In this document: positions 1-64,000 of the stretch, in pieces
How positions within the stretch are numbered: position 1 is the first letter of the stretch
Layout of the letters: every line of letters begins with the position of its first letter
Origin: Rubrivivax sp.
GTDB lineage: Bacteria; Pseudomonadota; Gammaproteobacteria; Burkholderiales; Burkholderiaceae_C
Reading direction: 5' to 3'
Assembly: GCA_024641945.1 (NCBI GenBank)
Contig: JAHECD010000007.1
Span: forward strand, 1 to 64,000
DNA: 64,000 nucleotides
The notes under the pieces: generated by a model
Databases searched by the model: none
Seen by the model: only the letters and a program-made list of their open reading frames with translations
What the model was told of the DNA's origin: nothing
Made by a program: the position numbers and the translations under genes

Positions 1-696
1 ATACGACCAGTCGCGCAACGTGCCCGGCCGCGGCGGATTCACCACGCCGTGCCACACCGTGGCCATGCTGCCGACGATGGTGGCGCCGACGAGCACCAGC
101 GCCCACGGCCCGCGTTCGCCGTCGCCGTCTCCGTCGAACACGCAGACCACGCGCTCGTTGCGCGCGAACAGCCCCGGCACACCCCGTGCCGTGACCGGAT
201 TCACCGAAAACAGTTCGCCCGGCACGTGAATCATCCGCCGCAGCCGCCCGCCGCACGGCATGTGGATGCGGTGGTAGTCCTTCGGACTCAGGTAGAGCGT
301 GGCGAAATGGCCGCCGTGGAACTCGGCCGCCAGCGCCGCGTCGCCGCCCACCAGCGCCGTCGCGGTGTAGTCGTGGCCCTTGGCCTGGAAGATGCGCTCG
401 CCGTCGATCGCACCGAACTGGCTGATCGCGCCGTCGACGGGGCAGACCAGATCTGCCGATGCGAGCGGCCGCAGGCCGGGTTTGAGCGCTCGCGTGAAGA
501 ACTCGTTGAACGTCGGATAGGCAGCTACATCGGGTTCGGCGGCCTCGGCCATGTCGACACCGTATCGGTCGACGAACCAGCGGATCACGGCGGTCGTGGC
601 CGCGCCGCCGCGTGCGCCGGCCAGCCGCCCCATCAACGTCGTCAGCGCCTGTTTGGGCAGGAGGTATTGCGGCAGGACCGCGAGGCGGTCCGACAT
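1..696 (-). CDS. psd: Phosphatidylserine decarboxylase (partial, runs off the left edge)
   Basis: Minus-strand translation starts [27 protein letters not shown] and contains [25 protein letters not shown] and [10 protein letters not shown], typical of Psd. Start codon at 694-696. Confidence 0.9.
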
Positions 697-709
697 CAGC
701 GGCGCGTCA

Positions 710-1699
710 TCAGCGGATCGGAGACAGCTCTCGCAGCGCCTTCACGGCGCCCTGCCCGACCGAGGCGCCGAAACGCTTGGCCAGCCGCTCCGCCACGTTG
801 TCGCGCGGCGTGTAGTCGATGATGTCCTCGGCCTTGACGACTTCGCGTGCGACGTAGTCGAGGTTGCCCTGGTGGTCGGCCAGACCCAGCCGGATGGCTT
901 CCTCGCCGTTCCAGAATAGGCCGGAAAAGGTTTCGGATGTTTCCTTCAGGCGCTTGCCGCGGCCGGCCTTGACGACCGTGATGAACTGCTTGTGGATCTG
1001 GTCGATCATGGCCTGTGCATACGCGCGCTGCCGCTCGTTCTGCGGGCTGAACGGATCGAGCATGCCCTTGTTCTCGCCGGCGGTGAGCAGGCGCCGCTCG
1101 ACCCCGAGCTTTTCCATCGTGCCGGTGAAGCCGAAACCATCCATGAGCACGCCGATGCTGCCCACGAGACTGGCCTTGTCGACGTAGATCTCGTCGGCGG
1201 CCACCGCGATGTAGTACGCACCCGATGCGCACATCTCCTCGACGACCGCGTAGACCTTCTTCTGGTGCAGTGCCTTGAGGCGGCGGATCTCGTCGTTGAC
1301 GATGCCGCTCTGCACAGGGCTGCCACCGGGTGAATTGATGCGCAACACGACCGCCTGCGCGCCCGGATCCTCGAATGCACTCTTCAGCGCCGCGACCAGG
1401 GTCTCGGCACTTGCATCGCTTTCAGCCGCGATTTCGCCGCGCACTTCGACGAGCGCCGTGTGCGGGCCCGACGGCGCATTCATGTGCCCGCGCTGCGTGA
1501 AGACCGACCACGCGACGGCGAGCGCCAGGCCGAGCCACGAAAGGCGGAAGAACACCCGCCAGCGGCGCTCGCTGCGGCGGTCCCGAAGCAGTTCGCCTGC
1601 GAGCTTCTCGATGCCCGATTCGACCGCGCTGCGCGCGGGCGCCGGGGATGGCGCCGGCGCGGACGCTGGCGGCAGGTCGTTGGGCGGACTGTCATTCAT
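710..1699 (-). CDS. sppA: S49 family peptidase / signal peptide peptidase SppA-like
   Basis: ORF 329 aa with one N-terminal TM segment, [16 protein letters not shown] and [17 protein letters not shown] (S49 nucleophile Ser context). Confidence 0.9.
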
Positions 1700-2115
1700 G
1701 CGGGGCTCCCTGGCATGCCGTCTTCGGCCGGTTCATCGAACCGTACCGGACGGATGTCGCGGGAAGGATACCAATACACCTGCCCGGCCGCCTCGCCCAC
1801 CTGCAGCGCCACCAGGCGCCCCCGCCCGCAGGGGCCACCGACGCAGCGGCCATCGGCCGGCTCGTAGGTGGCGCCGTGGATCGAGCAGACGATGAAGCGC
1901 CGGTCGCCGTCGAGGAACTGGCCTTCCTGCCAATCCATTTCGGTGGGCACGTGCGCACAGCGGTTCAGGTACGAAACGACCTGGCCACCAAACCTGAGCA
2001 CGAAGGCGCGCGCCGGCCGCCCGTACTCCAGCACGTCGAAGACCCACGCCCGACCGCCGTCGTCGAGATCGGCCGACGCGCACAGCGGCTCGGCCGGCGC
2101 AGCGGTCTCAACCAT
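1696..2115 (-). CDS. Rieske (2Fe-2S) domain protein
   Basis: CAHVPTEMDW...CSIHGATYEPADGRCVGGPC matches the CxH...CxxH Rieske signature. Start chosen at MVETAAPAEP. Overlaps the sppA start. Confidence 0.85.
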   Translation of the reverse strand: MVETAAPAEPLCASADLDDGGRAWVFDVLEYGRPARAFVLRFGGQVVSYLNRCAHVPTEMDWQEGQFLDGDRRFIVCSIHGATYEPADGRCVGGPCGRGRLVALQVGEAAGQVYWYPSRDIRPVRFDEPAEDGMPGSPA

Positions 2116-2764
2116 GCGTTGCCAACCAGTCGTGCAGCTCGCGCGTGGTGTGCGCCACATGCAGCGGCGCGAAGGCCTCGAAGGCATCGTGCTCGTGTGC
2201 GCCGTAGCTCACCCCGATGCCGGCCACGCCGGCATTGACGGCCATCTGCAGATCGTGCGTGGTGTCGCCGATCATCAGGGTCCGCGCCGGCGGTACACCG
2301 AGCTCGGCCATCAACTCGAGCAGCATCGTCGGGTCGGGCTTGGACGCCGTTTCGTCGGCCGTCCGGGTGGCGTCGAACAGGCCCTTGAGTTGCGAGGTCG
2401 CCAGCGCCTCGTCGAGGCCGCGCCGGCTCTTGCCGGTGGCCACCGTGATCAGATGATTGCGATCCTTCAGCGCATGCAGCATCTGCAACGTGCCCTCGAA
2501 CAGCACGAGCTCGTGCTGGCTCGCGAAGTAGTGATGGCGATACCGGTCGCCCAGTTCCGGGTAGCGCTCGGGCGGGAATTCGGGCGCCGCGTGCAGCAGC
2601 GCGTCGCGAAGACCCAGGCCGATCACATAGGCCGCCTGCTCGTCGCTCGGCACGGTGGTGCCGACGTCGCGGCAGGCGTTCTGGATGCAGCGCACGATCA
2701 GCGCGGTGCTGTCGAACAGCGTGCCGTCCCAGTCGAACGCGATGAGGTCGAAGCGGCGGGGCAT
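2108..2764 (-). CDS. HAD-superfamily hydrolase, phosphoglycolate phosphatase-like
   Basis: MPRRFDLIAFDWDGTLFDS (DxDGT), VATGKSRRGLDEAL and MIGDTTHDLQMAVNAGV motifs. Confidence 0.88.
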   Translation of the reverse strand: MPRRFDLIAFDWDGTLFDSTALIVRCIQNACRDVGTTVPSDEQAAYVIGLGLRDALLHAAPEFPPERYPELGDRYRHHYFASQHELVLFEGTLQMLHALKDRNHLITVATGKSRRGLDEALATSQLKGLFDATRTADETASKPDPTMLLELMAELGVPPARTLMIGDTTHDLQMAVNAGVAGIGVSYGAHEHDAFEAFAPLHVAHTTRELHDWLATHG

Positions 2765-2766
2765 GT

Positions 2767-3237
2767 TCAATCCATTTCGGGTTCGCAGCGCACGTCGGTC
2801 CGGACCGAATTGGCGATGAAACATTGCTCGTGGGCGCGGTGGTGCAACGCCGCATGCTGCTCGGCCGTGGGGGCACCGCCCGCCACGAACCGAACCCGCG
2901 GGCGCAGCACCACCACGGTCATCGCCAACCGTCCGGCGGCGTCGCGCGCCAGCGTGCCCTGGGCTTCGTCGACATAAGCCTGCACGACAAAGCCGGCCCG
3001 GGCCGCAAGGTCCAGGAACCACAGCATGTGGCAGCTCGACAGCGATGCGACGAAAGCCTCTTCGGGGTCGACGCCGGCGGTATCGCTCATCGGCACCGAC
3101 ACGACCTGCGGTGAACTCGACGCCGGCACCACCGCGCCACCGTCGAACAGCCATTGATGCGACCGGTGGTAGCGGTGGTCGGTGAAGGTCTCGCCGTCCC
3201 CGCGCTGCCAGCGCACCGTGGCCTTGTACGCACTCAT
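2767..3237 (-). CDS. OsmC family protein
   Basis: 156 aa with FVASLSSCHMLWFLDLAARAGFVVQAYVDEAQG, an OsmC/Ohr-type Cys context. Confidence 0.85.
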   Translation of the reverse strand: MSAYKATVRWQRGDGETFTDHRYHRSHQWLFDGGAVVPASSSPQVVSVPMSDTAGVDPEEAFVASLSSCHMLWFLDLAARAGFVVQAYVDEAQGTLARDAAGRLAMTVVVLRPRVRFVAGGAPTAEQHAALHHRAHEQCFIANSVRTDVRCEPEMD

Positions 3238-3851
3238 CGTCTGGCAGTGGCCTTTTTCGCGGGGGCCTTGCCTGCGGCCTTGGCGGCGGACTTTTCGGAG
3301 GCGATCTTGCGGGCCTCGTTGAGTGCCGCCTTCATCGCACGCGCACCGGCGCGGCGATCGCGCAGTTCATCCTTGCGATAACTCTCCTCGGCCGCCTGGC
3401 GCATCTCGATGGCCTTGGCGAGCGCCTGCTTGTAACGCGCGGGCGTGTACGTCGACTCGCTGCCGATATAGATGTTGCGGTTGCGAGGCTTCTCGCCAAA
3501 GCGGGGCAGCAGGACCTGCAGGCTGGCATATCGAACCTTGGAGCCGCTTCGCTGGCGCAGCAGCGGACCGCTGATGCCCACGGGCAGGTCGGTGCTCTTG
3601 CTGACGCTCGGGCGTGGCTGAAGCTTCGAAGGCGTGGGCATCGTCGCGATGCGGTGGATCAGTTCGCGCGTGGCCGCGTCGAGCGAGGCCTTTGCGCCGC
3701 TGCCGTCATTGCTGCCGTCGGAGAACATCTTGGTCCCGCCGTAACGGACCTGCCAGCCGTGGGTGTATCGATGGTCGATGCGCTGGATGCACTGCGGCAC
3801 CTTGAAGCGTTTGCCTGTAAAGATAACGACGTCTCTGGTTTTCATGGGCAC
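3234..3851 (-). CDS. Uncharacterised protein, possible AP2/ERF-like modules, Lys/Ala-rich basic C-terminus
   Basis: ORF 205 aa. Contains IQRIDHRYTHGWQVRYGGTKMFSDGSNDGSGAKASLDAATREL, and a second region SKVRYASLQVLLPRFGEKPRNRNIYIGS...YKQALAKAIEMR. Tail EKSAAKAAGKAPAKKATARR. Family call is tentative. Confidence 0.6.
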   Translation of the reverse strand: MPMKTRDVVIFTGKRFKVPQCIQRIDHRYTHGWQVRYGGTKMFSDGSNDGSGAKASLDAATRELIHRIATMPTPSKLQPRPSVSKSTDLPVGISGPLLRQRSGSKVRYASLQVLLPRFGEKPRNRNIYIGSESTYTPARYKQALAKAIEMRQAAEESYRKDELRDRRAGARAMKAALNEARKIASEKSAAKAAGKAPAKKATARR

Positions 3852-3878
3852 TCTGTATGACGCGCTGGATGTCGCGCG

Positions 3879-4920
3879 TTAGGGCTCCCTGGCCTCTACG
3901 TTTTTTGGTGCAGCACGATTGAGCGCTCGAACGAGATTCTCGCACTCTGCGGGTACCGCGGCCTCAAGTTCGACCATACCGCCCGTGGCCGGATGTGTGA
4001 AGCGCAGCCGCCGCGCATGCAGGAACATGCGCTCGAAGCGCACCGGTGCAGCCTCGCCACGTGCCAGCCGCTTGTTCAGCGCGAAGTCACCGTACTTGGC
4101 GTCGCCCACGATCGGGAATCCTTCGCCCGCGAGATGCACGCGGATCTGGTGCGTGCGCCCGGTCTTGATCGTCACGTCGAGCAGCGTGAACGCACCCAGC
4201 CGCTTCGCCACGCGCACCAGCGTGATGGACCGGCGCCCCTGCTCGTCGGCCGCCGAAGTGATGCGCACGCGGCGCTCGCCTTCGGCCGTGAGGTACTTGT
4301 GCAGTGGTGCGTCGATGACCTTGCGGCTTTCGGGCCACTCGCCTGCGACGAGCGCCAGATAGGTCTTGCCCACCGCCTTGTCGGCCCCGTGCACGCGAAA
4401 CTGGTCCTGCAGGTTCGTCAGCGCGCTGCGCTTCTTGGCCAGCAGCAGCACGCCCGAGGTCTCGCGGTCGAGCCGGTGAACGAGTTCCAGGAAGCGGGCT
4501 TGAGGACGCGCGCGCCGCAGTTGCTCGATCACGCCCGAACTCACGCCGCTGCCGCCATGCACCGCCACGCCCGCCGGCTTGTCGATGGCAAGAACATGCT
4601 CGTCCTCCAGCAGGATCGGGAACTCGCGCGCCGGCGCCGGCCCGTTCGCCAGGGTTCGCTCCGGCAGGCGCATCGGCGGCAGGCGCACGTCGTCCCCCGC
4701 CGCCACCCGGGTATCCGCGCCCGCCCGTCCCTTGTTCACACGCACTTCGCCGGAGCGGATGACCCGGTACACGTGCGTCTTCGGCACGCCTTTCAGATGG
4801 CGCAGCAGAAAATTGTCCAGGCGCTGGCCCGCCGACTCGTCGTCGACCGTCAGGTGCCTGACCTGCGGCGCCTGTGGCGCGCTGCCGGGTTCATGTCCTG
4901 TCGGGGTGGAGGGCAAACCC
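3879..4920 (-). CDS. rluC: 23S rRNA pseudouridine synthase, RluC/RluD family (start codon uncertain)
   Basis: S4-like domain (GQRLDNFLLRHLKGVPKTHVYRVIRSGEVRVNKGRA) and ELVHRLDRETSGVLLLAKKR catalytic motif. No clear ATG near the domain start; the listed ORF extends to 5156. Confidence 0.85.
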
Positions 4921-5625
4921 GGCCCTATTCGTGGGCTGCCCGGGACTTTGGCCCTTATAATGCGGCGCTCCACGTTTGTGTTGCAAGTGCTTGATTTTGG
5001 GGAGTTTACCCGGGGCATGGCCACACAGCCTGGAACGGCGCAGGGTGCCGCTGTCGGCGCCCCGAGCCACAAGCGTTGATGCAATGCCTGCAGGCCGCGG
5101 GCGGTGCCGAGTCCCCAAGTGACCGGCAGGTGCGTGGGCCGAGGTGTCAGAGACACGATTCAGAAGAACCTGCCCCGCACGTAGCGCGGGGCGCCGAAGA
5201 AAGATCACGGAGCCAGATGCCTTATCGCCCTCACGGGCGTTGGTGGCTGGCTCCAGCGCCAGGCAACCCGGCCCCACGCGATGTTCGCCCCGTCTTCCAA
5301 CCCCTGCCCCAGCGGCGGCCCCGGCCATCTCTTGATGCGTCCGGTGTGGCTGCGCTGGGCTGCAGCCCGTCCGGCGCAGGCCGCCGCGGGGCCGGAAGAC
5401 ACCGACTCGCCACCGGCCGCGCCCGCCAGCACGCACGCGCCAACGCTGCAACCCTGACCCCACCCGCTTCCGCACTGACGGAACGGACGGTCACCCCGCA
5501 GTCCAGGGCGATTCGATCCATCGGTTCTTCCGTCGTTACTCGTGCATCGAAGATTGCCGCCGGCCCCTGAGGGCGGGCGGTAGCGGGATGCGTGCCGAAA
5601 GGCGCGCGACAGTTGGAGTGCACGA

Positions 5626-8598
5626 ATGAAACGCATGCTGATCAATTCCACGCAGCCGGAAGAGCGGCGCCTGGCGATCGTCGACGGACAGAAACTGCTC
5701 GACTTCGAGACCGAGATCGAAGGGCGCGAACAGCGCAAGGGCAACATCTACAAGGCCGTCATCACGCGGGTGGAGCCTTCGCTCGAGGCCTGCTTCGTCG
5801 ACTATGGCGAAGACCGCCACGGCTTCCTGCCGTTCAAGGAAATCTCGCGCAACTATTTCCGCGAGGGCACCGACGTCAAGAACGCGCGCATCCAGGACGC
5901 GATGCGCGAAGGCGACAACCTGCTGGTGCAGGTCGAGAAGGAAGAGCGCGGCAACAAGGGCGCCGCACTCACCACCTTCGTCAGCCTGGCCGGGCGCTAT
6001 CTCGTGCTGATGCCGAACAACCCTCGCGGCGGCGGCGTGAGCCGGCGCATCGAGGGCGAGGATCGCGAGGAACTGAAGGAAAACCTCGACCAGCTCGAGT
6101 ACCCGAAGGGCATGAGCCTGATCGCACGCACCGCCGGCATCGGCCGCAGCGCGCCCGAGTTGCAGTGGGACCTGAACTACATGCTCAAGCTGTGGGAGGC
6201 CATCGACGGCGCTTCCAAGGCCGGCAAGGGCGCGTTCCTGATCTACCAGGAGAGCTCGCTCGTCATCCGTGCGATCCGCGACTACTTCACGGCCGATATC
6301 GGCGAGATCCTGATCGACACCGACGACATCTTCGATCAGGCGCACCAGTTCATGAACCACGTGATGCCCGAGATGGCCAATCGCGTGAAGCGCTACCGCG
6401 ACGACGCGGCGCTCTTCAGCCGGTTCCAGATCGAGCACCAGATCGAGACCGCGTTCTCGCGCACCGTCAACCTGCCCAGCGGCGGCGCGATCGTGATCGA
6501 CCACACCGAGGCGCTCGTCTCCGTCGACGTGAACTCGGCGCGCGCCACGCGTGGTGGCGATATCGAGGAGACCGCCACCCGCACGAACCTCGAGGCCGCC
6601 GACGAGATCGCGCGCCAGATGCGCCTGCGCGACCTGGGCGGCCTGATCGTCGTCGACTTCATCGACATGGAAGAGTCGAAGAACCGGCGCGAGGTCGAGA
6701 CCCGGCTGCGTGATGCGCTGCGCAGCGACCGCGCACGGGTGCAGTTCTCGTCGATCAGCAAGTTCGGCCTGCTCGAACTCAGCCGCCAGCGCCTGCGCCC
6801 GGCCTTGAGCGAAGGCAACCACATCACCTGCCCGCGCTGCAACGGCACCGGCCACATCCGCGACACCGAAAGCTCGGCGTTGCAGATCCTGCGCATCATC
6901 CAGGAAGAGGCGCTGAAGGACAACACCGCCGCCGTGCATGTGCAGGTGCCGGTCGAAGTGACCTCGTTCCTGCTGAACGAGAAGCGCACCGAGATCACCA
7001 AGATCGAGCTCAAGCAGCGCGTGACGGTGCTGCTGGTGCCGAACAAACATCTCGAGACGCCCAACTACAAGCTCGAGCGACTGCGCCACGATGATCCGCG
7101 CCTGGAAAATCTGCAGGCCAGCTACACGATGATCGAGGAACCGGACGACGAGGTCGGCATCACGCGGCGCGAGAAGGCCAAGCCCAAGCAGGAACCGGTG
7201 ATCAAGGGTGTCCTGCCGGACCAGCCGGCCCCGCCGCCGGTACCGAAGCCGGAACCCACGCCGGCCCCGCTGGCCGCGGCTCCCGCCCCAGCGCCCATGG
7301 CCGTGCCAGTGGCCGAGGCCGGCAGCGGATTCTTCGGCTGGATCAAGAAGATGTTCGGCGGTGGTGCCGCCGAGCCTGCCGCGGTCAAGCCGGCGCCGTC
7401 CGTCGCTGCGAAACCCACTGTTGGCGCCGAAACCACCGAAAAGCGCGAGGGCCGAGACGGCCGCCGCGGTGGCCGCGGTGGCCGGGGTGGCGAACGTGGC
7501 GAACGCAGCGAGCGTGAACGCAGTGGTCGCGGCGGCGAAGCGCGCGGTGAGCGCACGGGCCGTGGCGACCGGGGTGATCGCCCTGAGCGCGGTGAACGCA
7601 GCGAGCGCGGTGAACGTGCCGAGCGGCCCGATCGCGCCCCGCGCGGCGACCGCCGCCCCGAGGGTGCTGAAGGTGTGGTCGCGGCAGCCGGGGTCGAGCG
7701 CGAAGAGCGTCCACGCCGCGGTGAGCCTCGCGGTGAGGCCAGGGGCGAGCGTCCGCCGCGCGCGGCAGTGGCCGACGAGAGCGGCAACGTTCAGCCCTTC
7801 GTCGATACGGTCCCGGGCGCCGAAGGTGCCGAAGCGGGTGCCGAGGGCGAGCGTGACGGGCGCCGTCGGCGCCGTCGTGGCGGCCTCGGCGGCCGCGACC
7901 GCGACGAGGCGCGTGCGGACGGTGCGGTTGGCGCCGCGCCGGATGCCGATGCCGGCGACACCCTGCCGCCGCAAGAGACGCTGCTGCCTGACCCGAAGGT
8001 CACGAGTGCCGCGATGGACCACCTCGGCGACGAGGCGGCCGCACCCGAAGGTGGCGATCCGGAAGGTGGTCGCCGCCGTGGTCGTGGACGCGACCGCTAT
8101 CGGCGCGAACCGCGGCCGGAAGGTGTGAGCCCGGGGGCCGGAACCGAAAGCGCCCCGCCATTGCCGGCAGAGGCCGCGAGCGAGTACGCGACCGGCGACG
8201 ACTCGGCGCCGTACGCACCGCACCCCTCGCTGCCGCGTGCCGCCGAACCGGCGTCGGTGGCATCGGTTGGGGTGTTCGCTGAAGAAGCGCCCGTTGCTGC
8301 CGCCGAGCCCGAAGCGGCTTTCGTGACCGCGCCGGCCGTTGTCGAGCCGTTCTCCCTTCCCATCGACGACCTCCACCGCATCGCGGAAGGCTCCGGCCTG
8401 CAATGGGTGAACTCCGACGCAGAGAAGATCGCGGCCGCACAGGCTGCGATCGCTGCCGCGCCGCGGCCCATCCATGTGCCGCGCGAGCCCAAGCCGCTGG
8501 TGGTGATGGACGAAGGCCCGCTCGTGCTGGTGGAGACCCGCAAGGACCTGTCGCAACTCAAGTTGCCGTTCGAGCAGCAGCAACGGCCTTCGGCCTGA
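5626..8598 (+). CDS. rne: Ribonuclease E
   Basis: 990 aa: [64 protein letters not shown] Zn-link, and a Arg/Gly/Glu-rich C-terminal scaffold. Confidence 0.97.
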
Positions 8599-8638
8599 CG
8601 GGCGCGTCGCGTCGCATCGCCGCGCCGCACCCCCCACT

Positions 8639-8669
8639 GACGCCGCCGCGGCGAAAGCCCGGCGGCGTC
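8639..8669. terminator. Candidate hairpin terminator between convergent rne and the response regulator
   Basis: GACGCCGCC ... GGCGGCGTC perfect 9-bp inverted repeat, followed by a short T-rich stretch (ggcattt). Confidence 0.55.
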
Positions 8670-8734
8670 GGCATTTCAGTGCCGGCCTCCTTCGCGCGGA
8701 CAGTTGCCTTGAGTTCGGTGCCGATCGAGGCGGG

Positions 8735-9364
8735 TCAGGTTTCGATCAGTCCCCAACGCAGCGCCACCAGCGTCAGTTCGGACTGGTTCGCCGCGCCGAG
8801 CTTCTGCTTGACGTGGTACAGGTGCGTGCCGACCGTGCTGGGCGACAGGTTCAGGTTGTCGGCGATCTGCGCGACGGTCATGCCCTTGGCCAACTGGATG
8901 AAGACCGAGAACTCGCGTTCGCTCAGCACGTCCACCGGGCTGCCGCTGCCGTCGATCTGCGCCAGCGCCAGCGCCCGCGCGGTCTGCGAATCGACATAGC
9001 GCTCGCCGCGGGAGATCGCCTTGACGGCCTCGATCAATTCGTCCGGCGCACCGCGTTTGGCCAGGTAGCCCAGTGCCCCGGCGCGCAGCACGCGGCTCGA
9101 GTGCGCGGTGTCCTCGTGCGCCGACAGCGCCAGCACCCGTGCCTTGGGGTCCTGCGCCAACAGCCGGCGCACGGCCTCCAGCCCGCCCATGCCCGGCATC
9201 GACAGGTCCATCACCACCACATCGGGGCGAACCGTGGCGTACAGCTGGCAGGCCTGCTCGCCGTCCCCGGCCTCGGACACGACTTCGATCCCCGCGCCGG
9301 ACAGCAACATGCGGAAACCCATGCGCACGACGGCGTGGTCGTCGACCAGCATCACGCGGGTCAT
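8735..9364 (-). CDS. NarL/FixJ (LuxR-type) response regulator
   Basis: MTRVMLVDDHAVVRMGFRMLLSGAG receiver, and LSEREFSVFIQLAKGMTVAQIADNLNLSPSTVGTHLYHVKQKL HTH. Start overlaps the kinase stop (ATGA). Confidence 0.92.
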   Translation of the reverse strand: MTRVMLVDDHAVVRMGFRMLLSGAGIEVVSEAGDGEQACQLYATVRPDVVVMDLSMPGMGGLEAVRRLLAQDPKARVLALSAHEDTAHSSRVLRAGALGYLAKRGAPDELIEAVKAISRGERYVDSQTARALALAQIDGSGSPVDVLSEREFSVFIQLAKGMTVAQIADNLNLSPSTVGTHLYHVKQKLGAANQSELTLVALRWGLIET

Positions 9365-10704
9365 GCGGTGCACTCCGCGCCCGGGAGCATCACTTCGAGC
9401 CGCGTCCCGTGCGGCTCCATGCGCGCCATCGCCAAGCGCCCCCCCTGCCCTTCGATGCGTTCGTTCAACCAGCGCAGGCCATGGTGGCCGGTGCGATGCT
9501 GCCAGTCAGGCGGCAGGCCAACGCCGTCGTCCTCCAGCACCAGCGACACCCCCGCATCATGCGGCCTCACGCGAACCACGATGCGGTGCGCGCCGCCATG
9601 GCGAATCGCATTGGTGATGCCCTCCTGCGTGGCGCGATAGAGCGCGAGCGCGGCGTCGGGCGTGAGCGTGATGCCATCGACCTGGCACTCCATCTCGAGC
9701 CTCAGCGACGGGTGTGCACGCCGGGTGCGCTCGGCCAGATCGTCGAGTGCGGCCCCCAGGCCGAAACTGTCCAGCACCAGCGGTGTCAGGCGCGGGATCA
9801 GGCCGTGCATCGCGTCGTAGAGGCGCGACGACTCCTCGGCGATCACCTGCGCGGCCTGTGCCGCCGCCGGGTCGGCCGCCTCGGTGCGCTGCGCGACCGA
9901 CAGCGCGAGACTGCGAATGGCCGTCACCGACTGGCCCAGTTCGTCGTGCAATTCGCGCGCGATCATGCGTCGCTCCTGTTCGATGTGGTGGTCGATCCAG
10001 CGGGTGAGCTCGCGGCTGTCGGACAACCGGCGCTCGGTTTCTATGCGGTCGCGCAGGACGGGCACCATGTCGTTGAAGGCGGCCCCGATGGCCGCGGCCT
10101 CGCGGCCAGGCAGCGGCGGCAGCGCGACATCGAGGTCACCGGCCCGCAGCCGACCGAGCGCACGCACGATGTGCCCGAGGGGACGCACCGCCCGCCCCAC
10201 GACCCAGAAGACGAGCACATTCAGGCCCACCAGCAGCGCCGCGGCCTGCGCGGCGAGCACACGAAAGTCTTCCCAGTTGTCGAGGACCGCGCGCGACGCG
10301 TTGGAACTCACCACGAGCCGGCCCGAGCCGAATTCGAAGTTCTGCATCGACGGCACCGGCGCAACGAGCCGCGTGAACCAATCCGGCGCCTCGCGCCCGG
10401 CCTTGTAGGCGGACGCCGGCGAGTGGTAGAGCTCGGCGCCCGCCGCATCGAAGAGCTGGATCTCGTTCGAACGCACACGGCCGAGGCTCTGCAGATAGTT
10501 CTGCATCGACGCCACGCCTTCGGTGGTCGCGCGCCACGCAAGCCGCTGCAGCAGCTGGGTCGCCACACGGTTCGCCGCGACGACCTCCTCCTTCACCGAA
10601 TCGCGCATGTTGCCCACCTGCAGCGCCATCAGGGCCGCCACGAACGCGAGCGTGAGCAGCCCGACGAGCACGTTGATCTTCAGGCGCAGGCTCGTCGGCT
10701 TCAT
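9361..10704 (-). CDS. Sensor histidine kinase, LapD/MoxY-type N-terminal domain, HAMP, HisKA_3
   Basis: MKPTSLRLKINVLVGLLTLAFVAALMALQVGNMRDSVKEEVVAANRVATQLLQRLAWR (LapD_MoxY_N-like), ERRMIARELHDELGQSVTAIRSLA H-box, GITNAIRHGGAHRI N-box. Confidence 0.88.
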   Translation of the reverse strand: MKPTSLRLKINVLVGLLTLAFVAALMALQVGNMRDSVKEEVVAANRVATQLLQRLAWRATTEGVASMQNYLQSLGRVRSNEIQLFDAAGAELYHSPASAYKAGREAPDWFTRLVAPVPSMQNFEFGSGRLVVSSNASRAVLDNWEDFRVLAAQAAALLVGLNVLVFWVVGRAVRPLGHIVRALGRLRAGDLDVALPPLPGREAAAIGAAFNDMVPVLRDRIETERRLSDSRELTRWIDHHIEQERRMIARELHDELGQSVTAIRSLALSVAQRTEAADPAAAQAAQVIAEESSRLYDAMHGLIPRLTPLVLDSFGLGAALDDLAERTRRAHPSLRLEMECQVDGITLTPDAALALYRATQEGITNAIRHGGAHRIVVRVRPHDAGVSLVLEDDGVGLPPDWQHRTGHHGLRWLNERIEGQGGRLAMARMEPHGTRLEVMLPGAECTA

Positions 10705-11610
10705 GCAGGCCGGCCCTCGAAGACACCGTGATCGGCATAGTGATCGAGCGCACGGCGCATCGCCGCCACCATGGCCGGATGGGCCGGGTCGTGGCCCGAG
10801 CCATCGGCCCAGCGAAGGGTCGCCCACGGTGCCGAGTGCAGCACCTCGAGCGCGCCATCGGGTGGGCAGATGGGGTCGTCGTGTGCATGCAGCAGCAGCG
10901 TCGGCACGGTCGGGAGCCCCGTGCACCTTGCGGCCAGTGGCGGATCCTGCAACCAGCAGCCATGACGCAGGTAGTGGCTCTGGATGCGATAGCGCGCGCG
11001 CAATGCGGTCGTCGGTGGCGGATCCTCGACGACTCCATCGACAGCGCCCGCCACCTGGCGCTCGTGTCGCCACCACGCCAGCGCCAGCGCATCGGCCGCG
11101 TCATCAGGCAGCTCGTGCAGGTGCGCCCAGCCGTCGCGCAACGCTGCGGGGGCGTGGCGGAAGAATCGTTCGATGTCGTGCGGCCGCGCCAGAAAGGTCG
11201 CACGAAGCAGCAAAGCCGCCACCGCCTGCGGGTCGTCGAGCGCGTGCCCGATCGCCAGGGTCGCCCCCCAGGACCCGCCGGCGACGAGCCAGCGGTCGAT
11301 GCCCAGGGATGCACGCACGCGGCGCAGGTCGCGCAGCAGAGCCGCTGTGTCGTTGCCACGCGTGGCGCCCGTCGGCGTGCTGCGTCCGGCGCCGCGCTGG
11401 TCGATGCAGATCACGTGAAAGCGGTGCGGATCGAAGAAGCGCCGCAGCAACGGCGAGAAGCCCGAACCCGGCCCGCCATGCAACACGACGGCCGGCAGCC
11501 CGCGGGCGGACCCCCAGGTTTGCACATGCAACGCATGACCGTCGCCCACGTCGAGCATGATCGTGCGCAGCGCTGGCAGGTCGGGGGACAGGCTATCGGA
11601 CACACGACCA
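10701..11610 (-). CDS. Prolyl aminopeptidase / alpha-beta hydrolase (S33)
   Basis: VVLHGGPGSGFSPLLRRFFDP, VICIDQRGAGRSTPTG, VAGGSWGATLAIGHAL (GxSxG) and TLLLHAHDDPICPPD. Start approximate. Confidence 0.85.
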
Positions 11611-11837
11611 TGGTAGCCACCGCCCACGACGTGTCGGCACGCCGGCAGCCCACAACGGGCCCTGCCGGTCAGGGACAACCCGGGTGCCCATATAGATTCA
11701 TGAAAATCATGAGGTGCCATTGCAGACCCGTGACCTGTCGCTGCTGGGTCTCGCAGGAGACCATGCGTCACGGGATGAGCCTCATCCCCGCGGCGGGCTT
11801 CAGGCCTCCGCGCCCACCGTGTGAAGGAGACTGTTCC

Positions 11838-11912
11838 ATGCAATGGCAAACCCCGACGGCGACTGATTTCCGTTTCGGCTTCGAAATCACGATGTACGTT
11901 TCTGCCCGCTGA
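11838..11912 (+). CDS. pqqA: PQQ precursor peptide PqqA
   Basis: 24-aa [27 protein letters not shown] with the conserved ExxxY (E-I-T-M-Y) cross-link motif, preceded by a GAAGGAGA ribosome-binding site and directly upstream of pqqB. Confidence 0.93.
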
Positions 11913-11984
11913 CGCGGGACCCGCCGGCCGCGCCCGCGCGGCCGGCGCCGTCTACTTTCACGTTCCGACCTTCGCGGGCCCCGC

Positions 11985-12905
11985 ATGCGCATCACCCTTC
12001 TCGGCACGGCCGCTGGCGGCGGATTCCCGCAGTGGAACTGCAACTGCCGGCAATGCGCTGGCGTGCGATCGGGCACCTTGCGTGCCAAATCTCGCACCCA
12101 GTCGTCGATCTTCGTGCAGCCCGAGGGCAGCACCGACGGGCTGCTGATCAACGCGTCGCCCGACATCCTGCAGCAGATCCGTGCCACGCCGGCATTGCAG
12201 CCGGCGCGCACCGTGCGCGACACCGCCATTGCCGCCGTGCTGCTGATGGACGGCCAGGTGGACCATGCCACGGGCCTGTTCATGCTGCGCGAACGCGGCT
12301 CGAAGCTTCCACTGTGGTGCACCGACCCGGTGGCCGAGGACCTCACCCAAGGCAACCCCGTGCTGCGGGTGCTGGAGCATTACTGCGGGGTCGAGCGGCA
12401 TTCGATCCCACTCGACGGGCGGGCCTTCACGATCTCCGACGTGCCGGGCCTGCGCCTCCAGGCCATGCCGCTGAAGAGCAAGGCCGCCCCGTACTCGCCG
12501 CACCGCGAAGCACCGGTGGCGGGCGACAACATCGGTCTGACGATTCTCGACACGGCGACCGGCCGTCGCGCCTTCTATGCGCCGGGGCTCGGCGAAATCG
12601 ACCCCGCCGTGTTCGACGCCATGGGCCGCAGCGACGCCGTGCTGGTGGACGGCACGTTCTGGACCGACGACGAGATGATCGGCCTCGGGCTGTCGCGCAA
12701 GACCGCGCACGATATCGGCCACCTGGCGCAGTCGGGTGCCGGCGGCATGATCGAGTGTTTGTCGCGCCTGCCCGCCGCGACGCGTCGTGTCCTGGTCCAC
12801 ATCAACAACACCAACCCCATCCTCGACGAGGACTCCGAGCAGCGCATGCAACTGCGCAGCGCCGGCATCGAAGTCGGCGAGGACGGCATGCTGCTGGAGC
12901 TCTAG
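11985..12905 (+). CDS. pqqB: PqqB (metallo-beta-lactamase fold)
   Basis: [28 protein letters not shown] start and 306 aa length. Confidence 0.96.
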
Positions 12906-12910
12906 CCCCG

Positions 12911-13663
12911 ATGATGAAAGCCGATGTGCTGGCTGCCGCTCGCCATCCCGCCGAGGGCGGCACGCCGTGGACACGCGACGAGTTCGAGGCCCAACTGCGG
13001 GCGCGTGGGCGCAGTTACCACATCCATCACCCGTTCAACGTCATGCTCAATGGCGGGCGCGCGTCCCGCGAGCAGGTGCGCGGCTGGGTCGCCAACCGCT
13101 TCTACTACCAGATCGCGATCCCGGTGAAGGACGCCGCCGTGCTGTCCAACTGCCCCGACCGCGACGTACGTCGGGGCTGGGTGCAGCGCATCCTCGACCA
13201 CGACGGCTTCGAGCTCGGCGGGGTCAAGGACGAGGGCGGCATCGAGGCGTGGCTGCGCCTGGCCGAGGCCGTGGGTCTGACGCGCGAAGAGGTCGAGGAC
13301 CTGCGACACGTGGCGCCGGCGATGCGCTTTGCGGTCGATGCCTACGTGAATTTCGCGCGCCGGGCGCCCTGGCAGGAAGCCGTGTGCTCGTCGCTCACCG
13401 AACTCTTTGCCCCCGAGATCCACAAGCAGCGTCTGGCCACGTGGCCGCAGCACTACGCATGGATCGACGCCGAGGGCATGGCCTATTTCCGCAACCGCGT
13501 GAGCCAGGCGCGGCGCGACGTCGAGCAGGGGCTGGCCGTCACGCTCGCGCATTTCCGCACCCGTGCCCAGCAGGAACGTGCACTCGAGGTGCTGCAGTTC
13601 AAGCTCGACATCCTGTGGGCGATGAACGACGCCATGGCGGGCAAGTATGGTGTCGGTGCATGA
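12911..13663 (+). CDS. pqqC: Pyrroloquinoline-quinone synthase PqqC
   Basis: [49 protein letters not shown] and [21 protein letters not shown]. Confidence 0.96.
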
Positions 13664-13995
13664 GCGCGCCGGGCAGTCCGGTGAGCGCCGACACCCCTTC
13701 CGCAGCACCGGGTGTGACGAGCGTCCCGCGCATCGGCCGCGGTTTCCGCCTGCAATGGGAAGAAGCGCAGGGCTGCCACGTGCTCTTGTACCCCGAGGGC
13801 ATGGTCAAGCTGAATCCGAGTGCGGGCGAGATCCTGCGCCGCTGCGACGGCGCCAAGACGCTGGGCCACATCGTCGGAGAACTCGAGGCCGCGTTCGGTG
13901 CCCAGGGACTCGAGCGCGATGTGCTCGGCTTCGCCGAAGTGGCGGCACAGCAGCGCTGGATCGAATGGGACGCGGGGGGCAACCGTGCCGGCTGA
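13660..13995 (+). CDS. pqqD: PqqD (PqqA-binding chaperone)
   Basis: [57 protein letters not shown]. Confidence 0.94.
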
Positions 13996-15202
13996 CAACA
14001 CACCCGCGCAGGCACTCGGCCACGCGTCGGGTTCATTTGCGCCCGGGACGTCCGCACCCGGGTCGTTTGCATCGGCCGCGACCCGCCCGGGGCCGCCACT
14101 GTGGCTGCTCGCCGAGCTCACCTACCGCTGCCCGCTGCACTGCGTGTTCTGCTACAACCCGGTCGACTTCGCGCGCCAGGAGCAGGAGCTGTCGACCGAC
14201 GACTGGATCCGGGTGCTGCGCGAAGGACGCGCGCTCGGCGCCGTGCAATGTGGCTTTTCCGGCGGCGAGCCGCTGGTGCGCGACGACCTCGAGATCCTGG
14301 TTGCCGAGGCACGCAAGCTCGGCTATTACACCAACCTGCTGACGTCCGGCGTCGGCCTGAACACAAAGCGCGCGCAGGCACTCAAGGACGCCGGGCTCGA
14401 CCACGTGCAGCTGTCGTTCCAGGATTCCACGCGCGAGATGAACGACTTTCTCTCGCACACCAAGACCTTCGAGCTCAAGCAGCGCGTGGCGCAGCTGATC
14501 AAGGGCCAGGGCTGGCCGATGGTGATGAACGTGGTGATCCACCGCATGAACATCGACCACATCGACCGCATCATCGGCATGGCGGCGGAGCTGGGCGCCG
14601 AATACCTCGAACTCGCCAATACGCAGTACTACTCGTGGGCCTACGAGAACCGCGAGCACCTGCTGCCCACGCGCGATCAGCTGCGCCAGGCCGAAGCGAC
14701 AACGGACGCCTGGCGCCAGAGACTCGGTGACCGGATGCGCCTGTTCTTCGTCGCTCCCGATTGGCACGAGGGCCGGCCCAAGCGCTGCTGCAACGGGTGG
14801 GGCAGCACGTTCCTCAACATCGCGCCCGACGGCACGGCCCTGCCCTGCCACACGGCCCGCATGTTGCCGGGGTTGTCCTTCCCGAGCGTGCGCGAGACTT
14901 CGTTGCGCGATATCTGGTTCGATTCCGAAGGCTTCAACCGCTACCGCGGCACAGGCTGGATGAAGGAGCCGTGTGTGAGCTGCGAACACAAGGATCGCGA
15001 CCTCGGCGGCTGCCGCTGCCAGGCCTTCATGCTGGCCGGCGACGCCGCGGCGGCCGACCCGGTGTGCGAGAAGAGCCCGCACCATGCGCAGGTGCGTGAC
15101 GCGGTCGACGCGGCCGACCACCCGGCGGCCGTGCCAGTGAAGCCGATCATCTTCCGAGACCGGACGCAATCGCTGGCCGTCAGCGCCCGCCCCTTGCCTT
15201 GA
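13985..15202 (+). CDS. pqqE: Radical SAM PqqA-linking enzyme PqqE
   Basis: ELTYRCPLHCVFCYNPVDFA (CxxxCxxC) and a C-terminal SPASM cysteine set (PKRCCNGWGS, PCVSCEHKDRDLGGCRCQAF). GTG start overlaps the pqqD stop. Confidence 0.95.
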   Translation: MPADNTPAQALGHASGSFAPGTSAPGSFASAATRPGPPLWLLAELTYRCPLHCVFCYNPVDFARQEQELSTDDWIRVLREGRALGAVQCGFSGGEPLVRDDLEILVAEARKLGYYTNLLTSGVGLNTKRAQALKDAGLDHVQLSFQDSTREMNDFLSHTKTFELKQRVAQLIKGQGWPMVMNVVIHRMNIDHIDRIIGMAAELGAEYLELANTQYYSWAYENREHLLPTRDQLRQAEATTDAWRQRLGDRMRLFFVAPDWHEGRPKRCCNGWGSTFLNIAPDGTALPCHTARMLPGLSFPSVRETSLRDIWFDSEGFNRYRGTGWMKEPCVSCEHKDRDLGGCRCQAFMLAGDAAAADPVCEKSPHHAQVRDAVDAADHPAAVPVKPIIFRDRTQSLAVSARPLP

Positions 15203-15292
15203 TCCGGCCCGTTCCACGGGGCACTGGCATGTTGCCGCCATGGCACTGAGGCGAGGCGCCGGGAATCGCGTGGCGCGGGCCGGCCGTGCTGT

Positions 15293-16771
15293 TCAGACGT
15301 CGAATACGACGTCGCGCACCGCGCCGCCGACCTCGCCGATCTGCAGCCGATAGCCGCTGTCGGCAAAGCTGACGGACAGTTCAGCCCAGTCCGCGCCATG
15401 GTCCCAGCGCATCGCGAGGCAGGCGTCGTCGCTGGGCAAGACGCTGAATCGACCCTGGAAGGCCGGGTGCTCATTGCGCAGGCGGATCAATTCGAGCAGC
15501 GAACGCACGACTGGACGCACGAGGGATCGTTCGATCTCCTCCAGGCTGTAGCGATGCCGGTTGATGTCGCGGCCGACGCCTGTACGACGCAGCATCGTCA
15601 CGTCGTTCTCGCCTGCGAGCAGGCCCACGTAGTAGACCTGCGGGATGCCGGGCAGGAAAAACTGGATCGCACGGGCCAGCAGGTAGTTGCGGTCGTTGCG
15701 TGCCAGCGCGTCGTAGTACGTGCAATTCACCTGATAGAGGTCCAGGTTCGAGGCGGCCGCGCCGGTGGCCTGACGACTGGCGCCGCCGCTGTTGACGTGG
15801 ATGCTCTCGACCAGGGCGTCAAGCTCGTCCGGCGGCACCAGGCCGGGATGCGCCATTCGGTCGCCGGCGTCGGCGCCGATATCGATGATGCCGATGCCGT
15901 CGTGGGTGTCCAGCACGGTGAGCGCGTTGGCCGGACGCACGCCGATCCAGGCCTTCAGCGGCACGGCCGTGTGGAAGCAGAACGCGTGCAATACCAGTGG
16001 CGGCAACGCGAAGTCGTAGACCCAGTCGACCCTTGCGGCGATTTCGATCTGGCGCTGGTAATACGAGTGGATCTCGACCAGCACCTCGATGCCGCGCGCC
16101 TTTGCCACAGCGGCGAACTCGTCGATGAAGGCGAAGGTCTCCGGCATCATGAAGCAGCTCGCGCCGGCCTTCTTGATGGCGTACCCGACGGCGTCGAGCC
16201 GCACCATGCGGATGCCGTTGGCGGCAAACGTATCGAGGATTCCTTCGAGATATGCACGGCCCTTGGCATGCAGCACATCGATGTCGACCTGCTGCGGGGT
16301 GAACGTGGTCCACAGGATCGCTTTGCGACCGCTGCGCAGGGTGGTCGGCGTGAACGGCAGGCCAGGCCGGGGCCGGTAGATCGCCAGCAGATCGGTTTCT
16401 CGCGCGCCCTCCGGGAACACGGCGTCGAAGGTCAGGAACAGTCCGTCATGCGCCGACGCGTCGCCCTGCATCGACCAATCGCGGTACTGCGGCGATTCGC
16501 TCGACATGTGGTTGACGATGACATCGGCCATCACCTGGGTCTGCCCGGCGAGCTGGCCGATATCGCCCCAGTCGCCCAGGCGCGGGTCGACCTGGGTGTG
16601 GTCGATCGGGTCGAAGCCGGCGTCGCTGCCGTCGATCGGATAGAAGAACGGCAACAGGTGCACGCCGCCAAAAAGCCCCTTCAACGGACCCGCGAGCAAT
16701 GCCCCGAGGTGCCGCAGGGCGCCGCCACCGAGGCGGTCCACGTAGGTGATGAGTTGGACCTGGTTCTTCAT
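15293..16771 (-). CDS. Sucrose phosphorylase (GH13_18)
   Basis: [17 protein letters not shown]...DGSDAGFDPIDHTQVDPRLGDW, ADVIVNHMS, FTPQQVDIDV, RLDAVGYAIKKAG, LVEIHSYY, LDTHDGIG. Closely resembles the sucrose phosphorylase motif set. Confidence 0.9.
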   Translation of the reverse strand: MKNQVQLITYVDRLGGGALRHLGALLAGPLKGLFGGVHLLPFFYPIDGSDAGFDPIDHTQVDPRLGDWGDIGQLAGQTQVMADVIVNHMSSESPQYRDWSMQGDASAHDGLFLTFDAVFPEGARETDLLAIYRPRPGLPFTPTTLRSGRKAILWTTFTPQQVDIDVLHAKGRAYLEGILDTFAANGIRMVRLDAVGYAIKKAGASCFMMPETFAFIDEFAAVAKARGIEVLVEIHSYYQRQIEIAARVDWVYDFALPPLVLHAFCFHTAVPLKAWIGVRPANALTVLDTHDGIGIIDIGADAGDRMAHPGLVPPDELDALVESIHVNSGGASRQATGAAASNLDLYQVNCTYYDALARNDRNYLLARAIQFFLPGIPQVYYVGLLAGENDVTMLRRTGVGRDINRHRYSLEEIERSLVRPVVRSLLELIRLRNEHPAFQGRFSVLPSDDACLAMRWDHGADWAELSVSFADSGYRLQIGEVGGAVRDVVFDV

Positions 16772-18096
16772 GTGGCCGCCGGCGCGGTATTGGCGGCGGG
16801 CCGCGTATCGACAAACAGGACGGCGACCGCGGCACACAGCAGCAGTGCACCGGCAAGGCGGATCACGTTTTCAGGGTGACCGCCCAGGAGGCTCTGGTAG
16901 TACAAGGGCAGCGTGAGCATCTGGATCAGCATGGGGATCACGATGAACATGTTGAAGATGCCCATGTACACCCCGGCCCGATCCGGCGGGATGCTGCCCG
17001 CCAGCAGAATGTACGGATTGCCCATGATGCTGGCCCAGGCCAGGCCGATGCCGATCATCGGCACGAACAGCAACGCCTTGTCATGGATCGACGGCAGTGC
17101 CCACATGCCGGCGGCCGCCAGCGACAGGCACACGGCATGCACCACCTTGGCACCGAAGCGGCGCGTAAAGGGCACCATCGCAAAGGCCGCGACGAAGGCG
17201 ACGAAGTTGTAGAAGCCGCCGATCTGCCCGTTGAGCAGCCCGGCCTCACGAAAGCCGGCGCTGGTGGCGTCGGCGGTATCGAACATCGTCTTGGCGAGCG
17301 ATGGCACGATATAGATCCAGTAACACATCATTCCGTACCACTGGAAGAGCTTCATCCACCACAGCCGTCGCATGGTGGGCGGCATCTCCTTCACCGCCAC
17401 CAGGATGTCGTTCAGCGTTGCCGCAGCGCCTCGCGGCCGCGATCGCATCGCGGCCTTTTCGTCCTCGCTCAGAGGCAGTTCGGGCACGTTGCGCACGCTC
17501 CACCACACGGTCGTGAACGAGAAGAGCGCGCCGATCACGAAAGCCGTCATCGTGGCTTGCGGGATGTGGTTGTCGCCCACCGCATCCTTGTTCATTCCCA
17601 TCCAGACCAATAGCGACGGCGCGAGATAAGCCAAGGTCTGCGCCAGACCCGTGAAGGCGCTCTGCGTGAGGAAGCCGAGCGAGTGCTGCGATCGGTCGAG
17701 TCGGTCGCTGACGTAGGCGCGGTAGGGCTCCATCGTCACGTTGTTGGCCGCGTCCAGAATCCACAATAGGCCGGCGGCGAACCAGAGCGTCGGCGAGAAC
17801 GGCATGAACAGCAGACCGAGGCTGCACAAGACCGCGCCGATCAGGAAGTAGGGAGTGCGCCGGCCCCAACGCGAGACGGTACGGTCGCTCATCGCGCCGA
17901 TGATCGGCTGCACCAGCAGCCCCGTCATCGGGCCGGCCAGCCACAACAAAGGCAGGCTGGCCTCGTCGGCACCGAGGTACTTGTAGATCGGGCTCATGTT
18001 GCTCTGCTGCAGACCGAAGCTGAACTGGATGCCGAAGAAGCCGACATTCATGTTCACGATCTGCCAGAACGAAAGTTGCGGTTTTGTCACCGTCAT
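16768..18096 (-). CDS. MFS/GPH-type sugar (probably sucrose) transporter
   Basis: Multi-TM protein: [54 protein letters not shown]/SuxC-like. Overlaps the phosphorylase start by 4 bp. Confidence 0.85.
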
Positions 18097-18120
18097 GGGG
18101 TGCGCCTTCGTGAGAGGTGA

Positions 18121-19119
18121 TCAGGCCGACGTGGCGTGCGGCCGGTGCAAGCCGAGTGTCCACCGCCACGCGCGGAAGAACTCGTCGTCGTCCGGCACCG
18201 CACCGCGCTCGGCGCAGACGCCGGCGGCGAAACGGTTGGCCGCCGAAAGGGACTGCGCGAACGAGCGGCCGGCCAAGTGAAGTGCGACCAACGCCGCGCT
18301 GAACGCATCGCCGGCGCCAACACTGTCCGTGACGTTCGGCAGGGCAACGCCGTCGGCCGACGCCACACACCGTCCTCGGTGATCCCAGGCCTCGTACCCG
18401 CGGGCTCCGCGCGTCACGATCATCCGGTCGAGCGCGAAGCGCTCGATCAGATGTTGGATCGCGTTCCGGCGGCCGGCACTGCCGCTGGGCGCCGACGGGT
18501 CGCACTGCGGCGCAAACCAGATGATCAAGTGCCCCAACTCGTCCTCGTTCATCTTGACCCAGTCGGCGGCGGCCATTGCGGTCGCCACCAGCGGGCGATT
18601 GTCTTGACCAGGACGAAGGTTGACGTCGAGAAAGCGCAGCGCCGTCGTTTCGTCGAGCAAGGCATGAACGGTGTCGCGCGAGATCGGGCTGCGCTGTGCC
18701 AGCGTGCCGAAGCACAGTACGGACGGCTGCCGCTCACGCAGCAGTCGACGCGCCGGTTCGAGCTCGATCGCGTCCCACGCCGCCTCCGACGCGATCTGAA
18801 AGCGGTGGTCATCGCCTTGTCGCTTGACGGTGGCGACGCCGGTCGGCCGCGCCGCGTCACGCTGGATGCCAGCCTCTTCGAGGCCGAATCGGCAAGCGCT
18901 GTCCCGCACACAGTCTGCGCCGTCGTCAGCGTCGCCGACACGGGTGACCAGGGTCACCGGCACACCGAACGCCGACAGCGAGCGTGCCAGGTTGAACGGT
19001 GCGCCGCCTGCCAGATCGAATTCATCGAAACGGTCGACGAGCGCTTCGCCCACCACGGCCACGCGCGGCAGTGCGGGACCGTCGGCGCCGGCCGGCGGAC
19101 ACAGCGTCTGGGCGTGCAT
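18121..19119 (-). CDS. PfkB-family carbohydrate kinase (probable fructokinase)
   Basis: VAVVGEALVDRFDEFDLAGGAPFNLARSL N-terminus and NVTDSVGAGDAFSAALVALHLAG anion-hole signature. Confidence 0.88.
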   Translation of the reverse strand: MHAQTLCPPAGADGPALPRVAVVGEALVDRFDEFDLAGGAPFNLARSLSAFGVPVTLVTRVGDADDGADCVRDSACRFGLEEAGIQRDAARPTGVATVKRQGDDHRFQIASEAAWDAIELEPARRLLRERQPSVLCFGTLAQRSPISRDTVHALLDETTALRFLDVNLRPGQDNRPLVATAMAAADWVKMNEDELGHLIIWFAPQCDPSAPSGSAGRRNAIQHLIERFALDRMIVTRGARGYEAWDHRGRCVASADGVALPNVTDSVGAGDAFSAALVALHLAGRSFAQSLSAANRFAAGVCAERGAVPDDDEFFRAWRWTLGLHRPHATSA

Positions 19120-19173
19120 GCGAGGTTGCGGTACCGGCGGCCTGGAATCGACCGCCGGCGTGGCTGCAGACGA

Positions 19174-21519
19174 TCAGAACGCGTACTTCAGCGTGGCCTT
19201 GGCCGTGCGGCCGTTGATGGACCGTGCAGCGCCCCGTCCGTCGTTGCTTTCGGTGTAGCCGATGGTATTGAACAGGTTGTTCACGCCGACCGACAGACTC
19301 AGGTTCTGCGTCAACGAGTAGCTCGCAAAGGCATTCACGGCCACGTACGCAGGCAGGGTCACGGTCAGCGAACCCGCGGGGCTGTCGTCCTTCGACGACG
19401 AGGTGCCGACGATGCTTGCACCCACCATCGCGGAATCGTTGATCGCGTACGACGGGGTCAGCTGATACACGATCTTGGCCTGTCGCTTGGGCGTGCGGCC
19501 GTCCGCCTGCTTGGCGTCCGTGTAGGTCACGCCGCCGTTGACGGCGAAGTCGCCCATGCGCCATGCACCCTCAAGTTCCAGACCCTTGGACTTGTAGTGG
19601 TTCTCGCTCACCACGACCGGCGTCGTCGTCGGATCGACGTTGACTTCGTCGGTCTGGGCGAAGAACAGCGTGGCAAATATGCTCACCCCACCCGAGCGCC
19701 ATTTCACACCACCTTCGATCTGGCGCACCTTGTTGATGGGAATGGTCGAGCTGGTGCCATCCACCAACCCGGGGGCATTGAAGAACGTGATGCGGTCGGC
19801 GTTGTAGGCCGCGCCGTCGCTGGCGCGGGCGAACAGCGCCAGGTCCTTGGACAGCTGGAAATTGCCGCCGAGCGAGTACGACGTGTGGCCGAAGCTGTAG
19901 TCGATGACACGCGGCGCCGCAAGGTTGTAGGCGGCGCCGGCAGTGATGCCGCCGAAATCAGGCAACGTCTGGTAGTAGGCGCCGGCAGCCTTGTTCTTGT
20001 CGTGGCGAACGCTCGCGTCCAGGGTCAGCGGGCCGGCTTCGTAGTTCACGATGAAGTACGGAGCCGTCGTCGTGTACTTGGCGTCCTGGAAGTTCATGCA
20101 GCAGCCCCCGAAACCGGGCGAGCCGTTGACAACTTCGGGTGCGTTGAGCACCTGCGCGCCGTCTTGCTTGGCGGACAACGTGTACTGGTTGAAGTTCCAG
20201 GTCAGCTTGAGTTTCTGTTGCGATGTGTACAGCCCTGCGACCGCCGTGATGCGCGCATCGTTGCCGAGGTCGAACTTCTTCGACACCTTCAGGTCGTTGG
20301 CCATCAGGCCGACATCGTCGACCTTGGTGTTGAAGATGACGGCCGTGAACTTGTCGCCCGTGTAGGCGGTTCCGGCGCCAGGCCCGGTGGCCACCGTGGT
20401 GCCGGCGCTGGCGGCGGCGACGTCGTCACCCGGGAAGATGCCGACGAAGCGCCCGCTGTTCTTGGACCAGCGGAAGTTGTTCTGTAGTCGGAAACCTGAG
20501 CCGGCATCGACGTCGAGCTCGGCGCCGAAGGCGTCCGACTTGGCGTGCAGTCCGTCGCGGATGCTCGACAACTCGCGCCCGTTGGCATTGGTCAGCGTGT
20601 TGTCCAGCGGCCAACCGGCGTTGTAGAAGGCGGCACGGCGCGGGTCGAGTCCCGGGATCTCCTGGATCTTTCCGCCAACAAATCGCACCGGGGTGGGAAG
20701 GAAGGTCGGCGAATGGTCGTCGAGGTGCTTGAAGCTCAGGCGAATGAAGCCGTTGTTCGAAAGCTCCTGCGTGATGTTGGCCCGGATCTGGCCCCCGCTT
20801 TCGGTGCCGTCGGCGCCGGGCCGGCCACCGTCGCCGGTGCGCTGGAAGCCGCCGACCCAGAAACGGGTCTTCGGCCCGATGCGCCCGCCGTAACCGATGT
20901 CCACGCGTGTCTGGTCGAAGTCGATGCCTTTGGTCAGTGCGATGCTGCCGCCCTGCGTCTGGCCCGTCTTGGAGATGAAGTTGATGATGCCGCCGGGTGC
21001 GCCCGTGGCCAGCGTCGAGGCGGAACCGCCACGCACCACTTCAAGGTGATCGAGATTGACGTCGGCACGGATCCAGCTGTCCGGCGTGGCAAATGCCATG
21101 TCGCCGAACTGAAGCACCGGCAGGCCGTCTTCCTGGAACTGGATGTAGCGCGCGCCGCCGGCCGAGATGGGGATGCCGCGCACACCGACGTTGGCGTTGC
21201 TTTCGCCGCCGCTCGACTCGGAGCGGATGCCGGGGATCGAGCGCAGCACCTCGGCGGCACTCGACGCGGTGTTGGTGACGATGCTGTCGCCTTCGATGGT
21301 CGAGATCGAGACGCTCGAGCGCATCTTCGAGCGGCCGGCCGACGCGCCGGTAATCACGATGGCGTCGAGCTTGAGGCCGTCGCCCGACGTTGACGCCACA
21401 GCCTGCGCCGGCTTCTCGGAATCGGCTGGCGCGGCGCTCTGCGCATGGGCGGCACCCAACTGAAAGGCAGCCAGTGCCGCGGCCAGCGCAACCTGGCGCG
21501 GCGTCGTATTCATCGTCAT
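19174..21519 (-). CDS. TonB-dependent outer membrane receptor (probable sucrose receptor)
   Basis: Signal peptide, plug domain (LDAIVITGASAGR... VLRSIPGIRSESSGGESNANVGVRGIPI), beta-barrel, terminal F (TAKATLKYAF). Confidence 0.9.
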   Translation of the reverse strand: MTMNTTPRQVALAAALAAFQLGAAHAQSAAPADSEKPAQAVASTSGDGLKLDAIVITGASAGRSKMRSSVSISTIEGDSIVTNTASSAAEVLRSIPGIRSESSGGESNANVGVRGIPISAGGARYIQFQEDGLPVLQFGDMAFATPDSWIRADVNLDHLEVVRGGSASTLATGAPGGIINFISKTGQTQGGSIALTKGIDFDQTRVDIGYGGRIGPKTRFWVGGFQRTGDGGRPGADGTESGGQIRANITQELSNNGFIRLSFKHLDDHSPTFLPTPVRFVGGKIQEIPGLDPRRAAFYNAGWPLDNTLTNANGRELSSIRDGLHAKSDAFGAELDVDAGSGFRLQNNFRWSKNSGRFVGIFPGDDVAAASAGTTVATGPGAGTAYTGDKFTAVIFNTKVDDVGLMANDLKVSKKFDLGNDARITAVAGLYTSQQKLKLTWNFNQYTLSAKQDGAQVLNAPEVVNGSPGFGGCCMNFQDAKYTTTAPYFIVNYEAGPLTLDASVRHDKNKAAGAYYQTLPDFGGITAGAAYNLAAPRVIDYSFGHTSYSLGGNFQLSKDLALFARASDGAAYNADRITFFNAPGLVDGTSSTIPINKVRQIEGGVKWRSGGVSIFATLFFAQTDEVNVDPTTTPVVVSENHYKSKGLELEGAWRMGDFAVNGGVTYTDAKQADGRTPKRQAKIVYQLTPSYAINDSAMVGASIVGTSSSKDDSPAGSLTVTLPAYVAVNAFASYSLTQNLSLSVGVNNLFNTIGYTESNDGRGAARSINGRTAKATLKYAF

Positions 21520-21597
21520 GCAGGAGTCTCCGGGAAGATGGGGTTGTTTGAGCCGCAGGCCTGTACCAGCCTTTCGACAACAGGACTCTAATGAAGG

Positions 21598-21611
21598 TGC
21601 AATCGATTGCA
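21598..21611. promoter_or_regulatory. Candidate LacI-family operator
   Basis: Perfect 14-bp palindrome TGCAATCGATTGCA in the divergent TonB receptor/lacI-type intergenic region. A second TGCAATCG half-site lies at 21635-21642. Confidence 0.7.
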
Positions 21612-21739
21612 GTAGGTGTTAACCCATCTAATGATGCAATCGTTACCGGCACTTCGCCGCATCAGGCGCGCGCCGCATCGGCATGTGAGAATGAAATCCG
21701 TCGGCCGCCAAGATGTCGGCGCCTGCCCCGCACGAGCCC

Positions 21740-22825
21740 ATGTCAAAGACCCAACGACCCACGGACGACACGTCACCCGGGCAGCGGCGACTGCAGATGG
21801 CCGATGTCGCGCGCATGGCTGGTGTCTCGGTATCCACCGTATCGCGCGCATTGGCCGGCAGCGATTTGATCAATCCCGAGACCCGGACCCGCATCGCCGA
21901 TCTCGCGCGCTCGCTCAACTACACGATCAACGTCGGTGCGCAGAACCTGCGCCTGCGGCAAAACCGCACCGTGGGCCTCGTGATCCCGCTCGACACGAAG
22001 ACGCGCCAGCACATCTCGGACCCGTTCTTCCTCGCGCTGATGGGCTCCATCGCCGATGCGCTGACCGACCAGGGATTCGACGTGCTGCTGTCGCGTGTGG
22101 ACGCGGCACGGCTGGACCATGCGGCCACGCTGGTGGACACCGGGCGCGCGATCGGCGTCCTGCTGATCGGCCAATGGCATCACCACGATCAACTCAATGC
22201 GCTGGCGTTGCGTGGCGTACCGCTCGTGGTCTGGGGCGCGCAACTCGCGGGGCAGACCTATTGCACGGTCGGCAGCGACAACGTGGCGGGCGGCCAGTTG
22301 GCCACACAGCATCTGGTCGAGCAAGGCTGCCGGCGCATCCTGTTTCTGGGCGATACCGACCTGCCGGAGGTGACGCGCCGCCATGAGGGTTACCTGCAGG
22401 CGCTGCAACGTCACGGCATCCCCACCGTGCCCGGCCTGCATCTGGGCGTGCCGTTCTCCACCGATCTGGCGCGGCCGATGATCGAGGCCCACATTGCCGG
22501 CGGCCCGGCCTTCGACGGTGTCTTCGCCTGCTCCGACCTGCTCGCGATGACCACCATCAATGCCTTGCGCGCCACAGGCCGGCACGTGCCCGACGATTTG
22601 CCGGTGGTCGGCTACGACGATGTCGAACTGGCGCGCCACCTGCATCCGTCGTTGACGACGGTGCGCCAGTCGATCGACCGGGCGGGCATCGCGATGGTCG
22701 ATGCGCTCGTGCGCATCATCGGCGGCGAAAAGGTGGCGCCGATCCAGTTGCCGACCGAATTGGTCGTGCGCGAGACGAGCCGCGCAGTGGCCGCTCGAAA
22801 GCCCACGCGCAGGACCACCGGCTAG
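21740..22825 (+). CDS. LacI-family transcriptional regulator
   Basis: [38 protein letters not shown] plus a periplasmic-binding-like effector domain ([35 protein letters not shown]). Confidence 0.93.
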
Positions 22826-23880
22826 GGCAGCCGTTCGAGCGCGTGCTGGTACGCGCCGTGGTGCATCAGGTCGTCCCAGGCCAGAGGCGCTGTCTGCGGC
22901 AACATCGCCAGACGCCGCACCTCGCTGTCAGGATCAGGCAGCCAATGGCCTTGCTCCTTCTGCACGATGAGGCCGTCGAGCAGCCCGTCGAGCGCCGCGC
23001 CGCCGTCGACCGACTGGTTGCAGAGCAACACCATGTCGCAACCCGCCCCGAGTGCCAGCGCGGCCGCCTCGCTGTAGGTGATCTCGCGCCCATCGAGTTG
23101 GCGAGCGCCTTCCATGCTGAGATCGTCGCTGAAGATCGCACCGCCGAAGCCGAGCTGGCCCCTGAGGATGTCCTTCAGCCAACGCTCCGAAAAGCCCGCC
23201 GGCCGATGGTCGACCTTCGGGAAGATCACGTGTGCGGGCATCACACCCGCGAGGGTCGTGGACAACCACTCGTAGGGACGTGCGTCGTCGGCCAGTATCG
23301 CCTTCAGCGAACGCTTGTCGACCGGCACGGCCACGTGGCTGTCGGCCTTGACGAACCCGTGCCCGGGATAGTGCTTGCCGCAGTTGGCCATGCCAGCGAG
23401 CAGCAGACCATGCATCAGGCTCTTGGCCAGCACCGTGGCCACACGTGCATCGCGATGGAATGCGCGGTCGCCGATCACGCTGCTGGCGCCGAAATCGAGG
23501 TCGAGCACGGGCGTGAAGCTCAGGTCCACGCCACAGGCGCGCAGTTCCGCCCCGAGCACGTAACCTGCGGCGGTGGCGGCGTCGGTAGCGCCGAGCGCAT
23601 CCTTCATCCACTGCTCGCCGAGCGCGCGCATCGGCGGCAGGTGCGTGAAGCCGTCGGTTCGGAACCGTTGCACGCGCCCGCCTTCGTGGTCGACGCAGAT
23701 CAGCATGTCGGGACGCGCGGCCTTGATCTCCGCGGTCAACCGCGTGAGCTGCGCACGATCGACCCAGTTGCGTGCGAAGAGGATCAGGCCACCGGCCAGC
23801 GGGTGCTTCAGGCGGCGCCGGTCATCAGCGGTCAGCGTGGTGCCGGCAATGTCGAGCACGATGGGGGCGTGAGGTTGCAT
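22822..23880 (-). CDS. nagZ: Beta-N-acetylhexosaminidase NagZ
   Basis: [54 protein letters not shown] and [10 protein letters not shown]. Confidence 0.95.
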
Positions 23881-23882
23881 CT

Positions 23883-24278
23883 TCAGTCTTTCGTTTCGAC
23901 CACTACGAAGGCGGCGGCAAAGTCGGTTTCGTCGGTCACGCTGACGTGCGCGCGCAACCCACGCTGGGCAAACCATTCGGCGAGGGCCCCATGCAGCAGG
24001 ATCTCGGGCTTGCCACTGCGTGCCTTGACGATCTCGCACGCGCGCCACGTCATCGGCATGCGCATGCCCAGCCCGATGGCCTTGGAAAACGCCTCCTTGG
24101 CCGAGAAGCGCGTGGCCAGATAACGAAGGCCGCGCGCGGGCACGGCCAAGCGCCGCTGGCGAAAGACTTCGAGCTCGTGCACGCCCAGCACCTTGTGCGC
24201 AAAGCGGTCGCCGCGCCGCGCCACCGTGGCCTCGATTCGGCGGATGTCGCAGAGATCGGTGCCGATGCCGAAGATCAT
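23883..24278 (-). CDS. acpS: Holo-[acyl-carrier-protein] synthase
   Basis: [23 protein letters not shown]...[20 protein letters not shown]. Confidence 0.95.
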
Positions 24279-25075
24279 GGGTGCACGGGCCCGGTGCACG
24301 CCAGGCGGATGCAGCGCTGGTATTGGCGCACGGTCTCGGCCATGCCGAACTCGAGCGCATCGGCGGCGATGGCGTGGCCGATGGACACCTCGGCAACATC
24401 CGGCACCGCACGCAGGAAGTCGGCAAGGTTGTCGCGGTTCAGGTCGTGCCCGGCGTTGACGCCCAGTCCGGCGGCCTGCGCGGCCTGCGCCGCTGCGGCG
24501 TAGCGCGTCAGAGAGGCCGTGCGGCGTGAAGTGGCGTGGTCGCGTGCATACGCCTCGGTGTAGAGCTCGACACGATCGGCGCCAACGGCGCGGGCGAGCG
24601 CCATCGACGCCGGGTCCGGATCCATGAAGAGGCTCACCCGCACGCCCAGGGCATGCAGTTCGTCGATGAGCGGGCGCAGCCGGTCACCATCCTGAGCCAG
24701 GTTCCAGCCATGGTCGGACGTGGCCTGCTCGACGCTGTCGGGCACGAAGGTCGCCTGTTGTGGCCGTACCGCCCGCACCAGGTCCATCAGGTTGTGGAAC
24801 GGGTTGCCCTCGAGGTTGAATTCGGCCTGCGGCCAGCGCTTCAAGAGTGCGGCCAGGTCGAAAACATCCTGTGTAGTGACGTGGCGTGCATCGGGCCTCG
24901 GGTGCACGGTGATGCCGTCGGCACCGGCTTCGAGCGCCATCGTCGCAAGTCTGACGACGTCGGGCAGCCCCACCGGGCGGCTGTTGCGCAGCAGTGCAAT
25001 GCGGTTGACGTTGACTGACAGCGCCGTCTGGCCGGCATGCCGGCCTGGCGCATCCGGGGCAACGAGGGGGTTCAT
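24275..25075 (-). CDS. pdxJ: Pyridoxine 5'-phosphate synthase
   Basis: [48 protein letters not shown] and [15 protein letters not shown]. Confidence 0.96.
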
Positions 25076-25920
25076 CGGATGGCGTCGGTAGGAGGGTCGA
25101 TCAACCGTTGCACGCTTTGCATCACCTGGCGCGTGCGCAGCGTGGCGGAGCCGAGATGATAGTGAAGCAGGGCACGCAAGCCCGCGCGCAACCCGCCCAG
25201 ACACGGCAGGCATGCTGCCTGAAGCTCGGCGGGCGCGCCGCTATGGTCCAGGATCGACTGCAGGGCGCGCAGGGTACCTCCGCCAATGCGCACGGCCTCG
25301 TCGTGCGTGGGCACGACCCCGGATTCGGGAATGAGTTGGTAGCCGGCGTCGTCGGTCACGGGCCGCTGTGTCAGGGTCACGAGGGACAGGTCGGGCATCA
25401 CGCCGGTGTCGCGCAGCAGCACGAGCTCGAACGCGCGCAAGGCGGCCTGCGCCAGCATCTCGTCACCCTCGGCCAACACCGGCAAGGTGGCGACATAGGC
25501 ATCGAAGAGGCCCGGGTGCGGGTCGTGCCGCGCCAGCAGCTTCATCAGCAATTCGTTGCAGTAGAAACCGGTGAAGAGCGCATTGCCGGACAGCATCGGC
25601 CCGCCGCCGGCCCATTCGGCGTGGCGCAGGTTGTGGATCTCGGCGCTTTCGTCGGCCGGCGTTCGCCCGAGCGTGACGTGCAGTCGCTGGAATGGCAGCA
25701 GCACCGGCCTCAATTGCGAGTACGGCCGCTTGGCCCCTTTCGCCGCCACGGCGACGCGCCCGCGCTCCCGCGTGAACAGGTCGAGGATGAGGCTCGTCTC
25801 GCTCCAGTCGTAGCGGTGCAGCACGAAGGCCTCGAGGTGGAAAGGCACCACGCGGATTCGCGGGCTTGGTGCAACGCCACCCCGAGGGCGCGACGCACCC
25901 GGTGCGCTGCCGGTGCTCAC
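25072..25920 (-). CDS. recO: DNA repair protein RecO
   Basis: [37 protein letters not shown]...[17 protein letters not shown] start overlaps the era stop. Confidence 0.92.
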
Positions 25921-26846
25921 TCGTAGCCGTAGGTGCGAAGGTGCTGCTCGTCGTCGGCCCAGCCGCTGCGCACCTTGACCCACAGCTCGAGGAAGACCTT
26001 CGCCTGCATGAGCTGCTCGAGTTCCTGCCGGGCCTCGCTGCCGATGCGCTTGAGGCGCTCGCCACCTTCGCCGATGATCATGCCCTTCTGCGCATCGCGC
26101 TCCACCACGATGGTGGCGGCGATGCGGCGCAGGCTGCCCTCTTCCTCGAACTTGTCGATCACGACGGTGGAGGTGTAGGGCAGCTCGTCGCCCGTCAGTC
26201 GAAACAGTTTTTCGCGGATCAGCTCGCTGGCAAGGAACCGGTCGCTGCGGTCGGTAAGCGCATCTTCTTCATGGAGCCACTCCTGCTCGGGCAGGTAGGG
26301 CTCGACGATCGCGAACAACCGGTCGACATCGGCCCCGCGTGTGGCCGCCATCGGCACGTACTCGGCAAACGGATGGCGTTCCTGCATGCTCTTCAGCCAA
26401 GGCAGCACGTCGGTGCGACGCGCCATCGCGTCGAGCTTGTTCGCTACCAGCAGCACGGGCTTGTCCGGTGGCATGAGCGCCAGCACCTTGGCGTCGTCCA
26501 GGCCGAACCGCCCAGCTTCGACGACGAAGAGCACCACGTCGACGTCGGACAGCGACGACTTCACGGTACGGTTCAGCGTTCGGTTCAGCGCTGCACTGTG
26601 TTTCATCTGAAAGCCCGGCGTGTCGACGAAGATGAATTGCGTCGCGCCACGAGTGCGGATGCCGGTGATCCTGTGGCGCGTGGTCTGGGCTTTCTTCGAC
26701 GTGATGCTGATCTTCTGGCCGACCAGCGCATTCAGCAAGGTGCTCTTGCCGACATTCGGCCGCCCGACGATCGCCACCAGACCACATCGGTGCGGCACGC
26801 CCGCCGCTGGCGCCGGCTCCATTTTGGGTGTCGGCGCCGACGTCAT
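25917..26846 (-). CDS. era: GTPase Era
   Basis: [50 protein letters not shown], and a KH domain. Confidence 0.96.
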
Positions 26847-27547
26847 GAGCGCAACGGGCCGCCGGGCTGGTCGCTCGCCTTCAATGTATCGAGCATCCGC
26901 CGTGCGGCCTCTTGCTCGGCGTTGCGGCGCGACCGACCCTCGCCGGTCTCTATGAGGCCCAAGGCAGCGACCGCGCATTCGACCTCGAACGTCTGCGCGT
27001 GCGCCTGCCCACGCGTGCTCTTGATGCGGTAGGCCGGGACCGGCAGTCGGCGCCCCTGCAGCCATTCCTGGAGTTCCGTCTTCGGATCCTTGCTCCAGTT
27101 GCCGACCTCGGTGCCCGTGATCAATTCGCCGAAGAGGCGCTGCACGACACCGTGCGCGGCTTCAAAGCCGCCATCGAGGAAGGTCGCGCCGATGATCGCC
27201 TCGACGGCGTCGGCGAGCGTCGACGGGCGCTGGGCGCCACTCGCGCGCATTTCGCTTTCAGACAGGCGCAGCACTTCGGGCAGCCCCAGTTGCAGGCCGG
27301 CGCGATGCAGGCTGTCCTCGCGCACCAGGTGCGCACGCACACGCGTCAGATCGCCTTCGTCGGAGCCGGCAAATCGATCGAAGAGCAGACTGGAGACCGC
27401 CAGGTTCAAGACCGCATCACCCAGAAATTCGAGGCGCTCGTTGTGATCGGCACCAAAGCTGCGGTGCGTCAGCGCGCGCGTCAACAGGGAAGGCTGCGCA
27501 AAGCGGTGGCCAAGTCGATGCTGGAGGCTTTCTAGTCGTTGATCCAT
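26843..27547 (-). CDS. rnc: Ribonuclease III
   Basis: [35 protein letters not shown] and a C-terminal dsRBD. Confidence 0.96.
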
Positions 27548-27565
27548 CGGTCCCCGAAGTGTGCG

Positions 27566-27937
27566 CTATTTCGAGCGCCCCTCATACTTCAGCAGGATGT
27601 ACACCGGCCCGGCGATGGGCACTTCCTTGTCGTAGGCGAAGGCAATGACGACACGGTCGTTCTCCTTCGTGATCTCGAGATCCTTGCCGGAAATCGACGT
27701 GATCGAATATTCGATTTCCTTCTGACGGTCGAACGCCGCACGAATGTCCCCGACGGTCGCCGGCGGCGCGGCCGCGATCTTGTCGACCGCGCTCTGGATC
27801 GTCGTGTATTCGTTCACCGTGGGCAGCACCCGCACGGCCACGTAGCCGGCGAACCCGATGACGATGGCCCAGAACAGCAGGCCGACCATCGTGACGCCGC
27901 GTTGCGTGCGACCACTTTGGGAATGCTTCGAGATCAT
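27566..27937 (-). CDS. DUF4845-type membrane protein
   Basis: RTQRGVTMVGLLFWAIVIGFAGYVAVRVLPTVNEY. Small one-TM protein at the conserved position between lepB and rnc. Confidence 0.8.
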   Translation of the reverse strand: MISKHSQSGRTQRGVTMVGLLFWAIVIGFAGYVAVRVLPTVNEYTTIQSAVDKIAAAPPATVGDIRAAFDRQKEIEYSITSISGKDLEITKENDRVVIAFAYDKEVPIAGPVYILLKYEGRSK

Positions 27938-27976
27938 TGTTTCAGGCCCCCAGGACGCTGCCGCTGAGCGGTGCCG

Positions 27977-28948
27977 TCAGTGGAAGGCGCCGATGCGGCC
28001 GAGATTGCCAAAGTTCATCCACACGAAGAAGGCCCGTCCGACGATGTTCTCGTCCGGCACGAAACCCCAGTAGCGGGAGTCCTGCGAATTGTCGCGGTTG
28101 TCACCCATCATGAAGTAGTGGCCCTGTGGCACCTTGCACACCACACCCTCTGCCGAGTAGCGACAATTCTCACGAAAGGCGAACTGTTTGTCATCGGTGC
28201 CGAAGAACGCTTGCCTCCGCGGGTCGACGAGGATCCGATGCTCGACATCGCCGAGCTTCTCCTGGAACAGCGGTGCGTAGCGCAGGCTGTCCTCGTCGTA
28301 GTACTCGCCTTTGGCCTGCTCCGGCACTTCTTGCCCGTTGATCGTGAGCTTCTGGTTCAGATAGGCGACCTCGTCGCCAGGCACCCCAACAACACGCTTG
28401 ATGTAGTCCATGCGCGGGTCCGGCGGGTAGCGGAAGACCATCACGTCGCCGCGCTTCGGGTCCTGATTGGCGACGATCTTTTTGTTGATCACCGGCAGCC
28501 GGATGCCGTAGTGAAACTTGTTCACGAGGATCAAGTCGCCGACGAGCAGCGTGGGCACCATCGAGCCGGACGGAATCTTGAACGGCTCGAACAGGAATGA
28601 CCGCAGCAGGAAGACGACCACGATCACCGGAAACAGTCCCGCCGTCCAGTCGAGCCACCACGGCTGCATCAGCAGCTTCTCGCGTGCCTGGGTGACATCG
28701 CCATCGACCTTGTCGATACCCATGCGGGCGAGTTCCGCGCGGCGCGCGGTGTCCTGCTGTTCGAGCGTGGCAGCGGCAGCCTCGCGCTGGGGCTTGAAGT
28801 AGAACCGCTCTGCCATCCAGTAGGCGAAGGTCACCAGCGTCAGCAGGAACAGCAGCAGCGAGAAATTGCCCAGCCAGTAGCCGAGCCACCAACCGCCGAG
28901 GTAGACCGCCAGCGCGGCGCCCAGCGCCGCCGTGATTGCATTCATCAT
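27977..28948 (-). CDS. lepB: Signal peptidase I
   Basis: FLFEPFKIPSGSMVPTLLVGDLILVNKFHYG, GDVMVFRYP and YFMMGDNRDNSQDSRYWGFV. Confidence 0.96.
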   Translation of the reverse strand: MMNAITAALGAALAVYLGGWWLGYWLGNFSLLLFLLTLVTFAYWMAERFYFKPQREAAAATLEQQDTARRAELARMGIDKVDGDVTQAREKLLMQPWWLDWTAGLFPVIVVVFLLRSFLFEPFKIPSGSMVPTLLVGDLILVNKFHYGIRLPVINKKIVANQDPKRGDVMVFRYPPDPRMDYIKRVVGVPGDEVAYLNQKLTINGQEVPEQAKGEYYDEDSLRYAPLFQEKLGDVEHRILVDPRRQAFFGTDDKQFAFRENCRYSAEGVVCKVPQGHYFMMGDNRDNSQDSRYWGFVPDENIVGRAFFVWMNFGNLGRIGAFH

Positions 28949-28955
28949 GGGATGT

Positions 28956-30764
28956 TCAGTCGTCCACTTGGAGGATGGCCAGGAAGGCTTCCTGCGGCAC
29001 CTCGACGGAGCCGATCTGCTTCATGCGCTTCTTGCCGGCCTTCTGCTTCTCGAGCAGCTTCTTCTTGCGTGTGATGTCGCCGCCGTAGCATTTTGCCAGC
29101 ACGTTCTTGCGCAGCGCCTTGATGTTCTCGCGCGCGATGATGTTGGCGCCGATGGCAGCCTGTATCGCCACGTCGTACATCTGGCGCGGAATCTGCTCGC
29201 GCATCTTGGCCGCCACGGCGCGTCCACGGTACTGGCTCTGCGCGCGGTGGACGATGATGCTGAGCGCATCGATGCGGTCGCCGTTGATCAGCAGGTCGAC
29301 CTTGACGACGTCGGCGGCACGATATTCCTTGAACTCGTAATCCATCGAGGCATAGCCGCGCGACACACTCTTGAGCTTGTCAAAGAAGTCGAGCACGATC
29401 TCGGCCAGCGGCAACTCGTAGGTCAGCATGACCTGGCGCCCGTGGTAGGCCATGTTGAGTTGCACGCCGCGCTTCTGGTTGCACAGTGTCATCACCGGGC
29501 CGACGGAGTCTTGCGGCATATAGAGGTGCACGGTGACGATCGGTTCTCGGATCTCGCGGATACGGCCGAGGTCGGGCATCTTCGACGGGTTCTCGACCAG
29601 CAGGACCGTGTCGTCGTTCAGTTCGACCTCATAGACCACACTGGGTGCCGTGGTGATGAGGTCCTGATCGAATTCCCGCTCCAGCCGCTCCTGCACGATT
29701 TCCATGTGGAGCAGGCCGAGGAAGCCGCAACGGAACCCGAACCCAAGGGCCTGGCTGACTTCGGGCTCATAGCGCAGAGACGAATCATTGAGCTTGAGCT
29801 TTTCAAGCGCGTCGCGCAGCTGGTCGTACTCGCTCGCCTCGGTGGGATACAAGCCGGCAAATACCTGCGGCTGGATTTCCTTGAAGCCCGGCAGCGCCTC
29901 GGTGGCGGGCCCGGCATTGTTGGGCAGCTTCTTTTCCAGGGTGATCGTGTCGCCCACCTTGGCGGCCTGCAACTCCTTGATGCCGCAGATGATGAATCCG
30001 ACTTCGCCGGCTTTCAGGTTTTCGCGCGGTACGGATTTGGGCGTGAAGACGCCCATCTGCTCGATGCCGAACACGGTGTTCGTCGCCATCATCCGAATGC
30101 GTTCGCCTTTGCCCAGGCTGCCGTCGACCACGCGCACGAGCATGACGACACCCACGTAGTTGTCGAACCAGCTGTCAATGATCATGGCCCGCGGCGGACC
30201 GTCGGCGTTGCCGCGCGGCGCCGGCATGCGTGCGATCACCGCTTCGAGGATGTCGTCCAACCCCAGGCCAGTCTTGGCTGAACATGGAATTGCGTTCTCG
30301 GCGTCGATGCCGATCACGTCCTCGATCTCTTCCTTCGCGCGGTCAGGATCGGCCTGCGGAAGGTCCATCTTGTTCAGCACGGGCACCACCTCGACGCCGA
30401 GGTCGAGCGCGGTGTAGCAGTTGGCGACGGTCTGCGCCTCGACACCCTGCGACGCATCGACCACCAGCAATGCGCCTTCACATGCAGACAGCGACCGGCT
30501 CACTTCGTAGGAGAAGTCCACATGGCCCGGCGTGTCGATCAGATTGAGTTGGTAGGTTTTGCCGTCGCGTGCCTTGTATTCGAGCGCCGCCGTCTGTGCC
30601 TTGATCGTGATTCCGCGCTCGCGCTCGATGTCCATCGAGTCGAGAACCTGCGCTTCCATTTCCCGATCGCTCAGCCCGCCGCAGCGCTGAATGATGCGGT
30701 CGGCGAGCGTGCTCTTGCCATGGTCGATGTGGGCAATGATGGAGAAGTTGCGGATCAGATTCAT
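28956..30764 (-). CDS. lepA: Elongation factor 4 (LepA)
   Basis: [26 protein letters not shown] start, [14 protein letters not shown]. Confidence 0.97.
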
Positions 30765-30857
30765 CGATGAAAAGTAGACCTGGGCCAAGCTTTCGAGACT
30801 GCACGAAGCGACCGACTGCACTTACCGCGGTGCGAACAGCATGGCACGCAGACAGAC

Positions 30858-30924
30858 GTAAAAAAAAGGCGCGTCGAACTGGCGACGCGCCTTCCAACAA
30901 AAGATATGGCAACTGCTTGTTGGG
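30858..30924 (-). ncRNA. Candidate ~65 nt small RNA upstream of lepA
   Basis: Minus strand reads CCAACAA-16 nt-TTGTTGG hairpin (30923..30894), then GGCGCGTCG-CCAGTT-CGACGCGCC + 8 T (30891..30860). A TACAAT -10-like box at 30935..30930 lies just upstream. Confidence 0.5.
30860..30893 (-). terminator. Rho-independent terminator, minus strand
   Basis: 9-bp perfect GC-rich stem (GGCGCGTCG/CGACGCGCC), 6-nt loop, followed by TTTTTTTT on the minus strand. Confidence 0.85.
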
Positions 30925-31291
30925 AGTTCATTGTAGCCAAAACCACCCCGCTGGAACCCGCGCCAATGCTCGATTTGCGCTCGTTGCGGGGTGCCAACAG
31001 CAAAACTTGTCAACAGCTTATAAACACCCCGTCAAAGATCGCGGGACAACCCGGAAGCCGATTCGGACTTGTCTCCAGGTCGCATTGAAATTGACCTAAA
31101 GTGCCGCCACCGAAGGCCCATTTTAGACTGCACGGCCGTCAATACCGTCATATGGAAGTTATCGGTGTGAGAGCACACTAACTTTTCCATGAAGTCCGCT
31201 GGCAAATTGAAACAGGACGGACGCGGCACACTCTCGTAAAGTGGAAAGGCCCTTGGGTTCAGTCGGATTGCCGAATTGGCAGCCCCGGCGC

Positions 31292-32767
31292 TCAGCGGCT
31301 CGGCCGAATCACCACGTAGTTCACCCATTCGCCTCTTCGCACAAGCACACTCACGGGCTTGGCTTTGTCGAATTTGCCCATCAGCATCGCGAACTGCTTG
31401 GCATCGGTGACCTCCTGGTTGTCGAACGAAAGGATCACGTCGCCCTCACGCAGACCGGCTCGCGCCGCCGCCCCGTCCACGGCTTCGACCCTGATGCCGC
31501 CCTTGACCTTGAGTTCGCGCTTCTGAGCATCAGTCAGATCGGCCGCCATGATTCCCAGCGCGTTCTTTGGCGCCGGCGGCGTGGCGCCAGGTTCGGCCTG
31601 CGCACGTTTGGACGGGCGGTCCGCCTCGAACTCACCCACTGTGACGGAAACGTCCTTGGTCGCCCCACGCCGAAAGACCTGCAGCGCCGCGTGACTGCCG
31701 GGCTTGGTTCCGCCGATGAGACGCGGCAGATCGCCCGACTTCTCGACCGTCTTGCCATCCACGCGGGTAATGATGTCGCCGGCCTCGACGCCGGCCTTGT
31801 CGGCGGGCCCGCCGGCCTCGACACTCTGGACGAACGCACCAGCGGGCTTGCCCAGCCCAATGGATTCGGCCACCTCCTTGGTGACGGGTGCGATCTGCAC
31901 ACCGATGCGGCCGCGGATCACACGCCCGTTGGTGCGGAGCTGGTCCGCCACGCGGGTGGCCTCGTCGATCGGGATCGCGAAGCTGATACCCATGAATCCG
32001 CCCGAGCGACTGTAGATCTGGGAGTTGATGCCCACGACTTCGCCGCGCAAGTTGAGCAGCGGGCCCCCGGAATTGCCTGGGTTGATGGCGACGTCTGTCT
32101 GAATGAAAGGCAGGTAGTCGCCGGTATCGCGCTGTTTTGCACTCACGATGCCCGCGGTCACCGAATTGTCCAGGCCAAATGGCGACCCGATGGCGAGCAC
32201 CCACTCGCCGACCTTCAATCGGTTCACATCGCCGATCTTCACGAACGGCAGGCCGGCGGCATCGATCTTGACCACGGCAACGTCGGTTCGCTTGTCCGCG
32301 CCAACGATGCGGGCCTTGAACTCGCGTTTGTCGGTCAACGTCACGAGCACCTCGTCGGCGCCGTCGACCACATGGGCATTCGTCATCACGAAGCCGTCCG
32401 CACTGAGGATGAAGCCGGAACCCACTCCACGCTGCTGCGGTTGCTCGTCATCGCCGCGGGGTGAGCCGCGGCGCGGTGAGTCGGGCGTGCCTGGGCCACC
32501 CGGAAGCGGGATGCCGAATCGGCGCAGAAATTCTTCCATGCGCGGGTCCATTTCGCCGCTGCCGGCGCTGGCGACTCGACTGCGCTCGAGTGTGCGGATA
32601 TTGACAACCGATGGTCCTACCCGTTCGACCAGTTCGGTGAAATCCGGAAGGGTCTGCGCGTGTCCGGTCAGGGGCAACCAAGCCCCCGCCGACAGCAGCA
32701 GGGCACCCAACATGAGCGGCAAGCGGCGCGTCGTGGACGGGATCGAGTTCAGCGCTCGAGGTTGCAT
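31292..32767 (-). CDS. degP: DegP/MucD-type periplasmic serine protease with two PDZ domains
   Basis: GSGFILSADGFVMTNAHVVDGADEV, TDVAVVKIDA and QTDVAINPGNSGGPLLNLRGEVVGIN catalytic triad contexts. Confidence 0.95.
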   Translation of the reverse strand: MQPRALNSIPSTTRRLPLMLGALLLSAGAWLPLTGHAQTLPDFTELVERVGPSVVNIRTLERSRVASAGSGEMDPRMEEFLRRFGIPLPGGPGTPDSPRRGSPRGDDEQPQQRGVGSGFILSADGFVMTNAHVVDGADEVLVTLTDKREFKARIVGADKRTDVAVVKIDAAGLPFVKIGDVNRLKVGEWVLAIGSPFGLDNSVTAGIVSAKQRDTGDYLPFIQTDVAINPGNSGGPLLNLRGEVVGINSQIYSRSGGFMGISFAIPIDEATRVADQLRTNGRVIRGRIGVQIAPVTKEVAESIGLGKPAGAFVQSVEAGGPADKAGVEAGDIITRVDGKTVEKSGDLPRLIGGTKPGSHAALQVFRRGATKDVSVTVGEFEADRPSKRAQAEPGATPPAPKNALGIMAADLTDAQKRELKVKGGIRVEAVDGAAARAGLREGDVILSFDNQEVTDAKQFAMLMGKFDKAKPVSVLVRRGEWVNYVVIRPSR

Positions 32768-32831
32768 GTTCGGATCTCCAGGTCGATTTTCAGCAGAGGC
32801 CCCGACGGCCCCGCCAAGCGAGTAGAACGGG

Positions 32832-33869
32832 TCAGCGCCTGCGCTCTAGAGAGCCGGCGAAAGAACGCAGTGTGTCCGCAGGAACGTCGCCCATCACGGT
32901 GAACCACCAGCGCTGCGAGTGCTTGAGCATCAAGGAATGCGTGGCGCCCATATGAGTCAGCAGAGGGCGCCGGCTCGGTGCGGCAGTTTCGGGTTCGATG
33001 AAGACCGACACACGTGCCATGCCATCGCTGAACACCGCCTGGATCACCTCTGGCAGTTTCTCGCCGCCGTTGCCGTCGGCCGGCCCATCCAGCGCCCGCC
33101 GCACGCACCGCGTCATTCGAAAGCCCGGAGGCAGCTGTTTAACGGCCCACCCCTCGGACTCGAGCGTCGTCGGCGCCGGGGACACCGTCACCACCCGGTA
33201 ACCGTCGAGTTGTTTCATTGGCACGAGAACCGAGTCGCGTTGCGGTCGAACGTCGATATCGATGTCGGAAAATGCAGAAGATTCGAGCACTTGGCCCTTT
33301 GGACCGATGTGGTCGATACGCAGCATGAGGCCCGTCGCCACGTCGGCCCAGAGCCGTTGCGCAAAGCGAAATTCGTCATGCGGGCTGAGCAGGATCACCT
33401 GCGCCTCGCGCCCGGCCACTCGTTCGCGGCCGAGCATTCGAACGGCATAGTGCTCCTGCATCCGAAGGTCAAGTTCGGGCAGGCTCGATCCTTGATTGAC
33501 CACCGCGTTGCGCCGCTCGATCGTTGCCGAGCGACTGTCGGGCCAAAACGTGTGGACGACGTCGTTGTAGCGGAAGACACGCTGCCGGCGGCCATCGAGC
33601 GTCTCGATCCGTTCGAACGACTGGTCGCCGGTGCAATAGTGGCCGATGCGTGAACTCGACATCACCTCGCCGGCAGAGAAAACAACGGTCCCCTGAAAGT
33701 TGCGCTCCCTGGATGCGGCACGCATGCGTTCGATCCATACCTTGGCGTCGACAGAAGGCGCCACGCCGATTTCGCCGCTTCCTGCAAACGACACGGAGCA
33801 CCATGACGCGGCAAGCACGACCGGCAGGCAGAAGAGGGTTCGGAAGTGCATTGAAGGCGATGGATTCAA
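32832..33869 (-). CDS. rseB: MucB/RseB sigma-E regulatory protein
   Basis: ERNFQGTVVFSAGEVMSSSRIGHYCTGDQSFERIETLDGRRQRVFRYNDVVHTFWP. Position after rseA. Confidence 0.9.
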   Translation of the reverse strand: MNPSPSMHFRTLFCLPVVLAASWCSVSFAGSGEIGVAPSVDAKVWIERMRAASRERNFQGTVVFSAGEVMSSSRIGHYCTGDQSFERIETLDGRRQRVFRYNDVVHTFWPDSRSATIERRNAVVNQGSSLPELDLRMQEHYAVRMLGRERVAGREAQVILLSPHDEFRFAQRLWADVATGLMLRIDHIGPKGQVLESSAFSDIDIDVRPQRDSVLVPMKQLDGYRVVTVSPAPTTLESEGWAVKQLPPGFRMTRCVRRALDGPADGNGGEKLPEVIQAVFSDGMARVSVFIEPETAAPSRRPLLTHMGATHSLMLKHSQRWWFTVMGDVPADTLRSFAGSLERRR

Positions 33870-34510
33870 CGCTCGAGCACGACGCTCTCGAATCGACCGG
33901 CGGCGCCGCCGGGCAGCACGGGCGACGCACCACGGTGGGCGCGCAGGTAGCTGTCAAGACGGGCGTCACGAATCACTTGTCCGTCGATGACCGATGGCGA
34001 ATCTCCACCAGGAATACTCTCGGGCACAGACGGTGTGTTGCGCCCGACAACCACTGGTTTCGTCGGAGCACTGGCCGGCGTGGCGGCGGCCACAGTCACT
34101 GCCGCAGGCGTGCCGCCCGGCGCCACGGTTCGAACGGCAACCAATACACCGGCCACGACGACAAAGCCCGCGGCCACGACAGCCGGAGTGCGCCAACGAT
34201 GCAGCGACATATCCTTCTTTGCGACCGTCACGGGAAAGGGCGCCAGCACGGTCGGTTCGGATGCCAGACGCAAGCGCAATGCAGAAAGGAAGGCGTCGTC
34301 ATGCGCACGCGGCACCGCCAGATCGTCGGACCGGAGGGCGTCGCCGATGAGGTGGTAGGCATGCCAGGCATCCCGGGCCCCGGCGTCGGCCGCCCAAAGG
34401 GCACATGCCTCATCGGCAGACGTGGCGTCACCATCGACGAGTGCCGAAATCGTCTCGCGCCGCCCCTGCAACCCGTCATTTAACTGCTCAGACATCTTCA
34501 ATTGCTCCAT
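33866..34510 (-). CDS. rseA: Anti-sigma-E factor RseA/MucA-type (start approximate)
   Basis: RRETISALVDGDATSADEACALWAADAGARDAWHAYHLIGDALRSDDL, then a TM segment. Position after rpoE. Confidence 0.88.
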   Translation of the reverse strand: MEQLKMSEQLNDGLQGRRETISALVDGDATSADEACALWAADAGARDAWHAYHLIGDALRSDDLAVPRAHDDAFLSALRLRLASEPTVLAPFPVTVAKKDMSLHRWRTPAVVAAGFVVVAGVLVAVRTVAPGGTPAAVTVAAATPASAPTKPVVVGRNTPSVPESIPGGDSPSVIDGQVIRDARLDSYLRAHRGASPVLPGGAAGRFESVVLER

Positions 34511-34524
34511 GTGCAAACGGTCCG

Positions 34525-35133
34525 TCACCAACGCTTGCCCTGTGGGGTATCGAGCAGGGGCCGCAGGCGCTCGGCAATCGCTTCGCGCGCCCGAAAGATG
34601 CGGGATCGTACGGTGCCGATCGGACAGTTCATGACTTCGGAAATCTCTTCGTAGCTCAGGCCCTCGAGTTCGCGCAAAGTCACTGCCTGACGCAAATCAT
34701 CTGACAAATCCTCGATTGCCGAGTTCACGGCCGCCGCAATTTCTTTGCTCGCCAGCATGGCTTCGGGTGTTTCGCCGCTGGTTAGTGCGTTCTCGCTACG
34801 GGAAGTTTCGTCCCCGTCGTCACTTGAATGAAGGGTGGATTCAAAAACGAGCGGGTCACGCTTCATGTCGACCAGCGCCTTCTTGGCGGTATTCACCGCA
34901 ATCCGGTAAAGCCACGTATAGAACGCGCTGTCGCCACGGAACTGCGGGATAGCCCGGTAGGCGCGGATGAAGGACTCCTGTGCAATGTCCTGCACAAGAT
35001 CCGCATCCCGCACCATGCGCCCGATCAAGCGCTCGATACGGCGCTGGTACTTGACCACCAGCATCTCGAAGGCACGGGTATCGCCGCGCTTGACACGCTC
35101 GACCAGCAGCGCATCGGCATCCGCATCGACCAT
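34525..35133 (-). CDS. rpoE: RNA polymerase sigma factor RpoE/AlgU
   Basis: ALLVERVKRGDTRAFEMLVVKYQRRIERLIGRMVRDADLVQDIAQESFIRAYRAIPQFRGDSAFYTWLYRIAVNTAKK. Confidence 0.95.
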   Translation of the reverse strand: MVDADADALLVERVKRGDTRAFEMLVVKYQRRIERLIGRMVRDADLVQDIAQESFIRAYRAIPQFRGDSAFYTWLYRIAVNTAKKALVDMKRDPLVFESTLHSSDDGDETSRSENALTSGETPEAMLASKEIAAAVNSAIEDLSDDLRQAVTLRELEGLSYEEISEVMNCPIGTVRSRIFRAREAIAERLRPLLDTPQGKRW

Positions 35134-35607
35134 TCAGAAGGGGGGGCGTTCCTCGTCGGAACGGGGTGCAAGACCAGAAGCAAACGAATATACAGCAGCT
35201 CGAAACGGGTGCCACGCTGCACCCGCGGCCTCGCCTTCAACAGGGAGCCAGGCGGCAGATCCATCACTAAACCGCACGCGCAGCAGCATCCACGAACCGA
35301 GGTCGACCATCACGTCGGGCGCTTGCACATCGCGAGCCGAAGCGCCGAACGAGTCCGCGGTCCATGCGGCGCCGGTCCAGGCAACCCGTGAGGGCGCCGC
35401 TCTCGGCAAGAACCACCCAGCAAGGCCCGCCGCCAGACCTGAAGCGGTGGCCAAGAGAGTAACAACCGACGATCCGCGGGTTGGCTCGAATTGCAGTGCC
35501 AACCAGGCAACCAGACACGCTGCGGCTGCGGCGTGCAAGGAGGCCTGTATGCCTCGCCACACGTGCCCGGCATCAGCAACCACAGCGACAGCTGGCGGCA
35601 GCCGCAA
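35134..35607 (-). CDS. Small membrane-anchored hypothetical protein (YgfX/CptA-like architecture)
   Basis: 157 aa with two adjacent hydrophobic segments and a soluble C-terminal half. Located between fabF and rpoE. Confidence 0.55.
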   Translation of the reverse strand: MRLPPAVAVVADAGHVWRGIQASLHAAAAACLVAWLALQFEPTRGSSVVTLLATASGLAAGLAGWFLPRAAPSRVAWTGAAWTADSFGASARDVQAPDVMVDLGSWMLLRVRFSDGSAAWLPVEGEAAGAAWHPFRAAVYSFASGLAPRSDEERPPF

Positions 35608-35628
35608 GCGGGCCTTCCTTCGGGAAAG

Positions 35629-36873
35629 TCAGGCCCGCCGGAACACCAACGTCCCGTTGGTGCCGCCGAAGCCGAAATTGTTCTTCACGGCGACGTCGAT
35701 CTTCATTTCGCGTGCGACGTTCGCGCAGTAATCGAGGTCGCACTCGGGGTCTTGGTCGAAGATGTTGATCGTGGGCGGAGACACCTGGTGGTGCAGCGCA
35801 AGCACCGTGAAGACCGACTCGATGCCCCCCGCCCCGCCAAGCAGATGCCCCGTCATCGACTTGGTCGAATTGACCACGAGTTTCTTCGCGTGGTCGCCAA
35901 AGGCGAGCTTGATCGCGTTCGTCTCGTTCACGTCACCCAGCGGCGTTGACGTGCCATGGGCATTGAGATACTGCACCTGGCTCGGCTCGATCCTCGCATT
36001 GCGCAGGGCCGCGGCCATCGACCGCTTGGGGCCATCGACGTTCGGAGCCGTCATGTGGAACGCATCGGCACCCATTCCAAAGCCTGCAAGCTCGGCATAG
36101 ATCTTTGCGCCACGTCGCTTCGCGTGCTCGAATTCCTCGAGCACGAGCACGCCGGCGCCTTCGCCGAGAACAAATCCGTCACGATCCTTGTCCCAGGGGC
36201 GTGATGCCGTCTGCGGCGAGTCGTTCCGTGTGGACAAGGCCCGCGCAGAGGCGAACCCGCCGACACCCAGGGGCGACACCGTGCTTTCGGCACCGCCCGC
36301 GACCATGACGTCGGCGTCGCCGTATTCGATCAATCGCCCCGCCTCGCCGATGCAGTGCAGACCCGTCGTGCACGCCGTGACGATCGCGAGGTTGGGCCCC
36401 TTGAACCCGTACTTGATCGAGATATGGCCGGAGATCATGTTGATGATCGAGGCCGGTACAAAAAAAGGCGATATGCGTCTTGGACCACGCTCGCGATACT
36501 CACCGTCGGTCTGCTCGATGAGCGGCAGGCCGCCGATGCCGGATCCGACGATGCAGCCGATGCGCTCGGCCGCGTCCTCGCTCAGCGAGTCGCCTGAGGG
36601 CACGCCCGAGTCCTGCACCGCCTGGATCGCCGCAGCCATACCGAAATGGATGAAGGTGTCCATGTGCCGTGCTTCTTTGCCGGGGATGTAATCCTCGATG
36701 TTGAAGCCCTTCACCTCGCCGGCGATACGGCACGAGAAAGCCGCGGCATCGAACCTGGTGATGTCGGCAATGCCCGAACGGCCAGCCAAGAGATTCGCCC
36801 AGCCCTCGGCAACCGTATTGCCCACCGGGCTGACCAGCCCCAGGCCGGTCACGACCACACGACGACGGGTCAT
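35629..36873 (-). CDS. fabF: Beta-ketoacyl-ACP synthase II
   Basis: [62 protein letters not shown]. Confidence 0.97.
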
Positions 36874-36887
36874 CGTTCCGCCCGACC

Positions 36888-37127
36888 TCAGGCCTTTTGA
36901 TGCTTGACCGCGTAATCGATCGCGAGCTGTACGGTCGTGATCTTCTCGGCCTCTTCATCGGGAATCTCGATGCTGAACTCGTCTTCGAGAGCCATCACAA
37001 GTTCCACCGTGTCGAGCGAGTCGGCGCCGAGGTCGGCCACAAAGGCCTTCTCGTTCGTGACGTCCGACTCGGGCACGCCGAGCTGTTCGGCAATGATCTT
37101 CTTCACACGGGCTTCAATATCGCTCAT
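36888..37127 (-). CDS. acpP: Acyl carrier protein
   Basis: [51 protein letters not shown] with the DSL phosphopantetheine site. Confidence 0.98.
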
Positions 37128-37191
37128 GACTCCTCCAGGAGTGGTGTACTAAAACAGCCCGCGATTCTACCGGCGGGGCCATGACCGGGTT

Positions 37192-37935
37192 TCAAGACAT
37201 GTACATGCCGCCATTGACGTGCAATTCGCAGCCAGTGACGTAGCCCGCAAGCGGGCTGGCAAGAAACGCCACTGCGTGAGCAATCTCGTCTGGCGTGCCG
37301 AGGCGGCCGAGCGGGATCTGCTGCATCAGCGCGACCTTCTGGGCCTCCGGCAACTCCGACGTCATGTCGGTGGCGATGAAACCGGGCGCGATGCAGTTGA
37401 CGGTGATGTTGCGGCTGCCGAGTTCACGCGCCAGCGCACGCGTCATGCCCGACACGCCTGCCTTCGATGCAGCGTAGTTGGCCTGACCTGCATTGCCGCT
37501 GGCACCCACCACGGATGTGATGTTGACGATCCGGCCAAAGCGTTGCTTCATCATCGTGCGCATCACCGCACGGCACAGGCGGAATACGGCCTTCAGGTTC
37601 GTATCGAGGACGGCGTCCCAGTCCTCGTCCTTCATGCGCATGGCCAGCGTGTCGCGTGTGATGCCCGCGTTGTTGACCAGCACATGCAGGCCGCCGTGGG
37701 ACTTGACGATTCCGTGGACCGCGTCTTCAACCGAAGCAGCGTCATTGACATCCAGGCACAGGCCCTGACCACCGAAGGCGGCCAGGGCGTCGCCGATCGC
37801 GGCGGCGCCCGCAGGCGTCGTGGCCGTCCCGACAACCTTGAATCCCTGCGCCGCCAGAGTGCTGGCGATGGCCCGGCCAATGCCGCGCGAGGCGCCGGTC
37901 ACGAGCGCGACCTGGGCACTGGGGCGTTCACTCAT
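37192..37935 (-). CDS. fabG: 3-oxoacyl-ACP reductase
   Basis: VALVTGASRGIGRAIASTLAAQGF, NNAGITRDTLAMRMKDEDWDAV, YAASKAGV. Confidence 0.97.
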   Translation of the reverse strand: MSERPSAQVALVTGASRGIGRAIASTLAAQGFKVVGTATTPAGAAAIGDALAAFGGQGLCLDVNDAASVEDAVHGIVKSHGGLHVLVNNAGITRDTLAMRMKDEDWDAVLDTNLKAVFRLCRAVMRTMMKQRFGRIVNITSVVGASGNAGQANYAASKAGVSGMTRALARELGSRNITVNCIAPGFIATDMTSELPEAQKVALMQQIPLGRLGTPDEIAHAVAFLASPLAGYVTGCELHVNGGMYMS

Positions 37936-38870
37936 GCGAGAACCTCCTTCGCTGCGGAAAGGCTGTCCGGGTCGAGCATGGTCATGCTGATCGCTTCGGC
38001 ATCGATCCGCTTGACCAACCCCGCCAGGACCTTGCCCGGCCCGCATTCGAGTATGTGCACAAGACCACGAGCACGCAGCGCCTGCACGACCTCGACCCAC
38101 CGGACCGGCCCGAAGGCCTGCCGGTAAAGCGCATCCCGTATGGCCGCAGGCTCAGTTTCTGCGCGCGCATCGATATTGTTGACGACCGCAATCCTGGGCG
38201 TCCGAATTTCAATCGCGGCAAGTCGCTCTCGCAGGCGATCGGCCGCAGGCTTCATCAACGAAGAATGGAAGGGCGCGGACACCGCCAGCAAGAGTGCACG
38301 CTTGGCGCCGGCCGCCTTCAGAATTTCGCATGCCCTGTCGACGCCGGCCTTGGTGCCTGCGATCACGGTCTGCTTGGGGTCATTGAAGTTGGCCGCCTCG
38401 ACGGCCTGCCCAGTGGCTGCAGACGCCTGCGCACATCCGGCAACCACGGCCGCCGCATCCAGCCCGAGGATCGCGGCCATGGCGCCCGCACCGACAGGCA
38501 CCGCCTCCTGCATGGCCTGCGCTCGCAGGCGCACCAGCGGAAGTGCCTCGGCCAGCGTGAGCGCCTCGGCCGCAACGAGGGCACTGTATTCGCCGAGCGA
38601 GTGGCCGGCCACGGCCGCCGGCTCCGCGCCCGCCTTTGCGCGCCACGCCCGATAGCATGCGATGGCTGACGTGAGCATCACCGGTTGCGTATTCGTGGTC
38701 AGGTCCAGCGCCTCTTTCGGACCTTCCCGAATGAGGCGTGCGACATCCTCGCCCAGCACTTGTGACGCTTCGTCGAGAGTCGCACGCACGGAAGCGTCGT
38801 TCCCCCAGGCTTCGAGCATGCCTACAGACTGGGAACCTTGCCCCGGAAATACAAAAGCAAACGGCTTCAT
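37932..38870 (-). CDS. fabD: Malonyl-CoA:ACP transacylase
   Basis: MKPFAFVFPGQGSQSVGML and VAGHSLGEYSALVAAEAL. Confidence 0.97.
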   Translation of the reverse strand: MKPFAFVFPGQGSQSVGMLEAWGNDASVRATLDEASQVLGEDVARLIREGPKEALDLTTNTQPVMLTSAIACYRAWRAKAGAEPAAVAGHSLGEYSALVAAEALTLAEALPLVRLRAQAMQEAVPVGAGAMAAILGLDAAAVVAGCAQASAATGQAVEAANFNDPKQTVIAGTKAGVDRACEILKAAGAKRALLLAVSAPFHSSLMKPAADRLRERLAAIEIRTPRIAVVNNIDARAETEPAAIRDALYRQAFGPVRWVEVVQALRARGLVHILECGPGKVLAGLVKRIDAEAISMTMLDPDSLSAAKEVLA

Positions 38871-38904
38871 GATGATTCGGTGATGCAAGGTGCGATGCGT
38901 CGCC

Positions 38905-39894
38905 TCAAAGGTCGAGCAAAGCGGCCCCCCAGGTAAATCCGCCACCGACGCCTTCGAGCAACACCGTATCGCCTTTCCGGATGCGGCCGGCCCTTACGGC
39001 AGCGTCGAGCGCCAGCGGCACCGACGCGGCAGAGGTATTGCCATGCTCGTCCACCGTGACGACCAGCTTGTCCAGGGGCAGTTTCAGCTTGCGCGCGGTG
39101 CCGTGCATGATGCGGATATTGGCTTGATGCGGGATCAGCCAATCGATGTCCGCTTCAACCCGCCCGGCCTTGGACAATACCGAGCGCGCAACACTGTCCA
39201 GAACCCCGACCGCGAGCTTGAAGACGGCCTGGCCGTCCATCTTGAGCAGCGGATCGCCCATCACCTTGCCGCCCGATACCGATCCAGGCACACAAAGAAT
39301 GCCCACGTGCCGGCCATCGGCGTGCAACTCGGTCGCGAGCAGGCCGGGTTGGTCGCTGGCCTCCAGAACGACGGCCCCTGCGCCGTCGCCAAAGAGCACA
39401 CATGTCGTCCGGTCGTCGAAGTCGAGGATGCGCGAGAAGATCTCGGCGCCGATCACCAGCGCGCGCGACGCCGCACCGGTGCGGATCATCGAGTCGGCCA
39501 CCGTCAGCGCATAGACGAATCCCGAGCAGACCGCCTGAACGTCGAATGCCGGGCACCCATGAATGCCGAGCTTCTGCTGAACGATGCAGGCCGTCGACGG
39601 GAATACCATGTCCGGCGTCGACGTCGCCACAATGATCAGGTCGATATCGCCCGCCTCGCGCCCAGCAGCTTGCAGCGCTTGCCGCGCAGCGAGCGTCGCG
39701 AGATCGCTCGACATCACCCCGTCGTCGGCAAAGTGGCGCGCACGAATGCCCGTGCGCTCGACGATCCAATCGTCGCTGGTCTGGACACCACGCCCCGCGA
39801 GCATCTGCACCATCTGCGCATTGCTCAAGCGTCGAGCAGGCAGATGACTCCCCGTGCCGGTGATGCGTGAGTGCCGAGGTGGTGTCGTGGTCAT
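38905..39894 (-). CDS. fabH: Beta-ketoacyl-ACP synthase III
   Basis: [58 protein letters not shown]. Confidence 0.96.
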
Positions 39895-40976
39895 GCGGTT
39901 TGCGAATCTGCCGAAATCTGCGCAGCAGGCAGCGCCTGGAACGTCTCTGCGATGCGGTCGTGAACGCGGTCGACCAAGCGGTTGCGGGCGGCATCATAAG
40001 CGCGGACCAGCGCGTTCTCGAAGGCCATCGCATCGGCAGAACCGTGGCTCTTGAACACGAGGCCGCGCAAACCCAGCAATGCGGCGCCGTTGTAACGGCG
40101 TGGATCTAGCCGCTTCTTGAAGTGATTCAGCACGGGAAGGGCTACCAAGCCTGCCACTTTGCCGTAGAGGCCGCGAGTGAACTCCTGCCGGATGAACTCA
40201 CTCATCATCGATGCCAGGCCCTCGGATGTCTTGAGCATCACATTGCCGACAAATCCGTCGCAAACCACGATGTCGGTCGTGCCCTTGAAGATGTCGTTGC
40301 CTTCGACGTTGCCATGGAAGTTGATCAGCCCGGCCATCGAAGCCTCGCGCAGAATCTCCGCCGAGCGCTTGATGGTCTCACTGCCCTTGATCGCCTCTTC
40401 GCCGATGTTGAGCAAGCCCACGGTGGGTTCTTCCTTGCCGTCGATCGCGCCGACCAGGGCGCTGCCCATGACTGCAAATTGCAGCAGGTGCTCCGGCGTG
40501 CAGTCGACGTTGGCACCCAGGTCCAGCACTGTGGTGAAGGCGTCGTGGCGATTCGGCAACACGGCGGCAATCGCCGGGCGGTCGATGCCATCGACGGTCT
40601 TGAGCACGTATCGGGCGAGCGCCATCAGTGCGCCGGTATTGCCTGCCGAGACACAGGCATGTGCAGGGGCTGTACCGTCCATACCGGGCTTGACCTGAGA
40701 CACCGCGACACGCATCGACGAATCGCGCTTGCGGCGTAGCGCCACCTCCACCGGGTCCTCCATCGTCACGACTTCCGATGCAGGCACGACCCTGCAACGA
40801 GACCACGCCGCCGCTGGCGCCAGAACTTCAGGCCGGCCCACCAGCAGCAGTTCGGCGTCAGGATGCTTGTCCAGAAATGACCTGCAGGCCGGCAGCGTGA
40901 CCGAAGGGCCGTGGTCACCACCCATGCAGTCCACCGCCAACCGCACAGTTTGCAGCGGTTCAGGCGCGAAGTGCAT
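39891..40976 (-). CDS. plsX: Phosphate acyltransferase PlsX
   Basis: [20 protein letters not shown] and [31 protein letters not shown]. Confidence 0.95.
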
Positions 40977-41088
40977 CAGGCGACGTAGAAAGTACCAATG
41001 CCCGGACGCACGACTGGCGCACTCCGGGCATCGGATGGGTTCTCAGCGCGGGCACAGCAAGCAATGGCTGCGCGCAGGCGCGCATCGA

Positions 41089-41271
41089 TCAGGCGTCGGC
41101 CTTGGTCTTGAGAACTTTGCGGCCACGGTAAAAACCCGTGGGGCTGATGTGATGGCGGAGATGCACCTCGCCAGTGGTCGGCTCGACGGCTGTTCCCGGC
41201 GTGCCAAGCGCATTGTGCGAACGGTGCATGCCGCGCTTGGACGGCGACTTCTTGTTTTGCTGAACGGCCAT
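41089..41271 (-). CDS. rpmF: 50S ribosomal protein L32
   Basis: [22 protein letters not shown]...[20 protein letters not shown] (60 aa). Confidence 0.97.
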
Positions 41272-41398
41272 GTCGAACTCCTGAATGCGCGGCGCCCATT
41301 GGACTTCTGCGACACGTTGCAGGGTCCAGATGTGCTTGGGCGGACGTCGATTGACGTATTACGCCGGGCGAAAAGCCTTTGAGTGTATCACGCGTCGC

Positions 41399-41959
41399 TC
41401 AGGTGGTCGACCGCTTTGGTTTGAGCGCGGCCAGGGCAGCGAACGGGTTGGGCTGCGCGTCATTTGCCAACAAGTCAGTGTCCACTCCGCCATCGAAGAC
41501 CAATGGTTGGGGGCACACATCATGTCTGGGCACGATCGGCAGAGCGAGAATCAGCTCGTCTTCGATCAGGTCATTCAAGACCAGGGAGCGCGGCAATGCA
41601 AGCACGTCCTCCTCGCTTTCCTCGTCGAGGCGTGCGGCATCGTCCTCGTTAGGCACGAAGCGGAACGTGCGGTCTATATCCAGGGGCAGCGCGGCCGGCT
41701 GCAGACATCGTTGACAAGTCATCCAGACCATGGCCCGAACCACCAGATGCAACCGAACTTCAGGCGAGACGCCAGCCGTCTCCCCCCATGAGCCTGTCAC
41801 CCGCCAGCGCGCCTCACCGCCCACCCCGTCGGACGGTACCCAGGTGGCAGCAGCAAGGCGAGTCAGGCTGGCAAGTGGCGTATTGCCCTCGAGCGACGCC
41901 CGCGCCTTGGCGAAGGCGGCCACATCGAGTCGCGCGGGGTCGAGGCCGGACGCTTTCAT
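41399..41959 (-). CDS. YceD/DUF177 family protein
   Basis: MTCQRCLQPAALPLDIDRTFRFV...EDVLALPRSLVLNDLIEDELILALPIVPRHDVC, upstream of rpmF. Confidence 0.88.
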   Translation of the reverse strand: MKASGLDPARLDVAAFAKARASLEGNTPLASLTRLAAATWVPSDGVGGEARWRVTGSWGETAGVSPEVRLHLVVRAMVWMTCQRCLQPAALPLDIDRTFRFVPNEDDAARLDEESEEDVLALPRSLVLNDLIEDELILALPIVPRHDVCPQPLVFDGGVDTDLLANDAQPNPFAALAALKPKRSTT

Positions 41960-41999
41960 GCCATCAGTGTACGGGCCGGGCCCGAACGACAATCGGGCC

Positions 42000-42593
42000 A
42001 TGGTCAACCCCGCGCCGCTCGTCCTGGCATCCACGTCGCGTTATCGGCGCGAACTCCTGGAGCGCCTTCGACTGCCCTTCGAAGTCCAGTCACCCGACGT
42101 CGACGAGACGCCGCGCGCCGGCGAGCTGCCCGAAGCATTGGCCCTGAGGCTGGCGCTCGAAAAGGCACGCGCCGTAGCGACGCGTCGTCCTGGCGCGGTG
42201 GTGATCGGCTCCGATCAGGTAGCCGATCTCGACGGTCAGGCCATCGGCAAACCCGGAACCCACGAACGCGCGGTGACACAGTTGCGCCTGATGCGTGGCC
42301 GGCGCGTGGTCTTCCAGACCGCCGTGGCGGTCGTGCGCCCGGACATCGCTTACGAGGCGAGCAGCCTGGCGCGGGTGATCGTGACGTTTCGCGACCTGTC
42401 CGAGCACGAAATCGAGCGCTATCTAAGCGCAGAGCAGCCTTACGATTGCGCAGGCAGCGCCAAGAGCGAGACTCTCGGAATTGCGCTGCTTGCATCGATC
42501 GAATCCGACGACCCGACCGCCCTCGTGGGGCTGCCACTGATCCGGACCTGCGACCTTCTGCGAGGCGCTGGCGTCGATCCGTTGCAGCCGTGA
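42000..42593 (+). CDS. Maf-family nucleotide pyrophosphatase
   Basis: PLVLASTSRYRRELLERLRLPFEVQSPDVDETP and VVIGSDQVADLDGQAIGKPG. Confidence 0.93.
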   Translation: MVNPAPLVLASTSRYRRELLERLRLPFEVQSPDVDETPRAGELPEALALRLALEKARAVATRRPGAVVIGSDQVADLDGQAIGKPGTHERAVTQLRLMRGRRVVFQTAVAVVRPDIAYEASSLARVIVTFRDLSEHEIERYLSAEQPYDCAGSAKSETLGIALLASIESDDPTALVGLPLIRTCDLLRGAGVDPLQP

Positions 42594-42732
42594 AGCGGAA
42601 CCAACGTACACGGGTGATGAGCCTACCCCCGCATATTCGAAGATCAGCCGGCCTCGCCGAGCCCTCGTCGGCTGCTCGACCGGCCATCCCGGGTTCGGCG
42701 GGCCGACGTGTTTGCACGATGGAGCGTCCTCG

Positions 42733-43494
42733 ATGACAACGCGAGGTTCGCTGCTGCTGATGCCGAACACGCTCGACCTCGGCGCGGAAGCCTGCGACCT
42801 GCGCGACGTGCTGCCCGACGGCGTGCTGCGCCGCGCGGCTGCGCTGTCCTACTGGGCGGCGGAGGACGCGCGCTCGACACGCGCATTTCTCAAACGCGTC
42901 GCCATCATTCACCCGCTGGCCCAGACGCTTCAAGCGACCACGATCACCGAGCTGCCGCGTGCACGCAAGGGCACGACCGACGCGCCACCGGCCTCGGCGT
43001 GGCGCCAACTGCTGCAGCCGGCGCTTGCAGGCCACGACGTCGGTCTCATCTCGGAGGCCGGCCTTCCAGCGGTCGCAGACCCAGGTGCGTTGCTGGTTGC
43101 CGCGGCGCACGATCTGGGGATACCGGTGTGCGCAATGACGGGCCCAAGTTCGATCGTGCTTGCGCTCGCGTCCAGCGGCCTGAATGGCCAAAGCTTTGCT
43201 TTCGTCGGATATGTGCCGCAGGAGCCTGGCGCACGCGACGCGCGGCTGCGCGAGCTCGAGGCCCTGTCACGCCGCCTGCGTCAGACGCAGTTGATGATCG
43301 AAACGCCGTACCGCAACGAGGCCCTGCTCAAAGCACTGATCACCGAACTCGCACCGAGCACACAACTGTCGGTCAGTTGGGGTCTCACGCTGACCGCCGG
43401 CGGCACGCGCTCGAATTCGGTCGCCGAATGGCGACAACGCCCGGGCGACATCCCGGAGCGCTGCCCGGCGGTGTTCGCCTTGCTGGCGAGGTGA
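42733..43494 (+). CDS. Tetrapyrrole (corrin/porphyrin) methylase-family SAM-dependent methyltransferase
   Basis: GHDVGLISEAGLPAVADPGALLVAAAHDLGIPVCAMTGPSSIVLALASSGLNGQSFAFVGYVP (RsmI-like fold). Confidence 0.85.
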   Translation: MTTRGSLLLMPNTLDLGAEACDLRDVLPDGVLRRAAALSYWAAEDARSTRAFLKRVAIIHPLAQTLQATTITELPRARKGTTDAPPASAWRQLLQPALAGHDVGLISEAGLPAVADPGALLVAAAHDLGIPVCAMTGPSSIVLALASSGLNGQSFAFVGYVPQEPGARDARLRELEALSRRLRQTQLMIETPYRNEALLKALITELAPSTQLSVSWGLTLTAGGTRSNSVAEWRQRPGDIPERCPAVFALLAR

Positions 43495-43583
43495 GGGCCC
43501 GGATCGCCGTTATCGGTGCGAGACAATAGGCTCATTGCCTTCAACCGTGGGCATGCTTCCGAAGTGCACCCTGCGCATCGAAC

Positions 43584-44654
43584 ATGATTCTTGTCACCGG
43601 CGGCGCCGGCTTCATCGGCAGCAACTTTGTCCATGACTGGCTCGCCCAGTCAGACGAGGGTGTCGTCAACCTCGACGCCCTGACCTACGCCGGCAACCTG
43701 GCGAACCTGGTGTCGCTCAAAGGCGACGCGCGGCACGTGTTCGTGCAGGGCGACATTGCAGACAGCGCGTTGGTCGAAGGCCTGATGTCCACGTACCGCC
43801 CACGCGCGGTCATCCACTTCGCCGCCGAAAGCCACGTCGACCGCAGCATCCACGGGCCGGCAGCGTTCATCCGGACCAACATCGAAGGAACTTTCTGCCT
43901 GCTGCAGGCCGCACGTGCGCATTGGAGCGGGCTCGGCGAGGCCGAACGAAAGGCCTTCCGCTTCCATCACGTTTCGACCGACGAGGTCTACGGCAGCCTC
44001 GGCCCTGGTGACGCCCCGTTCGCCGAAGACCACCCCTACGCCCCCAACAGCCCCTATTCGGCCAGCAAGGCAGCGAGCGACCATCTCGTGCGGGCTTGGC
44101 ACCACACGTACGGCCTGCCGGTCGTCACGACGAACTGCTCCAACAACTACGGCCCTTGGCACTTTCCGGAGAAGCTGATCCCGTTGCTGATCGTGAATGC
44201 CCTCGCCGGCAAGCCGCTACCGATCTACGGTGACGGCCTGAATGTGCGCGACTGGCTGTACGTACGCGACCACTGCAGCGCCATTCGCACCGTACTCGCT
44301 CGCGGACGCGTGGGCGAGGTTTACAACGTCGGGGGCTGGAATGAAAAGACCAACCTCGACATCGTGCATGAAGTGTGCGACCTGCTCGATGACCTGCGGC
44401 CCGATCCCGCCGGCCCCCGCCGCCGGCTGATCCATTTCGTGAAGGACCGGCCGGGACATGACCGGCGCTACGCCATCGACGCGCGCAAGATCGAGCGCGA
44501 ATTGGGGTGGCGACCCGCCGAGACCTTCACCAGCGGACTTCGGAAGACCGTGGAATGGTTTCTCGAGCATGGGGAATGGGTGGTCGACGTGCAAAGCGGC
44601 GCCTATCGTGACTGGATCACGGCCCAATACGGCGGACCGGGCGGCGGCGAATGA
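43584..44654 (+). CDS. rmlB: dTDP-glucose 4,6-dehydratase
   Basis: [42 protein letters not shown] and [15 protein letters not shown]. Confidence 0.97.
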
Positions 44655-45544
44655 GGATCGTGCTGCTGGGCAGCCAGGGGCAGGTGGGCTGGGAACTGCA
44701 GCGCGCGCTGGCGCCCCTCGGCGAAGTCATCGCACTGACGCGCAACGGCGAACCCACCGCCGACCTGGCCCAGCCGCGCGCGCTGGCCGCACACGTGCGA
44801 TCGCTCGCACCGCAGGTGATCGTGAATGCTGCTGCCTATACCGCCGTCGACAAGGCAGAGAGCGAGCCTGCGCTGGCGCACGAGATCAATGCAGCGAGTC
44901 CGGGGGCACTGGCGGAGGTAGCGGTCGAGCTCGACGCCTGGCTTGTGCACTACAGCACCGACTACGTGTTCGATGGCAGCGGCAGCGCGGCGCGCGACGA
45001 AGACTCGCGCACTGGGCCGCTCGGAGTCTACGGGCGCACCAAGCTGGAGGGCGAAGAACGGGTGCGCGCCAGCGGGTGCCGCCACCTGATCCTGCGCACC
45101 AGCTGGGTCCATGGCACGCGGGGTGGAAACTTCGCCAGGACGATGCTGCGCCTTGCGGCCGAGCGTGATCGCCTGACGGTCGTGGACGACCAGGTCGGCG
45201 CACCCACCGGGGCCGATCTGCTGGCCGACGTGACCGCACACGTACTGCGTTCCGCCTGGCGGCGGCCGTCGCTGGCGGGCACGTACCACGCCGTGGCGAG
45301 CGGCGAGACGAGTTGGCACGGCTACGCCTGCCTTGTCGTCGAATGGGCCCGCTCGCATGGACATGCGGTCAAGGTGCCCGCGGGCGCCATCGAAGCGGTG
45401 CCGAGCACCGCGTTCCCGACGCCGGCACGCCGGCCCCTCAATTCGCGCCTGTCCACGAACCGACTCCGCCAGACGTTCGACCTCGAGATGCCGCCCTGGC
45501 AGCACGGTGTCGAGCGCATGCTGGCCGAAGTCCTGGGCCAATGA
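44651..45544 (+). CDS. rmlD: dTDP-4-dehydrorhamnose reductase
   Basis: [26 protein letters not shown] and [34 protein letters not shown]. Confidence 0.96.
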
Positions 45545-46452
45545 CGTCAAGACCTTCTGGAGATTTACGTTTGTCACGCAAAGGCATCATCCTCGCCGGG
45601 GGCTCCGGCACCCGTCTGCACCCGGCCACCCGATCGATCAGCAAACAACTCCTGCCGGTCTATGACAAACCGATGATCTATTACCCGTTGAGCACCCTGA
45701 TGCTCGCGGGCATCCGGGACATCCTCGTCATCAGCACGCCACAGGATCTCCCGCGCTTCAACGATCTGCTCGGCGACGGCAGTCAGTGGGGGCTGAACCT
45801 GCAGTACTGCGAGCAACCGCGTCCGGAAGGGCTGGCACAGGCCTTCATCCTCGGTCGCGACTTCATCGGCGGGAAGCCCAGTGCACTGGTTCTGGGAGAC
45901 AACATCTTCTACGGCCATCACCTTCAGGGCCTGCTCGTCGACGCCGCCGCTCGCAACGACGGAGCGCGCGTCTTTGCATACCACGTCACTGATCCGGAAC
46001 GTTATGGCGTCGTCGAATTCGACGCCGGCGGTCGTGCGCTGAGCATCGAGGAGAAGCCGGACGCCCCGCGCAGCCCGTACGCCGTCACGGGTCTGTATTT
46101 CTACGACGAGCAGGTGTGCGACATCGCGGCCGGGCTCGCCCCCAGCCCGCGCGGCGAGCTCGAGATCACGGACGTCAATGCGCGCTACCTGGCGCAGGGC
46201 CAACTCGACGTCGAAGTCATGGGGCGCGGTTATGCATGGCTCGACACCGGCACCCACGACAGCCTGCTCGAAGCCAGCCAGTTCATCGCCACGCTCGAGC
46301 GGCGCCAAGGGCTGAAAGTGGCGTGCCCCGAAGAGATTGCGTACCGTGCAGGCTGGATCGATGCGGCACAGCTGGAACGGCAAGCCCAGGCCCTGCAGAA
46401 GAGCGGCTATGGCCAGTACCTGATGCAGGTGCTGCGCGAGCGGGTGTTCTGA
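45541..46452 (+). CDS. rmlA: Glucose-1-phosphate thymidylyltransferase
   Basis: [54 protein letters not shown]. Confidence 0.97.
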
Positions 46453-46454
46453 GC

Positions 46455-47027
46455 ATGAAGCTCATCCCCACGCGCATTCCCGACGTCGTGATCGTCGAAC
46501 CCGCGGTCTTTGCGGACGAACGCGGCTGGTTCATGGAGAGTTTCAATGCGCCGCGCTTCGACCAGATGCTGTCCGCGCTCGGTCTTCCACTGCCGGGCGC
46601 CTTCGTGCAGGACAACCATTCCTGCTCGAGGTCCGGCACGCTGCGTGGGCTGCACTTCCAGGTGGCCCCTCATGCCCAGGGCAAGCTGGTGCGCGTGGTG
46701 CAGGGCGCGGCCTTCGACGTGGCTGTCGACATCCGGCCGGGTTCACCCACGCTCGGGCAATGGGTCGGTGTCGAACTCAGCGCCGACAACCACCGCCAAC
46801 TGTGGCTGCCGGCAGGTTTTGCCCACGGGTTCCTCGCGCTCGCGGACGAGACGCACTTCCTGTACAAGACCACCGACGTCTACGCGAGGGAATGCGAGCG
46901 CGCGATCCGCTGGGACGACCCGGACCTGGCCATAGACTGGCCGCTCGCGCGCATTGGCGGGCCGCCTTTGCTGGCCCCGAAGGATGCGGCCGCGCCGTCG
47001 TTCGCCGACGCCCTGTGCACCTTGTAG
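46455..47027 (+). CDS. rmlC: dTDP-4-dehydrorhamnose 3,5-epimerase
   Basis: VFADERGWFMESFNAPRFDQML, QDNHSCSRSGTLRGLHFQ and LWLPAGFAHGFLAL. Confidence 0.97.
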   Translation: MKLIPTRIPDVVIVEPAVFADERGWFMESFNAPRFDQMLSALGLPLPGAFVQDNHSCSRSGTLRGLHFQVAPHAQGKLVRVVQGAAFDVAVDIRPGSPTLGQWVGVELSADNHRQLWLPAGFAHGFLALADETHFLYKTTDVYARECERAIRWDDPDLAIDWPLARIGGPPLLAPKDAAAPSFADALCTL

Positions 47028-47048
47028 TTCCACATGGCGTGACCACGG

Positions 47049-47064
47049 CCCGTCATACGACGGG
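47049..47064. terminator. Candidate bidirectional hairpin between convergent rmlC and the UDP-sugar dehydrogenase
   Basis: CCCGTC-ATAC-GACGGG perfect inverted repeat. No U-tract, so rho-independent function is uncertain. Confidence 0.35.
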
Positions 47065-47092
47065 AACGCTCGCGTGACTCGGTGACCGCGAC

Positions 47093-48373
47093 CTAGAGGC
47101 GCCAGACCCTCAACCCGGTGGCGCGCAGGTCTTCTGCGCCAAAGGCGGCCTTGACGTCGACGAAGACGCCCGAGCGTGTCACCTTGCGGCACAGGTCCTC
47201 AGTGCCCAGCGCGCGGAACTGCCGGTGCGCCACGGCAGCCACGATCGCATCGGCCCGCGGCAGCTGCTCCCACGGCACAAGGTGCACGCCGTATTCGTGC
47301 AAGGCCTCGTCGGGATCGGCCTCCGGGTCATGCACGAAGACATCGGCGCCGTAGCTGCGCAACTCGTGGATGATGTCGACCACCTTGCTGTTGCGCAGGT
47401 CGGCGCAGTCTTCCTTGAAGGTCAGGCCGAGCACGTTGACCTTCGCGCCCTTGACATAGCTGCCAGCAGCGATCATGTGCTTGACCGTCTGCTCGGCAAT
47501 GAACTTGCCCATGCCGTCGTTGATGCGGCGCCCTGCCAGGATCACTTGCGGGTGATAGCCGAGCATTTCGGCCTTGTGGGTCAGGTAATACGGGTCCACG
47601 CCGATGCAATGCCCGCCGACGAGGCCAGGCTTGAACTTCAGGAAGTTCCACTTGGTGCCGGCCGCCTCGAGCACCTCGCTCGTATCGATGCCCACCTTGT
47701 CGAAGATGATCGCAAGCTCGTTCATCAGCGCGATGTTCAGGTCACGCTGCGTGTTTTCGATCACCTTGCAGGCCTCGGCCGCCTTGATGCTGCTGCAGCG
47801 ATGCACGCCCGGCTTCACGATGCGTTCGTACAACGCCGCCACCTTGTCGAGCGTCTGTGGCGAGTCGCCGGCGACGACCTTGATCACATTGGTCAGCATG
47901 TGCTCGCGGTCGCCTGGATTGATGCGCTCAGGGCTGTAGCCGACGTTGAAATCCTGGCGCCATTTCAGGCCGGAGACACGCTCGAGTTCCGGAATGCACA
48001 CCTCCTCGGTCGCGCCTGGATAGACAGTGGATTCATAGATCACCGTCGCACCCTTCTTCATGTGCGCGCCCGTGGCACGGCTGGCACCGATCAGCGGGCC
48101 GAAGTCGGGGATGTGCGCATCATCCACCGGTGTAGGCACGGCGATGATGATCATGTCGGCCTCGGCGAGCACCGTCGGGTCCGCGCTGTACTCGGCATGC
48201 ACGGCAAGTGCCATCTCGGCGTCGGGAATCTCGCGCGACGGGTCAGTGCCGGCCTGGCAGCGCGCCACCTTCGATTCAACGATATCGAAACCGATCGTCC
48301 TGCCCTGCTTGCCGAACTCGACGACGAGCGGCAGCCCGACGTAACCCAAACCCACCACTGCAACGACGGACAC
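47093..48373 (-). CDS. TviB/WbpO-type UDP-N-acetylhexosamine 6-dehydrogenase
   Basis: VAVVGLGYVGLPLVVEFGKQGRTIGFDI, YESTVYPGATEEVCIPELERVSGLK, GGHCIGVDPYYLTHKAEMLGYHPQVILAGRRIND. GTG start preceded by GGGGAG. Confidence 0.9.
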   Translation of the reverse strand: MSVVAVVGLGYVGLPLVVEFGKQGRTIGFDIVESKVARCQAGTDPSREIPDAEMALAVHAEYSADPTVLAEADMIIIAVPTPVDDAHIPDFGPLIGASRATGAHMKKGATVIYESTVYPGATEEVCIPELERVSGLKWRQDFNVGYSPERINPGDREHMLTNVIKVVAGDSPQTLDKVAALYERIVKPGVHRCSSIKAAEACKVIENTQRDLNIALMNELAIIFDKVGIDTSEVLEAAGTKWNFLKFKPGLVGGHCIGVDPYYLTHKAEMLGYHPQVILAGRRINDGMGKFIAEQTVKHMIAAGSYVKGAKVNVLGLTFKEDCADLRNSKVVDIIHELRSYGADVFVHDPEADPDEALHEYGVHLVPWEQLPRADAIVAAVAHRQFRALGTEDLCRKVTRSGVFVDVKAAFGAEDLRATGLRVWRL

Positions 48374-48442
48374 CGAAAGCTCCCCAGGAAACAAACGCTG
48401 TGTCGCAGCCCAGTGCACGCCGGCCTTCGCCGAGCGTGACTC

Positions 48443-49909
48443 TCAGGCCGTCGACGTATCTGTCTTGTTGCCGCCGAGCAGCGATGCCACGCGCTTCTTC
48501 GGGCGGATGTTCGGCGACAGCCCACCGCTGCGCACGGGGGCAGCGGGCACGGGCGGCTTGCCCGCATCCCATCCCGGCGAGCCCGTTCCGGACGGCTCGT
48601 AGGGCTTGTCGAAAAACGGGTCAGACGGCGTGCGCGCGCGAGACGGTGCCGCCGGTCGGGCCGGTGTCGGCCGCTCGTCGCGGTCCTCGAAATCGCGGCG
48701 CGGTCGACGCGGCGGACGCGAGTCCTCGATGTCGATGGGTTCGATCTCGATCTTGCGCTTGATCAGTTTCTCGATATCCGACACCAGGCGCGTGTCGTCG
48801 CGGTCCACCAGCGTCACCGCCAACCCGGATGCGCCGGCACGGCCCGTCCGGCCGATGCGGTGGACGTAATCCTCCGCGTTGAAGGGCACATCGAAATTGA
48901 AGACAGCAGGCAGGTCGGCAATGTCCAGGCCGCGCGCCGCCACGTCGGTGGCCACCAGCAGATCGACCTCGCCGGCCTTGAAAGCCGCCAGCGACTTCAA
49001 CCGCTCGTCCTGCGACTTGTCGCCGTGCAGTGCCGCGGTGCGCAAGCCGTCGCGTTCGAAAGAGCGCGCCAGCCGCGCAGCGCCGAGCTTGGAATTGACG
49101 AAGACGATCGCCTGCGAAAGCTCGCGGGACTTGAGCAGTTGGCGCACGACCTGCCGCTTGTCGTCGTCGGCCACGCTGTAGAACCGCTGTTCGACGGTGG
49201 AGGCCGTGGCGTTCGGGCGTGCAACCTCCACCAGCAGCGGGTCCTGCAGGTAACTCTGCGCCAGGCGCTTGATCTCGGGAGAAAACGTGGCCGAGAACAG
49301 GAGCGTCTGCCGCTGCTTGGGTAGATACGAGAGGATCCGCTGCAGGTCGGGCAGAAAGCCAATGTCGAGCATGCGATCGGCCTCGTCCAGGACCACGTAC
49401 TCCACCTGATTCAGAACACAGTTCTTCGCCTCGATATGGTCGAGCAGCCGGCCCGGCGTGGCGATCAGCACCTCGACACCGGTCTTGAGCACGGCCGTTT
49501 GGGGCTTCATGTCGATGCCCCCGAACACCACGGTCGACCGCAGCAGCGTGTGCTTGGCGTAGGTCTTGACGTTGTTGGCGACCTGATCGGCCAATTCGCG
49601 CGTGGGAGCAATCACCAGGGCGCGCACCGGATGCCGCGCCGGCGAGGCGCTTGCGGTCTCGTGACGCAGCATCTTCTGCAGCAACGGCAACGTGAATGCC
49701 GCCGTCTTGCCGGTGCCGGTCTGTGCCGCGCCCATGACGTCTCGGCCGTCGAGGACGATCGGGATCGCCTTGGCCTGGATCGGCGTCATCGCCGTGTAGC
49801 CGCTCTCGAGAACCGCGCGCAGAAGCTTGGGATCGAGAGCGAGGGTGTCGAAACGCTGCGGCACAGGGGCCGGGGCTTCAGGCTCGGAATGCAGAGGGTC
49901 TTGATTCAT
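48443..49909 (-). CDS. rhlE: DEAD-box RNA helicase, RhlE-like
   Basis: AAQTGTGKTAAFTLPLLQ, VLDEADRMLD, SATFS and HRIGRTGRAG motifs, plus a basic/Pro-rich tail. Confidence 0.93.
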   Translation of the reverse strand: MNQDPLHSEPEAPAPVPQRFDTLALDPKLLRAVLESGYTAMTPIQAKAIPIVLDGRDVMGAAQTGTGKTAAFTLPLLQKMLRHETASASPARHPVRALVIAPTRELADQVANNVKTYAKHTLLRSTVVFGGIDMKPQTAVLKTGVEVLIATPGRLLDHIEAKNCVLNQVEYVVLDEADRMLDIGFLPDLQRILSYLPKQRQTLLFSATFSPEIKRLAQSYLQDPLLVEVARPNATASTVEQRFYSVADDDKRQVVRQLLKSRELSQAIVFVNSKLGAARLARSFERDGLRTAALHGDKSQDERLKSLAAFKAGEVDLLVATDVAARGLDIADLPAVFNFDVPFNAEDYVHRIGRTGRAGASGLAVTLVDRDDTRLVSDIEKLIKRKIEIEPIDIEDSRPPRRPRRDFEDRDERPTPARPAAPSRARTPSDPFFDKPYEPSGTGSPGWDAGKPPVPAAPVRSGGLSPNIRPKKRVASLLGGNKTDTSTA

Positions 49910-49939
49910 TCAACCGCGAATTATCCCTTACCCAGGCCA

Positions 49940-51022
49940 TTAGCGTCGATAAATGAGCCAGCGCGGTGTCTTGAATCGCACGATCCGCCAATACATGGCC
50001 ACGTAAGTCACCGCGAACAAGGCGACGAAACCCATCAACACGCCGGTCTGGTTCCAGAACGATACGGCGGGAACGACCGAGAACATGCAAAGCAGCCAAA
50101 GATAAGGCGAGGTCATCGAATTTCGCCGCGTCAGTGCCTTCGCCGTGCGGTTGCCGACGGCCCACCGCATCAGGCGGCGGTACACCAATGAATGCAGATG
50201 GATGCCATCCGGCATGCTTGGGGGCAAAGCTCGAATGAAGCGCCGTCGATAGATCGAGAAGACCGTTTCGAAGATCGGGTAGATGCACACCAGCAGCGGA
50301 AACATCGGCGAGACCTGCGGATTGCGGTGCAGCAGGAGGATGGCGACCTCGGCCACGTAGAAACCCACGAAATAGGCGCCGCCGTCGCCGAGAAAGATCA
50401 GCCCTGCCGGAAAGTTCCAGACGAAGAATCCAAGCACGGCGCCGATGCCCCCGAGCGCCAGAGACAACACGAGGGTGTCGCCGACCTGGGCGCCGACATA
50501 CGCCAGGCTGGCCAGGATCAGCACGGCGCACATCGACGCAAGGCCGTTGAACCCGTCGATGATGTTCACGGAATTGGCGACCCCGGCCACCGCGAAAACG
50601 GTCAGCGCAATGGCGCCTGCGCGGTGGGAGACCAACCAGTCGAGCCCGGGGAGGGCGGTGTGTTCGATCACGCCATCCACCAGCCACGCCGCCAGCAGCG
50701 CCGACAGTGCCGTGGCCGCCAGCCGGCGTCTCGGGCTGATGGCCTTTGTCAAGTCTTCATGAACACCCACGAGGAAGGCAGGAAGGCCACAGGCGACCAG
50801 CAGACCCGCGTCGCCACCCACCGCGGGTGTCCACCACCAAAGACCCAGAATCCCCGCAGCCATGCCCCCAAAGATGCCGACACCCCCGACCCGTGGCACA
50901 GGCATGGCGTGAAATTTTTGCGGTCCCGAAGTGTCGAAATCCAGCGCACCGGCCTTCGACGACCGCACGAGCAGCAGTGTGAGGGCCAGCGAGACGACGA
51001 ATGTGGCCATCAACAGCAGCAT
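49940..51022 (-). CDS. WecA/MraY-like glycosyltransferase family 4 (polyprenyl-phosphate GlcNAc/QuiNAc-1-P transferase)
   Basis: Multi-TM protein with VPRVGGVGIFGGMAAG, VNIIDGFNGLASM, FLGDGGAYFVGFY. Confidence 0.9.
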   Translation of the reverse strand: MLLLMATFVVSLALTLLLVRSSKAGALDFDTSGPQKFHAMPVPRVGGVGIFGGMAAGILGLWWWTPAVGGDAGLLVACGLPAFLVGVHEDLTKAISPRRRLAATALSALLAAWLVDGVIEHTALPGLDWLVSHRAGAIALTVFAVAGVANSVNIIDGFNGLASMCAVLILASLAYVGAQVGDTLVLSLALGGIGAVLGFFVWNFPAGLIFLGDGGAYFVGFYVAEVAILLLHRNPQVSPMFPLLVCIYPIFETVFSIYRRRFIRALPPSMPDGIHLHSLVYRRLMRWAVGNRTAKALTRRNSMTSPYLWLLCMFSVVPAVSFWNQTGVLMGFVALFAVTYVAMYWRIVRFKTPRWLIYRR

Positions 51023-51170
51023 CGGACGATTGTATTTGCCGCGGCCGGGACAGCAGCTGCATGGGGCTGGCGAATCCGCGTGCCCAGCTAGAATGCTGGT
51101 TTTCCAAATCCGTGCGCAAAAGCCGGCGCTGACAGGTCCGATCCCTGGCTCGCGGCGAGCCCAACTCCCG

Positions 51171-53084
51171 ATGCCTTCGAGTCTTGCTGGCAAGACCCTG
51201 CGCTACCTGCGCCGGGCCACCTTGACGGTCCTGTATCCGCTGTTCGCACTGTTTGCGCTGCATGGCATCGCGATGGCGCAGGAAGTGGGCTTGACACCCG
51301 ACGCTTCGTCGCCGACGGGGCCCATCAGATTGCGCCAGCCGGTGCAGGCGCCCGCCGATTCAGCGAAGTCGGCATCGCAGCGCACGTCCACATCGCCAGG
51401 ATCGGTCAGCGCGACCGATTCGGCCCTGCGTCAAGACTTTGGGACCGACGGCCGCGCCCCGTACCAGCCCGGCGAATTCGAGAAGTTCGTTCAGCGCCAG
51501 ACAGGCACGCTCAAGGTACAGCGCTTTGGTGCGGACCTTGTTGCGCGCTATGCCGACCCTGCGGCGGCCGATTCACCAGCCCTCGTGCCGCCTGAATACA
51601 TCATTGCGCCGGGCGACGAGATCGTCGTCACGCTGTGGGGCTCGGTGGATGCCGATTTGCGCCTGGTCGTCGACCGCGCCGGCCGCATCAGTATTCCGCG
51701 CGTGGGCACCGTGCAGGTGGCCGGCGTACGCCAGGCCGAACTCGCCGCGACGATCGGCCGCCGCGTGGGCCTCGTCTTCAAGAACTACGAGATGAACGTA
51801 TCGGTCGGTGCACTGCGCGGCATCCGGGTCTTTGTCACCGGATTCGTGGGCAACCCCGGTGCATATACGGTCAACAGCCTGTCCACCATCACGGCAGCGT
51901 TGTTCCGAGCCGGCGGTCCTTCGTCGGCAGGGAGCTTCCGTCGCATCGAACTGAGGCGCGGCGCCCAGATGATCTCGACGTTCGACCTGTACGACTTCCT
52001 GCTCAAGGGCGACCGCTCCGGCGACCGCCTGCTGCAGGCGGGCGACGTCATTCATGTGTTGCCGGTCGGCGACGAAGTCGCGGTGATCGGCAGCGTGAAC
52101 AAGCCGGCCGTGATCGAGCTCAAGACGGGAGAGACCGTGGCCGATGCCCTGCGCGGCGTGGGAGGCTTCACGGCCGTGGCCGACCGGACGCGCCTGTCGG
52201 TCGAACGCCTTTCGGACCGCAACTCGCAGCGGGTGCGCGAGCTCGCGCTGCCGGCCGATCTGTCCACGTCCCTCAGCCATGGTGACGTGCTTCGCGCCTT
52301 CAGCGCGGTCGACGCGTTGCTGCCGATGCAGGTGCAGAACAAGCGTGTGCGTGTCGAGGGTGAAGTGGCCCGGCCGGGCGACTACGTGCTGCCACCCAGC
52401 AGCACGTTGGCGGATGCGTTGGCCGCAGCCGGTGGCCTGACGCAGGCCGCCTTTGTCTATGGCACGGAGTTCACGCGCGAGAGTGTCCGCATCACGCAAC
52501 AGGAAAACTACGAGCGCGCGCTGCGTGACCTGGAATCCGACATTTCGCGCCAGGCGTCGCAACGCGCCGGCAGTGCCGACGAGGCCGCTTCGACGACCAC
52601 CAGGCTCATCGATCGGCTGCGTGCGGTCAAGCCGACCGGGCGCATCGTTCTGCAGGTGGCGACCGACGCGCGCGAACTGCCGCCGCTGGCCCTCGAAGAG
52701 GGTGACCGCGTCTATATCCCGCCGAGGCCCACCACCGTGGGTGTTTTCGGCAGCGTCTTCAACGGCGGCAGCTATCTGTATGGCGGCGAGCGCTCGGTGA
52801 GCGATTACCTCAGCCTTGCGGGTGGGCCCACACGCGGCGCGGATCAGGAAAGCACGTTCGTCGTGCGTGCCAACGGAACCGTCGTGAGCAGCCGTCAGGG
52901 AACGTCCGGCAGCTGGTTGGCCAGCAAGAGCCCGTTCGAAGGCCTGCGCGCACAGGCCGGCGACACGATCTTCGTACCGGAGGAGATCGACAGAAGCACC
53001 TTCACGCAGAAGGCGAAGGACTGGACGCAAATCTTCTACCAGTTCGCGCTCGGCATCGCGGGGTTGAGGGCTGTCGGCCTATGA
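51171..53084 (+). CDS. Polysaccharide export outer-membrane protein (Wza-like, SLBB domains)
   Basis: EYIIAPGDEIVVTLWGSVDADLRLVVDRAGRISIPRVGTVQVAGV, several SLBB-like repeats, N-terminal signal sequence. Confidence 0.9.
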   Translation: MPSSLAGKTLRYLRRATLTVLYPLFALFALHGIAMAQEVGLTPDASSPTGPIRLRQPVQAPADSAKSASQRTSTSPGSVSATDSALRQDFGTDGRAPYQPGEFEKFVQRQTGTLKVQRFGADLVARYADPAAADSPALVPPEYIIAPGDEIVVTLWGSVDADLRLVVDRAGRISIPRVGTVQVAGVRQAELAATIGRRVGLVFKNYEMNVSVGALRGIRVFVTGFVGNPGAYTVNSLSTITAALFRAGGPSSAGSFRRIELRRGAQMISTFDLYDFLLKGDRSGDRLLQAGDVIHVLPVGDEVAVIGSVNKPAVIELKTGETVADALRGVGGFTAVADRTRLSVERLSDRNSQRVRELALPADLSTSLSHGDVLRAFSAVDALLPMQVQNKRVRVEGEVARPGDYVLPPSSTLADALAAAGGLTQAAFVYGTEFTRESVRITQQENYERALRDLESDISRQASQRAGSADEAASTTTRLIDRLRAVKPTGRIVLQVATDARELPPLALEEGDRVYIPPRPTTVGVFGSVFNGGSYLYGGERSVSDYLSLAGGPTRGADQESTFVVRANGTVVSSRQGTSGSWLASKSPFEGLRAQAGDTIFVPEEIDRSTFTQKAKDWTQIFYQFALGIAGLRAVGL

Positions 53085-54253
53085 CCGGGCCGAATAGCGC
53101 CACGCTGTCGGCTGAAAGTGCCAACGGCGACGACGGCGACAACCTGTCGGTCTTCGACCTTCTGTTGCCGCTGGCCGAGCACGTTCGGCTGTTGATCGTG
53201 GCCCCGCTGTTGATCGGCCTCGTCGCGTTGGGCGTGGCCTATCTGCTGCCGCCGACGTACACCGCACGGGCCACGTTCCTGACGCCGCAGCCGCAGAACT
53301 CTGCCGCATCGGCGCTCGCATCGCTCGGCCCGCTTGCCGGCATCGCAGGCAATGCCGTCGGCGTGCGCACCGCCGCCGATCAATATGTGTCGCTGATGCA
53401 GAGCGCCAATATCGGCGACCGCATCATCGACCGTTTCAAGCTCATGACCGTGTACGACGTGCCGCTGCGCACGGACGCCCGGCGCAGGCTCACGCAGTCT
53501 GCGCGCATCGCCCTGGGCAAGAAGGACGGGCTGGTCATGGTCGAGATCGACGACGCCGACCCCCAGCGTGCGGCCGACATGGCCAACGCGCACATCGAAG
53601 AGCTGCGCCGCCTGACCGCGTCGCTGGCAGTCACCGAGGCGCAGCAGCGCCGCATCTTCTTCGAGGCCCAGCTCAAACAGACGCGCGACAACCTCGCGCA
53701 GGCGCAGGAGTCGCTGCAATCGAGCGGGTTCACCCAGGGCGCACTGCGCGCCGAGCCGCGTGCCGCCGCCGAGTCTTATGCGCGGCTGCGGGCCGAGGCC
53801 ACCGCCACCGAAGTTCGCCTGCAGGCTTTACGAGGTGCGCTGTCCGACAGCACGCCGGAAGTCAAGGCCGAGCTGGCCACGCTGGGCGCCCTGCGCGCGC
53901 AATTGGCCCGGGCCGAACAAGGCAACGACGCCGCGTCCGGCCCCGGCTACGTGGGCAAGTACCGCGAGTTCAAGTACCAGGAGACGCTGTTCGAGCTGTT
54001 CGCGCGTCAGTACGAGCTCGCACGCGTGGACGAAAGCCGGGACGGTACCTTGATCCAGGTGGTCGACGCAGCGACACCCCCCGAGCGCAAGACGGGCCCG
54101 AAGCGGGGAATCATTGCGATCGTCGCCACCGTGGCAGCGTTCTTCGCCGTGCTCCTGTTCGTCGTCGTGCGCGACCTCTGGCGCAACCACCTCGTGCGCG
54201 AGCTGGCCGCTGCGCGCTTGCGCCGTCTGAAAGCCGCGGCGCCTGCCCTCTGA
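53081..54253 (+). CDS. Wzz/chain-length determinant-type protein
   Basis: N-terminal TM, YTARATFLTPQPQ, coiled coil, C-terminal TM with ATPPERKTGPKRGIIAIVATVAAFFAVLLFVVVRDL. No Walker kinase domain. Confidence 0.87.
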   Translation: MTGPNSATLSAESANGDDGDNLSVFDLLLPLAEHVRLLIVAPLLIGLVALGVAYLLPPTYTARATFLTPQPQNSAASALASLGPLAGIAGNAVGVRTAADQYVSLMQSANIGDRIIDRFKLMTVYDVPLRTDARRRLTQSARIALGKKDGLVMVEIDDADPQRAADMANAHIEELRRLTASLAVTEAQQRRIFFEAQLKQTRDNLAQAQESLQSSGFTQGALRAEPRAAAESYARLRAEATATEVRLQALRGALSDSTPEVKAELATLGALRAQLARAEQGNDAASGPGYVGKYREFKYQETLFELFARQYELARVDESRDGTLIQVVDAATPPERKTGPKRGIIAIVATVAAFFAVLLFVVVRDLWRNHLVRELAAARLRRLKAAAPAL

Positions 54254-54260
54254 CCCACGG

Positions 54261-54295
54261 CGGACCGGCCGGAGCCACGATCCCGGGCCGGTCCG
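54261..54295. terminator. Candidate hairpin between the wza/wzz and pse modules
   Basis: CGGACCGGCC...GGCCGGTCCG perfect 10-bp inverted repeat with a 15-nt loop. No long U-tract. Confidence 0.4.
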
Positions 54296-54324
54296 TCCTG
54301 CCACAGAACACATTGCAGACCAAG

Positions 54325-55335
54325 ATGCTCAACGACCTCTCCATTCTCATCACCGGCGGCACCGGCTCCTTCGGCAAGGCTTTCGTGCGCACGCTGCTGG
54401 CCCGCTATCCGGGCATCCGCCGTCTCGTGATCTATTCGCGCGACGAGCTCAAGCAGTACGAGATGGCGCAGGTCTTTTCCGAGCGCGAGCATCCGGGCAT
54501 CCGCTATTTCATCGGCGACATCCGCGACGAGGCGCGCCTTCGGCGCGCGCTCGAAGGCATCGATGTCGTCATCCATGCCGCGGCCCTGAAGCAGGTGCCG
54601 GCGGCGGAATACAACCCGTTCGAGTGCATCAAGACCAACGTGCTGGGGGCGCAGAACCTGATCGAGGCCTGCCTGGACAGCAAGGTGCAGCGCGTCGTCG
54701 CGCTGTCCACCGACAAGGCCGCGGCACCGATCAACCTGTATGGCGCCACCAAGCTTTGTTCCGACAAGCTCTTCGTCGCCGCCAACAACATCCAGGGCAG
54801 CCGCGGCATCCGCTTCAGTGTCGTGCGCTACGGCAACGTGATGGGCAGCCGCGGCTCGGTGATCCCGTTCTTCCTCGAACGCCGCAAGACCGGCGTGCTG
54901 CCGATCACCGACCCGCGCATGACGCGTTTCAACATCTCGCTGCAGGAAGGCGTCGACATGGTGCTTTGGTCGATCGAGCACGCACTCGGCGGCGAGGTGC
55001 TGGTACCGAAGATCCCGTCCTACCGCATCACCGACGTGGCCACCGCCATTGCGCCCGAGTGCCGGCAAGAGGTGGTGGGCATCCGCCCGGGCGAGAAGAT
55101 CCACGAGGAGATGATCACCGCGAGCGACAGCTTCAATACCGTGGACATGGGCCGCTATTACGCGATCCTGCCGTCGGCAGCCGCCTACACGATCGAGGAG
55201 TTCTGCCAGCGCCGCGGCGCCCGTCTCGTCGAGCCGGGCTTCTGCTACGACAGCGGCAGCAACGCCGACTTCCTGACCGTGGCGCAACTCAAGTCGCTGA
55301 TCGACGCACACGTGGTCAACCCGAACGTCGACTGA
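54325..55335 (+). CDS. pseB: UDP-N-acetylglucosamine 4,6-dehydratase (inverting)
   Basis: MLNDLSILITGGTGSFGKAFVRTLLARYPGIRRLVIYSRDELKQYEMAQVF and ALSTDKAAAPINLYGATKLCSDKLFVAAN. Confidence 0.96.
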   Translation: MLNDLSILITGGTGSFGKAFVRTLLARYPGIRRLVIYSRDELKQYEMAQVFSEREHPGIRYFIGDIRDEARLRRALEGIDVVIHAAALKQVPAAEYNPFECIKTNVLGAQNLIEACLDSKVQRVVALSTDKAAAPINLYGATKLCSDKLFVAANNIQGSRGIRFSVVRYGNVMGSRGSVIPFFLERRKTGVLPITDPRMTRFNISLQEGVDMVLWSIEHALGGEVLVPKIPSYRITDVATAIAPECRQEVVGIRPGEKIHEEMITASDSFNTVDMGRYYAILPSAAAYTIEEFCQRRGARLVEPGFCYDSGSNADFLTVAQLKSLIDAHVVNPNVD

Positions 55336-55347
55336 CCCTTCGGCGCC

Positions 55348-56508
55348 ATGACCTTCATCCCGTACAGCTGCCAGAACATCGACGAGGACGACATCGCCGC
55401 CGTCACCGCGGTGCTGCGCTCCGAGTACCTCACGCAGGGGCCCGCGATCCCGGCATTCGAGACAGCGTTTGCCGAGCGCCACGCGGCCGGCCACGCCGTG
55501 GCCGTGTCGAATGCGACTGCCGGGTTGCACATCGCCTGCCTCGCCCTCGGCGTGGGGCCTGACAGCATCGTCTGGACCAGCCCGAACAGCTTCCTCGCGT
55601 CGGCCAACTGTGCGCGCTACTGCGGGGCGACGGTCGATTTCGTCGACATCGACCCGGTCACACGCAACCTGTCGCTGGCGGCACTGCGCGCCAAGCTCGA
55701 GCGCGCCGAGACCGCCGGCACACTGCCGAAGGTGCTGATCCCGGTCGACTTTGCCGGCCTGCCGTGCGACCTGCGCGAGATGCGTGCGCTGGCCGACCGT
55801 TATGGCTTCGCGATCCTCGAGGACGCGTCGCACGCCACCGGTGCCAGCTACCTCGGCCGGCCCGTGGGCAGCGCGTGGGCGGATGCCTGCGTCTTCAGCT
55901 TCCACGCCGTGAAGATCGTCACCACGGCCGAGGGTGGCATCGTCACCACGCGCGACCCGGCGCTGGCCAGGAAGCTGCGCCTGCTGCGTTCGCATGGCAT
56001 GACACGCGATGCCGCAGACCTGCAAGGCCCGGTCGAAGGCCCCTGGGTCTACGAGCAGGTCGAGCTCGGCTTCAACTATCGCATCACCGACCTGCAGGCC
56101 GCGCTCGGCCTGTCGCAGCTGCGGCGCATGGATGCCATGCACGATCGCCGCGTCGCGCTGGCCGGCCGCTACGACCAGTTGCTCGCCGGCCTGCCGCTGC
56201 GCCTGCCGGCGCGTGCCTCCGACCGCGATTCGTCGTGGCACCTGTATGCCGTCGAGGTCGACGAAACAAGAACGCCGGTCACGCGGGCCGCTGTATTCGC
56301 CGCGCTGCGCGCCGCGAATATCGGTGTCAACGTCCACTACATCCCGATCCACACCCAGCCGTACTACCAGCGGCTGGGTTTCCGGCGCGGCGACTTCCCG
56401 GCTGCCGAGGCGTATTACGCCCGCGCGCTGTCGCTGCCGCTGTTCCCGGCACTGACCGAGGCGCAGCAGCAGGTCGTGGCCGATACGCTGCGCACGGCGC
56501 TGGCCTGA
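55348..56508 (+). CDS. pseC: UDP-4-amino-4,6-dideoxy-N-acetyl-beta-L-altrosamine transaminase
   Basis: FIPYSCQNIDEDDIAAVTAVLRSEYLTQGPAIPAFE, EDASHATGASYLGRPVGSAWADACVFSFHAVKIVTTAEGGIV. Confidence 0.95.
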   Translation: MTFIPYSCQNIDEDDIAAVTAVLRSEYLTQGPAIPAFETAFAERHAAGHAVAVSNATAGLHIACLALGVGPDSIVWTSPNSFLASANCARYCGATVDFVDIDPVTRNLSLAALRAKLERAETAGTLPKVLIPVDFAGLPCDLREMRALADRYGFAILEDASHATGASYLGRPVGSAWADACVFSFHAVKIVTTAEGGIVTTRDPALARKLRLLRSHGMTRDAADLQGPVEGPWVYEQVELGFNYRITDLQAALGLSQLRRMDAMHDRRVALAGRYDQLLAGLPLRLPARASDRDSSWHLYAVEVDETRTPVTRAAVFAALRAANIGVNVHYIPIHTQPYYQRLGFRRGDFPAAEAYYARALSLPLFPALTEAQQQVVADTLRTALA

Positions 56509-56511
56509 CCG

Positions 56512-57204
56512 ATGAAGATCGCCGTCATCCCCGCCCGCGGCGGCAGCAAGCGCATCCCGCGCAAGAACATCCGCGACTTCGCCGGCCGGCCGATGATCGC
56601 GTATGCCATCGGCGCAGCGCGTGAAAGCGGGCTGTTCGACCACGTGATCGTCTCGACCGACGACGACGAGATCGCGCAGATCGCCAAGTCGCACGGCGCC
56701 GAAGTGCCGTTCGCGCGCCCGCCCGAACTGGCCGACGACCACACCCCGACGGTGCCGGTGATCGTGCATGCGATCCAGGCCTGCCGCGCACTCGGATGGG
56801 CAGCGAGCCATGTGTGCTGCATTTATCCGGGCGTGCCGCTGATCCGCGCCGAAGACATCGCGGCCGCGCTGTCGCTGCTCGACGAGGCCGGCGCCGCAGG
56901 CTACACCTTCCCCGTGACGCCGTTCCCGTCGGCGATCCAGCGCGCCTTGCGTCGCGGAGCGGACGGCCGCGTCGAGCCGTTCCATCCGCAATACGTCAAC
57001 ACGCGCACGCAGGACCTCGAGCCGGCCTTCCACGACGCTGGCCAGTTCTACTGGGGTGCCGCCGACACCTGGCTCGCCGGTCTGTCGATCCATGCCCACG
57101 GCCGGACCATCGTGCTGCCCGAGTGGCGCGTGGTCGACATCGACACGCCCGCCGACTGGGAGCGCGCCGAGGCAATGTTCCACGCCTTGAAGGGCCGCCA
57201 TTGA
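56512..57204 (+). CDS. pseF: Pseudaminic acid cytidylyltransferase
   Basis: MKIAVIPARGGSKRIPRKNIRDFAGRPMIAYAI, SLLDEAGAAGYTFPVTPFPSAIQRAL. Confidence 0.94.
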   Translation: MKIAVIPARGGSKRIPRKNIRDFAGRPMIAYAIGAARESGLFDHVIVSTDDDEIAQIAKSHGAEVPFARPPELADDHTPTVPVIVHAIQACRALGWAASHVCCIYPGVPLIRAEDIAAALSLLDEAGAAGYTFPVTPFPSAIQRALRRGADGRVEPFHPQYVNTRTQDLEPAFHDAGQFYWGAADTWLAGLSIHAHGRTIVLPEWRVVDIDTPADWERAEAMFHALKGRH

Positions 57205-57206
57205 CG

Positions 57207-58769
57207 ATGAAGGCCGCGCTGCGTGTCGACGCCTCGCGAACCATCGGCACCGGGCACCTGCGCCGCTGCGGTGCGCTGGCGCACGCACTGCGCGACGCCG
57301 GCGTGCAGGTGCATTTTGTCGTCAGGGATCTCGGTATCGACGCCGCCGACTGGCTGCACGGAGAAGGCTTCGAGGCCCGTGTGCTGCCGGCCCCGCAGGC
57401 CGGTGCCCACGCGGCGGAAACATCCCGCAGCGTCCACGCCGCATGGGCCGGCGTCGATTCAGCGACCGACGCCGCTCAGACCGTGCAGTCCCTGCAAGGC
57501 CAGCAGATCGATTGGCTCGTGATCGACCACTACGCCTTCGACCAGGCGTGGCACGAACTTGTCGCCACGGCGCTCGGGTGCCGCATCGCGGTCATCGACG
57601 ACCTGGCGGACCGCGACCTTGCCGCCGCCATGCTCGTCGACCACAACGCACACACCGACCACCGGGCCAAGTACGGCACGCACCTGCCGGCCACTGCACG
57701 ATTGCTGGGCGGGCCGCGGTTCGCCTTGCTCGGCAACGCCTATGCCGGCGCACGCCGGTACGAGGTGCACGAACGCGTTCGCAGCATCGGCGTCTTCATG
57801 GGCGGCGTGGACGCCTGCAATGCCTCGGCGGCCATGTTGGCCGGCATCGAAACCGCCGGGTTCGACGGCGACGTCGAGGTCGTCACCACATCGGCCAACC
57901 CGCATCTCGACACGTTGCGCCGGGCCGTCTCCAGCCGCGCACGGACCACGCTCTCGGTCGACCTCGCCGACCTCACCGCCTTCTTCGCGCGCCACGACCT
58001 GCAGATCGGCGCCGGCGGCGGTGCCACCTGGGAGCGCTGCTGCATCGGCGCCCCGACGCTGGGCGTGGTCGTCGCCGACAACCAGCTCGCCGTCGTGCCG
58101 GCGCTCGTTGAACTGGGCGTGCTGGCGACGGCGCGGCCGCCGACGTCGCTCGATCCGGCCGTCCTCGCCATGGCGATCCGTGCCCTCGTGGACGTTGCAC
58201 CAAGAAGACACACGCTGGCGATGCGGTCGCGTGAGGTGGTCGACGGCCTCGGTGCGCGCCGCGTTGCGCTGTGCATGGCGGCGGACAACCTTGCGGTGCG
58301 GACGGCCCGCCTCGACGACGCCGCGATGCTGCACCGATGGCGCAACCATCCCGACACCCGCCGCGTCTCGCGCGACGCGCGCGAGATCGGGTTCACGGAA
58401 CACGAGCTCTGGCTGCGGCGCACGCTCGACGATCCCGCCCGCACGCTGCTCGTCGGCGAGGTCGGGCGCATCCCCGTCGGCGTGATCCGTTTCGACCGGA
58501 TCGACGACACCGCCGCAGAAGTCTCGCTCTACCTCGACCCGCAGCTGCACGGCCTGGGCCTCGGCGCGGCGCTGCTGCGTGCCGGCGAAGCGAGGATGCC
58601 CCCGCACCTGGCGCTGCACGCGGCGGTGCTCGATGGCAATGACCCTTCGGCGCGCCTGTTTGCCGGTGCGGGCTACACCTGCACGGCGCCCGGCACTTGG
58701 GTCAAGCCCGCCGCAGCCGCTACACCGTCGCCCGCGCCTTCCAGCCTCTCACCAAGCACCACCCCATGA
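57207..58769 (+). CDS. pseG: Fused PseG-type UDP-sugar hydrolase + C-terminal GNAT (PseH-like)
   Basis: N-terminal part: RVDASRTIGTGHLRRCGALAHALRDAGVQVHFVVRDL and DLQIGAGGGATWERCCIGAPTLGVVVADNQ (PseG). C-terminal part: VRTARLDDAAMLHRWRNHPDTRRVSRDAREIGFTEHELWLRRTLDD...LYLDPQLHGLGLGAALL (GNAT). Single uninterrupted 520-aa frame. Confidence 0.9.
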   Translation: MKAALRVDASRTIGTGHLRRCGALAHALRDAGVQVHFVVRDLGIDAADWLHGEGFEARVLPAPQAGAHAAETSRSVHAAWAGVDSATDAAQTVQSLQGQQIDWLVIDHYAFDQAWHELVATALGCRIAVIDDLADRDLAAAMLVDHNAHTDHRAKYGTHLPATARLLGGPRFALLGNAYAGARRYEVHERVRSIGVFMGGVDACNASAAMLAGIETAGFDGDVEVVTTSANPHLDTLRRAVSSRARTTLSVDLADLTAFFARHDLQIGAGGGATWERCCIGAPTLGVVVADNQLAVVPALVELGVLATARPPTSLDPAVLAMAIRALVDVAPRRHTLAMRSREVVDGLGARRVALCMAADNLAVRTARLDDAAMLHRWRNHPDTRRVSRDAREIGFTEHELWLRRTLDDPARTLLVGEVGRIPVGVIRFDRIDDTAAEVSLYLDPQLHGLGLGAALLRAGEARMPPHLALHAAVLDGNDPSARLFAGAGYTCTAPGTWVKPAAAATPSPAPSSLSPSTTP

Positions 58770-59812
58770 TCACGATCGGAAACCGCGAGGTCGGCGCGCA
58801 CACCCGCCCTTACCTCATCGCCGAGATGTCGGGCAACCACAACCAGTCGCTCGCGCGTGCGCTGGACATCGTGAGCGCCGCCGCGCGTGCCGGCGCCGAC
58901 GCGGTGAAGCTGCAGACCTACACCGCCGATACGATGACGCTGAACGTGCGCTCGGCCGGCTTCGTGATCGACGACCCCAAGAGCCTGTGGGCCGGGCGCC
59001 AGCTGTACGAGCTCTACCAGGAAGCGCACACGCCGTGGGAGTGGCACCGGCCCATCATCGAACACGCGGCCTCGCTCGGCCTGCACTGCTTCAGCACGCC
59101 GTTCGACGACACCGCCGTCGATTTCCTCGAGTCGCTCGGCGTGCCCGCCTACAAGGTGGCGTCGTTCGAGGCGACCGACCTGCCGCTGATCCGCAAGATT
59201 GCACGCACCGGCAAGCCGATGGTCATTTCGACCGGCATGGCGAGCCTGGGCGAGATCGACGAAGCGGTGCGCACCGCACACGAGGCCGGCAACTCGCAGA
59301 TCGTCCTGCTCAAGTGCACCAGCACCTACCCGGCGACGCCGGAAAACACCAACATCCTTACGATTCCGCACCTGCGCGAGGCGTTCGGCTGCGAGGTCGG
59401 CCTGTCCGACCACACGATGGGCTGCGGCGTCGCGGTGGGTGCCGTGGCGCTCGGTGCGGTGCTGGTCGAAAAGCACTTCACGCTGCGACGCGCCGACGGT
59501 GGTGTCGACAGCTCGTTTTCGCTGGAGCCCGAAGAACTCGCCACGCTGCGCACCGAGACCGAGCGTGCATGGCAGGCGCTCGGCAAGGTCACCTACGGCG
59601 GCACGAAGGCGGAAGACCAATCGCGTGCCTTCCGCCGTTCGCTCTACGTGGCCCGTGACGTGGCCGCGGGCGAGACGCTCACGCCGGAGAACCTGCGCAT
59701 CGTGCGGCCCGGCTTCGGGCTGCCGCCGAAGTTCTACGACGTGATGCTCGGCAAGCGCGTGAACCGCGCACTGCCGGCCGGCACGCCGCTGGGCTGGGAC
59801 CACCTCGCCTGA
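58766..59812 (+). CDS. pseI: Pseudaminic acid synthase
   Basis: RPYLIAEMSGNHNQSLARALDIVSAAARAGADAVKLQTYTADTMTLN, STGMASLGEIDEA, C-terminal SAF domain. ATGA overlap with the preceding gene. Confidence 0.96.
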   Translation: MITIGNREVGAHTRPYLIAEMSGNHNQSLARALDIVSAAARAGADAVKLQTYTADTMTLNVRSAGFVIDDPKSLWAGRQLYELYQEAHTPWEWHRPIIEHAASLGLHCFSTPFDDTAVDFLESLGVPAYKVASFEATDLPLIRKIARTGKPMVISTGMASLGEIDEAVRTAHEAGNSQIVLLKCTSTYPATPENTNILTIPHLREAFGCEVGLSDHTMGCGVAVGAVALGAVLVEKHFTLRRADGGVDSSFSLEPEELATLRTETERAWQALGKVTYGGTKAEDQSRAFRRSLYVARDVAAGETLTPENLRIVRPGFGLPPKFYDVMLGKRVNRALPAGTPLGWDHLA

Positions 59813-59819
59813 AGAACCT

Positions 59820-60830
59820 GTGGCCTTGCGCGTCCTCGTCATCGGCTGCGGCAACATCGCCGGCGGATTCGACGCCGGGCGGCCCGCCGACGCACGCCCG
59901 CTGACACACGCCGGTGCGTTTGCGCAGCATGCGGGCTTCCAGATGACCGCCTGTGTCGACCCCGACGACGCACGGCGCGCCGCCTTCCAGCAGCGCTGGT
60001 CGGTGCCGTTTGGAGCCGCCGATCTGGCGGCGCTCGGCGACGCCGCGGGCCGCTTCGACGTCGTCAGCATCTGCTCGCCGACGGCGATGCATGCCGCCCA
60101 TCTCGACGCCGCGCTGGCGCTGAAGCCGCGCTTGATCTTCTGCGAAAAGCCGGTCACGCCTTCGCTCGAGGAGACGGCCCGCTGGGTTGAGCGCTGCGCT
60201 GCCGCGGGCGTGCTGCTGGCGGTCAATCACACGCGGCGATGGGCGCCGGATGTCGTGCGCGTGGCTGCGGAGCTGCACGACGGTGTGCATGGCGCCGTGC
60301 GCTCGGTCGTCGGCACCTACAACAAGGGCGTGCTCAACAACGGCGGCCATCTGGTCGACCTGCTGCACCTGCTGCTCGGGCCCCTCGAACTGCAGGACGC
60401 GGGTGCGCCGGTGTGGGACCACTGGCCCGACGATCCCACGGTGCCGGCGCTGCTGCACAGCGCCAGCGGCGTGCCGGTGCACCTGAGCGTCGCGCACGCG
60501 GCCGACTACGCCTTCTTCGAAGTCCAGATCGTCACCGCTGCCGGCACGCTGACGATGGAAAACGGTGGCCAGCGCTGGCGTCGCCGGCGTGCGGTGGAGA
60601 GCGCCACCTTCAAGGGTTACCGCTCGCTCGACGACGGCGAATTCAGCGCCGGCGAATACGACCGCGCGATGACCTTGGCGGTGCAGAACCTGCACGCCGC
60701 GCTGACCGACGGCGCTGCACTCGCGAGCACGGGTGCCTCGGCGCTGCAGGCGCAGCGGCTGTGCGCCGCGATCCACCGCGCGGCGCTCGTCGACAATCCG
60801 CAGCAGACACCGACAGGAACCCCGAGATGA
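59820..60830 (+). CDS. Gfo/Idh/MocA-family oxidoreductase
   Basis: LRVLVIGCGNIAGGFDAG Rossmann motif, FCEKPVTPSLEETARWVERC (EKP). GTG start. Confidence 0.9.
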   Translation: MALRVLVIGCGNIAGGFDAGRPADARPLTHAGAFAQHAGFQMTACVDPDDARRAAFQQRWSVPFGAADLAALGDAAGRFDVVSICSPTAMHAAHLDAALALKPRLIFCEKPVTPSLEETARWVERCAAAGVLLAVNHTRRWAPDVVRVAAELHDGVHGAVRSVVGTYNKGVLNNGGHLVDLLHLLLGPLELQDAGAPVWDHWPDDPTVPALLHSASGVPVHLSVAHAADYAFFEVQIVTAAGTLTMENGGQRWRRRRAVESATFKGYRSLDDGEFSAGEYDRAMTLAVQNLHAALTDGAALASTGASALQAQRLCAAIHRAALVDNPQQTPTGTPR

Positions 60831-62125
60831 CGACCTCCAAGCTGGCGCTGCTGGGCGGCACGCCGACCATCACTTCTCCGCTCGAACCCTTCCGAAGCAT
60901 GGGCGAGGACGAAGTCCACGCCGCCGCCGCCGTGGTGCGCGGCGGCGTGCTGTCGGCCTACATCGGCGCCCCGGGTGACGGCTTCATGGGCGGGCCGCAC
61001 GTGCGCGATTTCGAGGCGCGCGCGGCGGCCTACTTCGGCGTCAAGCACGCGATCGCGGTCAACTCGTGGACCTCCGGTCTCGTGGCCGCCGTCGGCGCCA
61101 TCGGCGTCGAGCCGGGCGACGAGATCATCACGACGCCGTGGACGATGTCGGCCACCGCGATGGCGGTGCTGCACTGGAATGCGATTCCCGTCTTCGCGGA
61201 CATCGACCCGCAGACCTTCAACATCGATCCGGCCAGCGTCGAGCGGCTCATCACGCCGCGCACGCGCGCGATCCTGGCCGCCGACATCTTCGGCCAGTCG
61301 GCCGACATGCCGGCGCTGCGCGCGATCGCCGACCGCCATGGCCTGAAGCTGCTGTGCGACACCGCACAGGCGCCGGGCTCGCTGACAGGCTCGCTGACCG
61401 GCACGCGCTTCACCGGCACGCTGGCCGACATCGGCGGCTTCAGCCTCAACTACCACAAGCACATTCACTGCGGCGAGGGCGGCATCCTCGTGACCGACGA
61501 CGACCGCCTCGCTCGCCGGCTGTGCCTGATCCGCAATCACGCCGAATCGGTGATCGGCAGCGAAGAGCCTGCCGAACTGGCCAACATGATCGGCTTCAAC
61601 TTCCGCCTCGGCGAGATCGAGGCGGCGATCGCGTCGGTGCAACTCGGCAAGCTCGAGGCCCGGGTGCGCAGCCGCCAGCGCGCGGCCGCGCAGCTCGACG
61701 CGGGGCTTGCCGGCCTGCACGGCCTGCGCACACCGAAGGTCGTCGCGGACGGCACCCACGTCTACTACGTCTACGGCATGACCTTCGACCCGGCAACAGC
61801 CGGCGTGCCGCGCGCGAAGGTGGTCGAGGCCCTGCGCGCCGAAGGCGTGCCCGGCGTGATGGCCGGCTACCAGAACCTGCATCTGCTGCCGATGTTCCGC
61901 CACAAGATCGCATATGGAACTCAAGGCTTCCCGTGGACGTCGCCGTATTGCTCGAGCGATGTGACCTACGGCCCCGGCACGTGCCCGGTGGCCGAGGAAC
62001 TGCATGCCTCCACCTTCATCGGCCTGAGCCTGTGCCTGTGCGAGCTTCCGCCGCAGGACGTGGACCTGATGGTCACGGCGATCCGCAACGTGTGGTCGCA
62101 ACTCGACGCGCTGAAGGCTGCCTGA
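60827..62125 (+). CDS. DegT/DnrJ/EryC1/StrS family aminotransferase
   Basis: AVNSWTSGLVAAVGAIGVEPGDEIITTPWTMSATAMAVL, LCDTAQAPGS, FSLNYHKHIHCGEGGILVT (PLP Lys retained). Confidence 0.92.
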   Translation: MTTSKLALLGGTPTITSPLEPFRSMGEDEVHAAAAVVRGGVLSAYIGAPGDGFMGGPHVRDFEARAAAYFGVKHAIAVNSWTSGLVAAVGAIGVEPGDEIITTPWTMSATAMAVLHWNAIPVFADIDPQTFNIDPASVERLITPRTRAILAADIFGQSADMPALRAIADRHGLKLLCDTAQAPGSLTGSLTGTRFTGTLADIGGFSLNYHKHIHCGEGGILVTDDDRLARRLCLIRNHAESVIGSEEPAELANMIGFNFRLGEIEAAIASVQLGKLEARVRSRQRAAAQLDAGLAGLHGLRTPKVVADGTHVYYVYGMTFDPATAGVPRAKVVEALRAEGVPGVMAGYQNLHLLPMFRHKIAYGTQGFPWTSPYCSSDVTYGPGTCPVAEELHASTFIGLSLCLCELPPQDVDLMVTAIRNVWSQLDALKAA

Positions 62126-62135
62126 CGAGCCCCGC

Positions 62136-62708
62136 ATGACCGGCGCCGCATCCGCCCTCGACACGCCAACGATGTTGCCCGCCTTGCCCGTGCTGCAAGG
62201 ACAGCAGGTGCGGCTGCAGCCCTTCGTCGGCGACGACGTCACGCCGGCCTATATCGGCTGGCTCAATGACGCGGTGGTCGTGCGCTACAGCAACCAGCGC
62301 TTCCGCCGGCACGATGCGGCCAGTTGCAGGGCCTATCTCGCCACTTTCGCGGGCTCCGACAACGTCTTCGCAAGCATCCGGCGCGCCGAGGACGGCCTGG
62401 CCATCGGCACGATGACGGCCTACCGCTCGCGCCCCCACGGCACCGCGGACATCGGCGTCCTGCTCGGCGAGCGAGCAGCCTGGGGCCAGGGGATGGGCCA
62501 GGACGCCTGGGACACGATGATGGCGTGGCTCGCCGGCCAGCGAGGGTTACGCAAGCTCACCTGTGGAATGCTGGCGTGCAACCTGCCGATGCGCCGCGTC
62601 GCCGAGCGCTCGGGCATGCAGCTGGAGGCCACGCGACGGGCGCAGGAAATCGTCGACGGCGTGCCGCAGGACATCCTGTATTTCGCGAGATTCACCGATG
62701 CTGCTTGA
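62136..62708 (+). CDS. GNAT-family acetyltransferase
   Basis: VRLQPFVGDDVTPAYIGWLNDAVVVRYSNQRF...GVLLGERAAWGQGMGQDAWDTMMAWL. Confidence 0.88.
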   Translation: MTGAASALDTPTMLPALPVLQGQQVRLQPFVGDDVTPAYIGWLNDAVVVRYSNQRFRRHDAASCRAYLATFAGSDNVFASIRRAEDGLAIGTMTAYRSRPHGTADIGVLLGERAAWGQGMGQDAWDTMMAWLAGQRGLRKLTCGMLACNLPMRRVAERSGMQLEATRRAQEIVDGVPQDILYFARFTDAA

Positions 62709-63591
62709 ATTGCCGTCGCCGCTCGCGGTGGTGTGCCACGACGCCGGCGCCGCCAACCATGTGCAGGCCTGGCTGCAAGCCGACGGCGACGGCACGGATT
62801 GCCGCGTGCTCGTCGATGGCCCCGCGGCGCAGCTGTGGCGTCAGCGCCATCCACCGGGCCGCCTCGTCGCGTCGACGGACGAAGCGCTCGATGGTGCCGC
62901 CACGCTGCTCAGCGGCACCGGCTGGGCCAGCGACCTCGAGCACGACGCCCGGCGGATGGCCCGCGAACGCGGCATCCGCTCCATCGCCGTGATCGACCAC
63001 TGGGTCAACTACGCGATGCGCTTCGAGCGCCAGGGCCGCAACGTGCTGCCCGACGAGATCTGGGTCACCGACCCTGATGCGGCGGACGAAGCCCGGCGCT
63101 GCTTCCCGGGCGTCGTGGTGCGCGAGCAGCCCAACCTCTACCTGCAGGCACAGGTGGCCGGCATCGCGCCGGTGGCGCAGGCCGGGCCCGACCTGCTCGT
63201 CGTGCTCGAGCCGGCGCGCAGCCACTGGGGCCGCGATACCGCCGGCAGCGGAGAGTTCCAGGCGCTCGACTACCTGGGCGCGAACCTGCCTGCACTCGGG
63301 CTGCCTGGCGGCGCCGCGGTGCGGCTACGCCCGCACCCGTCCGACCCGCCAGGCAAGTACGACGCCTGGATCGCGGGCCATCGCGGCATCGGCGCGCGCC
63401 TGGACGAATCCGCTTCACTGGCCGAGGCCATTTCGCACTGCGCAAGCGTGGCAGGGTGCGAGTCGTATGCGCTCGTGGTCGCACTCGCTGCCGGTCGGCG
63501 CGTCGTCTGCACGCTGCCTCCCTGGGCGCCGGCCTGCCGACTGCCTCATGCCGGTCTGATCCATTTGAGCCAACTGGCCGACCCCCGATGA
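62698..63591 (+). CDS. Uncharacterised protein of the polysaccharide locus, possibly glycosyltransferase-like
   Basis: MLLELPSPLAVVCHDAGAANHVQAWLQADGDG...SIAVIDHWVNYAMRF...VRLRPHPSDPPGKYD. Overlaps the GNAT gene by 11 bp. Fold guess only. Confidence 0.6.
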   Translation: MLLELPSPLAVVCHDAGAANHVQAWLQADGDGTDCRVLVDGPAAQLWRQRHPPGRLVASTDEALDGAATLLSGTGWASDLEHDARRMARERGIRSIAVIDHWVNYAMRFERQGRNVLPDEIWVTDPDAADEARRCFPGVVVREQPNLYLQAQVAGIAPVAQAGPDLLVVLEPARSHWGRDTAGSGEFQALDYLGANLPALGLPGGAAVRLRPHPSDPPGKYDAWIAGHRGIGARLDESASLAEAISHCASVAGCESYALVVALAAGRRVVCTLPPWAPACRLPHAGLIHLSQLADPR

Positions 63592-64000
63592 AATACTGCT
63601 CGCGTTGCCTGCAGCCCGACACCCGCCCGAACACCGTCTTCACGTCGGCGGGCATCTGCCCGGCCTGTGACTACGTCGAGCGGCTCCAGCACGTCGACTG
63701 GCAGGAGCGCTACGAGATCCTGCAGGACCTGCTGACCCAGTTCCCGCGCCGGCCCGGCCAGGGCTTCGACTGCATCATCGGGGTCAGTGGTGGCAAGGAC
63801 AGCACGCGCCAGGCGCTGTGGGTGCGTGACAAGCTGGGCCTGAAACCGCTGCTCGCCTGTCTGAGCTATCCGCCCGAGCAGGTCACGCAGCGCGGGGTGG
63901 ACAACATCTCCAACCTGATCGAACTGGGCTTCGACGTCGTGCTGTCCGCGCCCGCGCCCGGCACGTGGCGCCGCCTGATGCGCGAATCCTTCCTGCGATA
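63588..64000 (+). CDS. N-acetyl sugar amidotransferase, PseA/WbpG-like (partial, runs off the right edge)
   Basis: MKYCSRCLQPDTRPNTVFTSAGICPACDY zinc-like Cys motif and FDCIIGVSGGKDSTRQALWVRDKLGL PP-loop (SGGKDS). Confidence 0.9.
   Translation, partial: MKYCSRCLQPDTRPNTVFTSAGICPACDYVERLQHVDWQERYEILQDLLTQFPRRPGQGFDCIIGVSGGKDSTRQALWVRDKLGLKPLLACLSYPPEQVTQRGVDNISNLIELGFDVVLSAPAPGTWRRLMRESFLR

Follow-up and report, generated by a model that had tools for sequence, protein, structure and literature searches.

Three properties define the gene cluster described here: an apparently complete pathway to CMP-pseudaminic acid, two appended gene modules and a downstream set of capsule-type genes. The cluster reaches the end of a 64,000-nucleotide stretch of DNA from Rubrivivax sp. 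(the window) and runs beyond it. With slightly less than even confidence, we regard it as a capsule- or exopolysaccharide-linked pseudaminic acid (Pse) locus with two tailoring modules. Judged from gene content, it is plausible, if a little short of an even chance, that module 1 (a Gfo/Idh oxidoreductase, a DegT aminotransferase, an acyltransferase and an ORF designated unk) oxidises, aminates and N-acylates the nonulosonate, with unk acting as a GT-B transferase, and that acetamidino groups are the work of module 2. When carried on flagella, capsules and O-antigens, nonulosonates influence motility, host recognition and the binding of phages. The cassette is widely conserved, and neither the libraries nor the open papers that were searched describe its gene set or final sugar. 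An earlier reading made from the sequence alone had suggested that the product might be undescribed, and this still stands, as none of the characterised pathways in those sources corresponds to the tail; the open literature searched likewise held no text on this gene set or on triamino nonulosonates.

Organization of the locus

All of the named genes are present on the + strand and are tightly packed. The cluster opens with pseB (inverting UDP-GlcNAc 4,6-dehydratase, 54325..55335; NCBIfam TIGR03589, 518 bits, cut-off 408), pseC (aminotransferase, 55348..56508; TIGR03588, 519 bits, cut-off 424) and pseF (CMP-pseudaminic acid synthetase, 56512..57204; TIGR03584, 287 bits, cut-off 206). These are followed by a pseG-GNAT fusion (57207..58769) and pseI (pseudaminic acid synthase of the NeuB family with a SAF domain, 58766..59812; TIGR03586, 492 bits, cut-off 340), which is the sole NeuB-family match in the source genome. 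The sequence-only reading placed the start of the locus at 57207; the genes it named are real, but pseB, pseC and pseF sit upstream of that point, at 54325-57204.

The genes that it had listed after pseI are all present. Module 1 consists of gfo1 (Gfo/Idh/MocA oxidoreductase with a GTG start, 59820..60830; PF01408, 65 bits), for which no specific NCBIfam equivalog was reached, degT (DegT/DnrJ/EryC1/StrS PLP aminotransferase, 60827..62125; PF01041, 285 bits), gnat2 (GNAT N-acyltransferase, 62136..62708; PF13302, 61 bits) and unk (62698..63591). Module 2 begins with amidA, a WbuX-type amidotransferase gene (63588..64721, of which the window holds 63588..64000; TIGR03573, 265 bits, cut-off 203). 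The tight junctions reported earlier are borne out from pseG-GNAT through amidA, with overlaps of 4 bp (pseG-GNAT/pseI, gfo/degT and unk/amidA) and 11 bp (gnat/unk) and gaps of 7 bp (pseI-gfo) and 10 bp (degT-gnat).

The contig is 78469 bp long, and the tail continues past position 64000 with hisH (64840-65454; TIGR01855, 172 bits, cut-off 105), a divergent hisF-like gene (65447-66223) and amidB, a second amidotransferase gene (66227-67474; TIGR03573, 311 bits, cut-off 203), after which come the capsule-type genes. What had been taken for a five-gene tail is thus one of eight genes. A synteny search found the gene order again in dozens of genomes, and the arrangement is therefore far beyond chance.

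The pseudaminic acid pathway

As in the PseB-C-H-G-I-F pathway of Campylobacter, Helicobacter and Caulobacter, all six functions appear to be encoded here, and the calls for PseB, PseC, PseF, PseG and PseI all exceed curated NCBIfam cut-offs. Unlike in that pathway, PseG and a PseH-like GNAT share one chain, and extra modules lie in the operon. The fusion has a UDP-sugar hydrolase at residues 1-297 (TIGR03590, 234 bits, cut-off 154) and a PseH-like N-acetyltransferase at residues ~362-492, which matches GNAT Pfam families and scores below the cut-off of the PseH model (TIGR03585, 50 bits against 93). Its single frame, proposed from the sequence alone, is open throughout and recurs as one chain of 480-540 aa in 31 of 48 related loci, while elsewhere (e.g., loci L012 and L052) PseG and GNAT are neighbouring genes. 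Together, PseB-C-H/G-I would yield pseudaminic acid.

Module 1 and its association with nonulosonate synthases

The unassigned ORF had been viewed as a loose extra, whereas the survey places it within the Gfo/Idh-DegT-acyltransferase module. The survey covered 61 loci found only through unk and having enough upstream sequence. Both Gfo/Idh and DegT are present in 60 of these, a NeuB-family nonulosonate synthase gene in 55, an acyltransferase (gnat2 or femAB) in 53 and PseG in 45; in some genomes a FemAB-like GNAT takes the place of gnat2. In the converse test, a close degT occurred in 4 of 301 family genomes, all four of which have unk. Four Rubrivivax-type loci have no NeuB within 10 kb and carry it elsewhere in the genome. 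Among plasmids, unk gave no match; DegT as the query pointed to a divergent copy in Azospirillum.

Module 1 spans several phyla at 30-70% identity, and flagellin genes adjoin it in some loci, Limnohabitans and Thalassolituus being examples of carriers of this version. It accompanies both Pse-type and non-Pse (NeuB9-type) synthases, and one divergent locus combines it with a NeuB-NeuC-NeuA set (NeuC and NeuA assigned by eye). Since it occurs with synthases of several backbones, the module would act on something common to them. The tie of the trio and unk to synthase genes of two backbones thus favours, at the level of gene content, tailoring of the nonulosonate by the Gfo/Idh-DegT-GNAT trio.

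The known pairs of Gfo/Idh and DegT enzymes mostly make 3-amino hexoses, and the pair is the usual one for 3-amino sugars. The trio might instead produce a nucleotide-activated amino sugar distinct from the nonulosonate, namely a 3-acylamino hexose of the GnnA/GnnB or WbpB-WbpE-WbpD type, with unk as its glycosyltransferase and the amidotransferases alone altering the nonulosonate. We consider this a possible but distinctly minority reading. Consistent with it, Gfo/Idh weakly matches the archaeal model of UDP-GlcNAc 3-dehydrogenase (NF040723, 38 bits, below the cut-off of 450), 6 kb upstream of pseB there is a gene for a TviB-type UDP-GlcNAc C6 dehydrogenase, and unk has a GT-B fold. WbpE structures are also among the solved relatives of DegT, the best of which is 8gyh (204 bits, residues 4-426), an entry on which the open literature searched held no text. 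The GnnA/GnnB, WbpB-WbpE-WbpD-WbpG and Sphingomonas LM7 cluster B (PMC11340318) systems resemble the present locus in having a Gfo/Idh or MviM dehydrogenase, a PLP aminotransferase, an acetyltransferase and WbuX-HisF-HisH per locus. In contrast to these 3-amino-sugar pathways, however, the module here accompanies synthases for more than one nonulosonate backbone, the acyltransferase is GNAT or FemAB-like with no hexapeptide-repeat enzyme, and the GT-B protein falls outside known families. Moreover, a UDP-sugar needs no cassette-specific cytidylyltransferase, and no UDP-sugar dehydrogenase was seen within the conserved module.

The GT-B-fold protein

The AlphaFold model of unk (~297 aa) has a pLDDT of 95.1 and a pTM of 0.91. 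Foldseek searches with it returned GT-B matches at E about 1e-5, including LpxB, a bacterial polysialyltransferase (third), UDP-GlcNAc 2-epimerases and PseG. Among 63 sequences, His213 is invariant and Pro214 is conserved in at least 90%, within an RPHP-type motif (RPHPS in this protein), through which weak profile matches to TIGR04396/BFO_1060-type transferases arise. No Pfam or NCBIfam family matched unk at E 0.001, library scans of the 63 members gave stray matches only (PF07388 at E 0.03 in one member), and PDB sequence searches, single and profile, returned nothing credible. Global hhalign comparison of unk with alignments of the KpsS-like and PseG families gave no relation.

Like the CMP-sugar-type GT-B transferases (polysialyltransferase PF07388, TIGR04396/BFO_1060), unk has a GT-B fold whose C-terminal half contains an RxHP-like motif; unlike them, it is short, has its own N-terminal motifs (HDAG and DHWVNY..RF) and lies below every family cut-off. 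Judged by its profiles and model, unk represents a new family with a GT-B fold and a distant relationship to CMP-sugar-type transferases. It would be a GT-B transferase using, or otherwise handling, a CMP-activated sugar, and the locus gives this family-less protein a genomic context.

The fold also resembles epimerases and the hydrolase PseG, and module 1 might accordingly supply a second nonulosonate precursor, the trio building a modified UDP-amino sugar that unk hydrolyses or epimerises before PseI condenses it. The Foldseek matches to UDP-GlcNAc 2-epimerases and PseG-UDP fit such a role, as do the NeuB9-type loci, which have no PseG and in which some hydrolase is therefore missing. We nevertheless hold it to be improbable: most Pse loci have both unk and PseG (45 loci with PseG, unk in 61/61), the weak profile matches of unk go to transferase families, and the source genome has a single NeuB.

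Module 2 and proposed acetamidino formation

The amidotransferase had also been taken for a single tail gene, but it is one of two paralogous amidotransferases encoded in a module of four genes. AmidA, HisH, HisF and AmidB occur all-or-none (13 loci), and no locus has just one of the two amidotransferases. That the genes are independent neighbours with no joint function, as the mosaic nature of polysaccharide loci and the variable gene order (unk before gfo in L066, L071, L073 and L074) might suggest, is highly improbable given this pattern and the co-occurrence of the four module 1 genes across phyla.

The PP-loop of AmidA reads SGGKDS in 14/14 sequences, whereas that of AmidB is altered, with the second Gly changed to Ala in 12/14 and Lys to Asn or Gly in 13/14. 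The catalytic Cys and the His-Glu of HisH are invariant (14/14), and the HisF-like protein has lost the equivalents of the cyclase aspartates Asp11/Asp130 in all 14. The latter protein, a homologous but divergent subtype, lies outside the WbuZ (87 bits, cut-off 300) and AglZ/HisF2 (78 bits, cut-off 310) equivalogs.

The acetamidino-type tailoring anticipated earlier gains from the presence of the expected HisH and HisF partners. In the proposed mechanism, HisH would free ammonia from glutamine, the cyclase-dead HisF would relay it, and acetamidino groups would form from one or more N-acetyl groups through AmidA, to which its paralogue AmidB may contribute. The PseA/PtmG acetamidino synthases of Campylobacter and Clostridium (PMC13317340) and the WbpG-HisH-HisF cassettes likewise pair a WbuX-family amidotransferase with HisH/HisF, here beside a nonulosonate pathway. 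From both, the present module differs in having two paralogous amidotransferases per HisH-HisF, in its HisF, far under both equivalog cut-offs, and in the altered PP-loop of AmidB. Separately, a GatA-like amidase, a possible second ammonia source, is found in the same kind of locus. Paired amidotransferases and such a source would aid the prediction of glycans from genomes.

Proposed product

If module 1 tailors the nonulosonate, Gfo/Idh would oxidise a free hydroxyl, most likely at C8, DegT would transaminate the resulting ketone, and GNAT (elsewhere the FemAB-like enzyme) would N-acylate the amine to give a triamino-type nonulosonate. C8 is proposed because Pse and the other backbone accompanied by the cassette have it in common, and by elimination it is probably the site; the amination position, the step order and the product are all predicted from the genes. 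Taken to its full extent, the proposal is a Pse with an extra, N-acylated C8 amino group and more than one acetamidino group, made with a heteromeric two-paralogue amidotransferase (one with a conserved altered PP-loop) whose paralogues share one HisH and one cyclase-dead HisF, and a new GT-B family would handle this sugar; that such a nonulosonate, not previously described, is made in every one of these respects is doubtful.

To our knowledge, no biosynthetic genes are known or proposed for the 8-amino nonulosonate of Flexibacter maritimus, and the cassette offers concrete candidates for such a sugar, known from one O-antigen. That O-antigen contains 8-amino-3,5,7,8,9-pentadeoxynonulosonic acid (PMC3210612), an 8-amino, 5,7-di-N-acyl nonulosonate of the kind predicted here, although an acetamidino group is not reported for it, unlike in our prediction. 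The Kdo8N pathway of Shewanella offers a chemical parallel, as KdnB oxidises the ulosonic acid before its amination and KdnA, a DegT-type enzyme, transaminates it (PMC5125639). KdnB, however, is an iron-dependent alcohol dehydrogenase and not a Gfo/Idh/MocA enzyme (PF01408), and the Kdo8N transaminase (5k8b) scores 138 bits to the DegT here, below 8gyh and others.

CMP activation of the tailored nonulosonate would fall to PseF here, and other genomes would use for it a dedicated cytidylyltransferase of the SpsF type. A cassette-specific cytidylyltransferase clade, absent from the source genome, is encoded beside gfo or unk in 11 loci. Its value as proof of a second CMP-sugar is weakened, as in several loci it is possibly the main CMP-nonulosonate synthetase. 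By gene content, a second CMP-sugar appears clear only in L073, where this enzyme stands alongside PseF, and in G659, where it stands alongside a NeuA-like gene.

Pseudaminic acid operon and its genomic surroundings

All the genes that the sequence-only reading had named in an extended pseudaminic acid (Pse) locus were found, all on the + strand; the locus genes are real, but pseB, pseC and pseF lie upstream of position 57207, where that reading had begun the locus. PseB, PseC, PseF, PseG and PseI each score above the curated NCBIfam cut-off. PseG belongs to a 520-aa fusion whose GNAT half is PseH-like and scores under the PseH cut-off (NCBIfam). A single PseG-GNAT chain of 480–540 aa occurs in 31 of 48 related loci, and the remainder include some with PseG and GNAT as two adjoining genes. 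Since the fusion is common and is split into adjacent genes elsewhere, the GNAT half would, judged from sequence, be the PseH of the pathway.

The window ends within a 78469-bp contig of a 5.0 Mb genome, and genes outside it were called from open frames and similarity. Just 5′ of pseB (window 43584-54253) are dTDP-rhamnose-type (rml) genes, EpsE/Wza-like and chain-length proteins and, on the minus strand, a TviB-like UDP-GlcNAc dehydrogenase. The amidotransferase gene amidB is followed, in order, by a fatty-acid-hydroxylase-like protein, two FG-GAP-repeat-like proteins (by eye; contig 68421-71521, L003:5422-8522 in our locus numbering), a zinc dehydrogenase, another Gfo/Idh, a hexapeptide transferase, and then proteins resembling a dioxygenase (by eye), KpsS and a flippase (by eye), the last being of the kind that the earlier reading had proposed to look for past position 64000. 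Gene content both upstream and downstream points to a surface polysaccharide locus. Elsewhere in the window (11985-15202), four genes look like pqqB, pqqC, pqqD and pqqE (by eye).

Conservation of module 1

Module 1 comprises gfo1 (Gfo/Idh), degT, a GNAT (gnat2) or FemAB-like acyltransferase, and an ORF with an RPHPS motif (62698-63591, + strand; the RPHPS ORF), which matched no Pfam or NCBIfam family. Through this ORF alone, 74 loci were gathered from alpha-, beta- and gammaproteobacteria, delta-type bacteria, Chlorobiaceae, Verrucomicrobia and Cyanobacteria, in a single pattern-based scan, whose reach extends no further than close and middling relatives. Among the 61 loci with at least 7 kb of upstream sequence, gfo1 and degT are both present in 60, a GNAT or FemAB-like acyltransferase in 53 and a NeuB-family gene in 55; for four loci without NeuB nearby, NeuB is encoded elsewhere in the same genome. 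In the reverse test, a close degT was present in four of 301 family genomes, and the RPHPS ORF in all four of those. That these genes recur jointly at 30–70% identity argues for one function.

Flagellin-like genes adjoin module 1 in 14 of the 61 loci, and other copies are part of capsule-type loci. Both Pse synthases and a second NeuB type (NeuB9) are found with the module. A divergent copy in genome G659 is found with NeuB, NeuC-like and NeuA-like genes. Another divergent copy, on Azospirillum argentinense plasmid p6 (L143:9417-21650), has a FemAB-GNAT, an SpsF-Gfo-RPHPS ORF trio and a DegT to which a methyltransferase-like domain is fused (by eye); its NeuB is short, and SpsF-like cytidylyltransferases number two. 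At L010:8424-9434, a FemAB-like GNAT stands in place of gnat2, which suggests that the acyl group is variable; two flagellin-like genes adjoin this locus.

Paired amidotransferases of module 2

Module 2 consists of amidA (63588-64721, + strand), a WbuX-type amidotransferase gene crossing the window end, and, beyond the window, hisH directly after it (64840-65454), a divergent hisF (65447-66223) and amidB (66227-67474), which encodes a second WbuX-type amidotransferase. The four genes occur together in 13 loci, and no locus in the survey has just one of amidA and amidB. The two amidotransferases form distinct, well-supported clades: the PP-loop SGGKDS is present in 14/14 AmidA sequences, whereas in AmidB its second Gly is Ala in 12/14 and its Lys is Asn or Gly in 13/14. 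HisH retains its catalytic residues, and in all 14 HisF sequences Asp11 is replaced by T or V and Asp130 by L, V or I (reference positions in T. maritima HisF). An independent search of 399 genomes with AmidB gave one more close relative (54%), in G659, accompanied once more by hisH, hisF, amidA, gfo and degT and by a relative of the RPHPS ORF. A different contig of the Rubrivivax genome encodes one more HisH, with 38% identity to that of module 2, so that one probably serves the histidine pathway while the module 2 protein is a dedicated copy. PseA and PtmG of Campylobacter represent the known acetamidino synthases of this type (PMC13317340).

Proposed product and order of steps

We favour a nonulosonate that is aminated and N-acylated, with acetamidino formation in addition. 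Module 1 would place an amine on the nonulosonate, likely at C8, followed by N-acylation, and one or more acetamidino groups would be formed on the sugar. The main rival is that a separate 3-amino hexose is made instead; tailoring of the nonulosonate is favoured over it because the cassette accompanies different nonulosonate backbones and because an 8-amino-5,7-di-N-acyl nonulosonate exists in Flexibacter maritimus (PMC3210612).

An SpsF-like cytidylyltransferase adjoins gfo1 or the RPHPS ORF in eleven loci and forms one clade (support 91/85). It is clearly extra in L073, where PseF is also present, and in G659, which also has the NeuA-like gene; it is absent from the Rubrivivax genome and from the other PseF-type genomes tested. 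This pattern fits amination on the ulosonic acid, ahead of CMP activation, by analogy with the Kdo8N pathway, in which KdnA has a role and amination likewise comes before CMP activation. KdnB also acts in that pathway (PMC5125639). At L012:13788-15731, adjoining Pse genes, one chain joins an SpsF-like cytidylyltransferase to a glutamate-1-semialdehyde-aminotransferase-like domain.

A putative GT-B transferase

The AlphaFold model of the RPHPS ORF is confident (pLDDT 95.1, pTM 0.91), and its Foldseek matches are GT-B proteins: LpxB, a bacterial polysialyltransferase (with CDP), UDP-GlcNAc 2-epimerases and PseG. Across 63 sequences, His213 in the RPHPS motif never varies, and a profile of the ORF run against 399 genomes made weak C-terminal contacts with TIGR04396 and BFO_1060 family proteins. 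We infer a GT-B transferase, whose donor is more likely of the CMP type; a hydrolase or epimerase is a possible alternative, epimerases being among the same structural matches.

NeuB9-type loci

NeuB9 is only about 30% identical to PseI, and its loci (L009:2403-10377; also L014, L026, L037, L051, L063, L082 and L086) mostly have an RmlD-like reductase, usually with PseB, and are without PseC or PseG; their product is perhaps a 7-hydroxy, 9-deoxy (fusaminic-like) nonulosonate. In these loci the WbuX protein is often paired instead with a GatA-like amidase, which may supply ammonia in place of HisH/HisF. One such pair lies at L009:10374-12952, and others are found in L014, L015, L017, L020, L027, L037, L051, L063, L068 and L084.
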